Shown here piece after piece: positions 1 to 41,809 of a DNA stretch of 41,809 nucleotides. Source of the DNA: Anaerolineae bacterium (GTDB taxonomy: Bacteria; Chloroflexota; Anaerolineae; Aggregatilineales; Phototrophicaceae); NCBI GenBank assembly GCA_017303775.1, contig JAFLCH010000005.1, forward strand, positions 1 to 41,809. Direction: 5' to 3'. The translations under genes and the position numbers were made by a program. How positions within the stretch are numbered: the stretch's first letter is position 1; each line of letters begins with the position of its first letter. The notes beneath the pieces are model-generated. The model ran no database searches. It saw only the letters and a program-made list of their open reading frames with translations, and had not been told where the DNA came from.

Positions 1-2007
1 AGTCGAAGCATAACTCGCCGTGAATTGCGGCAGCGGCTTGAACGGAGCAGCCATCTCCGCCTGGTACTCAGCCGTCTCCGTCCACGATACCGTCCGGGGA
101 TAGGGACGCTTGCCCTGATAATGCCTCGGGTAGTGATCCCCATTCCAGCGGTAGGCGTAACGTTCGAGGAGTGACCGCCAGGTCGCACCCGGGAAGGCCC
201 GAAGAATCTCCACCTGATCGACATGCCCGTCAATCATCTGTCGCAGCTTCTCCAGATCATCTTCTTCCCAGAAATAGCCCCGGCTCAGGTGGCCGGACAC
301 CCGCTCCGAGGTGCTACCGTCGCGCCAGTGGATGACCAACCGCTTGTGGTGGCGGGAATATTTGGTGATGGTTAGATGGGTGGCGAATTGCTCGAACAGC
401 GACCGCTTCTCTTCGCGGGGGACTTCGCTCCAGCGCCGGATGATGGTCTCCAGCACCGGACGGGCATCCACCAGCGACCGCGCCTGCTGGTCATCCGATT
501 GCAACCGGCTCAGCTCTTCATGCAGGCTGGCGAGTTCACTTTCAGCGGCTTCATAACGGGCTTGCGCTCGTGCCACCATCTCCGGGTTGGTCAGTAACCC
601 CAGACTGGCGATGATATTGTCTTTGGTCTGCTCGGCTTGCCGGATAGCCGCCTGCACCCGGCGGATGTCACCCTGATCGACCTGTTCATGACTGGCGAGG
701 GCCGCTTGCCAGAGGGCTTCATCAATCGTGGTCGCCTGCAGTCGTTCCAGCAGCATCCCATCCACCAGACTGTCCACGATTTCGGCGCGGATGTTCCAGA
801 CATTCGCCTTGTAAGGCAGCTGCGCCAGTTGGTACTGATACTTCCCGGCATAGGTGTTCCAGATGCAGGCCAGCCGCTTATGCGGCTGCTCCGGCAGATC
901 ATCGCTGTAAGCCAGATAGGCGTAGGTCGGCGGCGGCTGAGTCCGCTCTTCTTTGGGATGCCGTATCCAGGGGCGATACGGGACATAATCCGGGTTGGGC
1001 TGCCCGTAGAAGTCGGTTGGCGACAACCGGTTGTAGGCGTACATGAACAAGTCGAGCGGCACAATCGCCTCGTGATTGTTGAACTGGACAATCGCCCCTT
1101 TGTGAATCCAATGCCCGATGTAAGCCACGTTGGTCAACATGTAAGCGAGGCCGGTCTGGGAAGGAGTCAGTCCGCCGGTGAACGGTGAACGCCGGATCAG
1201 ATGGTCCGTGACCTTGAAGCCTTCTGGCACGGCACCGGCTGGGATCTCCGGGAAGACCGGGCCCCCGTGATCGATCTGCTGCCAGGTCTTCTTGAAGTTG
1301 CCCTCGTTGGCGCGAAACAACTCGTAGTAGGCGAGCAGCACATCGGCGTAGAGGTCGAAGCGTTTGTACTTGCGGAAGTCGGGGTTGAGCGACCCATTGG
1401 GCAGATGACTGCGGGTATCGACCATGAAGCCAGGCAGCACCTTGCGTCCCGTCCACAATCCGCTGGCATCCCGCCGCTGGCGGGCTTTCACCAGTCGTCC
1501 GCGAATCTGGTATTCGAGATAATCTGCCGCCCGCTGCGACTCCTCGCGGAACATCTTGATGTGCGACGACCCCATGATGGGATGGGCGAAGTCGTAGATC
1601 ATCATCGGGGTCATGACTTTGACGTTGTTACGTTTGCAGGCGTCAATGAAGATGTTGGTCTCGATCATGGTCACATCGCGGAAGAAGCGATCCACGTCCT
1701 GCGCCGCCACCAGCCCAATCTGACCACGCTCGATCAGGTCGTAGAGCATGGACATGCCCCGCCGTTCCTTGATCTTCTTCTGCCCGCTGACCCCAGCATC
1801 CATGTCGATCATGTGGACGCTCTCGCGCACCCAGCCCTGCCGCAGCAGGTGTTCGATCATGTCCACCGTTTGCAGCGTGGTTGAGATGTTGCCGATCTGA
1901 CCCTCGGACGACTGGCGATAGTAGACGGCCGCCGGGCGACCGACCGGCAGGGGTTCCAGCTTGTAGGGATCGACCGGCGCTTCCGGTCGTTTCAGCGGGC
2001 GTGGCAT
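1..2007 (-). CDS. Large serine recombinase (resolvase/invertase family), 3' end beyond window edge
   Basis: The reading frame is open from the ATG at 2007 to the left edge (669 codons, no stop), so the C-terminus lies outside the window. The N-terminus carries the serine-recombinase catalytic motif YYRQSSEGQ with nucleophile Ser33 (Arg31 beside it). It is followed by DAGVSGQKKIKERRGM (about residues 71-86) and the DRFFR motif (Arg107/Arg110) of the catalytic fold. A Recombinase domain follows, then a coiled coil around residues 445-510, as in large serine integrases and transposases. I see no Cys-rich zinc ribbon in the visible part, which is unusual for the family. AGGAG lies 14 nt before the start. 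It probably cuts and rejoins DNA at attachment sites as an integrase or transposase. With the plasmid-like genes at 18.8-25.3 kb it may belong to the same mobile element, but that link is inferred. Confidence 0.88.
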   Translation of the reverse strand, partial: MPRPLKRPEAPVDPYKLEPLPVGRPAAVYYRQSSEGQIGNISTTLQTVDMIEHLLRQGWVRESVHMIDMDAGVSGQKKIKERRGMSMLYDLIERGQIGLVAAQDVDRFFRDVTMIETNIFIDACKRNNVKVMTPMMIYDFAHPIMGSSHIKMFREESQRAADYLEYQIRGRLVKARQRRDASGLWTGRKVLPGFMVDTRSHLPNGSLNPDFRKYKRFDLYADVLLAYYELFRANEGNFKKTWQQIDHGGPVFPEIPAGAVPEGFKVTDHLIRRSPFTGGLTPSQTGLAYMLTNVAYIGHWIHKGAIVQFNNHEAIVPLDLFMYAYNRLSPTDFYGQPNPDYVPYRPWIRHPKEERTQPPPTYAYLAYSDDLPEQPHKRLACIWNTYAGKYQYQLAQLPYKANVWNIRAEIVDSLVDGMLLERLQATTIDEALWQAALASHEQVDQGDIRRVQAAIRQAEQTKDNIIASLGLLTNPEMVARAQARYEAAESELASLHEELSRLQSDDQQARSLVDARPVLETIIRRWSEVPREEKRSLFEQFATHLTITKYSRHHKRLVIHWRDGSTSERVSGHLSRGYFWEEDDLEKLRQMIDGHVDQVEILRAFPGATWRSLLERYAYRWNGDHYPRHYQGKRPYPRTVSWTETAEYQAEMAAPFKPLPQFTASYAST

Positions 2008-2105
2008 GGGATTGTCGAAATCTCCTGATGAACGTGCCAAACAAAAACGCCCTGCACGCCGCGAGTGGGTACGGCAAGAGCAGAGCGCATGGGTTACAAT
2101 GCGAT

Positions 2106-2327
2106 CTAGCCCTGCGACGTGCCTCTATCACTCGCGGGGTCAGCCGGATCGGGGTGTTCCATCACCTCGGTCTGGCGTGAATGAACTTCCCCAGCAGTGT
2201 ACTCCTGATCCTCCAGCCGCGCAACAATTCGGAGCAGCGAGCGATACACCCCCAGCAGGTTGATGGGTTCGGTGTAGCTGCTTGGCTGTACGTCGAGGGT
2301 TTGAATAGATGGCTGCTTGAGGGTCAA
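2106..2327 (-). CDS. Small hypothetical protein upstream of the serine recombinase (TTG start)
   Basis: A 73-residue frame that I choose to start at TTG 2327, because a strong GGAGG stands 7 nt upstream of it. The frame is open further up to 2513, but that extension is Cys-rich, has no visible ribosome site and looks non-coding. The product is polar, with a central helical stretch (PINLLGVYRSLLRIVARLED) and an acidic, Pro-rich tail. I recognise no family. It lies 98 nt upstream of the recombinase in the same orientation, so it could be a co-transcribed accessory or control factor. That role is only inferred from position. Confidence 0.45.
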   Translation of the reverse strand: MTLKQPSIQTLDVQPSSYTEPINLLGVYRSLLRIVARLEDQEYTAGEVHSRQTEVMEHPDPADPASDRGTSQG

Positions 2328-2398
2328 CGCTTGGCCTCCGGTGGTTGGACACGTCTGACCCTCACAGGATAGCAAAGTCAAAGAGCCGAAAGCGCAGA

Positions 2399-2451
2399 AG
2401 ATTTCAGGTTTTGGGATGCAAGATTTCAAGTGGGTGAAGCAGGATTTCAGA
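2399..2451. repeat. Three ATTTCA-centred direct repeats spaced about two helical turns
   Basis: AGATTTCAGG (ATTTCA at 2401), AGATTTCAAG (2423) and GGATTTCAGA (2444) recur at 22- and 21-bp intervals, so all three would sit on the same face of the helix. They lie upstream of the minus-strand small ORF/recombinase pair and also upstream of the plus-strand promoter at 2487. They may be operator or recombinase-accessory sites, but the function is not shown. Confidence 0.4.
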
Positions 2452-2486
2452 CGGTTAGAATCGAGCCAGGTGATGTTAGAAGTCAG

Positions 2487-2514
2487 TTGCACCCCTTGCA
2501 CATGAGCATACAAT
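2487..2514 (+). promoter_or_regulatory. Sigma-70-like promoter for the truncated DUF4062 gene
   Basis: TTGCAC (2487-2492) and TACAAT (2509-2514) are separated by 16 bp. They are followed by a GGGGGAG ribosome site (2537-2543) and the ATG at 2548. The match to a housekeeping promoter is good by eye, and the position fits the start of the interrupted gene. Confidence 0.5.
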
Positions 2515-2547
2515 TATCCATAGTCGCTACTTGTGTTGGGGGAGTCC

Positions 2548-2646
2548 ATGACAACTAAACTCAATATCTTCATCAGCTCGAAGATGGTCGAACTCAAAGC
2601 TGAACGTGATGCCCTCTACGCTCTGCTTCCGACCCTCAACTATGGG
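2548..2646 (+). pseudogene. N-terminal remnant of a DUF4062-family protein, cut by an IS3 element
   Basis: From ATG 2548 the first ~33 residues read MTTKLNIFISSKMVELKAER and onward to NYG. This is the characteristic opening of DUF4062 proteins (beta strand NIFISS, then a helix of the form ELxxERxAL), a domain usually found at the N-terminus of large STAND/NTPase or signalling proteins. After about 2646 the sequence is antisense to an IS3 transposase, and the plus frame simply runs on through it to a stop at 3006. No continuation of the gene is visible on the far side of the IS (3536-3800), so this is a gene stump rather than a simple insertion. It has its own promoter and ribosome site, so a short chimeric peptide could still be made. 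Confidence 0.6.
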
Positions 2647-3279
2647 GTGCGCCCTCAGCAGGTTGCGATAATCGTCGCTGGTATACTGACTACCCCGGTC
2701 AGAATGATGGATAAGCGGACCGCTGGGTTGCCGTTGAGTAAGTGCCATGTGCAAAGCGGCTTCGGTCAGTTCGGAAGGCAGATGGGATGCCATGCTCAGT
2801 CCAACGATTTGGCGCGTGTACAAGTCCATGACACCCGCAACATACAGATAGCCTTCATCAGTGGGAATATAGGTGATGTCGGTCAACCAGACCGCATCGG
2901 GTTGGGCGGTGTCAAAGTGTTGCTGAAGCACATTCGGTTCAAAACGGTGATCGGGATTGGACTGCGTGGTACGCGGCTGCCGTCTGCGAGACCCTTTGCC
3001 GCGTAAGCCCAGCTGCTGCATGATCCTGGCAACGCGATTGTGACCGACAACCTCGCCTTTCGCTTGCAGTTGAGCATGAATGCGTGGCGCACCATAAATC
3101 CCACGAAACCGCTGCCAGATCGCTTGCATGCGCTCGCCTAAACTCCGGTTGGCTTGCTCCCGTTGGCTCACGGGGCGATTGAGCCAGGCGTAGTAGCCAC
3201 TCTCGGATACCTCCAACACCTCACACAGGCGGCTGACCGGAAACTCATTCTCACAGGCGGCAACTGCAGGGTATTTCAT
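2646..3279 (-). pseudogene. IS3-family transposase OrfB (DDE/rve integrase), C-terminally truncated
   Basis: Starts MKYPAVAACENEFPVSRLCE at ATG 3279, the usual IS3 OrfB opening, followed by the HTH_21-like region (RGIYGAPRIHAQL). The integrase core then shows the first Asp in VWLTDITYIPTDEGYLY and the second Asp in PLIHHSDRGSQYTSDDYRNLL. The family sequence stops just after RAH at about 2648, so the region with the catalytic Glu (normally within the next ~40 residues) is lost. The remaining ~38 codons are antisense to the DUF4062 stump. The protein should be catalytically dead. Confidence 0.85.
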
Positions 3280-3535
3280 GAATGGAGATCCTTGGAGAAT
3301 ATCTGCACTGTGTTTTTAGAATATCCCGCTCCTGACGGGTGATGTCTAGCTCACGCTTGGCCTGGCGCAACTCCGCTTTCAACTCTTCGACCTCACTCCG
3401 TTCCAGCCCATCCGTCACCGCATTCACTTGATAGCGCTTTTTCCACTGGCGCAACAGGTTATGGCTCAAGCCCAATTCATCCTCGATTGCCCCCACGGAC
3501 TTCCCGCTACTTTCCTGGAGGCGAATCGCAACCCT
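3276..3535 (-). pseudogene. IS3-family transposase OrfA, N-terminally truncated and frame-disrupted
   Basis: Encodes RVAIRLQESSGKSVGAIEDE, then LGLSHNLLRQWKKRYQ (helix-turn-helix) and a leucine-zipper-like helix ending ERDILK. At the five-A run just after ILK the original frame shifts. The other frame continues NTVQIFSKDLHS-stop, the expected OrfA ending, whose TGA overlaps the ATG of orfB (3276-3279). One base therefore appears to be lost in the A run. Programmed frameshifting is the alternative, but IS3 fusions normally shift into orfB, not back into the orfA tail. The original start is missing. Confidence 0.65.
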
Positions 3536-3800
3536 AAGGGGAAATCGATTTGAAATTGTCGTGATTAAATCTGGGTATTGAACTCATTCACCCTCTTGAA
3601 AAGCGATAACTTTAATTCGTTTCTCGATAAACTTTGGGAGCCACCTCCAAAGAATTAAGAAGATTCACGCTTAGTGTTTGGGAAATATGCCGTAAAATGA
3701 ACATAAGGTAAGCAATCTGCTGTGCCAACATTCGAGCATGGTTTGATTGTCTACTCATTGCACAGAAGCACGAATCTAGCACTACGTACTGGAGACAATT
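3536..3800. other. AT-rich intergenic region upstream of the giant gene
   Basis: No convincing ORF. The region is markedly AT-richer than its surroundings and holds a short inverted repeat (CTTTGGGAG...CTCCAAAG, 3632-3652). It must contain the promoter of the giant gene, but I cannot pick a -35/-10 pair with confidence. A GGAG ribosome site lies about 8 nt before ATG 3801. Confidence 0.5.
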
Positions 3801-6800
3801 ATGATACGGCAGGGTTCAATCACCACCCTTTTGCTCGTCCTATCGATATTCTTGCTCTCTGGAACTGTATTGGCTGAGGTCCGCTTTGTAGTCGTACAAG
3901 AGCCGATCTCTACACCTGGTGTGATCCCTGTCCCGGTGCCAACTGAAGAACCGGCTGCTCCCACAGAAGAGATACCCGCTCCTACAGAAGAGGCGCCGAC
4001 TGAAGAAGTCACGGAAACACCGGCACCCACTGAGGAAGCTACACTTACCTCCTCACCGGAACCAACAACCGAAACCCCATCACCGTCTGAAACACCGGTC
4101 ATAATCCGGGTTGCTATGAACGCCAGCCCATCTAGTGGCAATGGCCCACTAACTGTGATCTTCAGCGATGCCAGCACGGGTTCCGGCATCAACGATTGGT
4201 CGTGGGATTTTGGTGACGGCACCAGCGCCAGCGGGCAGGGGCCGCATAGCCATACCTATTCGACACCTGGCACCTATACCGCCAGCCTGACCGTCCGGGG
4301 TGCGAGTGGCAGCGCCACCGCCAGCCAGCAGATTGTTGTCTTTTCGCCGGGCAGTACAGTTGAAGCCAATTTCACCTATCAACAAACCAGTGCACTGGAA
4401 GTCTGCTTTAGCAATAGTAGCACTGGTGCAATCACTTCGTCAGTGTGGTCATTCGGTGATGGCAGCAATAGCGCAGAAACCAGCCCCTGCCACACTTATG
4501 CCGCACTGGGTCAATATACCGTCAGCCTGAGTGTGACCGGGGAGGGCGGGCAAACTTCGACCGCTTCCCGTACTGTCACACTCCTGCCGCAAACAGAGCC
4601 ACCGAATGCAGCCTTTACCCCAGACCGCACTACCATTGCACCGGGTGGCACTATCCGCTTTAGCGATCAAAGCACCGGCATCATCCGCTCTTGGGCGTGG
4701 GACTTTGCTGACGGCATCACCAGCAATGAACGGCATCCGTCTCATCAGTACAGCACAATTGGAACTTACATCGTTACCCTGACCGTCAGTGGGCCGGGCG
4801 GCTTCGACCAGGTAACCGCCACCATCACGGTTGCGCCGGAAACTGTGTTGACCTGTTCTTTCAACGCGCCGAGCCGGGTATTTGCAGGCGAGCAAGTCAC
4901 CCTGCGGAATACCTCCCGCGTGTCACCGGGCAGCTTCAGCGGCTTCACCTGGTTTGTGAACGGGGAAACTGCTGCCACTACAACCGACTTCACCACTTCT
5001 TTTGGCGAGGCTGGCAGTTACACTGTCCGTTTGGTAGGGCTGACTCTGGATGGTCAGACTTGTCAGTCTGAACGCACAGTAACGGTTCTGCCTTCCAACG
5101 GTGTCATTGCGGATTTCACCGGAACGCGCAATGTTATTGTTGGTGCTGAGATTTGCTTGCGAGATCGCTCACGCGGGACAATCCTCTCCCGTTCCTGGGA
5201 TTTTGGTGATGGCACCAGCAGTGCGGAAACCGACCCTTGCCATAGCTTTGGCAGCAGCGGTCGCTACAGTGTGAAGCTGACGGTCAACGGGGAAGGCGGA
5301 GCCACCGACAGCCGCGCCCGGACGGTGAATGTCTATGACGCACCCACGTTGACGGCTTCCGCCAACCCGGTAAATGGGGTTGCGCCGCTTTCAGTCGATT
5401 TCTCTGCAACTGGCACCAACATCAGTAATTATGAGTGGGTATTCCCGGACGGTTCACGCGCTTTTTCTGCCAATGCCAGTTTCCTCTTTGACCAACCCGG
5501 CGAATATACCGTCACCGTGAGTGGCAGCGGCCCGGTGGGTTCGTTGTCTTCCAGCCTGACCGTTCAGGTGCGGGCAGCCCGTGATGTGCGGGCAGCTTTT
5601 GGTGCCTCGGCCTGGAATGGCATCGCGCCAGTTGAAATCTGTTTCACCGATCACAGCGAAGGGGAGGAGATCACCTCGTGGGCATGGAACTTTGGCGATG
5701 GTGCCACCAGCAGCCAGAGCAATCCTTGCCACACCTTTACCAGTGCCGGGCAATACACCGTCACACTCCAGGTAAGCAATAGTGACGGCATGAGCGCCAG
5801 CGCCAGCAATACAGTGCGGATTTACGATCCGGGCAGCGGCAGTGCCTCTTTACGCATTACCTCGGTGAACGAACTCACCGTGTGCTTTGGCAGCACCCTC
5901 GATGCCGGTATGAATATCGTGCGGTGGGAGTTTGGTGATGGTAGCACCAGCACCGAAGCAGAACCCTGTCATCCTTATCTAGCAGATGGCACCTATGCGG
6001 TGAAGTTGATCGTCACAGACATCAGTGGCACCGAGCGGGCGTTGACAGCGAGCATCTCCGTCAAGGAAGACGAGGCCGAAGAAGTAACAGCAACACCGCC
6101 ACCGACTGAAACGCCTGAAATCAATGTCTTTGACCCGGCCCTGAGCAAGCTGGGCTACCTGCCAGCAGGCAGCATCGGCCTAACCGGTGAAGAACTGCAC
6201 TGGTTGACGACCGTCACCAACAACGGCAATGCAGCCGGGGCAAATGTGGTCATCGTAGATAACGTCCGCCCAGAACTGCGGATTGACGCAGTGCAGGTTG
6301 CCTCCGGCAGCAGCTACACCATCAACGGACAGCAGGTTCGGGTAACGATCCCCACGCTGCTACCGGGTGAGCGCCAGGACTTCACTATCGTCACGACGGT
6401 GCTGACCAGCCCGAGATCCGGCACCATCAACAATACGGTCCAGATTAACGAGACTGGCGATAGTGCCACCGCCACGATCGTCATTCCGGGCATGATGATG
6501 ATTCAGGCCGCGCCACCCACTCCAAACGGCCCCATCCCACTGATCAACGGTGTGCCGGAACTAACCGACTTTGCCGGTGAAGAGTTCTGTATCACGCCCA
6601 ACTTCACCAATGCGGGTAGTAATGAAGGCTATGGCCCGTATATCACGCTAGTGCGGGATGCCAACCTGTCCCTGAACAGCATCGACTACCTGGGCGTAAA
6701 CCTGATGGCATCGCCCTTCCTGGTCTCCTCTGGTTTCCTGCCCGCCAATGATCCCATCGAAGGACGCGCCATTCCGGGAATAGCCGGTCAGCAGTGGATT

Positions 6801-9800
6801 ACCGTCCGCCTGCCGATTGGCTCGCTCGAAAGTACCAGCCCGGCTATCCCCATCCGCCTTTGTATGCAGAGCGCACCGCTGGCGGCTTTCGGCGTGCCGC
6901 TGCCCATCACCATTTTCCCCGGTTATGAGTTTGGCGATACCCCGACGGGTGCCAACGGCCCTATCTCCAACTTGAATGATGTTGGTGGGATGGATAACGC
7001 CGGTTCATTCACGCCGATCCTGGTGACGTTTGAAAAGGGCAATAGCCTGCCGGAGAGTGAAGTAATCCCAAGCTGCTATCCCGCGCCACCGGTGGGCGCT
7101 CCGGGGCAGCCTGGCCCGGCCTGCGCTGTGCCGCCGGGCGTCCAATGGCCCTATGAATACTTTTTGGACATCGAACTGGCTGCTGGTCAAACCCTGACTA
7201 CCAACAGCTATACCGATGTCCTCGACCCGGCCTTTGAGTTCTACCCGTACACCTTCCCGGTGACGACGGTAGCGAACGCCGTTATTTCCAGCGGCACCTG
7301 CACACCGACGGGCATCACCGCTACCTTCAATAGCAACCCGATTACAGCACTGCCTGCGCTGGCACCGCCCGGTGGCGGCACGTTGCAGGTGGATATTGCC
7401 AGCATCGTCAACCCGTCTGCCGCGACAACCTGTACACTCCGCTTGAGCTATCGCGGGTTCATCAATGACATTCTGAGCGAAACAGCGGCACCCACCACCT
7501 ACGCGGCGACGAATAACGCCAGCTTTGGTTACAACCATGTCAGCGGCCCACAGCCGATCCTGACCGATACGGATGTGGTAGATGTCCGTAATCTCGAAAT
7601 TCAGAAGTCGGCCTCGCCCACAACAGTTGTGCCGGGCGATGTGGTGACGTACACCCTCTCCTTCCAGTTGAGTGAGTACATCGGCATTCAGGCGCTGAGT
7701 GTGACCGACATCATCCCGGATGGCATTGACTACAACGTGGATTCTGCCACCGTGACCGTGCCGGGGTTGGGCAGCGCACCCATCACAGGTGCCAATCAGA
7801 GCATCAGCTATGGGGCAGATACTGGCACCCTGGTCTTCAATGTGACCGGCGCACGCCCTGGCCCGTACTCTGCGGCAGGTACGGTGAGCATCACCTACAC
7901 CGGCACCGTCCGGCAGACCTACCGGGCAGGCGGTTCGTTGACCGGGTTTGTCAGCGCTAATGACAACCTGAACAATACCATCACCGCCAACTTCACCACC
8001 ACTGGTGGGCAGACCTTCAATGATGAAAGTAGCGCCTCGGTCACCGTCGTTCCGAATAGTTTGACAAAGGAATTGGTCAGCACACCAGTGGATTCTGCTG
8101 CCGGGTTTGTTCCCGGTGAGCCTGTGACCTTCCGGCTGACGCTGCGGGTGCCTTCCGGCGATACGCGCAATCTGGTCATTGAAGATAACTTCCCGCTGCC
8201 GGTCTTCCAGGTGCAGGATGGTGACTTCGGCATCGAAGCCCGGACAATCACCCTGCCAGACCCCATCGGGCGCTCGGCTCCCTTTGACGTGCCGAATACC
8301 GATGGCTATTGCAGCAGCTATGACGATCCCAATCCGACCTTCCCGGCGTATACACGCGCCTGCGGTCTGCGTTTCGTCTACGGTACGGACGGCACCAACC
8401 TGCCCGCTGGCTCATCCGTCACCGTAACGCGGGTGGGCAATACCGTGCGGCTGAATGTGGATGCGCCGGTTGAAACCAACCTGACCGAAGAACGCCGCAT
8501 TGTGGTTGAACTCACGGCGGGCATCATTGACCAACCTTTCAATGACGGCCTGTTCCTGTCGAATCGGTCGCTGGCCCGTTATACCAATACACTTGGTTCG
8601 GTTGTCACCCTGAACGCCGATGACTATGTGGATGTCGCCGCACCGGATGTCCGGATCTGCAAAGGCATTTCTGCTACCACCAATGCCTCCAGCGTGGCGG
8701 CTGCCGGTGCAGCCTGCCAGGTGACTGGTGCGCCCAACAATAACCTGACCAATGTGGATGCCGCTGATGTCCTGACCTACACAATTACGGCACAGAATGT
8801 GGGCAGCGCCCGCGCTTACGGTGTGGTCATCTCGGACAACGTGACCACTATCCCTCAATTGACGGGTTGTACACTGGTCAGTGTACGGGATGGCGCTGGA
8901 GCCGCACTGGCTTTTACCGGAACTTTCCCAACGCTCACCCTGACTAATCCGTTGCCGGGGGATGGCAGCGCGGGCGTTTCCACTGCACAGGCCACCGCTG
9001 TTGTGACCTATCAATGCACAGTTGCGAGCAATGTTGTCCCGCTGACAGCACCTATCGTCAACCAGGCGAGTGTGGTCTTCGCCGCCTTTAGCGATATCCT
9101 GCCGGGTGGCCCGCACCTCAACCCGCCAACTGTGCCCTTCGCGCCGCGCACCGATGTTGCCAACTTTGTATCGGCTGCGCCGAACATCACCAAGGCTCGC
9201 ACACCGGCAACTGCCACCATTGGCGACCTCATCACCTATACACTTGCGGTGGACATCCCCGGCGGGACGATGAATAACGTCTCGATTGTGGATACACTGG
9301 ATTCCGGGCTGGCCTTTGTGGACTGCACCAGTGTGAGTGTCACCAGCGGCACGCTGACCAGCAGCCTAGGCGCAATCAACACTGCCAACTTCTGCAACGA
9401 TCCCACCAACCCGGTGATTGGCGCAGGCGGCGGTGCCGCCACCTGGAACTTCGGCAACCTGACCGATACGGGTAGCAATAACACCGACCTCGATACCATC
9501 ACCATCACCTATACGGCGGTGGTGCTGAACACGGCTGCTAACGTCCGGGGGCAAGACCGCAACAACAGTGCAGAACTACGTTGGGCTAACCCGGCGGGCG
9601 GGCAGTTCACCGATAACGCCAGCGCACCGGATACACGCCTGGTCGAGCCAACGCTACTAGTCGACAAGACGGTGGCTCCGGCGACTAATCTGGATGCCAA
9701 TGATTTAGTAACCTTCACCATCGACATCCGTCATGCTGCCGGTAGCGATGCGACTGCTCACAACATTGCCCTCAGTGATGTCATCCCATCAACCCTGACC

Positions 9801-12800
9801 TACGTCCCTTCATCGTTGGTTTTCGTCGCAGGGACAGGGCGGGTTGCACCAGTCACCTTGAGTGAAGCGGCTGGCACCATCACCGCCACCTGGACGAGCC
9901 TGACCACCACTCAAACCAGCCGCCTGCAATTCCAGGCGCGGTTGGTCAATACGGTTCAGCCCGACCAGCCCATCACCAATACAGCAGGCATCACCTGGAC
10001 GAGCCTGCCCGGTAGCCCAACCAACACGACTTACAATCCGCTGGGTGTGGAACGCACGGGCGACCCGACGGGCCCCGGTGGTGCTGCCAACACCTATACC
10101 GCGACTGATCCAGCTACGCTGACGGTCGCCAGTCCAACTGCGACCAAGACCGTTGTATCGACTTCTTTGGCAGATACCGGCAATGGCAGTGATACCGACC
10201 CGGATTTGACTATTGGCGAACAGGTGACGTATCAGATCACCATCACTTTCCGCGAAGGTGTGACCAATAACGCCGTCATTCGGGATGACTTGCCGACGGG
10301 AGCGGCGGTGCTAGGCTACATCAGCAGTCGGATCATCAGCATCGGCAGCAACCTGAGCTTCAGCAGCGCGACTCCAACAGTCGGTCTGGCAGGAACAGCT
10401 ACCGACACCAACGCCGATACGATCCTCAACCGAATAGATTGGAACTTGAGCAACGTCACCAACACGCCTGATAACGTTGCGAACGCCGCCGACCAGATTG
10501 TGGTCGAAATAGTAGCCCGTGTGATCAATGTGGCTGACAATAGCGGCCTTAGCCCGACGCAAGACCTGAACGTGGTCAATACCGGGCGAATCCGGTATAC
10601 CAACTTCGCCGGGGCGACGGTTGCCCAGAATGGCACCACAACGGTTGATATTGTCGAACCACGCCTGATTATCAACAAGAGCGCCAGCGTCCCCCAGGCC
10701 GATGCAGGCGATACCGTCACCTATACCGTGACGGTTCAGAACACTGGTACTGCCCTTGCCTACAATGTCGTCATCACCGATCCCATGCTGCCGGAGCTTG
10801 AACTGCTCACCGGCACGGTGACAACCAGCGCCGGGGCGGTGACCCTGGGCAATACTGCCGGGGACACGACTATCCGGATTGATGCCGTCTCACTGGCGAT
10901 CAATGGGACCATCACCATCACCTATCAGGCGCGGCTGCGGCCCAGCGTCTTCCCCGGTCAGAATTTGGTCAACACGGCGTCACAAACGTCCAACAGCCTG
11001 CCGGATGGCACCGGGCGTACTGGCAATAGCAGCGACCCGGCAACAGTGTTGGTGCTCCTGCCGCAATTCAACAAGGATATTGTCAGCACGTCGGAAGGCG
11101 CGACCTTCCCCGGCGTTGGCACAACCGATCAGTACACGGCAGCACCTGATCTGGCGATTGGCGAGACCATCACCTACCAAATGACCATCGTCGTGCCGGA
11201 AGGCACCAGCAACATCCTGCGCCTGGTCGATACCCTGCCCAGCATCGGCGCGGGCGACCCCGGCACCCTGGATCACATCAGTTCCCGCGTGGTCAGCATC
11301 GGTGCCAACATCAGCAACTCGGCACTGGCAGTCGGCGCATCGGGTAGCGTCGTGGGGCAAGTTATCACCTTCAACTTCGTCGGTGGGACTCCGATCTCCA
11401 ACGTGGCTGATGGCCTGAGTAACGCCGCTGATCAGATGGTGGTTGAAGTGGTGGCACGGGTCAGCACCATCGCTGCCAATGCCAACGGCGACCTGCTGAC
11501 CAACCGCGCCCGCCTGACCTACGATGGCAACAACACGCTGGACGCCAGCGCAGCAGCGGATGTGGTCGAGCCGAACCTCAATATCGACAAGAGCGCCAAC
11601 CCGACCACTGGCCTGAACGCGGGTGATGTCATCACCTACACGCTGGTCATCAACCACACCGCCACTTCGACCGCTGATGCCTTCGATCTGCGGATCACCG
11701 ATGTGATCCCGGCGGGTATCACCTACGGTTCAGTGACGACTGCGGCCTCCACCTGCGATGAACGCGCCGGTTGGTCGGCGGATGTCAGCAGTTTGCCCGG
11801 CACGGCCGTCTACCGCTTTGACGATCTCCCACTGGGCGTGTCCTGCACCATTGTCTACACGGCGACCCTCGCCAACACCGTCACCAACGGCATCACACTG
11901 ACCAACACCGCCAGCCTGCGTTATTCCTCGCTGGATGACGGCACGCCGGATATCAACGACCCGAATGAGCGCGTCTACAACGATAGCGACCCGGTCTCGG
12001 TGACAACTAACCTGGCTCCGCTGTCCTTCACCAAGACAGTGGTGGATAGCTCAGAGACCTACACCGGCGCGGGTCAACACGGGGCAACCCTGACCGACCT
12101 GACCATCGGTGAGACTGTGACCTATGAACTGCGCGCCCGCCTGCAGGAAGGGACGGTGCCGCTCACTATCACCGATACGCTGCCCGCTGGCCTGACCTTC
12201 GTCAGCGCCACCTTGAACCTGCCCGCCCCGACCAACATCACCATCCCGGGTGGCTTCCCGGCACCGACCCTCGCCGGTCAGGTGATGACGCTGACGCTGG
12301 GTAACGTCGTCAACGCCGCCGATAACCTCGCCAACGCGGCGGACGATCTGGTGATTTTGGTCGTTGCCCGCGTCAGCGATGTCGCTGCCAACAGCGGCAC
12401 CACCGGCGCGGACAAGATCAACACTGCCACCCTCAACTGGGGCGGCGGCACCCTCACCGATACCGAGACGGTCGAAATCGTTGAGCCGAACCTCAATATC
12501 GACAAGAGCGCCAACCCGACCACTGGCCTGAACGCGGGTGATGTCATCACCTACACGCTGGTCGTCAACCACACCGCCACTTCAACCGCTGATGCCTTCG
12601 ACCTGCGGATCACCGATGTGATCCCGGCGGGAATCACCTACGGTTCAGTGACGGCTGCGGCCTCCACCTGCGATGAACGCGCCGGTTGGTCGGCGGATGT
12701 CAGCAGTTTGCCTGGAACGGTCATCTACCGCTTTGATGACCTCCCGCTGGGCGTAAGCTGCACCATCGTGTACACGGCGACCCTCGCCAACACCGTCACC

Positions 12801-15800
12801 AATGGGATCACGTTGACCAATACCGCTACAATGGGTTACTCCTCGCTGGATGACGGCACGCCGGATGCCAACGACCCGAACGAGCGCGTCTACACTGACA
12901 CCGACAATGCGGTCATTGATACCAATGTCGCGCCGCTGTCCTTCACCAAATCGGTGATTGACACCTCGGAGGCTTACACCGGCGCAGGTCAACACGGGGC
13001 GACACTGACTGACCTGACCATCGGTGAGACCGTGACCTATGAACTGCGCGCCCGCCTGCAAGAAGGCACGACGCCCATCACCATCACCGATACACTGCCA
13101 ACCGGCCTGAGTTTCGTCAGCACCCAACTGGCACCGACCAACGGCGCGAATGTCACCATCACGGGCGGCTTCCCCGCACCGACCCTCGCCGGTCAGGTGA
13201 TGACGCTGACGCTGGGTAACGTCGTCAACGCCGCCGATAACCTGGTCAATGCCGACGATGATCTGGTCATCTGGGTAGTCGCCCGTGCCAGCAACGTGGC
13301 TGCCAACAACGGCACCACCGGCCTTGATAAGATCAACACTGCCCGACTCAATTGGGGCGGCGGCACCCTCACCGATACCGAGACAGTCGAAATCATTGAG
13401 CCGAACCTCAATATCGACAAGAGCGCCAACCCGACCACTGGCCTGAACGCGGGTGATGTCATCACCTACACGCTGGTCATCAACCATACCGCTACTTCGA
13501 CCGCCGATGCCTTCGACCTGCGGATCACCGATGTGATCCCGGCGGGCATCACCTACGGTTCGGTGACGGCTGCGGCCTCCACCTGCGATGAACGAGCGGG
13601 TTGGACTGCTGACATCAGCAGCTTGCCGGGTACCGTTGTCTATCGCTTTGACGACCTCCCGTTGGCAGCCAGCTGTACCATCACCTACACGGCGACTCTG
13701 GCCAACACCGTCACCAACGGCATCACACTGACCAACACCGCCAGCCTGCGTTATTCCTCGCTGGATGACGGCACGCCGGATGCCAACGACCCGAACGAGC
13801 GCGTCTACAACGATAGTGACACTGCGGTCATTGATACTAATGTGGCACCGCTGTCCTTCACCAAAACGGTGGTGGATAGCTCTCAAACCTACACCGGCGT
13901 GGGTCAACACGGGGCGGCCTTGACCGACCTGACCATCGGCGAGACCGTCACCTATGAACTGCGCGCCCGCCTGCAAGAAGGCACAACGCCCATCATCATC
14001 ACCGATACGCTCCCGGCTGGTCTGGTCTTCATCAGTACCCAACTGGCACCGACCAACGGCGCGAATGTCACCATCACCAACGGCTTCCCGACCCCAACTC
14101 TTGCCGGTCAGGTGATGACGCTGACGCTGGGCAATGTGGTCAATGCCGGGGATAACACCGTCAACGCCGACGATGATCTGGTGATCTGGGTGGTTGCACG
14201 GGTCGCCAATGTGGCGGGCAATATCGGCACCACCGGCCTTGACAAGATCAACACCGCCACCCTCGACTGGGGCCCCGGCACCCTCACGGATACCGAGACG
14301 GTCGAAATCGTTGAACCCCTGTTGGACATCACCAAGAACGCCGCGCCGAACATCGGCCTGGACGCCGGGGACATCGTGACCTACACCTTCTCGGTGACGC
14401 ATACGGGGGCTTCAACAGCAGATGCCCAGGATGTCAGCATCAACGATCTGCTGCCTGCCCATATGACCTACGTGGGCAATGTCGCCACCGTGACTGGGCC
14501 TGCGCCGACCGTCACCAATAGCTCACCCAACATCATCTTTAGTTGGGCGAACCTGCCGCTGGGTGCCACCTATACCTTCACATTCGAGGTCTCTATTGAC
14601 CCGACCGTTGGGCCAGCCGCCAGCCTGACCAACACGGCGACGCTCGGTTGGTCAACGCTGCCCGGCGCTAGCCCTAACGAACGCACCTATACCGATACCG
14701 CCAGTGCGGTCGTCACCACCATCCCGCCGACCATGGAGAAGTCCATCTTCACCACGTCCCTGACCGAGACGGGTTCAGCCCAGCATGACCCGACCATCGT
14801 GGATGTGAACATCGGTGAGACTGTCACCTACTACATGACCATCACCATGCCGGAAGGCACCGCGCCGCTCACCCTGACCGATAACCTGCCAAACGTGATG
14901 ACGGTCGTCAGTTCGCGGGTCTTGAGCCTGGGTGCCAATATCACCACCACCGGCCTTGGCGTTGGTCAGCCGGGCGTGGTCAGCGATGCGAACTTCGCCG
15001 ATGGCTTGCCTGACCGGGTAGTCTTCAACCTCGGCACGGTTCTGAATGCGCCGGATGGCATCGACAACGCGGAAGACCAGATCGTCCTCGAAGTGGTGGC
15101 GCGGGTTGATGAAAACGCAGCCAACCGCAATGGCGATCAGTTGACCAATACCGCCACGCTGAACTACGGTACTGGAACTGTTACCGATACCGAAGTCGTG
15201 GAGGTCGTAGAACCGGAACTCAACATCGACAAGTCGGCGCTGGTCGTCACCGGGCGTCCCGGCGACATCATCGAATACACCATCGTGGTCGATCATGTGG
15301 GTGGTTCCAACAGCCCGGCCTACGACATCGTGATTACCGACCCGATGTTGCCCAATCTCAACTTGATCGTCGGCAGTGTCACCGCTACCCCTGGCAATGT
15401 CGTCCTCGGCAATAACGCCGGTGATACCACGCTGCGGGTGGAACTGGGTGTCCTCAACCCCGGTGATAGCATCACCATCACCTATCAGGCGCAGATTGAC
15501 GCGTCGATCACCCCGCCGGTGACGTTCGTCAACACCGCCACCCTCAACTACGATAGTGCTGCCGGGCCGGGTGGCCGCCCTGGTACCGACGATGACACTC
15601 ATACCATCCGCGTCAATGATGATGTCTATCGCTACTCGAAAACAGTGGTGGATACATCCCTGATCGACACCGGCGATAGCCAGTTGACCGGCGCACCGGA
15701 TGTGACCATCGGCGAGCGCGTGACTTTCCATATCGAAGCCTATCTGCCGGAAGGGACAACCACCAACTTCACCATCACCGATAACTTGCCGGACGGCATG

Positions 15801-18131
15801 ATCGTCGTCAGCAGCCGGGTAGTGAGCATCGGCAGCAACCTCGGCGTCTCCGCGCTGGCAGTGGGCGATCCCGGCACCGCCTCCAACAGTAACTACACGG
15901 CGGATGCCTTTGATGACCGGGTGGTCTTCAGCTTTGGCGATACCACCAATGTCATTGACGGCATCGACGATGACCGTGACGTGGTGGTCGTCGAAGTGGA
16001 AGCCCGCGTATACGATAACCAGTTGCTCAATCGTGGCGGCACCACCGTTACCAACGAGGCCATCATTGACTACGGCCCCAACCGCCGCCGTGCGGAAGCC
16101 GATGTGGACATCGTTGAGCCAAACATCAACCTGACCAAGACCTTTAACCCCCGTATTGAAGGGCGCGGGCATAAGCTGTTCATGACTCTTGAACTGGTCA
16201 ACAGCGGTAGCTCCATCGCTTACAAGGTATCCCTGCGCGACCCGCTCAACCCCGGCCTGTGCCTGGATACAATCAGCGTGGACGCCTCTGGAGCGCCGGG
16301 GACGACCTTCACCAATACCTCTACCAGCGGCTGTGGTGGGATCGTGCAGATCGACTTCACTGACCTGGGCATTGGCGAGCGCATCGTCGTCACGGTTGAA
16401 CTGACTATCGACGCCGCGCTGGAACCAATCCCGCAGGACATCCCCAATACGGCGACCGTAACTTACCAATCCATCCCTGTCGGTCACCCGGATGAAAGCG
16501 AAGCCCGTCAGTATAATGACAATGCTACCGACATCCTGACGGTAGATGAACCAACCATCGAAGTGACCAAAGTCGGCAACCCGCAATCGGTGCGGGCTGG
16601 TGGATTGCTCACCTACACTGTCACCGTCACCAACACTGGCGAACCACCCATCGATGCCTTCCAGGTGGTCATCACCGATGTGCTGCCGCCTGAACTCACC
16701 TATGTCTCGGCTACACCGGCGAAGGGGGTTTGTACCGCCAACGGTCAAACCATCACCTGTATCATCGACAAGCTGCTGCGTGGGGAAACCACCACCATCC
16801 TGATCGAGACTCGGGTCGCGGCTGGCCTGGCGGCTGGTACCCGGATCATCAATCTGCTGGGGCTGACCACCCTGGAGGGTGTGTCGGTCGAAGCTGATGC
16901 CCTGAATGTGGTGGCCTCGGAAGCCGTCTGTAGCATCGGCTGCCCGGATGCCCAGATTTACCACAGCGACCAGACCGGCGACTGGGAAATCTTCCGGCTG
17001 GTGGGCGGCACCACACTTGAGACTGATGCTGATCAAAACCTAACCCAGAACCCTGCCGATGATGTCGAACCGAGTCAATCTCCGGATGGCAACTGGATGG
17101 CCTTCGCCAGCAACCGGGACGGCAATTGGGAAATCTATGTCACCCCGACAACGGTGATTGATGGTCAGCCCACCCGCACCCGCCGCGTCACCACCAACAC
17201 TATCGCGGTCGATACCGACCCGGTCTGGGGGCCGACCGATCATCTGGTGTACGAATCAACCCGCGACGGCAACTGGGAGCTATACCTGCTCGATTTGCGG
17301 ACAGGCATCGAAACCCGCCTGACCAATAACCCAGCCGATGACCTGAATGCGTTCTGGTCGCCGGATGGCTCGCGCCTGGTCTTCCAGAGCAACCGTAGTG
17401 GTCGCTGGCAACTGTATGAACTCAACTTGCAGACGGCAACGCTGCGCCTGCTCAGTGACGGCAGTGGCGATGATATGGATGGAGCCTACGCCAACAATGG
17501 GGAACGGATTGTCTTCCGCTCGGTCAACCCGGATGGCACCATCATCACGTTGATGAATGCGGATGGCAGCGGACGCACTCCCATCAGCGAACGCAGCAGC
17601 CGTGCGGCTAACGCGGTTTGGTCGCCGGATGACAGCCTGATTGTGTATCAATCGGACACGGATGGCGACCTGGACATCTACGTCTACGGTGTTGCAACGG
17701 GTCAAGTCCGTAAGCTGACCGCCAATGATGTGGATGACTATGCCCCGACCTGGTTATGCGGTAGCTTGCAGGTGATCTTCACCTCGGATGAACCCGGCAA
17801 CCCGGATATCTTTCAGGCGAATGCCCTGCCGCTGACGGCCCCGGCCTTAGTGGTGATGGACGACACCACCCAACTGACGATTGACTCGAACCGCGACCTG
17901 TATCCGCAGGGCGCACCCTCGGAGGAGAACGCCAGCCTGGAAGGGATACTGCCGGATACTGTTTCGGCTGAACCTGGTCATACACAGATTTTGAATCTCG
18001 ATATGGCGGTCACGCCTGAAGACCAGACGCTAAATCGGGATGAAGTGTGGGAAGCGATCACAGGTTGTGCAGAGATAGATCTCAATTCATCGCCACCACC
18101 TTATGCGCTGTCGCTGCTGCCTACGCGTTAA
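3801..18131 (+). CDS. Giant secreted multidomain protein: PKD repeats, DUF11 modules, C-terminal TolB-like propeller
   Basis: 4776 residues from ATG 3801 (GGAG 8 nt upstream). Residues 1-25 form a Sec signal peptide (positive start, TLLLVLSIFLLSGTVLA). Residues ~35-100 are a Thr/Pro/Glu-rich linker. About eight PKD-like domains follow (~104-755), most with the W.FGDG(T/S)S hallmark and several with paired Cys (EVCF...CHTY). After a second short linker come ~21 DUF11-like modules (~765-4375), each opening with a K(S/T) strand and containing an ITD.LP motif of the kind found in isopeptide-forming or adhesin-type Ig folds. The end (~4377-4700) is a propeller with TolB-type blades (WSPDGSRLVFQSNRSG and similar). 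I see no LPXTG, S-layer or membrane anchor, so it is probably exported and held by other means. A role in adhesion, sheath or cell-cell contact is inferred from the domains. It stands alone, with a hairpin after its stop. Confidence 0.92.
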   Translation: MIRQGSITTLLLVLSIFLLSGTVLAEVRFVVVQEPISTPGVIPVPVPTEEPAAPTEEIPAPTEEAPTEEVTETPAPTEEATLTSSPEPTTETPSPSETPVIIRVAMNASPSSGNGPLTVIFSDASTGSGINDWSWDFGDGTSASGQGPHSHTYSTPGTYTASLTVRGASGSATASQQIVVFSPGSTVEANFTYQQTSALEVCFSNSSTGAITSSVWSFGDGSNSAETSPCHTYAALGQYTVSLSVTGEGGQTSTASRTVTLLPQTEPPNAAFTPDRTTIAPGGTIRFSDQSTGIIRSWAWDFADGITSNERHPSHQYSTIGTYIVTLTVSGPGGFDQVTATITVAPETVLTCSFNAPSRVFAGEQVTLRNTSRVSPGSFSGFTWFVNGETAATTTDFTTSFGEAGSYTVRLVGLTLDGQTCQSERTVTVLPSNGVIADFTGTRNVIVGAEICLRDRSRGTILSRSWDFGDGTSSAETDPCHSFGSSGRYSVKLTVNGEGGATDSRARTVNVYDAPTLTASANPVNGVAPLSVDFSATGTNISNYEWVFPDGSRAFSANASFLFDQPGEYTVTVSGSGPVGSLSSSLTVQVRAARDVRAAFGASAWNGIAPVEICFTDHSEGEEITSWAWNFGDGATSSQSNPCHTFTSAGQYTVTLQVSNSDGMSASASNTVRIYDPGSGSASLRITSVNELTVCFGSTLDAGMNIVRWEFGDGSTSTEAEPCHPYLADGTYAVKLIVTDISGTERALTASISVKEDEAEEVTATPPPTETPEINVFDPALSKLGYLPAGSIGLTGEELHWLTTVTNNGNAAGANVVIVDNVRPELRIDAVQVASGSSYTINGQQVRVTIPTLLPGERQDFTIVTTVLTSPRSGTINNTVQINETGDSATATIVIPGMMMIQAAPPTPNGPIPLINGVPELTDFAGEEFCITPNFTNAGSNEGYGPYITLVRDANLSLNSIDYLGVNLMASPFLVSSGFLPANDPIEGRAIPGIAGQQWITVRLPIGSLESTSPAIPIRLCMQSAPLAAFGVPLPITIFPGYEFGDTPTGANGPISNLNDVGGMDNAGSFTPILVTFEKGNSLPESEVIPSCYPAPPVGAPGQPGPACAVPPGVQWPYEYFLDIELAAGQTLTTNSYTDVLDPAFEFYPYTFPVTTVANAVISSGTCTPTGITATFNSNPITALPALAPPGGGTLQVDIASIVNPSAATTCTLRLSYRGFINDILSETAAPTTYAATNNASFGYNHVSGPQPILTDTDVVDVRNLEIQKSASPTTVVPGDVVTYTLSFQLSEYIGIQALSVTDIIPDGIDYNVDSATVTVPGLGSAPITGANQSISYGADTGTLVFNVTGARPGPYSAAGTVSITYTGTVRQTYRAGGSLTGFVSANDNLNNTITANFTTTGGQTFNDESSASVTVVPNSLTKELVSTPVDSAAGFVPGEPVTFRLTLRVPSGDTRNLVIEDNFPLPVFQVQDGDFGIEARTITLPDPIGRSAPFDVPNTDGYCSSYDDPNPTFPAYTRACGLRFVYGTDGTNLPAGSSVTVTRVGNTVRLNVDAPVETNLTEERRIVVELTAGIIDQPFNDGLFLSNRSLARYTNTLGSVVTLNADDYVDVAAPDVRICKGISATTNASSVAAAGAACQVTGAPNNNLTNVDAADVLTYTITAQNVGSARAYGVVISDNVTTIPQLTGCTLVSVRDGAGAALAFTGTFPTLTLTNPLPGDGSAGVSTAQATAVVTYQCTVASNVVPLTAPIVNQASVVFAAFSDILPGGPHLNPPTVPFAPRTDVANFVSAAPNITKARTPATATIGDLITYTLAVDIPGGTMNNVSIVDTLDSGLAFVDCTSVSVTSGTLTSSLGAINTANFCNDPTNPVIGAGGGAATWNFGNLTDTGSNNTDLDTITITYTAVVLNTAANVRGQDRNNSAELRWANPAGGQFTDNASAPDTRLVEPTLLVDKTVAPATNLDANDLVTFTIDIRHAAGSDATAHNIALSDVIPSTLTYVPSSLVFVAGTGRVAPVTLSEAAGTITATWTSLTTTQTSRLQFQARLVNTVQPDQPITNTAGITWTSLPGSPTNTTYNPLGVERTGDPTGPGGAANTYTATDPATLTVASPTATKTVVSTSLADTGNGSDTDPDLTIGEQVTYQITITFREGVTNNAVIRDDLPTGAAVLGYISSRIISIGSNLSFSSATPTVGLAGTATDTNADTILNRIDWNLSNVTNTPDNVANAADQIVVEIVARVINVADNSGLSPTQDLNVVNTGRIRYTNFAGATVAQNGTTTVDIVEPRLIINKSASVPQADAGDTVTYTVTVQNTGTALAYNVVITDPMLPELELLTGTVTTSAGAVTLGNTAGDTTIRIDAVSLAINGTITITYQARLRPSVFPGQNLVNTASQTSNSLPDGTGRTGNSSDPATVLVLLPQFNKDIVSTSEGATFPGVGTTDQYTAAPDLAIGETITYQMTIVVPEGTSNILRLVDTLPSIGAGDPGTLDHISSRVVSIGANISNSALAVGASGSVVGQVITFNFVGGTPISNVADGLSNAADQMVVEVVARVSTIAANANGDLLTNRARLTYDGNNTLDASAAADVVEPNLNIDKSANPTTGLNAGDVITYTLVINHTATSTADAFDLRITDVIPAGITYGSVTTAASTCDERAGWSADVSSLPGTAVYRFDDLPLGVSCTIVYTATLANTVTNGITLTNTASLRYSSLDDGTPDINDPNERVYNDSDPVSVTTNLAPLSFTKTVVDSSETYTGAGQHGATLTDLTIGETVTYELRARLQEGTVPLTITDTLPAGLTFVSATLNLPAPTNITIPGGFPAPTLAGQVMTLTLGNVVNAADNLANAADDLVILVVARVSDVAANSGTTGADKINTATLNWGGGTLTDTETVEIVEPNLNIDKSANPTTGLNAGDVITYTLVVNHTATSTADAFDLRITDVIPAGITYGSVTAAASTCDERAGWSADVSSLPGTVIYRFDDLPLGVSCTIVYTATLANTVTNGITLTNTATMGYSSLDDGTPDANDPNERVYTDTDNAVIDTNVAPLSFTKSVIDTSEAYTGAGQHGATLTDLTIGETVTYELRARLQEGTTPITITDTLPTGLSFVSTQLAPTNGANVTITGGFPAPTLAGQVMTLTLGNVVNAADNLVNADDDLVIWVVARASNVAANNGTTGLDKINTARLNWGGGTLTDTETVEIIEPNLNIDKSANPTTGLNAGDVITYTLVINHTATSTADAFDLRITDVIPAGITYGSVTAAASTCDERAGWTADISSLPGTVVYRFDDLPLAASCTITYTATLANTVTNGITLTNTASLRYSSLDDGTPDANDPNERVYNDSDTAVIDTNVAPLSFTKTVVDSSQTYTGVGQHGAALTDLTIGETVTYELRARLQEGTTPIIITDTLPAGLVFISTQLAPTNGANVTITNGFPTPTLAGQVMTLTLGNVVNAGDNTVNADDDLVIWVVARVANVAGNIGTTGLDKINTATLDWGPGTLTDTETVEIVEPLLDITKNAAPNIGLDAGDIVTYTFSVTHTGASTADAQDVSINDLLPAHMTYVGNVATVTGPAPTVTNSSPNIIFSWANLPLGATYTFTFEVSIDPTVGPAASLTNTATLGWSTLPGASPNERTYTDTASAVVTTIPPTMEKSIFTTSLTETGSAQHDPTIVDVNIGETVTYYMTITMPEGTAPLTLTDNLPNVMTVVSSRVLSLGANITTTGLGVGQPGVVSDANFADGLPDRVVFNLGTVLNAPDGIDNAEDQIVLEVVARVDENAANRNGDQLTNTATLNYGTGTVTDTEVVEVVEPELNIDKSALVVTGRPGDIIEYTIVVDHVGGSNSPAYDIVITDPMLPNLNLIVGSVTATPGNVVLGNNAGDTTLRVELGVLNPGDSITITYQAQIDASITPPVTFVNTATLNYDSAAGPGGRPGTDDDTHTIRVNDDVYRYSKTVVDTSLIDTGDSQLTGAPDVTIGERVTFHIEAYLPEGTTTNFTITDNLPDGMIVVSSRVVSIGSNLGVSALAVGDPGTASNSNYTADAFDDRVVFSFGDTTNVIDGIDDDRDVVVVEVEARVYDNQLLNRGGTTVTNEAIIDYGPNRRRAEADVDIVEPNINLTKTFNPRIEGRGHKLFMTLELVNSGSSIAYKVSLRDPLNPGLCLDTISVDASGAPGTTFTNTSTSGCGGIVQIDFTDLGIGERIVVTVELTIDAALEPIPQDIPNTATVTYQSIPVGHPDESEARQYNDNATDILTVDEPTIEVTKVGNPQSVRAGGLLTYTVTVTNTGEPPIDAFQVVITDVLPPELTYVSATPAKGVCTANGQTITCIIDKLLRGETTTILIETRVAAGLAAGTRIINLLGLTTLEGVSVEADALNVVASEAVCSIGCPDAQIYHSDQTGDWEIFRLVGGTTLETDADQNLTQNPADDVEPSQSPDGNWMAFASNRDGNWEIYVTPTTVIDGQPTRTRRVTTNTIAVDTDPVWGPTDHLVYESTRDGNWELYLLDLRTGIETRLTNNPADDLNAFWSPDGSRLVFQSNRSGRWQLYELNLQTATLRLLSDGSGDDMDGAYANNGERIVFRSVNPDGTIITLMNADGSGRTPISERSSRAANAVWSPDDSLIVYQSDTDGDLDIYVYGVATGQVRKLTANDVDDYAPTWLCGSLQVIFTSDEPGNPDIFQANALPLTAPALVVMDDTTQLTIDSNRDLYPQGAPSEENASLEGILPDTVSAEPGHTQILNLDMAVTPEDQTLNRDEVWEAITGCAEIDLNSSPPPYALSLLPTR
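11571..14315 (+). repeat. Three tandem 915-bp (305-residue) coding repeats inside the giant gene
   Basis: The string CCGAACCTCAATATCGACAA recurs at exactly 11571, 12486 and 13401, and the equivalent position after the third unit is 14316. Each 915-bp unit encodes two DUF11-like modules: one opening NLNIDKSANPTTGLNAGD, the other opening SFTK and containing TIGETVTYELRARLQEG. Long stretches are identical in DNA, with patches of divergence in the second module, so the array grew by recent in-frame duplication. Such an array is also a likely place for assembly collapse or length variation between strains. Confidence 0.95.
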
Positions 18132-18136
18132 ACTGA

Positions 18137-18192
18137 CTACCCCTCATACAGAACGCACTCCTTGACCGAGATGCGTTCTGTATGAGGGGTAG
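18137..18192 (+). terminator. Long perfect hairpin after the giant gene
   Basis: Two perfectly complementary 21-nt arms (18137-18157 and 18172-18192, beginning CTACCCCTCATACAG) enclose a 14-nt loop, six bases after the TAA. There is no T-run behind it, so it may be a transcript-end stabiliser or a bidirectional terminator rather than a classic Rho-independent site. Confidence 0.7.
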
Positions 18193-18205
18193 AGTTGGAG
18201 GGTGA

Positions 18206-18385
18206 GTCTGCGATAATGCGGGCAGATCATTCGTGAGTTTGCCCCCTGAAACGGAACAGTCGCAACGTATAGATATTGATGAGAAACTTCGCCACCATCT
18301 CTCAAGGGCCTTAGATATTGACCCGACTAAGCGTCCAACTATTGAAGAGATGATCGATGTATTGAGTCCAACTCGCCCCGTATGA
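18206..18385 (+). pseudogene. C-terminal fragment of a Ser/Thr protein kinase-like gene
   Basis: The frame, open from 18206 and ending at TGA 18383, contains LRHHLSRALDIDPTKRPTIE followed by EMIDVL. This matches the last helices of a eukaryotic-type kinase C-lobe (subdomain XI: ...RAL..DP..RPT..EM...L). Only about 50 residues remain and no catalytic part is nearby. A GTG at 18233 exists, but expression of such a fragment is unlikely to be useful. It is probably a relic of a deletion near the end of the giant gene. Confidence 0.5.
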
Positions 18386-18520
18386 TTTTCTGAGGGCCAT
18401 GGTCAATGTATAAGGGTTCTGCTCTCTAATGTACATCATGCTTTCTTTGTGCGTAAGCTGATCTATTTCGGATAGAGCCCAATAGAGAGTTGTGAGCGTT
18501 AGGTAAGTGGAAGCACAGTA
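18386..18520. other. Intergenic spacer without recognisable feature
   Basis: No ORF with family resemblance and no strong structure seen between the kinase fragment and the repeat cluster that begins at 18521. Confidence 0.4.
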
Positions 18521-18573
18521 TCATGATTAGCTAACAGCGTCCAACAGTTGCTCATGATTGGTTAACGACGCCT
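18521..18573. repeat. Pair of ~22-bp direct repeats next to the iteron blocks
   Basis: TCATGATTAGCTAACAGCGT (18521) and TCATGATTGGTTAACGACGC (18552) recur 31 bp apart. All differences between the two copies are transitions. They directly precede the first iteron block and may belong to the same replication-control region. Confidence 0.5.
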
Positions 18574-18580
18574 AGCTCAG

Positions 18581-18834
18581 TTCACAGGTTTCACAATCTT
18601 CACAACTCGGTAGTGATCGACATGAAAGCGTTGTTTGAGGGTGGGCCAAATCTTCTGCAAATCAGCACGACAATGCTTATGACCTGTGATTTCTGTGAAG
18701 ACTGTGATGAAAACAACTTATACCAATAGAAAAGCCTGTGTTCACAGGTTTCACAACCTTCACAGGCTTTCTTCGGGCTTCACCCCTTGAGCCTGTCAGT
18801 TTTCGTCTTCACAACCCTCACAAGTTTCACAGCC
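18581..18834. repeat. Four blocks of three 9-bp TGTGAR iterons: candidate replication origin
   Basis: Each block holds exactly three TGTGAA/G/T hexamers at 9-bp pitch. Block I is 18581-18607 (minus orientation), block II 18685-18711 (plus), block III 18741-18767 (minus) and block IV 18808-18834 (minus). Block IV is also the 3' end of the PrimPol-helicase gene, where it encodes the Cys-Glu-rich tail CETCEGCEDEN. Because three blocks lie outside the gene and one is inverted, the repeat seems selected at DNA level. Iteron arrays beside a replication primase-helicase gene are typical plasmid or satellite-phage origins, so an origin function is inferred here. Block I also lies at the end of a minus-strand frame of about 46 codons ending QRFHVDHYRVVKIVKPVN, without a clear start. 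Confidence 0.6.
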
Positions 18835-21708
18835 TAGAATTTCAGGCTTCAACCGCCATAGACGAATGACACTACCGCGCACACTGCGTTGCACCGTGAG
18901 GTTAGTTTTGCCGGGCAGCAGCAAGCCATCTTCTTTGAGTTGCGTGCCGATAGCAAAGGCGGTAAAGCGGAGCGGCTGGATTTTGTTCACCTCACGTAAA
19001 GCGACATCTGGCAGTAAGTAGATGAAGCTCTCATCACGGTAGCCTGCGACGACCGCCCCAGGCGTTGGATCACCTTGTGCGCGCAATGATGGTTCGATAA
19101 CGCATTGCCCACTGCCGATGATCTGCCCCAGAATGTTCAAGAACATCTCACTGGCACGTTCCTGACGCAGCGTGCGGACACTCTCGACAATTACATCCTG
19201 CCAGCCAGGGAGCAGATAGTCTTCGTCCATCTCAGATAGAAATCGGGAGAGCATTTGGTAGACCGTTACCAGCACTGCCCAATTCTGGATTACACGTCCG
19301 GTATTGGATTGCCCACCCGCTTGTTTTGCAAGCTTTTCGCGGTAGCCACGCATGTTGTTGCTGAAGCGGTTGGCGATGTCGGTTTTCAGATCACCTTGCT
19401 CAAGCTGTTTCGCTATCCACGATGCGAAATGTGCAGTGAAGCCTGGCAGGTATTCACGTAAACGTTCCGCCTGTGCCAGCGCCTTAGCGCCCGGGTCACG
19501 CTTCTCCCAGGGCGGGATTTCCAGTACCAGCATTCGCGCGACAACCGACATCTCACCCTCGATAGTCGTTTCGCCAGTAGAGAGGATTAGCCCGCGACAG
19601 GGTTTCTCATGACGAACCTTCGCCTCACGAGTCAAACGTCCTCGTCCCATGCCGCGCGAGTAGGATTGCAGAAAACGGGTGAACGTCTTCTCGTCTGCGT
19701 AGATGCTCTTGTAGTCATCAACCCAGAACAGACTGTCTGCCAGTGGATAGCCCAATGTTTCGACGGTGTTGATCGTATCCCCCCATTGTGCAGGCGGTGT
19801 ATCCCGGCCGAACTGCCCGTAGAAGCTGGTCAGGAGCGAAGCAATCTCCGACTTGCCACTGCCGGATGTTCCTACCAAATGGACAGCAGGTCGTGGCGCG
19901 GCAGGCGGAAAGAAGCGTTGAAGCAAAGGCAGGAGCGCAAAAGCGATGAGCGATGATGCCATCCGGGGTGGCAGCACCTTTGTGACTGCATCAAAGGCTT
20001 GAAGACTCTCTGGCCAGCTAGTCGTCTGCAAGCCGTAGTCTCGCAATCGTTGGTCGAGTTCAACCGCTGGTGAATCTGTCAGTTTGCCCTTCTCGGTGAT
20101 GCAGTCCTGCGGTGAAATGTAAACCCACTTTCCATCCATTTGCATCCAGCCCATGAAGTTATAGTGACGATGCGTGGGAAACTCGCCAGACAACTGCACA
20201 ATCGCCGGTACAAGATGCTTGGACATCCCTGCCCGCACGACGTACTGTGAACCGGCATTCGCTCCAACAAAGCGGCGCAGCGCAATATCATCGACAAATA
20301 CTTCTCCCGGCACATCCAGCTTCTTTACAGAGTCACCGCGCCGGAGTTCAAGGGCTGTCGTGTGGGTTTCCTTGCTATCGTCATCAAGTTGACAGGTCTG
20401 GTAGATCACCTTTGCAGTCCAATCTGTGACCGTGTTTTCTATCGTGCCGCGATAGGTTTCTTTGTGATGGATGATTTTGCCATCGCGCAGCAGATAGCTC
20501 TCGGTATCAATGTACCCCTGCTCCCTCTGCTGGAAGCTAGCACGCTTCTTCTCTTTATAAAGATGATCAATGTCCCCGATTTTCAATCCATCACCGCATA
20601 GCACTTTCAGGCGCTGTCGCTCTGCCGCCCACTCAACAGGATTGAGATGGATACATGCTTCAACTGCGGCGACAATCTGAGCAGTAGTAGGACGTTCTGC
20701 TTTCTGATCAACCTGAAACTGTCCTACAAGTTGGTCAACAATTTGGCGTGCCTGCTGGCTTCTTTCTGCGATAGGCTCACGCGGCGGGCGGCTGTAGGTA
20801 CTGCGGATGGTCGCCAACGCCTCACGCTCATTGCATCCGTCAGCCACGTAGCGTGGGACAAGCTGGGCCTCGGCATCGGATAGGGAATTGCCCGCATCGC
20901 GCAGTTGACAGGCAGCGGCGAAAAGTTCCTTGTTGCGCTGATGTACTGGCGCACCAGCTATCAGATACCCCTCGGTGCGCCGAGGCAACGGATGCTGCCC
21001 ATTTCCATTCAGGGTGACAACTTTGAGATTACCAACTCTGGTTGGCTCGACCGGCTGGCGCAGCCAATCGAATTGGGCAAGTGAATAGCGCCGGGTGGGA
21101 TCGCCTTCAACAATGCTGACGATGGCACCGTTACGTTCAGGCTTGGTATTGATGCTGCCGGGCAGTCGCATGACAGAAGCCACCGACTTGACATAAGCCG
21201 GGTCGCCACCCAGGGCGGAAGCCAATCCCCGCAGCACATCAGCAATGCGGGTACGAGCAGCTTCATCAGTCAGGACAAAGGGTTCATCCAACAGCCAGTA
21301 GCTGTGCCAGCCGCCACCACTATCGAGTATGAATGAAGGTGCTGGGTCAAACGCCCTTAGTCTCTCCAGCAGGCGGTCTCGTTGGGTGGGATCTTCATCG
21401 GCATCTACATCCAACCAGAGGGCCGGGACGAGCGCAGCGGACTCGGCACTGCCCTTGCTCTCAGAGCGCAGGCAGGGGGCGAAGTAGAGACCAAAGACTT
21501 CGCGGTTCAGGGTGTCAGCCTGCTTGAAGCTGGTCATCAAGCGGCGTTTGTCGCCAACCTTGCTCCACAGGGTCTTGACCTCGCCGGTTTCCGGGTGAAT
21601 GCAGCGTAGTTCGAGATAGAGATCATCCGGGCAGCCTTGATAAAGTGCGCTCAGAAAGGCGCGGCGATCCAGCGCCGACAGCTTGTCGGTAGTCAGGTTG
21701 TGTGCCAT
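18796..21708 (-). CDS. PrimPol-helicase replication protein (AEP primase domain plus SF3/DUF927-like ATPase)
   Basis: 970 residues. The N-terminal part is an archaeo-eukaryotic-type primase domain: catalytic ALWLDVDADED with Asp100/Asp102, then FILDSGGGWHSYW with His135, then VMRLPGSINTK. These match the DxD, sxGxGxH-like and LPG(S/T)xNxK signatures of RepB/PrimPol proteins. A middle linker follows. A helicase ATPase comes next, with Walker A GTSGSGKS near residue 611 and Walker B-like SLFWVDDYK about 50 residues later. The last residues are CETCEGCEDEN, encoded by an iteron-like block. It probably primes and unwinds DNA at the neighbouring iterons, like satellite-phage alpha-type proteins. 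AAGGA lies about 13 nt before ATG 21708. It is the last gene of the minus-strand mobilization operon, 81 nt after the relaxase candidate. The domain assignment is strong, but the exact family is uncertain. Confidence 0.85.
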   Translation of the reverse strand: MAHNLTTDKLSALDRRAFLSALYQGCPDDLYLELRCIHPETGEVKTLWSKVGDKRRLMTSFKQADTLNREVFGLYFAPCLRSESKGSAESAALVPALWLDVDADEDPTQRDRLLERLRAFDPAPSFILDSGGGWHSYWLLDEPFVLTDEAARTRIADVLRGLASALGGDPAYVKSVASVMRLPGSINTKPERNGAIVSIVEGDPTRRYSLAQFDWLRQPVEPTRVGNLKVVTLNGNGQHPLPRRTEGYLIAGAPVHQRNKELFAAACQLRDAGNSLSDAEAQLVPRYVADGCNEREALATIRSTYSRPPREPIAERSQQARQIVDQLVGQFQVDQKAERPTTAQIVAAVEACIHLNPVEWAAERQRLKVLCGDGLKIGDIDHLYKEKKRASFQQREQGYIDTESYLLRDGKIIHHKETYRGTIENTVTDWTAKVIYQTCQLDDDSKETHTTALELRRGDSVKKLDVPGEVFVDDIALRRFVGANAGSQYVVRAGMSKHLVPAIVQLSGEFPTHRHYNFMGWMQMDGKWVYISPQDCITEKGKLTDSPAVELDQRLRDYGLQTTSWPESLQAFDAVTKVLPPRMASSLIAFALLPLLQRFFPPAAPRPAVHLVGTSGSGKSEIASLLTSFYGQFGRDTPPAQWGDTINTVETLGYPLADSLFWVDDYKSIYADEKTFTRFLQSYSRGMGRGRLTREAKVRHEKPCRGLILSTGETTIEGEMSVVARMLVLEIPPWEKRDPGAKALAQAERLREYLPGFTAHFASWIAKQLEQGDLKTDIANRFSNNMRGYREKLAKQAGGQSNTGRVIQNWAVLVTVYQMLSRFLSEMDEDYLLPGWQDVIVESVRTLRQERASEMFLNILGQIIGSGQCVIEPSLRAQGDPTPGAVVAGYRDESFIYLLPDVALREVNKIQPLRFTAFAIGTQLKEDGLLLPGKTNLTVQRSVRGSVIRLWRLKPEILGCETCEGCEDEN

Positions 21709-21789
21709 ACTCTTGCTATTCCTTTTGTATGCAGGGGCAGGACGCGCTATCGGTCGCCAAACTTCCAGTGCGTCCCGTCCCTGTATGCT

Positions 21790-22788
21790 TTACAAGTCGA
21801 TTTCCATCGCTGGCTGGTCCGGTTCCAAATCCTCCAGCAAGGCCGAACGTTCCGCTGGTGTCATCTTCCCCAGCACCCCGGCCAACTGCTTCAGCTGCTC
21901 CAGGTCACCTTTCATCCCAATTCCCAGAACTTGTGCCAGTTGCTCGGCCTCTTCGTGAGTTAGACCACTCAACAGCGGACGGAACTGAACGGTGACAGAC
22001 TCCTCGTCGTCATCGGTCGGCGTGGCATAAGGTCGATAGAAGCCCAGGCTGGTAGTCGTTTCGCTGGTGCGGCGCAAGCCACACCAGACCGGCCACTCTC
22101 GGTCATCCTTATCAATCGTCCATCCATGCGGGTCTCCGTCGGTGATCGCTATCTGCTGCTCACGGATGTCTGCTAACTGGTCATGGCGTGTTTCCCATTC
22201 CGGCCCGACATAACGATCCATGAGCGCGACCATCTGGCCTTCTGTCGCCCGATGCAGCATCTCGATGTGGTCGACCTTGCGATTGCGGCTGAAGAAGAGC
22301 GGCACCCGGCAGCTATGTTCCTCACTGTAGACCGTGCCGGGCAGGACAGTGTGAGTATGCGGGTTGTGCAATCCCGGTGCCTCTAGATCGTTGGTCAAAC
22401 GATGATGCAGCACTGTTGAAAACTCGATACCTGTGTCCAGTCCCCGGCGGTCGAAGAAGTCCTCGATGACTCCCTCGGTCAGTTCCCACATAAACGCCTC
22501 CCGATCTTCCGGCGCGACCATCGCTATCAGGTCAGGATTAGGATTTGTGACCAGGCTGAAGGCCAGCACATGCTCACTTTTCAGGGCGTCGCAGCGAGCG
22601 GCAATCTCGGCGACCGATCCGCCCATGCCGTGATCCCGCCAACGATCCTTCCCGGCTGCGTGGCGAGCAGCCTCATCCCGGCTCTCCCTGTACGTCAGGT
22701 AGTGCAAAAGATTCTTCGACTGCTTTGCGCCATCAGCGGACGGCTTCTTGTATTGCACATTGGCGACACACATCTGCTTGTGATCCAT
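21790..22788 (-). CDS. Candidate HUH-type mobilization relaxase
   Basis: 332 residues. The region 123-151 reads STVLHHRLTNDLEAP then GLHNPHTHTVLPG, giving an H-x2-H-x-H metal-binding triad (His141, His144, His146) flanked by hydrophobic strands as in HUH relaxases. An N-terminal NLLHYLTYRES (Tyr30/Tyr33) could supply the nicking tyrosine. The C-terminal third is acidic and not recognisable. The gene is 4 nt downstream of an RHH protein, the usual MobC-relaxase arrangement, and upstream of the replication protein. Role proposed: nicking at an oriT for conjugative mobilization. The fold call comes from motif and context only. A replication-initiator HUH protein is the main alternative. Confidence 0.55.
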   Translation of the reverse strand: MDHKQMCVANVQYKKPSADGAKQSKNLLHYLTYRESRDEAARHAAGKDRWRDHGMGGSVAEIAARCDALKSEHVLAFSLVTNPNPDLIAMVAPEDREAFMWELTEGVIEDFFDRRGLDTGIEFSTVLHHRLTNDLEAPGLHNPHTHTVLPGTVYSEEHSCRVPLFFSRNRKVDHIEMLHRATEGQMVALMDRYVGPEWETRHDQLADIREQQIAITDGDPHGWTIDKDDREWPVWCGLRRTSETTTSLGFYRPYATPTDDDEESVTVQFRPLLSGLTHEEAEQLAQVLGIGMKGDLEQLKQLAGVLGKMTPAERSALLEDLEPDQPAMEIDL

Positions 22789-22792
22789 GCCG

Positions 22793-23101
22793 TTACTGTC
22801 CCTCCTGGCGGCGGCGAATGCTGTTCACAAAGTCGTTGAACTGCCCCGTCAGCGCGTCCAGCTTGACCTCGATCCCATCCACCTTGCGCTCAATACCTTT
22901 GGCGATGGCTCGCCTCGATCCGGGCAGGTCATCCTGCGAGGCCAGGTAGTAGTTGACGGCATCGCGCAGCAGGTCGTTCTTACTGACGAAGCGACCGGCA
23001 CGAGCGCGAAGGTTGCGGAGTTCCTCCAACCGCCGCATTTGCTCGGGGGTCAGATTGACGGTCATGCGTTCGCTGTAAGCATTGGGTGTGCGTCGTTTCA
23101 T
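22793..23101 (-). CDS. Ribbon-helix-helix DNA-binding protein (CopG/MobC-like accessory)
   Basis: 102 residues. RMTVNLTPEQMRRLEELRNL (about residues 12-31) is a typical RHH opening: a beta strand with alternating polar residues, then an amphipathic helix. FVSKNDLLRDAVNYYL supplies the second helix. The basic, helical C-terminus (IEVKLDALTGQFNDFVNSIR) resembles a coiled coil. The start ATG overlaps the stop of the HU-like gene (ATGA), and the stop is 4 nt before the relaxase candidate, so translation of the three genes is coupled. It likely binds the origin of transfer or autoregulates the operon. Confidence 0.7.
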   Translation of the reverse strand: MKRRTPNAYSERMTVNLTPEQMRRLEELRNLRARAGRFVSKNDLLRDAVNYYLASQDDLPGSRRAIAKGIERKVDGIEVKLDALTGQFNDFVNSIRRRQEGQ

Positions 23102-23388
23102 TCGGTTGCTCCCTTCCCTATCCCCAGAACGGCTTGCTTCAATTTGGCAGTGGGTCGGAAGCGCAGATACAGGCGCTTGAGCCGTCGCCGTCCGACAAAT
23201 CCGCCTGCCTCCATCTGCTGCACTTCCACCACCAGCTTGCCCAGGTCGCCCAGGGTGATTGAGCCTTCAGGTAGACTGAGGTCTGCCAGCCAGAGTTCAT
23301 GCTGAACGGCCAGCACCTCGGTGATGTCGCGACGTTTGAGGCGCGGCAGCCGCCTCGCAATTTCACGGACGAGTTGACAGTGATTCAT
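23098..23388 (-). CDS. HU/IHF-like nucleoid DNA-binding protein
   Basis: I place the start at ATG 23388, because GGAGG stands 9 nt upstream; a longer frame from 23433 lacks a ribosome site. The 96-residue product follows the HU pattern: MNHCQLVREIARRLPRLKRR (helix 1), a helix-2 region, SITLGDLGKLVVEVQ (the strand pair with the G-x-G-like turn), an arm region, then LYLRFRPTAKLKQAV (the conserved F.PS..LK.AV ending). It is divergent from standard HU in the arm. It starts the minus-strand operon HU-RHH-relaxase-PrimPol and sits beside the hairpin array, so it may bend that DNA for nicking or replication. Confidence 0.65.
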   Translation of the reverse strand: MNHCQLVREIARRLPRLKRRDITEVLAVQHELWLADLSLPEGSITLGDLGKLVVEVQQMEAGGFVGRRRLKRLYLRFRPTAKLKQAVLGIGKGATE

Positions 23389-23429
23389 GTGTGTAAGCCT
23401 CCGTATACTGACTGGTGCATGGGTTCTTC

Positions 23430-23681
23430 GCACCCCGGTACCGGGTGCGGTCAGTGGGTGCGGCTCACCGCATCCACTGACGCGGCGTGTGCCTCACACC
23501 GCCGCCTCGGTGCCAGCGCCGCAGGCCGCTGCACCGCAGCCCTCCGGCGCATGAGGAGCCAGCGATTTAGCTGGCCTGCGCGGGGGTGGAATGAGTTACT
23601 CATCCAGAGTGAGGGTGTTCCACCCCACCCCCGCGCGTGGTTGCCGCGCCCCGACGCGGCAACCGGGCGGCTCTGCCGCCC
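23430..23681. other. Array of consecutive hairpins between partition and mobilization genes (candidate oriT/ssDNA origin or structured RNA)
   Basis: Seven or more hairpins follow each other with hardly any gap. A: 23430-23448 (GCACCC/GGGTGC around GGTACC). B: 23450-23481 (14-bp stem, one G-T pair, 4-nt loop). C: 23482-23505 (10-bp stem with a bulge). D: 23528-23540 (5 bp). E: 23558-23575 (GCCAGC/GCTGGC). F: 23578-23636 (GCGCGGGGGTGGAA with its bulged complement, and TGAGTTACTCA inside). G: 23639-23664 (perfect 10-bp stem, 6-nt loop). H: 23665-23681 (GGGCGGC/GCCGCCC, 3-nt loop). No ORF with coding character crosses it. Hairpins G/H directly follow the parR-like stop and could end that transcript, but the number of stems is more than a terminator needs. 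Confidence 0.7.
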
Positions 23682-23704
23682 CTCTGCTCTACGTATGACG
23701 GACA

Positions 23705-24094
23705 TCACCAGCCCCGATCCTGAATGCGCTTCGACCGGCGCTCGCTCTCGTTGTCTGCCATGCCTGTAGCCCATGCGGGAGCTTGTACTGCAGGAGTAAG
23801 TTGCACTGTCGGACGAGCAGCTAACTCATGCAGGTAACTCTCCAACCAGGCAGGCATGTCGGACAAGGCTTGTCGTATCCAGGCGGTGTCATGCTGCAAC
23901 ACGCTCAGTTCCGGGATGCTCAGGCGTTTGGCGGGCCTCATGCCCAGCCCCAATCGCTCCCGGATTAGGTCGCGCAGCGCCTCACTGCGCTCGCCTTCGG
24001 TGCAGCCTTCCCACCAATCCAGGATGTCAGCGTCGCTATCGTAGTAGGCTTTGAACGAGATCATCTTGTAACCGCGTCTCGGCTTCTTCGGCAT
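23705..24094 (-). CDS. ParR-like partition adaptor (RHH-type), partner of the ParM-like protein
   Basis: 129 residues from ATG 24094, with AAGGAGG 6 nt upstream. The N-terminal region YKMISFKAYYDSDADILDWW followed by EGERSEALRDLIRERLG (about residues 9-48) matches the RHH fold of ParR/StbB adaptors, in which a strand and a GxRSxAIRxxL helix bind the centromere. The rest is low in recognisable motifs. The gene lies 79 nt downstream of the actin-like gene in the same direction, the standard parM-parR order. Function by family: binds parC and links the plasmid to ParM filaments. The call relies on context as much as on sequence. Confidence 0.6.
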   Translation of the reverse strand: MPKKPRRGYKMISFKAYYDSDADILDWWEGCTEGERSEALRDLIRERLGLGMRPAKRLSIPELSVLQHDTAWIRQALSDMPAWLESYLHELAARPTVQLTPAVQAPAWATGMADNESERRSKRIQDRGW

Positions 24095-24173
24095 GGTTCC
24101 CTCCTTCCCTCAAGAAACTGGTCGGACGTGTCAGGACGAATGGTTGGACGTGTCCAACCCGGCTCTGTCAGCT

Positions 24174-25250
24174 TCACTTGCTCCTCCCCATGAAATTGGC
24201 GTAGTACAGGTAGCCACGAGCGTTTGCCATCTGCGCCTGCGGCACCAGTTTGGTCTGCGGATAGGCTCGATAGACTTCCTCATAAACCAACTCGGCTCCG
24301 CCGCCCGACAGGTAAATCACATCGACGGTGGTGCCGCGTTGCCACTTCTCGCTCATCAGGTTCAGGGTCGCACTGCGAAGTGGTTGTAAGGCTTCTTCGA
24401 CCTCGCCTCGGTAATCGATGGTCTTGCCATGCGCGGTGAACATGCCCGTCTTGAGGACGCTCTCGACGATCTTGTGGGGAATCTTCTCGCGGTAGTCGCG
24501 CTCCAGCATGGCGGCAATGCGCTCCTGAGCGGTGTAGACTCCACTCTCGACCGAGCCGCTTTCGGCATCGACGTAGTCACCATCGTCATCCAGCACCAGA
24601 TCGACAGTGTACGTCCCGACATCACACACGCCCGTTCGCATCCAGGTGTGGTAGACATTGATCTCCCCGGCGGGGGTCAGCATCATGGCGTAGGCACTAC
24701 CATAGGGCTGCGGCATGACCATGACCTCGGTGATATTCACTACGAAGTCCGCCGCGTCGGTCTGGATACGATGCTGCCCAACCAGCCCGGCTTTGAACTC
24801 CCCGGCATCGCGCATGTAATCGACCGGCAACCCCGACGCCAGGCGCAAATGCACGACATCGCCATTGCCAACGCTGCCTCCGAGCAGCTTGCCCAATGCC
24901 GCTTTTGCCAATCGCAGCCGGAAGGCATTGCCCATCGTTGCCTCGTTGGCCGTGCGTCCCCGCAGCCGCAGGATTTCGCCCGCCGGGAGTTGATTGAGTG
25001 CCAGATCGCCGACGAACCAGTGACCCTCCTCATCGATGAGCTGATCCCCCGGATAGCGGCTCGCCAGCGTCTCGGCCTGGAACTTGATCTCGCGGGCATG
25101 ACCCGATACCGATGGGAAGCTAATCTCCGCCGTATCGGTGACCGCCTTGACCACCCCGTAGCCGACATCCAACCCCACCGTCAGCACATTCATGGACGGC
25201 ATGCCGCCTCCGCCTGCCATCCCCACTACACCTGTCTTTCGCTTGTTCAT
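24174..25250 (-). CDS. parM: ParM/Alp-like plasmid-segregation actin
   Basis: 358 residues from ATG 25250, chosen because AAAGGAG lies about 8 nt upstream; the frame is open further up. Actin-fold ATPase motifs are visible: phosphate-1 VGLDVGYGVVKAV (about residues 25-37), phosphate-2 VCDVGTYTVDLVLD in the middle, and the adenosine motif IYLSGGGAELV near the C-terminus. This is the pattern of ParM/StbA and archaeal Ta0583-type actins. An alternative internal start at MNVLTVGLDV would remove a Gly-rich leader. Role by family: forms dynamic filaments that push plasmid copies apart, together with the ParR-like protein downstream. Confidence 0.85.
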   Translation of the reverse strand: MNKRKTGVVGMAGGGGMPSMNVLTVGLDVGYGVVKAVTDTAEISFPSVSGHAREIKFQAETLASRYPGDQLIDEEGHWFVGDLALNQLPAGEILRLRGRTANEATMGNAFRLRLAKAALGKLLGGSVGNGDVVHLRLASGLPVDYMRDAGEFKAGLVGQHRIQTDAADFVVNITEVMVMPQPYGSAYAMMLTPAGEINVYHTWMRTGVCDVGTYTVDLVLDDDGDYVDAESGSVESGVYTAQERIAAMLERDYREKIPHKIVESVLKTGMFTAHGKTIDYRGEVEEALQPLRSATLNLMSEKWQRGTTVDVIYLSGGGAELVYEEVYRAYPQTKLVPQAQMANARGYLYYANFMGRSK

Positions 25251-25300
25251 CTCACTGCTCCTTTCCTGAGCAACACAAAATCGAGCCAGGGACACCCGCC

Positions 25301-25440
25301 TCAAGAACGGGGTTTGGCTCGTTTACGACCTCGGTTTTCGGTTTCCGATGGGGACTTGGGGAGATACCGCTCGACGGCGCGGGCTACCTCGGCCAGATCG
25401 AACGGCGCGGCTGCCGCAACTTGTTGGTCAGTTACAACTC
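25301..25440 (-). pseudogene. C-terminal tail of an interrupted minus-strand gene at the element boundary
   Basis: The minus frame ending at TGA 25301-25303 encodes VTDQQVAAAAPFDLAEVARA followed by VERYLPKSPSETENRGRKRA and KPRS-stop. It has good codon character and a basic end. Moving upstream, this coding character stops at about 25440, where the plus-strand methyltransferase begins. No start codon with a ribosome site is present. It is most likely the end of a plasmid gene lying upstream of parM that was cut by the rearrangement joining the two regions. Family not recognised. Confidence 0.5.
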
Positions 25441-25475
25441 CACCAATATATGAGCAGGTTTTTGTTCCTGCCACG

Positions 25476-26195
25476 ATGCGTGCATGGGCAAACTATCTGG
25501 TCAATCTAGTTGAGTTGAAACTAGGTACACGGATTCTGGATGTTGCCTGCGGTACGGGGGTTGTTACCCATCAAATTGCTGAACACGTCGGCAAGACGGG
25601 ACAGATTATCGGTTACGACATCAACCCGGAAATGCTGGCAATTGCACAAGCGAAACAGTCAAACGCCTCTATTGAATGGCAGTTGGGAGATGCATCCCGT
25701 TTACCGTTTCAGGATGAATCATTCGATATTGTGATTTGCCAATTCGGTCTCATGTTCTTTGAAGATCGTGCCACGAAATTGACGGAAATGTATCGTGTCC
25801 TTGCGCCGGGCGGCCAATTAGCAATTTTGGTTTGGGGTGCGATTGAACACAATCCCGGCTTTCTCGCCGTCGCCGAAGGATTCAGACGCTATGTAAGCGG
25901 CGAAGCGAGTGATAGCATTCGGGGCTCATTCGTACTGGGTGACATTCAGCAGATGTGCGCTCTCGCAGATGCTGCTGGATTCCGAGATGCAACTATTCAA
26001 GAAGTAGCCGCGGAGGCGCATTTTCCATCTGTTGAACTCTTCGTTCACGGTTATGGGGCAATGCTTCAGGCCGTCATCGACGAAGCGACATACAAGCGTT
26101 TGATAACGGATGTGACGGCGGCTTTGCAGTCATATGTGGATGGTGAAGAGCTGTTCTATCCGATGGAAGCGATTTTGATGCAAGTGCGGAAATAG
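25476..26195 (+). CDS. Class I SAM-dependent methyltransferase (Methyltransf_11/UbiE-like), 5'-truncated
   Basis: Motif I is RILDVACGTGVVTHQIAEHV, followed by the acidic end of strand 2 (IIGYDINPEM), motif II-like SFDIVICQFGLMFFEDR and motif III VLAPGGQLAILVWG. The set is diagnostic of the ubiquinone/menaquinone-type methyltransferase fold. ATG 25476 is the first possible start after family similarity begins: residues PPIYEQVFVPATMRAWANYL, from about 25446, already look homologous and have no start codon before them. The N-terminus was therefore probably removed at the junction near 25440, and no ribosome site precedes 25476. Substrate unknown. It may be non-functional or expressed poorly. 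Confidence 0.75.
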   Translation: MRAWANYLVNLVELKLGTRILDVACGTGVVTHQIAEHVGKTGQIIGYDINPEMLAIAQAKQSNASIEWQLGDASRLPFQDESFDIVICQFGLMFFEDRATKLTEMYRVLAPGGQLAILVWGAIEHNPGFLAVAEGFRRYVSGEASDSIRGSFVLGDIQQMCALADAAGFRDATIQEVAAEAHFPSVELFVHGYGAMLQAVIDEATYKRLITDVTAALQSYVDGEELFYPMEAILMQVRK

Positions 26196-26282
26196 GTGTC
26201 CAAACATATACTTTAGCGCCGCATTGTCTGCACCATTTCAAGACAAATACGTTAGTCAACTCTCAGTGAAAAGGAGAGAAAC

Positions 26283-26696
26283 ATGGCGACAACTTTCATG
26301 CAAATGGCGGAAGAGGCAAGGGCAGTCGTGCCGGTGATCAGCGCAGCGGAAGCTCATCAGCGGCTGCAGCAGAATCCCACCACCCTAGTAATTGATGTTC
26401 GCGATGCAGCCGATATCGCCGCGACTGGCACGATTCCGGGAGCAAAAACCATTTCGTTGGGCAGCCTGACCTACAAAGCTGATCAGGAAGTTCCGGAAGA
26501 TTGGCGTGACCCTGTGCTCCAAGATCGAGCCCGCCCCATCATCACGACTTGTATTCTCGGTCCCATGGGCGCGCTTGGCGGCAAGCTCCTTCACGACATG
26601 GGGTTCACAAACGTCAGCATCCTTGAGGGCGGCGTACAGGCGTGGATCAAAGCGGGCTATCCAACCGAACAACCGAACAAGTCGCAGGAGGGGTGA
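26283..26696 (+). CDS. Single-domain rhodanese-like sulfurtransferase
   Basis: 137 residues from ATG 26283, with AAAGGAGAG about 6 nt upstream. [20 protein letters not shown] then [20 protein letters not shown] is the standard rhodanese first half (strand, IDVRD, then H/TIPGA). The active-site position is [20 protein letters not shown] with Cys90; the usual positively charged loop residue after Cys is replaced by Ile-Leu-Gly, so the loop is atypical. [15 protein letters not shown] is the typical ending. No signal peptide, so cytoplasmic. The stop is 1 nt before the GTG of a second rhodanese gene, forming an operon. It likely passes persulfide sulfur, perhaps to metal-site or FeS maturation in this cluster (inference). 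Confidence 0.88.
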
Positions 26697-26697
26697 T

Positions 26698-27555
26698 GTG
26701 TCTGATTACGCCTTTTCAACTATGCTTGCCAGTACCCACTGGCTTGCCTATCATGTGAATGACCCTGCTGTTCGCCTAATTGAAGTCGGTTTCAGTCGTG
26801 CAGCATATGACTCTGGGCATCTACCGGGAGCGATCTACTGGAACTGGAGTGGAAACGTTCTGCAAGCGAGAAGTCGCGAGCTTCTGAGCAAAGAAGCACT
26901 CGAACAGCAGCTTTCAGAGGCTGGTATTGACCAAAAGACAACACTTGTCGTCTATGATTCTGCCAGCAACCTGCTAGCCGCAATGGCATTGTGGTTGCTG
27001 AAAATCTATGGACATGCCGATGTACGCTTGCTCGATGGTGAACGAACGAAGTGGGAGCTCGAAAATCGCCCCTTCACTACGGAAATCCCCTCGTTCGCGC
27101 CAATAACTTACCGCCTCCAAGAACCGGATTGGACACTGCGTGCCTCTCGCGATTTGGTGTTGGAGGGACTTGGCAGTGCCAATCGTGTCCTAGTCGATAC
27201 GCGTACATCGAGCATGTACAACGGTGAAGACGCCATGGGTGGGACAGTTGGTGGACGCATTCCCGGAGCGATCAGCCTTCCTGCCGTGATGGAAATGGAG
27301 AATGGGCAGTTCAAACGCTGGCAGACACCGACCACGAATGCCGACGGGACGTTCAAATCAGCCGACGAACTGCGCGCCATGTGCTACGAAAAGGGTATTA
27401 CGCCCGACCATGAGACCATCACCTATTGTGTGCGCGGCGGACTCTCTACACACCTGTGGTTTGTCCTGAAATATCTGCTCGGTTTTCCACAGGTGCGTGA
27501 ATACGATGGCTCGTGGGCGGAATGGGGCAACTTGGTGGGTGTTCCCGTTGAATAA
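26698..27555 (+). CDS. Tandem-domain rhodanese (thiosulfate/3-mercaptopyruvate sulfurtransferase type)
   Basis: I place the start at GTG 26698, because AGGAGGGG lies just before it and the upstream gene ends at 26696; a longer frame overlaps that gene. The 285-residue product has an inactive N-terminal rhodanese domain (STHWLAYHVNDPAVRLIEVG, YDSGHLPGAIYWNW) and an active C-terminal one (VLVDTRTSSMY, GGRIPGAISLPAV, loop TYCVRGGLSTH with Cys244). The CVRGGLS loop is the thiosulfate sulfurtransferase type rather than CG(S/T)GVT of mercaptopyruvate enzymes. Cytoplasmic, co-transcribed with the single-domain rhodanese. Confidence 0.9.
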   Translation: MSDYAFSTMLASTHWLAYHVNDPAVRLIEVGFSRAAYDSGHLPGAIYWNWSGNVLQARSRELLSKEALEQQLSEAGIDQKTTLVVYDSASNLLAAMALWLLKIYGHADVRLLDGERTKWELENRPFTTEIPSFAPITYRLQEPDWTLRASRDLVLEGLGSANRVLVDTRTSSMYNGEDAMGGTVGGRIPGAISLPAVMEMENGQFKRWQTPTTNADGTFKSADELRAMCYEKGITPDHETITYCVRGGLSTHLWFVLKYLLGFPQVREYDGSWAEWGNLVGVPVE

Positions 27556-27600
27556 GTGTCGAAGTCCAGTAAATTCTTCGAGCAGACCGTAGTAATCGCC

Positions 27601-27615
27601 TGTGATTGATTCACA
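27601..27615 (+). promoter_or_regulatory. TGTGA-N5-TCACA palindrome upstream of the first Crp/Fnr gene
   Basis: TGTGATTGATTCACA is a perfect inverted repeat with a 5-bp spacer. It lies 57 bp before ATG 27672, with TATACT at 27628 and TATTAC at 27650 as possible -10 boxes. It resembles the two related 6-bp-spacer sites further along, so it may be an autoregulatory Crp site, but the shorter spacer makes this weaker. Confidence 0.5.
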
Positions 27616-27671
27616 TGAATTCTGGACTATACTAGGAGGAAATACGACATATTACTTAAGCCAAAAAGCGT

Positions 27672-28376
27672 ATGAATGATCATTTGCCCGTTAAATTGGA
27701 TGAAGTGCGGGAAATACCAGCTTTCCGCGATTTGCCACTCGAACAGGTGCGTAGTGTGTCTGCATTGATGGTTCGCAGCCACTACGCGCCCGGTCAGATT
27801 ATCTTCTTGGAAGGCGAAAAAGCCTGTTCGCTGTGGTTTGTCTTTGAAGGACGGGTCAAAATCATCAAGCAGTCCTTGAACGGGCGCGTTCAGGGATTAT
27901 GCTTAATGAACCAAGGTAAATGCTTCGGTGGTTGCTCCCTTTTCGATATGAAAGATAACCCAGCTACGGCTCAAGCGCTCGACCATGTCACGCTGTTCGT
28001 ATTACCAGAAACCGGGGTCGAGAAGTTGGGAGCAAGCGACCCGAATCTCGTGAAGGCGCTGCTTCATGTGTACAGCCAACGGCTAGAACATCTCGCCCGT
28101 GTAAGCGAGACATTGGGCGCATGGACAGCAGCAGATCGCATCAACGACTGCCTGCTCACCTATGCCAATCGTGCTACGCAAGAAGTCGTCGTCGAACTCA
28201 CTCATGAGCGTCTGGCGGCGCTTTCTGGTACAGTGCGTGAGGTTGTCACCCGGCACCTCAATCTCCTCGAAAAAGAGGGGATCGTTCACAATGAGAGCCG
28301 ACGTATCATCCTGTTGAATCCCGATGCCTTGCTCCCTCCCTGTGCCTGTGACGAGCAGCGACCTAACGTGATTTAG
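27672..28376 (+). CDS. Crp/Fnr-family transcription regulator 1
   Basis: 234 residues. The N-terminal cyclic-nucleotide-binding-like beta roll (about 18-130: YAPGQIIFLEGEKACSLWFV, then GRVKIIKQSLNGR) is followed by a dimerisation helix and a winged helix (VELTHERLAALSGTVREVVT, RHLNLLEKEGIV). The recognition helix has R189-E190-x3-R194, the RExxxR triad that E. coli Crp uses to read TGTGA half-sites. It contains Cys residues (KCFGGCSLF, a PPCACDE tail) but not the FNR N-terminal cluster, so its signal is unknown (NO, redox or a ligand). It sits just upstream of regulator 2 and nosZ and most likely controls the nos genes. No clear ribosome site before ATG. Confidence 0.9.
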   Translation: MNDHLPVKLDEVREIPAFRDLPLEQVRSVSALMVRSHYAPGQIIFLEGEKACSLWFVFEGRVKIIKQSLNGRVQGLCLMNQGKCFGGCSLFDMKDNPATAQALDHVTLFVLPETGVEKLGASDPNLVKALLHVYSQRLEHLARVSETLGAWTAADRINDCLLTYANRATQEVVVELTHERLAALSGTVREVVTRHLNLLEKEGIVHNESRRIILLNPDALLPPCACDEQRPNVI

Positions 28377-28420
28377 GTCACATCTCTTCTCCGCTTTCGC
28401 CTCTATGCTGACACTATAAG
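28367..28420 (+). promoter_or_regulatory. Crp-type operator and promoter of the second Crp/Fnr gene
   Basis: CGTGATTTAGGTCACA (28367-28382) is GTGA-N6-TCAC and overlaps the stop codon of regulator 1. A TATAAG box starts at 28415, 40.5 bp from the palindrome centre, exactly the distance found at the nosZ site. ATG 28444 follows 24 nt after the box. Confidence 0.6.
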
Positions 28421-28443
28421 TCAGTGACGATAGTGGTCTTTAT

Positions 28444-29136
28444 ATGATGATCGGCGTTGAGCTTCTTTCTAAGTTCGATTCGATTGCCGGACTCAGTCCC
28501 CGTACGCAGCGCTGCATTGCCGAGAAAACTATCACCGCCGACGTTGCGGCAGAAGCGAGTCTCTATCAGCAGGGTGACCCGCCCTGCGCGTTTTACATGC
28601 TTGAAACTGGGCGAGTGAAACTGTACCGCCAGTCGAAGGACAAACGCCAGATTCTGGCACTGCTTGCGCCCGGTGAATGCCTAGGAGCAGAGTCACTGTC
28701 AACAGGCGGAATAAGCCCGTTCACGGCAACGGCGCTGACCCCGGTAACCGCGCTCTGTGTGCCACCAGATCCCCTGCAAGTGCTGTTGGACGAACACCCG
28801 GATTTTCAAGAAGTGTTTCTGCGACTGATCACCGATCGGTTGAAACAGTTTGTGACCCTCGTTCACGATCTAGCGTTTCGAGATGTGACATCCCGGTTGG
28901 CCATGGTCTTGGTGGCACGTGCTGATCTCGAAGGAAAAGAGGTCGACGATGGTGTTTTGCTCGACCGCCTGCTCTCACAGCAAGAGTACGCTGACATGGT
29001 GGGAACTGTCCGCGAAGTCGTCTCACGAACCTTCAAGCGTTTTGAAGACGAAAACCTCGTCCATTTGACCCGTACCAGCATCCTCATCCGTGATTGTGAC
29101 CGACTCCGGGCTATCGCGCTGCTTGAAGCGCGTTGA
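28444..29136 (+). CDS. Crp/Fnr-family transcription regulator 2
   Basis: 230 residues. The effector domain is visible as SLYQQGDPPCAFYMLETGRV then KLYRQSKDKRQILALLAPGE. A long C-helix (LITDRLKQFVTLVHDLAFRD) follows, then a winged helix with SQQEYADMVGTVREVVSRTF carrying R190-E191-x3-R195, again the RExxxR reading head for TGTGA. Two consecutive ATG codons begin the frame and there is no Shine-Dalgarno, while a -10-like box lies only about 24 nt upstream, so the leader is very short. It differs enough from regulator 1 (no shared Cys pattern) to sense something else. A TGTGA-type palindrome lies upstream of this gene and another downstream, before nosZ. Confidence 0.9.
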   Translation: MMIGVELLSKFDSIAGLSPRTQRCIAEKTITADVAAEASLYQQGDPPCAFYMLETGRVKLYRQSKDKRQILALLAPGECLGAESLSTGGISPFTATALTPVTALCVPPDPLQVLLDEHPDFQEVFLRLITDRLKQFVTLVHDLAFRDVTSRLAMVLVARADLEGKEVDDGVLLDRLLSQQEYADMVGTVREVVSRTFKRFEDENLVHLTRTSILIRDCDRLRAIALLEAR

Positions 29137-29166
29137 ATTGTTGATCTACGCCAAATCAACTACCTC

Positions 29167-29221
29167 ATGTGACTTGGGTCACATCTGACTTTCCAGCTCC
29201 GTTCCATGATGAGCGTATAAC
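29167..29221 (+). promoter_or_regulatory. Perfect Crp-type operator and promoter in front of nosZ
   Basis: ATGTGACTTGGGTCACAT (29167-29184) is a perfect 6-bp-arm palindrome with a 6-bp spacer, matching Crp consensus half-sites. A TATAA box begins at 29216, 40.5 bp from the centre, and nosZ ATG follows at 29285. With the RExxxR helices of both upstream regulators this is the most likely control point of the nos operon. Confidence 0.7.
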
Positions 29222-29284
29222 GGTGCCCCGGTGTTGTGGCACAGCTAATACGCTTAGAATCGTTTCATTCAAGGAACGGAGAAA

Positions 29285-31276
29285 ATGATTTCGCATAAGT
29301 TTTCCTCAAGAGTTTTGTTCATCGGGGCAGTGATCCTCGTAGCAATCGTGCTAACCGTGGTGGTCTCTCCGCGCGTCAGTACGACCGCGCAGAGCGGGGC
29401 AACCGATTGGCAAGCCATCGCCGCTGAACGCGGACTGACTGAAGCCGATCTGCGCGCCGCCGCTATGACCTATACGCCCAGCGGCGTCATGGATGAATAC
29501 GTCATGTTCGCATCGGCTGGTCAAGGTGGACAGGTGTTGGCAATCGGTCTACCATCCATGCGTCTGCTGCGTCTGATTTCAGTCTTCACGCCGGAATCAT
29601 GGCAAGGCTATGGCTACGGCGCAGGCAACGAAGTATTGGAACAGGGTTTCATCGACGGACAGGAAATTCTGTGGGGCGACACGCATCACCCCGCGTTGAG
29701 CGAAACCAATGGCGAATACGATGGGCAGTGGTTGTTCATTGGCGATAAGGCCAATGGGCGTGTCGCCGTGATCGATCTACGCGACTTTGAGACCAAGCAG
29801 ATCGTTCACAATCCGGCATTCCTCAATGATCACGGTGGCACATTCGTGACCCCGAATACCGAGTACATTGTCGAAGGCGGTCAATATGGGCTGCCGCTCG
29901 GTGGTGATTACGCGCCGCTCGCAGACTACCAGAATTCCTACAGTGGCATGATCACCTTCTGGAAGTTCGACCGTGACACCGGACGTATCGACTACAGCCA
30001 GTCGTTCGCGATGGAGCTACCGCCCTACTGGCAGGATCTGTGCGATTCCGGCAAGGGTGTCTCTGAAGGTTGGATTTTCTGCAACTCGTTCAACGCAGAG
30101 ATGGCGACAGGTGGCATCGAGAGCGGCAACCCACCCTTTGAAGCGGGGGTAAGCCGTGGTGCGGTCGATTACCTGCACATCATCAACATCAATGCAGCGG
30201 AAGCGGTCTTCCAAAATGGTGGAGCGGTCGACATCGCCGGATTCAACGTCATCCCGCTGGAAACTGCGATTGCCAACAATCTGCTGTATCTTGCACCCGA
30301 ACCCCGCAGCCCGCATGGCGCAGACGTAACGCCGCGCGGCGATTTCATCGTCGTCGGTGGCAAACTTGATCCGCACGTTTCCGTGTACAGCTTCCAACGC
30401 ATTCAAGATACGATTGCTGCCGGAACGACGGAGACTGATGCCTTTGGCGTGCCGGTGCTGCCATTGGAAAGCGTGTTGGAGGCGCAGGTCGAGTTGGGGC
30501 TTGGGCCGCTGCACACCGTCTTTGATAATCAGGGCTACGCCTATACCAGCTTATTCCTCGACAGCGCGGTCGCTCGTTGGAGCATCGGCGCGGAAGGCTA
30601 CCGTCCGCAGGACGGTTGGACGCTGATCAGCAAGACGCCCGTTCAGTACAACGTCGGTCACTTGGCCGCTGCTGAAGGCGATACTGCCTCGCCCGATGGA
30701 AATTACCTAGTGGCGCTCAATAAATGGTCGGTGGATCGTTTCTTGAGCACAGGTCCGCTGCTCCCCCAGAACCTTCAGTTGATCGATATTTCGCAGCCCG
30801 GCGACTTCACGCAGATCCTGTACGACCTGCCGATCACAGGGGCAGAACCACACTACGCCCAGATCATCGCTGCTGACAAACTGAACGCATGGGAGGTCTA
30901 CCCGGAGGTCGGATGGGATCCTTTCACGCAATCCGTCGATCCTAATGCCGTGTTACAGGGCACAGAAGGCATTACTCGCGACGGTAATAATGTCAACGTG
31001 CGTATGACGGCGGTACGCAGCCATTTCACGCCAGAACATGTCGAAATTCAGGCTGGCGATCACGTGACGTGGACCATCACGAATGTCGAGCGCGCCCGTG
31101 ATGCGACGCATGGGTTCTCGATCCCGTTCTACAACATCAACTTGAGCATTGAACCGGGTGAATCGATTACATTCGAGTTCGATGCCACCCGCTCCGGTGT
31201 CTTCAGCTTCTACTGCACCGAATTCTGCTCCGCACTCCACCTCGAAATGATGGGCTATCTACTGATACCCGAATAG
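29285..31276 (+). CDS. nosZ: Nitrous oxide reductase, Sec-exported clade II type
   Basis: 663 residues, close to normal family length. Reduces N2O to N2 in the periplasm/cell-wall space. The signal peptide (residues ~9-37, VLFIGAVILVAIVLTVVV) has no twin arginine, the mark of clade II enzymes. The CuZ propeller contains GDTHHPALSETNGEYDG with His134/His135, NDHGGTFVTPNTEY, SPHGADVTPRGDFIVVGG, LGPLHTVFD, YNVGHLAA and EPHYAQII, supplying the expected seven His. The cupredoxin end has CuA ligands His609 (DATHGF), Cys644, Glu646, Cys648, His652 and Met655 in FYCTEFCSALHLEMMGY. It heads the operon nosZ-B-D-F-Y. All metal ligands seem present, so it should be active. AAGGAACGGAG precedes the ATG. 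Confidence 0.97.
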   Translation: MISHKFSSRVLFIGAVILVAIVLTVVVSPRVSTTAQSGATDWQAIAAERGLTEADLRAAAMTYTPSGVMDEYVMFASAGQGGQVLAIGLPSMRLLRLISVFTPESWQGYGYGAGNEVLEQGFIDGQEILWGDTHHPALSETNGEYDGQWLFIGDKANGRVAVIDLRDFETKQIVHNPAFLNDHGGTFVTPNTEYIVEGGQYGLPLGGDYAPLADYQNSYSGMITFWKFDRDTGRIDYSQSFAMELPPYWQDLCDSGKGVSEGWIFCNSFNAEMATGGIESGNPPFEAGVSRGAVDYLHIININAAEAVFQNGGAVDIAGFNVIPLETAIANNLLYLAPEPRSPHGADVTPRGDFIVVGGKLDPHVSVYSFQRIQDTIAAGTTETDAFGVPVLPLESVLEAQVELGLGPLHTVFDNQGYAYTSLFLDSAVARWSIGAEGYRPQDGWTLISKTPVQYNVGHLAAAEGDTASPDGNYLVALNKWSVDRFLSTGPLLPQNLQLIDISQPGDFTQILYDLPITGAEPHYAQIIAADKLNAWEVYPEVGWDPFTQSVDPNAVLQGTEGITRDGNNVNVRMTAVRSHFTPEHVEIQAGDHVTWTITNVERARDATHGFSIPFYNINLSIEPGESITFEFDATRSGVFSFYCTEFCSALHLEMMGYLLIPE

Positions 31277-31291
31277 TCCCCAGTCCCCGCC

Positions 31292-31321
31292 GGGTGACCG
31301 GGGCGCTCGTTCCGGTTACCC
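31292..31321 (+). terminator. Intercistronic hairpin between nosZ and the nosB-like gene
   Basis: GGGTGACCGG and CCGGTTACCC form a 10-bp stem with one G-T pair and a 10-nt loop, 15 nt after the nosZ stop. There is no T-run. It may partly terminate or protect nosZ mRNA so that the enzyme is made in excess over the maturation proteins. Confidence 0.5.
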
Positions 31322-31350
31322 ACCTCTAGCTCTTGCAGATGAGGTTTATG

Positions 31351-32022
31351 ATGACCACTAAAGCAATCTCCCCGACGGACGGCAAAGCCGCCGGAAACAC
31401 CAAACAAGCGGGTCTGCGACGCTGGCTCAAGTGGCTGCCGTCGCTGACATTCGTTGTTGCCGCTGCCCTGCTGCTGATCTCTATCAGCCAACCCTACTGG
31501 GGACTTGTGCTGCAAGCGCCGCAGTATCCCGGCGGGTTGCAAATGCGCGTCTTCGTCAATTACATGACGGGCGACGAGGATCCTCGACTGGACGAAGTCC
31601 GAGAAATCGATGGTCTAAACCATTACATCGGCATGAAGTCGCTTTATGAAGCGGCGAAATTTGAGCGGTCAATCGCCATTCCCGTAGTCATCCTCATGAT
31701 CGGCTTGCTGCTCATCGCGGCTGGCTTGCAGCGGCGCTGGACATGGGTGTTGACGATTCCCGCACTTACTTTCCCGTTCGTCTTTCTCGCCGATCTCGCG
31801 TTCTGGATGACGAACTACGGACAAAACCTCGATCCCTATGCGCCGCTTTCCAGTGCAATTCAGCCGTTCACGCCGCCGATCCTTGGTGAAGGGGTCATCG
31901 GCCAATTCAGTACCGTCGCTTATGTGGATACCGGTTGGTACATCATCTTTGCAGGAGCAGTGTTGATTGCCATCGGATTAGCAATCAAACTGATCGGCAA
32001 GCTGAGAACAGAAAGAGGCTAG
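31351..32022 (+). CDS. nosB: Polytopic membrane protein, NosB-like, of clade II nos clusters
   Basis: I start at ATG 31351, because GAGG is 6 nt upstream; earlier in-frame starts (31333 TTG, 31339, 31348) lack one. The 223-residue product has about four membrane segments (~29-47, ~105-125, ~131-153, ~197-217) around a soluble loop containing GLNHYIGMKSLYEAAKFERS. The position directly after nosZ and before nosD, and the membrane topology, match the nosB gene described for clade II clusters. Its biochemical function is not known; help in CuZ/CuA maturation or electron transfer is suspected for the family. The name is based on synteny and topology, not on a catalytic motif. Confidence 0.7.
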   Translation: MTTKAISPTDGKAAGNTKQAGLRRWLKWLPSLTFVVAAALLLISISQPYWGLVLQAPQYPGGLQMRVFVNYMTGDEDPRLDEVREIDGLNHYIGMKSLYEAAKFERSIAIPVVILMIGLLLIAAGLQRRWTWVLTIPALTFPFVFLADLAFWMTNYGQNLDPYAPLSSAIQPFTPPILGEGVIGQFSTVAYVDTGWYIIFAGAVLIAIGLAIKLIGKLRTERG

Positions 32023-32028
32023 GGCGAC

Positions 32029-33486
32029 ATGAACACGCGCCCGGTACACGCCATCACGCGGATGCTTGTGATCGCTGCTCTGCTCGTCTTGATCGGTGCG
32101 CAGGTCACGGCGGTTTATGCTCAAGACAGCCTGATCGTTGGCGCGGACGGCGAGTTTGCGACCATTGAGGCGGCGCTAGCCGCCGCGAACGCGGGCGATA
32201 CCATCGAAGTTCACAGTGGAATCTACCCCGCACCGCTGATAATCGACAAGCGAGTGACGCTGATCGGGATCGACCAGCCGATCATTGATGGAGGCGGCGC
32301 GGGGAGTCTGGTGCTGATCAGCGCACCACAAGTGGTGTTCAGCGGATTCATGGTCCGCGGCAGCGGTTCCAGCCTGACGCACGAAGATACAGGCATCGTC
32401 ATTCAGGCGACAGGCGTCACCGTCAGTGACAATTTGCTTGAAGAAGTGCTGTTCGGCATCTACTTTGCCGACGCTTCGGACGGAATTGCGCGGAACAATA
32501 TTATTCACGGCAAGGCGCTGGACGAGAGCATGCGGGGCGACGGAATTCGCGTGTGGTACAGCAACAACGTTCAACTACTCGGTAACGAGATCACGTTTGG
32601 ACGCGATACGCTCATCTGGTATGCCGACAATATCACCATCCGTGACAACCATATCCACGACAACCGCTATGGGCTGCACTTCATGTATAACGAAAACGCG
32701 ATTGTCGAGAACAATATTATCGAGAACAACGCTGTCGGCGCTTACATGATGTATTCTGCCGGACTGGTCATGACGGGCAACCAGTACATCAACAATCGCG
32801 GGGCGAGCGGTTACGGTATTGCTCTCAAAGATATGGATAATGCCCGCGTGACCGATAATGCTTTCATCGGCAATGTTGTCGCCATCTATCTGGATAATTC
32901 CCCGTCACTGGTCGATATTTACAATACGCTCAGCCACAACTTTATCGCCTACAACGATGTGGGGCTGATGGGACTTCCCTCAGTTCAGCGCAACATCTTT
33001 CAATCCAACAGTTTCGTCGAAAACTATCAGCAGGTTGCGGTGCAAGGGCGGGGCAATCTGTTAGGCAACCTGTGGAGCGCAGAGGGCAGCGGCAATTATT
33101 GGAGTAACTATGTCGGCTATGACCGTGACAGCGACAATATCGGCGACCTGCCGTTCCGCGCAGAGCGTTTGTTTGAGAGCCTTGCCGACAGTGAACCTGC
33201 GTTAAGGTTATTCCTGTTCAGTCCCGCCAGTCAGGCCATTGACTTTGCCGCATCGGCCTTCCCCTCACTTCGGCCTGATCCAAAAGCCATTGATGATGCC
33301 CCACTGATGAATTTTGAACTGCCTTCGGGGATGCTCCCCACCCCACAAGGAAGCTCTCCATCTCTGCTGGCGGCCGCACTTTTGCTGCTGGCAATTGGGC
33401 TTGTGATCTGTGTGCTGACCCTGTCTGGAAGTCGGCAGCCAAAATCAATGCGCAAACGGCAAGAAATTGTTCAGACGAGTAGCTAG
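32029..33486 (+). CDS. nosD: NosD, periplasmic beta-helix copper-maturation protein
   Basis: 485 residues, 6 nt after the nosB-like stop. A signal peptide (about residues 11-31) is followed by a right-handed parallel beta helix. Repeated turns are visible as GIVIQATGVTVSDNLLEEV, GIYFADASDGIARNNIIHG, IRVWYSNNVQLLGNEITFG and NAIVENNIIENNAVGAYMMY, typical of NosD/CASH proteins. A C-terminal membrane segment (LLAAALLLLAIGLVICVLTL) and a basic tail anchor it, which not all NosD proteins have. By family it works with the NosFY ABC complex to deliver copper for the CuZ site of NosZ. Confidence 0.94.
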   Translation: MNTRPVHAITRMLVIAALLVLIGAQVTAVYAQDSLIVGADGEFATIEAALAAANAGDTIEVHSGIYPAPLIIDKRVTLIGIDQPIIDGGGAGSLVLISAPQVVFSGFMVRGSGSSLTHEDTGIVIQATGVTVSDNLLEEVLFGIYFADASDGIARNNIIHGKALDESMRGDGIRVWYSNNVQLLGNEITFGRDTLIWYADNITIRDNHIHDNRYGLHFMYNENAIVENNIIENNAVGAYMMYSAGLVMTGNQYINNRGASGYGIALKDMDNARVTDNAFIGNVVAIYLDNSPSLVDIYNTLSHNFIAYNDVGLMGLPSVQRNIFQSNSFVENYQQVAVQGRGNLLGNLWSAEGSGNYWSNYVGYDRDSDNIGDLPFRAERLFESLADSEPALRLFLFSPASQAIDFAASAFPSLRPDPKAIDDAPLMNFELPSGMLPTPQGSSPSLLAAALLLLAIGLVICVLTLSGSRQPKSMRKRQEIVQTSS

Positions 33487-33502
33487 GCAGCGAGGAAACG
33501 CC

Positions 33503-34381
33503 ATGATCACCGCGAAAAATGTCACTAAACGCTATGGCAAAGTAGCCGCCTTGAACGATGTTTCGTTCGCCATCCGAGCAGGTGAATCGGTCGCGCTGTG
33601 GGGGGCGAATGGCGCGGGTAAGACGACGACACTACGCTGCCTGTTGGGAGTGCAAGGTTTTGAAGGCGAATTAATTGTCAACGACATCGACGTGCGCAAG
33701 CAGGGCAAGGCCGCGCGGGCGGCCATTGGTTATGTTCCACAAGAAACTGCTTTCTATGATATGACCGTGCTGGAAACGCTCCGATTCTATGCTCGACTTA
33801 AGAAAGCGGCACAGCAGCGCGTCGGTGAAGTGCTGGACCAGGTTCAGCTTGACAATCACAGCGCCAAACGAGTCAACATGCTCTCCGGCGGTATGAAACA
33901 GCGATTAGCACTGGCGGTCGCACTGCTGGCAGACCCGCCGGTGTTGGTGCTGGATGAGCCGACGGCGAATCTCGATGTTCAGGCGCAGCGCGACTTCATT
34001 CACACGATTCAAAGCCTCAATCAATCTGGCAAGACCATCGTTTTCTCCTCACACCGCCTTGATGAAGTGATCGCGCTCAGCAGTCGCGTACTGGTGCTGG
34101 CAGATGGCCGGCTGACGCTGGAATGCCCGCCACACGAATTGGCGGCGCGCCTGGGACTCCATCGCTGGCTGCGGATTTGGGTCGCACCGGAACACAAAGA
34201 GACGACGATCCAGATATTCGACCGCGAAGGCTATACCTACATGCCCAATGGTCGCAGTGTCTATGTGCAGATCACGCATGGGGGAAAGATTGCGCCACTG
34301 CGCTCGCTGGAACAGGCAGACATCGCCGTCGAGGACTTCGACTTGATCGAAGGCGAATTACAGGGGGGTAACCATGTTTGA
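33503..34381 (+). CDS. nosF: NosF, ATPase of the nos ABC transporter
   Basis: 292 residues from ATG 33503, chosen because GAGGAA lies about 6 nt upstream; an upstream frame from 33467 overlaps nosD. Walker A is GANGAGKTTT (34-43), the Q-loop region YVPQETAFYD, signature LSGGMKQRLALA, Walker B VLVLDEPTANLD and H-loop IVFSSHRLDEV, so all ABC ATPase motifs are intact. A C-terminal extension of ~80 residues has the mixed alpha/beta pattern seen in NosF. It drives the NosDFY machine in the cytoplasm. The stop overlaps the nosY start by 8 nt, indicating translational coupling. Confidence 0.95.
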   Translation: MITAKNVTKRYGKVAALNDVSFAIRAGESVALWGANGAGKTTTLRCLLGVQGFEGELIVNDIDVRKQGKAARAAIGYVPQETAFYDMTVLETLRFYARLKKAAQQRVGEVLDQVQLDNHSAKRVNMLSGGMKQRLALAVALLADPPVLVLDEPTANLDVQAQRDFIHTIQSLNQSGKTIVFSSHRLDEVIALSSRVLVLADGRLTLECPPHELAARLGLHRWLRIWVAPEHKETTIQIFDREGYTYMPNGRSVYVQITHGGKIAPLRSLEQADIAVEDFDLIEGELQGGNHV

Positions 34382-35228
34382 TGTCGCCAACATCCGCGCA
34401 CTCGCCGGGAAGGAGCTCCGCGACGCGCTGCGCAACCGCTGGTTTATCGTTTTCACCCTCGCGTTCGCTGGGCTGGCGCTGGCACTGTCCGCGCTCATGC
34501 AGCCGAACGGGCTGCAAGTCCGAGCCATGAGTTTCAGCCGCACGGCTGCCAGCCTGATCAATCTCGTTTTGCTGTTTGTGCCCTTGATCGGTCTGACACT
34601 CGGTTCTGCCAACCTAACAGGTGACCGCGAAACTGGCGCCCTGGTCTATCTGCTGGCACAACCCGTGAATCGGATCGAAGTGCTGATCGGCAAATATCTA
34701 GGGGTGGCCGGGGCGTTGCTGTCAACCTTGACGCTCGGATTCGGCGCGGCAGGTGTCGTACTGGCGCTGCAAGGCAGCGTTCAGGATGCGGGCGGCTATC
34801 TGCTGACCGTCCTGTTGGCCTATCTACTCGCACTGGCGATGCTCAGTCTCGGTTTCCTCATGTCCACGCTGGCACGCAAAACAGCGGCCGCCTTGGGCGG
34901 CGCGCTGTTTCTGTGGCTCTTTCTCGTCTTCATCGGCGATCTCGGTATTATGGGAACAACCATCTCCATGCGTCTACCTATTCAAACCATTTTCCTGATC
35001 GCCGTGCTCAATCCGCTGCAAATGTTCAAAATCGCTTCCATCCTCACCATTCAGGCGAATCTCGAGGTCTTAGGCCCGGCAGGTCTGTACGCTACCGATC
35101 AATTCGGTGCACTACTGCTGCCGCTCCTGCTCATGGGGCTGCTCATCTGGATATTCCTGCCGTTGGTGGCGGCTGTGGTGATTTTTGCGCGGCAGGAGAA
35201 ATTCACACTCAAGGCACGCTCACGATGA
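34374..35228 (+). CDS. nosY: NosY, membrane subunit of the nos ABC transporter
   Basis: 284 residues, ABC-2 permease type. NIRALAGKELRDALRNRWFI is the conserved cytoplasmic entry helix. Six membrane segments follow, and LTGDRETGALVYLLAQPVNR with IEVLIGKYLGV is the coupling region that characterises NosY and related ABC-2 proteins. The ATG overlaps nosF and the TGA overlaps the next ATG (ATGA), so nosF, nosY and the lipoprotein gene are tightly coupled. By family it carries the NosD-linked step of copper-site assembly. Confidence 0.94.
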   Translation: MFDVANIRALAGKELRDALRNRWFIVFTLAFAGLALALSALMQPNGLQVRAMSFSRTAASLINLVLLFVPLIGLTLGSANLTGDRETGALVYLLAQPVNRIEVLIGKYLGVAGALLSTLTLGFGAAGVVLALQGSVQDAGGYLLTVLLAYLLALAMLSLGFLMSTLARKTAAALGGALFLWLFLVFIGDLGIMGTTISMRLPIQTIFLIAVLNPLQMFKIASILTIQANLEVLGPAGLYATDQFGALLLPLLLMGLLIWIFLPLVAAVVIFARQEKFTLKARSR

Positions 35229-35968
35229 AAGCTCTGAAGGCGTTATTGAGCCTCGCCTTGCTTGCGACGATTTTGGCCGCGTGTGGTCAGCAAACCACGC
35301 CGACGGCGACACCCATCCCCGTAGAAATTTCACTGCGCGCCGAACCGGAAGCGCTCGCCGTCGGCAGCACTACCCTCATCGTAAGGGTGACGGATTTGAG
35401 TGGAACTCCAATTGACGGCGCTGTGCTGCAAGTTCATGGAGACATGGATCACGAGGGCATGGCACCTATTGATCGTGAAGTGAACGAGAGCGTTTCCGGG
35501 GATTACCGCGTGCCCTTCGAATGGTCAATGGGCGGCGGCTGGATCGTGACCGTCACTGCGCGACTGCCGAATGACGGTGGGGAAGTCAGCGAGCGCTTTG
35601 ATGTGTTTGTCGAGGCGATTTCCAGCGAAAGCATCATCAATCGTCCGACTAGCACCAGTGTATCTGCGATCAACATTGCCTATCAACCGGATCACGATCC
35701 GGTGAAATATGGCGATGCGGTGGTCATGATCAGCCTCACGGATCCTGATGGAGCGCCAATCACCGATGCCGGAGTAACCGTCACGGGCGACATGGGGCAC
35801 ACAGGCATGATGCCGAGTTCTGGTACCGGTGAACATGTCGGCGGCGGTCAGTACCGAGTCCCATTACGCTGGACGATGGTTGGGGAATGGATCGTGACGG
35901 TCAGCGTGACGCTTTCCGATGGCAGTTATATCGAGCAGGTTTTCACTCAGCAAGTCGTGATCGAATAG
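35225..35968 (+). CDS. Lipoprotein with two FixH/YtkA-like domains, candidate copper carrier of the nos cluster
   Basis: 247 residues. Lipobox LAAC with Cys20 after a basic, hydrophobic leader. Two Ig-like FixH/YtkA domains (~33-130 and ~148-247) share the pattern D..G.P..(G/D)A.V.V.GDM.H.GM.P and end in W.(V)TV. Each carries a Met/His motif: HGDMDHEGMAP (His71, Met74, His76, Met79) and GDMGHTGMMP (Met190, His192, Met195, Met196), suitable for Cu(I). It overlaps nosY by ATGA. No NosL is present in the window, and NosL is also a copper-binding lipoprotein placed after nosY in many clusters, so this protein may replace it. That role is inferred. Confidence 0.75.
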   Translation: MKALKALLSLALLATILAACGQQTTPTATPIPVEISLRAEPEALAVGSTTLIVRVTDLSGTPIDGAVLQVHGDMDHEGMAPIDREVNESVSGDYRVPFEWSMGGGWIVTVTARLPNDGGEVSERFDVFVEAISSESIINRPTSTSVSAINIAYQPDHDPVKYGDAVVMISLTDPDGAPITDAGVTVTGDMGHTGMMPSSGTGEHVGGGQYRVPLRWTMVGEWIVTVSVTLSDGSYIEQVFTQQVVIE

Positions 35969-36027
35969 CACTTTGATCAGCGGCCAGCTATCCGAACCGC
36001 TGGTTTTGACCTTCTATGGAGAATCGA

Positions 36028-37008
36028 ATGTCACAGCATCACTCACCGGAAGAAACGGGATTGCTCAATCCAAACATCGTGGCAATCATTTTCTTGAGCC
36101 TATTTGGTATTATTGCTGCCCTGATCTTCTCGCAAATGCCACCCCCACGACCGCGGGCCGAGACGCCCGCCGCCGTGGTCGCGCCGACCAGCACGCCAAT
36201 TCCGCTCGTTATGGCGACTGTACTCCCCCCCACGCCGACCAGCACCCTCGTGCCAACGGATGTGCCCACAGCAACCCCTATCCCAGAAGTCGTTACACAG
36301 GAACCCGTGGGCAGTGTAGAAATAGTTAGCGCGGCGTATGATCCGGCATTGGTCGCCCGCGGCGAAGCACAATTCGTACTCTGCGCGGCGTGTCATGGAT
36401 CAGATGCGCGCGGTATTCCAAACCTAGGCAAGGACTTGGTCGAAAGTGAGTTCATTGCCGGACTGACCGATGAGGAACTGGTGCAGTTCATTACTACTGG
36501 ACGTCCCATCTGGGATGCGCTGAATACCACCGGTATTGATATGCCCCCCAAAGGCGGCAATCCGGCCATGATAACGGAGGACATTCAAGCAGTGGTTGCC
36601 TACATTCGCTCACTCTCTGCGAACGCGGCCCCGGCTGATGAACCGGTCGCGACTACTTCTCCTGAAGCTACTGCGGAGTCAGTCAGCAGCGTTGGGCCGG
36701 TCGATGCGGCGTATGATCCGGTATTGGTCGCCCGCGGCGAAGCGCAATTCGTACTCTGCGCGGCGTGTCATGGATCAGATGCGCGCGGTATTCCAAACCT
36801 AGGCAAGGACTTGGTCGAAAGTGAGTTCATCGCCGGACTGACCGATGAAGAACTGGTGCAGTTCATTACTACTGGACGTCCCATCTGGGATGCGCTGAAT
36901 ACCACCGGTATTGATATGCCCCCCAAAGGCGGCAATCCGGCCATGACGACGGAGGACATTCAAGCAGTGGTTGCCTACATTCGCTCACTCTCTGCGAACG
37001 GCGGTTGA
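36028..37008 (+). CDS. Membrane-anchored di-heme cytochrome c (NosC-like), internally duplicated
   Basis: I start at ATG 36028 (MSQHHSPEETG), because GGAG lies 6 nt upstream; the ATG at 36016 contains that ribosome site. N-terminal membrane anchor (~16-37: NIVAIIFLSLFGIIAALIF), then a Pro/Thr-rich spacer, then two class I cytochrome c domains with CAACH at 119-123 and 244-248. The distal Met is in DMPPKGGNPAM of each. The domains are near-identical over ~98 residues and separated by a 125-residue period. In clade II clusters such cytochromes are thought to deliver electrons to the CuA site of NosZ. The gene stands 59 nt after the lipoprotein gene. Confidence 0.92.
   Translation: MSQHHSPEETGLLNPNIVAIIFLSLFGIIAALIFSQMPPPRPRAETPAAVVAPTSTPIPLVMATVLPPTPTSTLVPTDVPTATPIPEVVTQEPVGSVEIVSAAYDPALVARGEAQFVLCAACHGSDARGIPNLGKDLVESEFIAGLTDEELVQFITTGRPIWDALNTTGIDMPPKGGNPAMITEDIQAVVAYIRSLSANAAPADEPVATTSPEATAESVSSVGPVDAAYDPVLVARGEAQFVLCAACHGSDARGIPNLGKDLVESEFIAGLTDEELVQFITTGRPIWDALNTTGIDMPPKGGNPAMTTEDIQAVVAYIRSLSANGG
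36331..37000 (+). repeat. 375-bp tandem duplication in the cytochrome gene
   Basis: The segment from GCGGCGTATGATCCG at 36331 recurs at 36706. By eye I count about six base differences over roughly 295 bp. The remaining ~80 bp of each period (spacer) are not alike. It is a recent domain duplication or has been kept alike by gene conversion. Confidence 0.9.
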
Positions 37009-37038
37009 ACGAATATTTTCATCTGCTGAGAAGGTACT

Positions 37039-37072
37039 AAAGGGATAGCTCGCTGTATTCGGGCTATCCTTT
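37039..37072 (+). terminator. Hairpin terminator after the nos operon
   Basis: AAAGGGATAGC and GCTATCCTTT pair (one bulged G) around a 13-nt loop, 30 nt after the cytochrome stop. The 3' arm ends in only three Ts, so it is a moderate intrinsic terminator, with the ferredoxin gene starting 27 nt later. Confidence 0.6.
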
Positions 37073-37098
37073 CAGCATATTGGGGGTTGCAGACCACC

Positions 37099-37488
37099 AT
37101 GAATTCTCAACTATGGTCGCCACGAATCAATTATTCACTGTGTAACGGGTGCGGTGAATGCCTTCAGAAATGTCCATGCAGCGTTTTTCGAGTTGAGCAT
37201 AGCAAACCAGTTATTTATGATCCGTTGGGCTGTAACTACTGTGGCCCCTGTGAAGCGATCTGCCCAACTGCCGCAATTGAGCTGCCGTATCTTATCTGCC
37301 GAGCGACCGATCAAGTCATACTGCAGGAGCGCTCAAAGGTCACTGTCAACCACCAAAAGAACCCATACACATTTTTCGACAGTCTCATTGCGCAGCTCGA
37401 TCTCATTCTTGCCGACAGCATCATTAGCCGGACAATCGTTACAGACCGGCACTTCAAAGTGACCCTTTCTGGGTTTGCCGCTGGATAG
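37099..37488 (+). CDS. Ferredoxin, 2[4Fe-4S], front half of an amber-interrupted ferredoxin-cupin fusion
   Basis: 129 residues from ATG 37099 (a GGGGGTT ribosome site is 11 nt away; a start at 37087 would include it). Two complete cluster motifs: CNGCGECLQKCP (Cys15, 18, 21, 25) and CNYCGPCEAICP (Cys45, 48, 51, 55). Residues ~85-129 (DSIISRTIVTDRHFKVTLSG, FAAG) are not ferredoxin but the first strands of a cupin. The frame meets TAG at 37486, then runs on in the same frame as cupin sequence. As it stands the gene would make an electron carrier with a broken C-terminal sensor or binding domain. The intact paralogue is at 38882-39472. Confidence 0.85.
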   Translation: MNSQLWSPRINYSLCNGCGECLQKCPCSVFRVEHSKPVIYDPLGCNYCGPCEAICPTAAIELPYLICRATDQVILQERSKVTVNHQKNPYTFFDSLIAQLDLILADSIISRTIVTDRHFKVTLSGFAAG

Positions 37489-37695
37489 TCTTGGCCAGAA
37501 CACGGCGTTGCCCAGTCCGCAGTCATTTAGATCGTTTCGGGTCAAGCAATCATTACGCTAGGCAATCATGTCTATAAAGTCGACGACGGAGCATGGGTCT
37601 ATGTGCCACCCCAGCTACCGCACAGCATCACCGCGCTGACTCCCGTAATCATCCTGTTACTGCTGGTTGGAAATGATAGGCCTTCCCCTGCATAA
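37489..37695 (+). pseudogene. Cupin half of the ferredoxin-cupin fusion, separated by two in-frame TAG codons
   Basis: In the same frame as the ferredoxin, the codons after TAG 37486 read SWPEHGVAQSAVI, then a second TAG (37528), then IVSGQAIITLGNHVYKVDDG and AWVYVPPQLPHSITALTPVI to TAA 37693. The pattern G-x-x-x-P-x-H ... G..I...V....G.W..VPP..PH is a clear cupin barrel. Compared with the intact paralogue (EAGQVIPPHPEALAVYHFLE), the first TAG sits at its Gln, so CAG to TAG is the simplest cause. No frameshift is present. Amber suppression is possible but other genes here (nosZ, regulator 1) end in TAG normally. Confidence 0.75.
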
Positions 37696-37984
37696 CGCAA
37701 GCCGACTGCTGCTATGGACGCTGGTTGGCGGGTCGTAATCACAAGCCAAACAACGGAACCTCCTTATCCTGCCAAACGCTCAACACCCCAGCGCGAGGCA
37801 GCGGGACGACTGGCTCCTACTTGCGTCACTCAAGTTGAGGACTTCGAGACAGCTTCTCTGTTCCGCGACCTGCCGCTGCGGAGCTTTGCCACATGACCCT
37901 AGTCGATCAATGCCAACTCAACCATTTCACCGATTCATCGTCTGGATCCTGTGCATGTTCGCGCAGCCATCTCTATTTCAACCC
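37696..37984. other. Spacer between the cupin remnant and the convergent Crp/Fnr gene
   Basis: A 60-codon plus-strand frame (37714-37896) is present but resembles nothing and has poor coding character. No convincing terminator seen. Probably decayed sequence. Confidence 0.4.
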
Positions 37985-38680
37985 TTACCCATCCAACCCC
38001 GCTTTGGATTTCAGTCCGCTGTAATCGAGAATCTGAATCTGATGTCGTTCAACGCGGATCAGGTTCTCGCGCACCAAACTACGCAGCGCGCGGTTGAGTA
38101 CATCCGGGACAGTGCCGAGCCGGTTGGCGATTTCTGCTTGCGTCGCCCAGCGGGGACGAACGAGTTGTTCTTCCTCCGACTGTTCGACTAAATAACGCGC
38201 TAATCGCGCTTCGATACTCCGTAGTGATAAATCCTCGACCATCTGAATGAGCTGCTGCACTCGTCCTGCTAAACGGCGGATGATAAACCTTCCGAGTTTA
38301 GGGTGATGATCGAATAGGTCAAGCATTGCCCGCTGCTCGATCACCCAAACGGACGAGGCTTCCAACGCCATCACCGTTGCTGGGTTGGAGTCCTCGACGA
38401 AAACGCCAATCGCATTAAAGACCTCTCCCGGACCTATGAAATGCAGCGCCTGTTCGCGTCCATCGGGGGAAGTCTTCAGCGCTTTGAGCCAACCAGACTG
38501 AACAATGTACAGCGCGACATTCTGTTCACCCTCTAAGAAGACGATCTGCCCGGCAGCGTACGCCTGATACTGCATCTGTTGGGTGATCAAGTCGACAAGA
38601 GCGGGTTCGAGGTTTGAGAAATAGGGAACCTGTGCCAGGGCTACTTTTGCCTTACCGATCAGGGCATCATCGGACATCAT
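37985..38680 (-). CDS. Crp/Fnr-family transcription regulator 3 (divergent)
   Basis: 231 residues. Beta-roll effector domain (YAAGQIVFLEGEQNVALYIV, QSGWLKALKTSPDGREQAL), a long C-helix (IIRRLAGRVQQLIQMVEDLS) and a winged helix (ATQAEIANRLGTVPDVLNRA, LRSLVRENLI). The recognition helix has P-D-V-L-N-R where regulators 1 and 2 have R-E-V-V-(S/T)-R, so it should read a different site, closer to the FNR/DNR ExxSR type. No Cys cluster. It is transcribed away from the ferredoxin-cupin gene at 38882 and probably controls that gene and itself from the 38681-38816 region. A DNR/NnrR-like NO- or redox-responsive role is an inference from the denitrification setting. Confidence 0.88.
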   Translation of the reverse strand: MMSDDALIGKAKVALAQVPYFSNLEPALVDLITQQMQYQAYAAGQIVFLEGEQNVALYIVQSGWLKALKTSPDGREQALHFIGPGEVFNAIGVFVEDSNPATVMALEASSVWVIEQRAMLDLFDHHPKLGRFIIRRLAGRVQQLIQMVEDLSLRSIEARLARYLVEQSEEEQLVRPRWATQAEIANRLGTVPDVLNRALRSLVRENLIRVERHQIQILDYSGLKSKAGLDG

Positions 38681-38816
38681 GAAGACCTCAAGTAATTCTA
38701 CGGGCTGCGGGACAGGACATTTGGTAAGTTGTCACATGAAGTCCGACAAAAGTCAAAGACACGCTGTCCGTTCTGACGCACACTAAAAACAGTTTAATCG
38801 TTCAGGAGTGTTTTCA
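38681..38816. promoter_or_regulatory. Divergent promoter region with an inverted repeat
   Basis: The gap between the divergent regulator and the 22-codon ORF contains TTGTC (38729-38733) and GACAA (38745-38749), arms of a loose inverted repeat, and the half-site GTCACAT seen also at the nos palindromes. No confident -35/-10 pair chosen. Confidence 0.35.
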
Positions 38817-38885
38817 ATGGCTGTAAACGTCGGAAAACTCAACTCAGTCCGTGCTGCCAATGATGCCCTGATTCTTCTGACATGA
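38817..38885 (+). CDS. 22-codon ORF translationally coupled to the ferredoxin-cupin gene
   Basis: MAVNVGKLNSVRAANDALIL-LT with CAGGAG about 8 nt before ATG 38817. Its TGA overlaps the ATG of the next gene (ATGA at 38882). The downstream gene has no ribosome site of its own, so this small frame probably serves as a leader that brings ribosomes to it. It could also be the start of a decayed gene. The peptide resembles nothing I know. Confidence 0.45.
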   Translation: MAVNVGKLNSVRAANDALILLT

Positions 38886-39472
38886 ACGCTGGTATACATC
38901 CTGCGGAGCGAAGCGTGGGAGGAAACGAGCATCACAGATCTGACGTTTCCCTCACAGTTCCGGTGATCGATTTTGACAGCTGTACAGGGTGCGGATTATG
39001 TGTGCGTGTGTGCTCAAATCGTGCGCTGGGGGTAATTGCTGGTCGGGCAATGATCATTAGCCCATCCGCATGTACCTATGCCGGGCACTGCGAACGCATC
39101 TGCCCGACGCAGGCGATCAATCGCCGATTTCAGATTGTGTGTTTACCCAAGGAGAAGAAGTTGATGCAAACCGTGTTCGTACCAAACTGGCGCGACCAAG
39201 CTGTCTTTTCGCCCGACGGTCCGCAGCCGCAGGTGCTGGTGCAAACCGACAAACTCAAAGCCATCATCGGCAGTCTTGAGGCTGGACAGGTGATCCCGCC
39301 ACACCCGGAGGCGCTGGCAGTCTATCACTTCCTTGAAGGTTCAGGCTGGATGACCGTTGATGATGAGCGCTATCCCGTTCTCAGCGGCACCATCATCATC
39401 ACACCAGAAGGGGCGGCGCGCGGCGTCGAAGCCGATACGCGTCTGGTTTTCCTTGCCGCCCGCATCGCATAA
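38882..39472 (+). CDS. Ferredoxin-cupin fusion protein
   Basis: 196 residues. N-terminal 2[4Fe-4S] region: first motif CTGCGLCVRVC intact (Cys34, 37, 40, 44); second motif CTYAGHCERICP has Ala67 in place of the second Cys (Cys64, 70, 74 remain), so it may hold a [3Fe-4S] cluster or none. After a linker, residues ~108-196 form a cupin: GSLEAGQVIPPHPEALAVYH, LEGSGWMTVDDERYPVLSGT. The metal-site His set is reduced, so ligand or metal binding is uncertain. An in-frame ATG at 39164 preceded by GGAGAAG could also start the cupin alone. Same architecture as the amber-interrupted copy at 37099-37695. Probably a redox-linked cytoplasmic protein; function unknown. Confidence 0.8.
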   Translation: MNAGIHPAERSVGGNEHHRSDVSLTVPVIDFDSCTGCGLCVRVCSNRALGVIAGRAMIISPSACTYAGHCERICPTQAINRRFQIVCLPKEKKLMQTVFVPNWRDQAVFSPDGPQPQVLVQTDKLKAIIGSLEAGQVIPPHPEALAVYHFLEGSGWMTVDDERYPVLSGTIIITPEGAARGVEADTRLVFLAARIA

Positions 39473-39517
39473 CAAATTTCTCAATTCGTACTGTACCCAA
39501 CAAGAAAGAGTAAGCTC

Positions 39518-39763
39518 ATGGCGTTTGTCACATTCATGACCGGAAATACTGGCCGTATGCTGCGGATCATCGCAGGGATCATCCTCATGACGGTCGGAGT
39601 GTTGGTCGTTAAAGATACGCTGGGAACGGTGCTGTCCGTGGTTGCGCTAATCCCAATCGCGGGCGGATTACTCGACTTCTGCGTCGTCGGAGCAGTCTTG
39701 GGCTATCCCTTCCGCGGAGCCGCTGCCCGCGAACAACTGGCGCGGGAACGTCAATCCCGCTGA
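39518..39763 (+). CDS. DUF2892-family small membrane protein
   Basis: 81 residues. FMTGNTGRMLRIIAGIILMT is the usual DUF2892 opening (N.GR..R...G), followed by two membrane helices separated by a short turn (ILMTVGVLVV; GTVLSVVALIPIAGGLLDFC). A Cys in the second helix (LDFCVVGAVLG) matches the common N/C-P-x-Y/G ending of the family only partly. Such domains often accompany rhodaneses (YgaP-type) or stand in redox clusters; two rhodanese genes lie 12 kb upstream. Role unknown. Confidence 0.75.
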   Translation: MAFVTFMTGNTGRMLRIIAGIILMTVGVLVVKDTLGTVLSVVALIPIAGGLLDFCVVGAVLGYPFRGAAAREQLARERQSR

Positions 39764-39840
39764 TCCGATGCTTCAACCTAGCCGAGTCACCTGCATGATC
39801 ACCCGACGAAGAATGGCATCCCAATTACAGGAGTATCCAC

Positions 39841-41061
39841 GTGTTCAATCCCTATTTTCTGGTAGCTTTCTTGTATGTTGCGCTGGCAGTGCTGGGCGCA
39901 CTGGATGCGTCCTTGGTCAATTTTGAGGTTCTGCCATTCTTCGCCGGGTTGCGTTGGATGCGGGTGCATTTCATCACCTTAGGCGTACTGACAGAGATCG
40001 CGTTTGGCATTCTACCGCTGCTGGCAGCAGTGCGGTCAGGAAGTCCGCGCCCCAAAACCCGGTGGGATATCTGGCTGCTGCTCAACCTCGGTCTGCTTAT
40101 CCTCCTGATCGGCATCCCGCCGATCAACGTGGTACTCATTACCACCGGTGGGACGCTGATTTTCATCGCCGCGACCCTGCTGATTCTGCAACTGGGCGCG
40201 ATGCGCTCCGAAACTGCCGGGGCAGCGTCTGCTTCAGGGCGCAAATTCTACATCGTGGGATTAGCCTACTTGCTGTTGGGTATTCTCGTTGGCACCGGCT
40301 TGTGGCAGGGATGGAGTACATGGCTGCAAATCCGCGTGCCGTTGGAAGTCCACATTCACGCCAACAACTGGGGCTTTATGTCGCTGCTGTTTGCCGGACT
40401 GCTGGTGGACTTGTATCCCCACTTCGCCGGGCGCTCGCTGGCATGGCCGCGCGCAGTGACGCCGATCTTCTGGATGATGACTTTGGGCGCGCTGGGGTTG
40501 GTACTGGGGCCGTGGTTCCAGTCGAATCTGTTCTCTGTACCGGGGTTGATCCTCCATCTCAGCGCAACCATCTGGCTGCTGGCGAGCGTCATCAAACCGT
40601 TGCTGGGAGGTTCAAAACTATGGACACCGGGGATGCTGCATCTCATCACCGCATACATCTGGATTCTCGCTCCGGTCATTATCGCCCCGCTAATCATTCT
40701 GGAAGTTCCGGGTTTCCCAGGTGCTGGCATTGAGCAGAACGCTCCCCAAGCATTGATCTACGGTTGGGTGCTCCAGTTCGGTTACGCGATCCTGCCGCTG
40801 CTATTCCGGCGCGTATTTGTCGCCAACACCCCCGATCGGTTGGGCGGTAACTGGTTCAGCCTGATCGCCGTGCATTTAGGCGGCACCCTGCTGTGGGCGG
40901 GCATTTTCATCGCAGACAGCCAGCCCGTTTTACATGGCCTTGCCTATGGGCTGTGGTTTGTATCCCTCATCCCGATTGTCTACGAACTGTGGCAGATCGT
41001 TAGAAGCGGCATCCACCGCGCCGAGGATCATTTGGCAACGGTCGCCGAAGCCAGTGACTAG
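39841..41061 (+). CDS. Polytopic His-rich membrane protein, heme-copper oxidase subunit I/NnrS-like
   Basis: 406 residues from GTG 39841 with CAGGAG 8 nt upstream. About twelve membrane helices. Conserved-looking His sit in helices: MRVHFITLGVL, VPLEVHIHANNWGFMSLLFA with GLLVDLYPHFAG, GLILHLSATIW, MLHLITAYIW and AVHLGGTLLW. The VHxHxNxxGF motif is what NorB/cbb3-type subunit I relatives and NnrS proteins show near a heme or metal site. However the full oxidase set (H..., HPEVY, HH, HxH) is not present, so it is not a normal NO reductase or oxidase. A heme- or copper-containing membrane protein connected to NO or N2O metabolism is plausible from context. Exact family not settled. Confidence 0.55.
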   Translation: MFNPYFLVAFLYVALAVLGALDASLVNFEVLPFFAGLRWMRVHFITLGVLTEIAFGILPLLAAVRSGSPRPKTRWDIWLLLNLGLLILLIGIPPINVVLITTGGTLIFIAATLLILQLGAMRSETAGAASASGRKFYIVGLAYLLLGILVGTGLWQGWSTWLQIRVPLEVHIHANNWGFMSLLFAGLLVDLYPHFAGRSLAWPRAVTPIFWMMTLGALGLVLGPWFQSNLFSVPGLILHLSATIWLLASVIKPLLGGSKLWTPGMLHLITAYIWILAPVIIAPLIILEVPGFPGAGIEQNAPQALIYGWVLQFGYAILPLLFRRVFVANTPDRLGGNWFSLIAVHLGGTLLWAGIFIADSQPVLHGLAYGLWFVSLIPIVYELWQIVRSGIHRAEDHLATVAEASD

Positions 41062-41127
41062 ATTGGTGTGAGTGGCCATTGATGAAACGCGACGATCAGA
41101 CCGGCGCCACTCAGGAGAAGAAATGAA

Positions 41128-41809
41128 TTGGGCATATCGAAACGATTGGACGAGGCACGGCGGGCCTTTAAGACTGGTGATCTGTCTGCATCTGCAGCGG
41201 CGCACACCTCCGGTCGCATTACATCGACTGCGGAGGAAAAACATGGCGGCGCAGGCAGCCAATACATCGGCGATCTGGTCTATGGTGGACTTGACGGCAT
41301 TATTACGACCTTCGCGGTGGTCAGTGGGGTTGCCGGGGCTCAGCTCGGGACGCCGATCATCCTGATACTGGGCTTGGCGAATCTATTGGCCGATGGCTTT
41401 TCCATGGCAACGGGAGCGTATCTCTCCTCGAAAAGTGAACGAGAGTACTACGATCGTGAATGGCAGCGGGAAGCATGGGAAGTTGATCACTTCCCTGAGG
41501 GCGAACGAACGGAGCTGATCGAGGTTTATCGCGAACAAGGGTATTCGGACGAGGAAGCGAGCACACTGGTCGAAATCCAGTCTCGTGATCCGCAGCGCTG
41601 GGTCAATGCCATGATGATCAACGAACTTGGGTTGCTGAAGGATGACCGCAAACCGCTGCTCAGTGGGCTAATGACGCTGTTCGCCTTCGTGATCGCCGGA
41701 TCAGTGCCGATGCTCATCTATCTGCTGGGGCTGTTGATACCGATTTCGGCGGAGACTGCCTTCCCAATCGCGATTGCCCTGTCCGCCATCGCGCTGTTTG
41801 GGTTGGGTG
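41128..41809 (+). CDS. VIT1/CCC1-family Fe/Mn transporter, 3' end beyond window edge
   Basis: The frame starts best at TTG 41128 (LGISKRLDEARRAFKTGDLS), preceded by AGGAGAAG at 10 nt; the nearby ATG 41123 is in another frame. The N-terminal cytoplasmic helix with EEKHGG is followed by YIGDLVYGGLDGIITTFAVV and SGVAGA, the hallmark first membrane helix of VIT/CCC1 proteins. The second helix (LGLANLLADGFSMATGAYLS) and the cytoplasmic metal-binding helices (SEREYYDREWQREAWEV, VEIQSRDPQRWVNAMM) come next. The visible 227 residues end inside a late membrane helix at the window edge. It exports or stores Fe2+/Mn2+ by family; the link to the nos genes is unclear. Confidence 0.88.
   Translation, partial: MGISKRLDEARRAFKTGDLSASAAAHTSGRITSTAEEKHGGAGSQYIGDLVYGGLDGIITTFAVVSGVAGAQLGTPIILILGLANLLADGFSMATGAYLSSKSEREYYDREWQREAWEVDHFPEGERTELIEVYREQGYSDEEASTLVEIQSRDPQRWVNAMMINELGLLKDDRKPLLSGLMTLFAFVIAGSVPMLIYLLGLLIPISAETAFPIAIALSAIALFGLG

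Follow-up and report, generated by a model that had tools for sequence, protein, structure and literature searches.

The α protein of satellite phage P4 is a primase–helicase whose C-terminal winged helix binds short iterons at two sites, a likeness to the role predicted for the protein described below; the crr site of P4 lies far from ori, which sets it apart from the present array. The O protein of phage lambda, like the initiator of plasmid pSK41, binds its own boxes inside its own gene. In pSK41, a RepA_N plasmid, what the origin encodes is a linker of the protein (PMC5703833), a precedent for coding sequence doubling as origin, although its initiator is unrelated to ours, and its origin lies mid-gene, without helicase or primase fusion. 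In pRN1, a primase–SF3 helicase–winged helix protein (ORF904) is encoded directly upstream of the origin (PMC4234260); that origin is a 100-nt stem-loop, whereas the family studied here shares iteron blocks, and the hairpin found behind the gene in the window is a short terminator-like one at block 2.

As described in the sections of the SaPI/PICI literature cited here (PMC7581432, PMC6092414), SaPIbov1 Rep (PDB 8tch) and the EcCICFT073 pri-rep-ori module share with our locus primase and AAA+ helicase functions, which some PICIs combine in one protein, a C-terminal iteron-binding domain and an origin directly 3' of the gene (both predicted in our case), and two iteron sets around a spacer (here blocks 3 and 4, spacing 104). 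In PICIs, the origin always lies 3' of rep and comprises an AT-rich region with a set of iterons on either side (PMC6092414). Among the SCCmec proteins, Cch2 uses its C-terminal domain to bind three short direct repeats that follow its operon (cited section of PMC7581432); the Cch systems have a separate polymerase–primase and 5-nt iterons, and the cited section reports no block in a coding tail.

Here we analyse a locus in a 41,809-nt stretch of Anaerolineae DNA, hereafter the window. Its sequence suggests, with a probability that we put at a little over 80%, that four blocks of short repeats are the cognate iterons of the adjacent primase–helicase and form the replication origin of a conjugative element.

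Four iteron blocks at the 3' end of a primase–helicase gene

TGTGAR triplets at 9-bp pitch occur at four places in the window, one of them inverted (Table 1). All four had been predicted, and each was found at its expected position: the consensus TGTGARNNNTGTGARNNNTGTGAR with up to two mismatches gave four matches in the window, compared with 0.03 expected from window shuffles. With at most one mismatch, it gave three matches in the whole 4.47-Mb MAG, all at this locus. Block 1 indeed forms the 3' end of the primase–helicase open reading frame, whose product ends in ...LGCETCEGCEDEN.

Table 1. Coordinates of the repeat array, the primase–helicase gene and the neighbouring genes in the window.
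Feature	Coordinates	Strand	Remarks
Iteron block 4	18581..18604	-	Exact TGTGARNNNTGTGARNNNTGTGAR match; other half of putative origin core; 104 nt from block 3
Block 3/4 spacer, 80 bp	18605..18684	.	Putative melting site
Iteron block 3	18685..18708	+	Two mismatches to TGTGARNNNTGTGARNNNTGTGAR (units 1 and 3, T for R); orientation opposite to that of the other blocks; half of putative origin core
Terminator-like hairpin arms	18731-18740 / 18761-18770		Holds block 2
Iteron block 2	18741..18764	-	Exact TGTGARNNNTGTGARNNNTGTGAR match; loop and stem of terminator-like hairpin; homologue counterpart ~100 nt past Trp codon
Iteron block 1	18808..18831	-	TGTGAAACT TGTGAGGGT TGTGAA; exact TGTGARNNNTGTGARNNNTGTGAR match; within 3' end of primase–helicase gene; encodes CETCEGCE
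Codons 905-963	18820..18996	-	Recognition helix and wing of winged helix; sole part closely tracking iteron type
970-aa primase–helicase (P0001), proposed initiator	18796..21708	-	Domain, profile and model matches
HUH relaxase-like protein	21790..22788	-	LHNPHTHTVLP, invariant H141/H144/H146; fold match to TraI relaxases
Ribbon-helix-helix (RHH) protein	22793..23101	-	RHH_1
Weakly HU-like protein	23098..23433	-	Bac_DNA_binding, below Pfam cut-off
129-aa protein beside actin gene	23705..24094	-	ParR-like by position only; no Pfam match
ParM/ALP-type plasmid actin	24174..25304	-	ALP_N, MreB-like_C

Folded as RNA, the segment 18726-18785 gave the block 2 hairpin at -24.8 kcal/mol (z -4.8); we claim this structure for the window and its nearest homologue, L031, only, since the folds of several other homologues are positioned slightly off the hairpin. 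The spacer between blocks 3 and 4 is 52% AT in the window and about 58% AT in homologues, against 45% in the gene, and it is partly conserved across iteron types (CATTT...ACT..ATTTCAAAAAAT.CACACCCC), its overall conservation being poor; the modest AT content and the poor conservation in the window count against an origin. Two further expectations found no support: the paired 22-bp repeats at 18521 and 18552, which the original prediction included in the origin, agree with each other at no more than 16 of 22 positions and have no counterpart in L031 as judged by eye, and GC skew shows no clear turn around the blocks.

The primase–helicase resembles PHROG DNA primases and harbours RepB_primase (78-195) and DUF927 (427-702) domains, both above Pfam cut-offs; the former match (E 1.8e-6) makes it a primase fused to a helicase. 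SaPIbov1 Rep (8tch) was matched by phmmer in the helicase region (aa 608-735, E 3e-4), and a weak match to Cch1 (NF047345) fell far below the cut-off of that family. No Rep_3 domain, as found in classical iteron plasmids, was detected with Pfam. Modelled with 29 homologues, aa 762-970 show a C-terminal winged helix (~852-958, pLDDT ~90) followed by a disordered tail. Foldseek searches of the PDB with this model returned SaPIbov1 Rep as the best match (8tch, E 1e-4), followed by the pCW3 relaxosome protein TcpK and by SCCmec Cch (5dgk, E 0.017); searching the PDB with a profile of the C-terminal alignment found nothing. Both the helicase sequence and the winged-helix fold thus match 8tch.

A conjugative element carries the putative module

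The relaxase-like, RHH, HU-like, 129-aa and ParM genes all lie upstream of the primase–helicase gene in the same orientation, and this core recurs in homologous loci. Contig G010:C327 carries a 99.86% identical copy of window positions 1-25455, beyond which it encodes a topoisomerase and then a VirD4/TraG coupling protein. Such a coupling protein is encoded roughly 6-12 kb from the homologues on G010:C327, G015:C25, G015:C6, G015:C14 and G342:C13, and no tyrosine integrase (PF00589) was matched on G010:C327, G015:C25, G015:C14 or G342:C13. The primase–helicase gene is carried by a conjugative element or by one that is integrated.

The analogy with satellite phages drawn in the original prediction fits the initiator–origin module but not the element itself, given its relaxase, its ParM-like actin and the coupling protein of the near-identical copy. 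As a whole, the element does not look like a PICI, for which phage-dependent transfer would be expected in place of these conjugation genes.

The identity with G010:C327 ends abruptly at position 25455, where the window continues with a methyltransferase gene and the other contig with topoisomerase and T4SS genes; the break reflects a misjoined MAG or else a genuine rearrangement. On the other side of the array, the window harbours a 4776-aa open reading frame (3801-18131, + strand) whose product has a TolB-like propeller at the C-terminus and numerous repeats of the isopeptide-forming fimbrial (RrgB-like) and DUF11 kinds. A stretch homologous to this reading frame lies inverted beside the copy of the element at L041.

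The array recurs with locus-specific spellings

The primase–helicase family is present in 25 of the 98 genomes of one Anaerolineae family, with up to several copies per genome, and outside that family we collected only fragments (G030, of the same order). An IMG/VR protein search yielded no relatives, and PLSDB and INPHARED yielded partial matches only (<=48% coverage, about 35% identity or less among the matches listed). The comparison covered 52 distinct gene ends, of which nearly all belong to that one family; the layout was scored in 43 loci, each with its own hexamer. The repeats are spelled TGTGAA, TGAGAC, TGTGAC, GGAGAC, GGTGAC, GATGAC or TGTGGG.

In nearly all scored loci block 1 starts +26/+27 nt from a conserved Trp codon, and block 2 mostly lies at +93 to +106 nt. 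An inverted block followed 96-108 nt on (mode 104) by a direct block was recognized in 25 of the 43; in the other 18 no such pair reached the threshold, the blocks being degenerate or interrupted, or the scan too insensitive to divergence. As a control, upstream coding DNA of equal length contained a single block in total across the 52 loci, and shuffles about none. Blocks of the same locus agree at 18.6 and 19.3 of 24 positions, compared with 14.0 and 14.1 upon permutation; none of 5000 permutations reached the observed agreement.

The anticipated recurrence of triplets at and beyond the gene 3' end is thus found in most of the ~50 loci, each with its own spelling, and the sequences support a compact array that resembles an origin and is linked to the neighbouring primase–helicase. 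The outcome that would have spoken against the prediction, a tail kept and the non-coding blocks lost, is confined to loci of degraded or interrupted appearance (L014, L015, L012 and L035; in L012 and L035 the interruption is an inserted element end), and the reverse, a lost tail with the block DNA kept, recurs in several loci (see below). The count of exactly three units applies to most homologous blocks, with four units in block 2 of L037.

Blocks 2 and 3 are separated by ~600 bp of inserted DNA in L036, L037 and L049, where the block 3-4 spacing is still 104. That blocks 3-4 move in these loci while blocks 1-2 remain at the gene end, together with the location of block 2 in a terminator-like hairpin, would fit operators by which the winged helix or another protein of the element controls transcription or termination of the rep operon, replication starting elsewhere. 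However, terminators do not need protein sites, a sigma-70 scan of 18130-18900 found no promoter-like site, and the narrowly fixed spacing of blocks 3-4 and their partly conserved spacer resemble PICI-type origins (PMC6092414). We therefore regard the operator hypothesis as unlikely.

In L036 and L049, an opposite-strand open reading frame of ~200 codons (MEWNAHLVAIRLASDAARVHIIERSYLEPTG...) lies between the gene end and the putative origin core.

The coding tail follows the DNA site

The C-terminal tails are wholly different among the loci: GCETCEGCEDEN, FVETVEPPET, GCDDCDAV, GGDAGDSGDG, GDDTDDSG, or none. In L038, L039, L043, L061 and L088, the gene stops before it reaches most of block 1, whose DNA is kept, mostly or wholly non-coding. 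Codon usage in the tails is strongly skewed, with TGT outnumbering TGC 48:1 for Cys (151:205 in gene bodies) and GAC favoured 89:15 for Asp (938:1185 in gene bodies), in counts that include related loci and hence are not independent. Together, the survival of block 1 as non-coding DNA and the Cys codon bias indicate that the tail peptide is a by-product of the DNA site, as had been suspected for the Cys-Glu tail of the window protein. On these sequence grounds, the constraint acts on the DNA and not on the peptide.

In one minus-strand frame, blocks 1, 2 and 4 would each be translated as C-E-x-C-E-x-C-E, which might be taken to mean that the Cys-rich peptide is functional, for instance in metal binding, and was duplicated downstream as degenerate pseudo-tails. 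We find this highly implausible: block 3 is inverted, tails made of CD, VET, GD or DD repeats, or no tail at all, go with a persisting DNA block, and Cys is encoded almost exclusively by TGT (48:1).

Repeat type covaries with a segment of the winged helix

Sequence identity over aa 905-963 predicts whether two loci share an iteron type with an AUC of 0.96, compared with 0.50 for aa 1-150 and 0.53 for aa 151-300. Among pairs whose helicases (451-780) are at least 0.9 identical, identity over aa 781-860 is 0.86 for same-type and 0.89 for different-type pairs, while over aa 905-963 it is 0.93 and 0.53, respectively, the different-type pairs numbering only five and not being independent. Over the latter segment, the identity of different-type pairs never exceeds 0.64. 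With TGAGAC-type proteins, L055 (TGTGAC) shares 75-89% of residues in aa 861-904 and 53-60% in aa 905-963. TGTGAA proteins, found in two places on the tree, have in common a wing Ser (Q[KR]S) absent from the other types in the alignment. The window protein is itself a mosaic, resembling L010, L048 and L041 over aa 1-300 and the TGAGAC group over aa 301-840, and its last 60 residues are nearest to those of the TGTGAA proteins L070 and L064. As far as these alignments go, iteron type is coupled to aa 905-963 only. Part of the covariation is explained by joint exchange through recombination, because the iterons adjoin the winged-helix codons.

These data also bear on two other roles for the blocks. 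They might belong to oriT or serve the relaxosome as accessory sites, with the relaxase, the RHH protein or a winged helix of TcpK type as the reader, in keeping with the relaxase-like gene directly upstream of the primase–helicase and with the resemblance of the winged helix to TcpK, the binder of pCW3 oriT. Yet relaxase and RHH identities fail to predict iteron type (AUC 0.49 and 0.46), and these proteins are up to 93-97% identical between loci of different types, which makes this role quite improbable. The element also encodes a ParM-like actin, and parC sites are direct repeats, so that the blocks could be conceived as a ParR-bound centromere. Here the odds are smaller still: the blocks lie ~5 kb away from parM, ParM identity predicts iteron type hardly better (AUC 0.57), and between loci of different types ParM and the 129-aa protein are up to 99% and 94% identical, respectively. 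On the covariation and codon evidence, we rejected the oriT, parC and functional-tail explanations.

Co-resident elements share an iteron type in 8 of 40 within-genome pairs, compared with 8.7 expected (P 0.50); such pairs do not avoid a shared type, and there is thus no sign of incompatibility sorting.

A putative initiator–origin module

The best reading of the locus is a SaPI/PICI-type initiator–origin module on Chloroflexota conjugative elements, in which both replication from the array and its binding by the initiator are inferred. The winged helix (aa ~852-958) would read the 9-bp repeat, with specificity residing in ~905-963, as the covariation suggests. Two AAA+ helicase oligomers would be seated on blocks 3 and 4, which face opposite ways at a distance of 104 bp, or about ten turns of the helix; the 80-bp spacer between them may then melt, and the fused primase part would prime synthesis. 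Blocks 1 and 2 are probably accessory sites, which might serve in titration, loading or autoregulation. In a change of address, the winged helix and all blocks would change together.

We propose more tentatively, with the odds rather against it, that the ~60-residue winged-helix segment and the four blocks are exchanged or rewritten together as a modular, evolving code, with at least seven address types on a shared replication chassis within one Anaerolineae family, and that the blocks in the coding tail and in the terminator could let origin occupancy feed back on initiator expression.

The arrangement itself is already known. What is new is its presence on Chloroflexota conjugative elements, where at least seven repeat spellings go along with a segment of ~60 residues; our literature search, which is weak evidence of absence, found no published report of such a module in this phylum. 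The module differs from those of SaPIs and PICIs by its host group and by its setting among relaxase, ParM-like actin and T4SS coupling protein genes, and also by its RepB_primase domain and its two further blocks, one in the coding tail and the other in the terminator. About 50 natural variants with seven spellings, whose winged helices differ within ~60 residues, represent a ready data set for learning how winged helices read DNA and how a replicon changes its origin specificity. They also illustrate clearly how the requirements of a DNA site can dictate protein-coding sequence.

Insertions and duplications at the array

A common mobile-element end (TTGGCGAATCGAYGTAGRATRGATTTTGAGGGAAAATGGGGC) was found at L035:4198-4251 (+) and, in L012, on the minus strand near reverse-complement position 2885. 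It adjoins block 3 in one locus and block 4 in another, and this mobile element may therefore have a preference for iterons. In L011, L027 and L069, the contigs end soon after block 1 and the proteins have a common C-terminal extension (CCWRIDVGWIVSENRTEREP... in L011 and L027), which probably reflects repeated insertion at block 1. Finally, L039 harbours, at +288 to +502 from the rep stop codon, a tandem duplicate (87%) of the rep 3' end that includes blocks 1 and 2.
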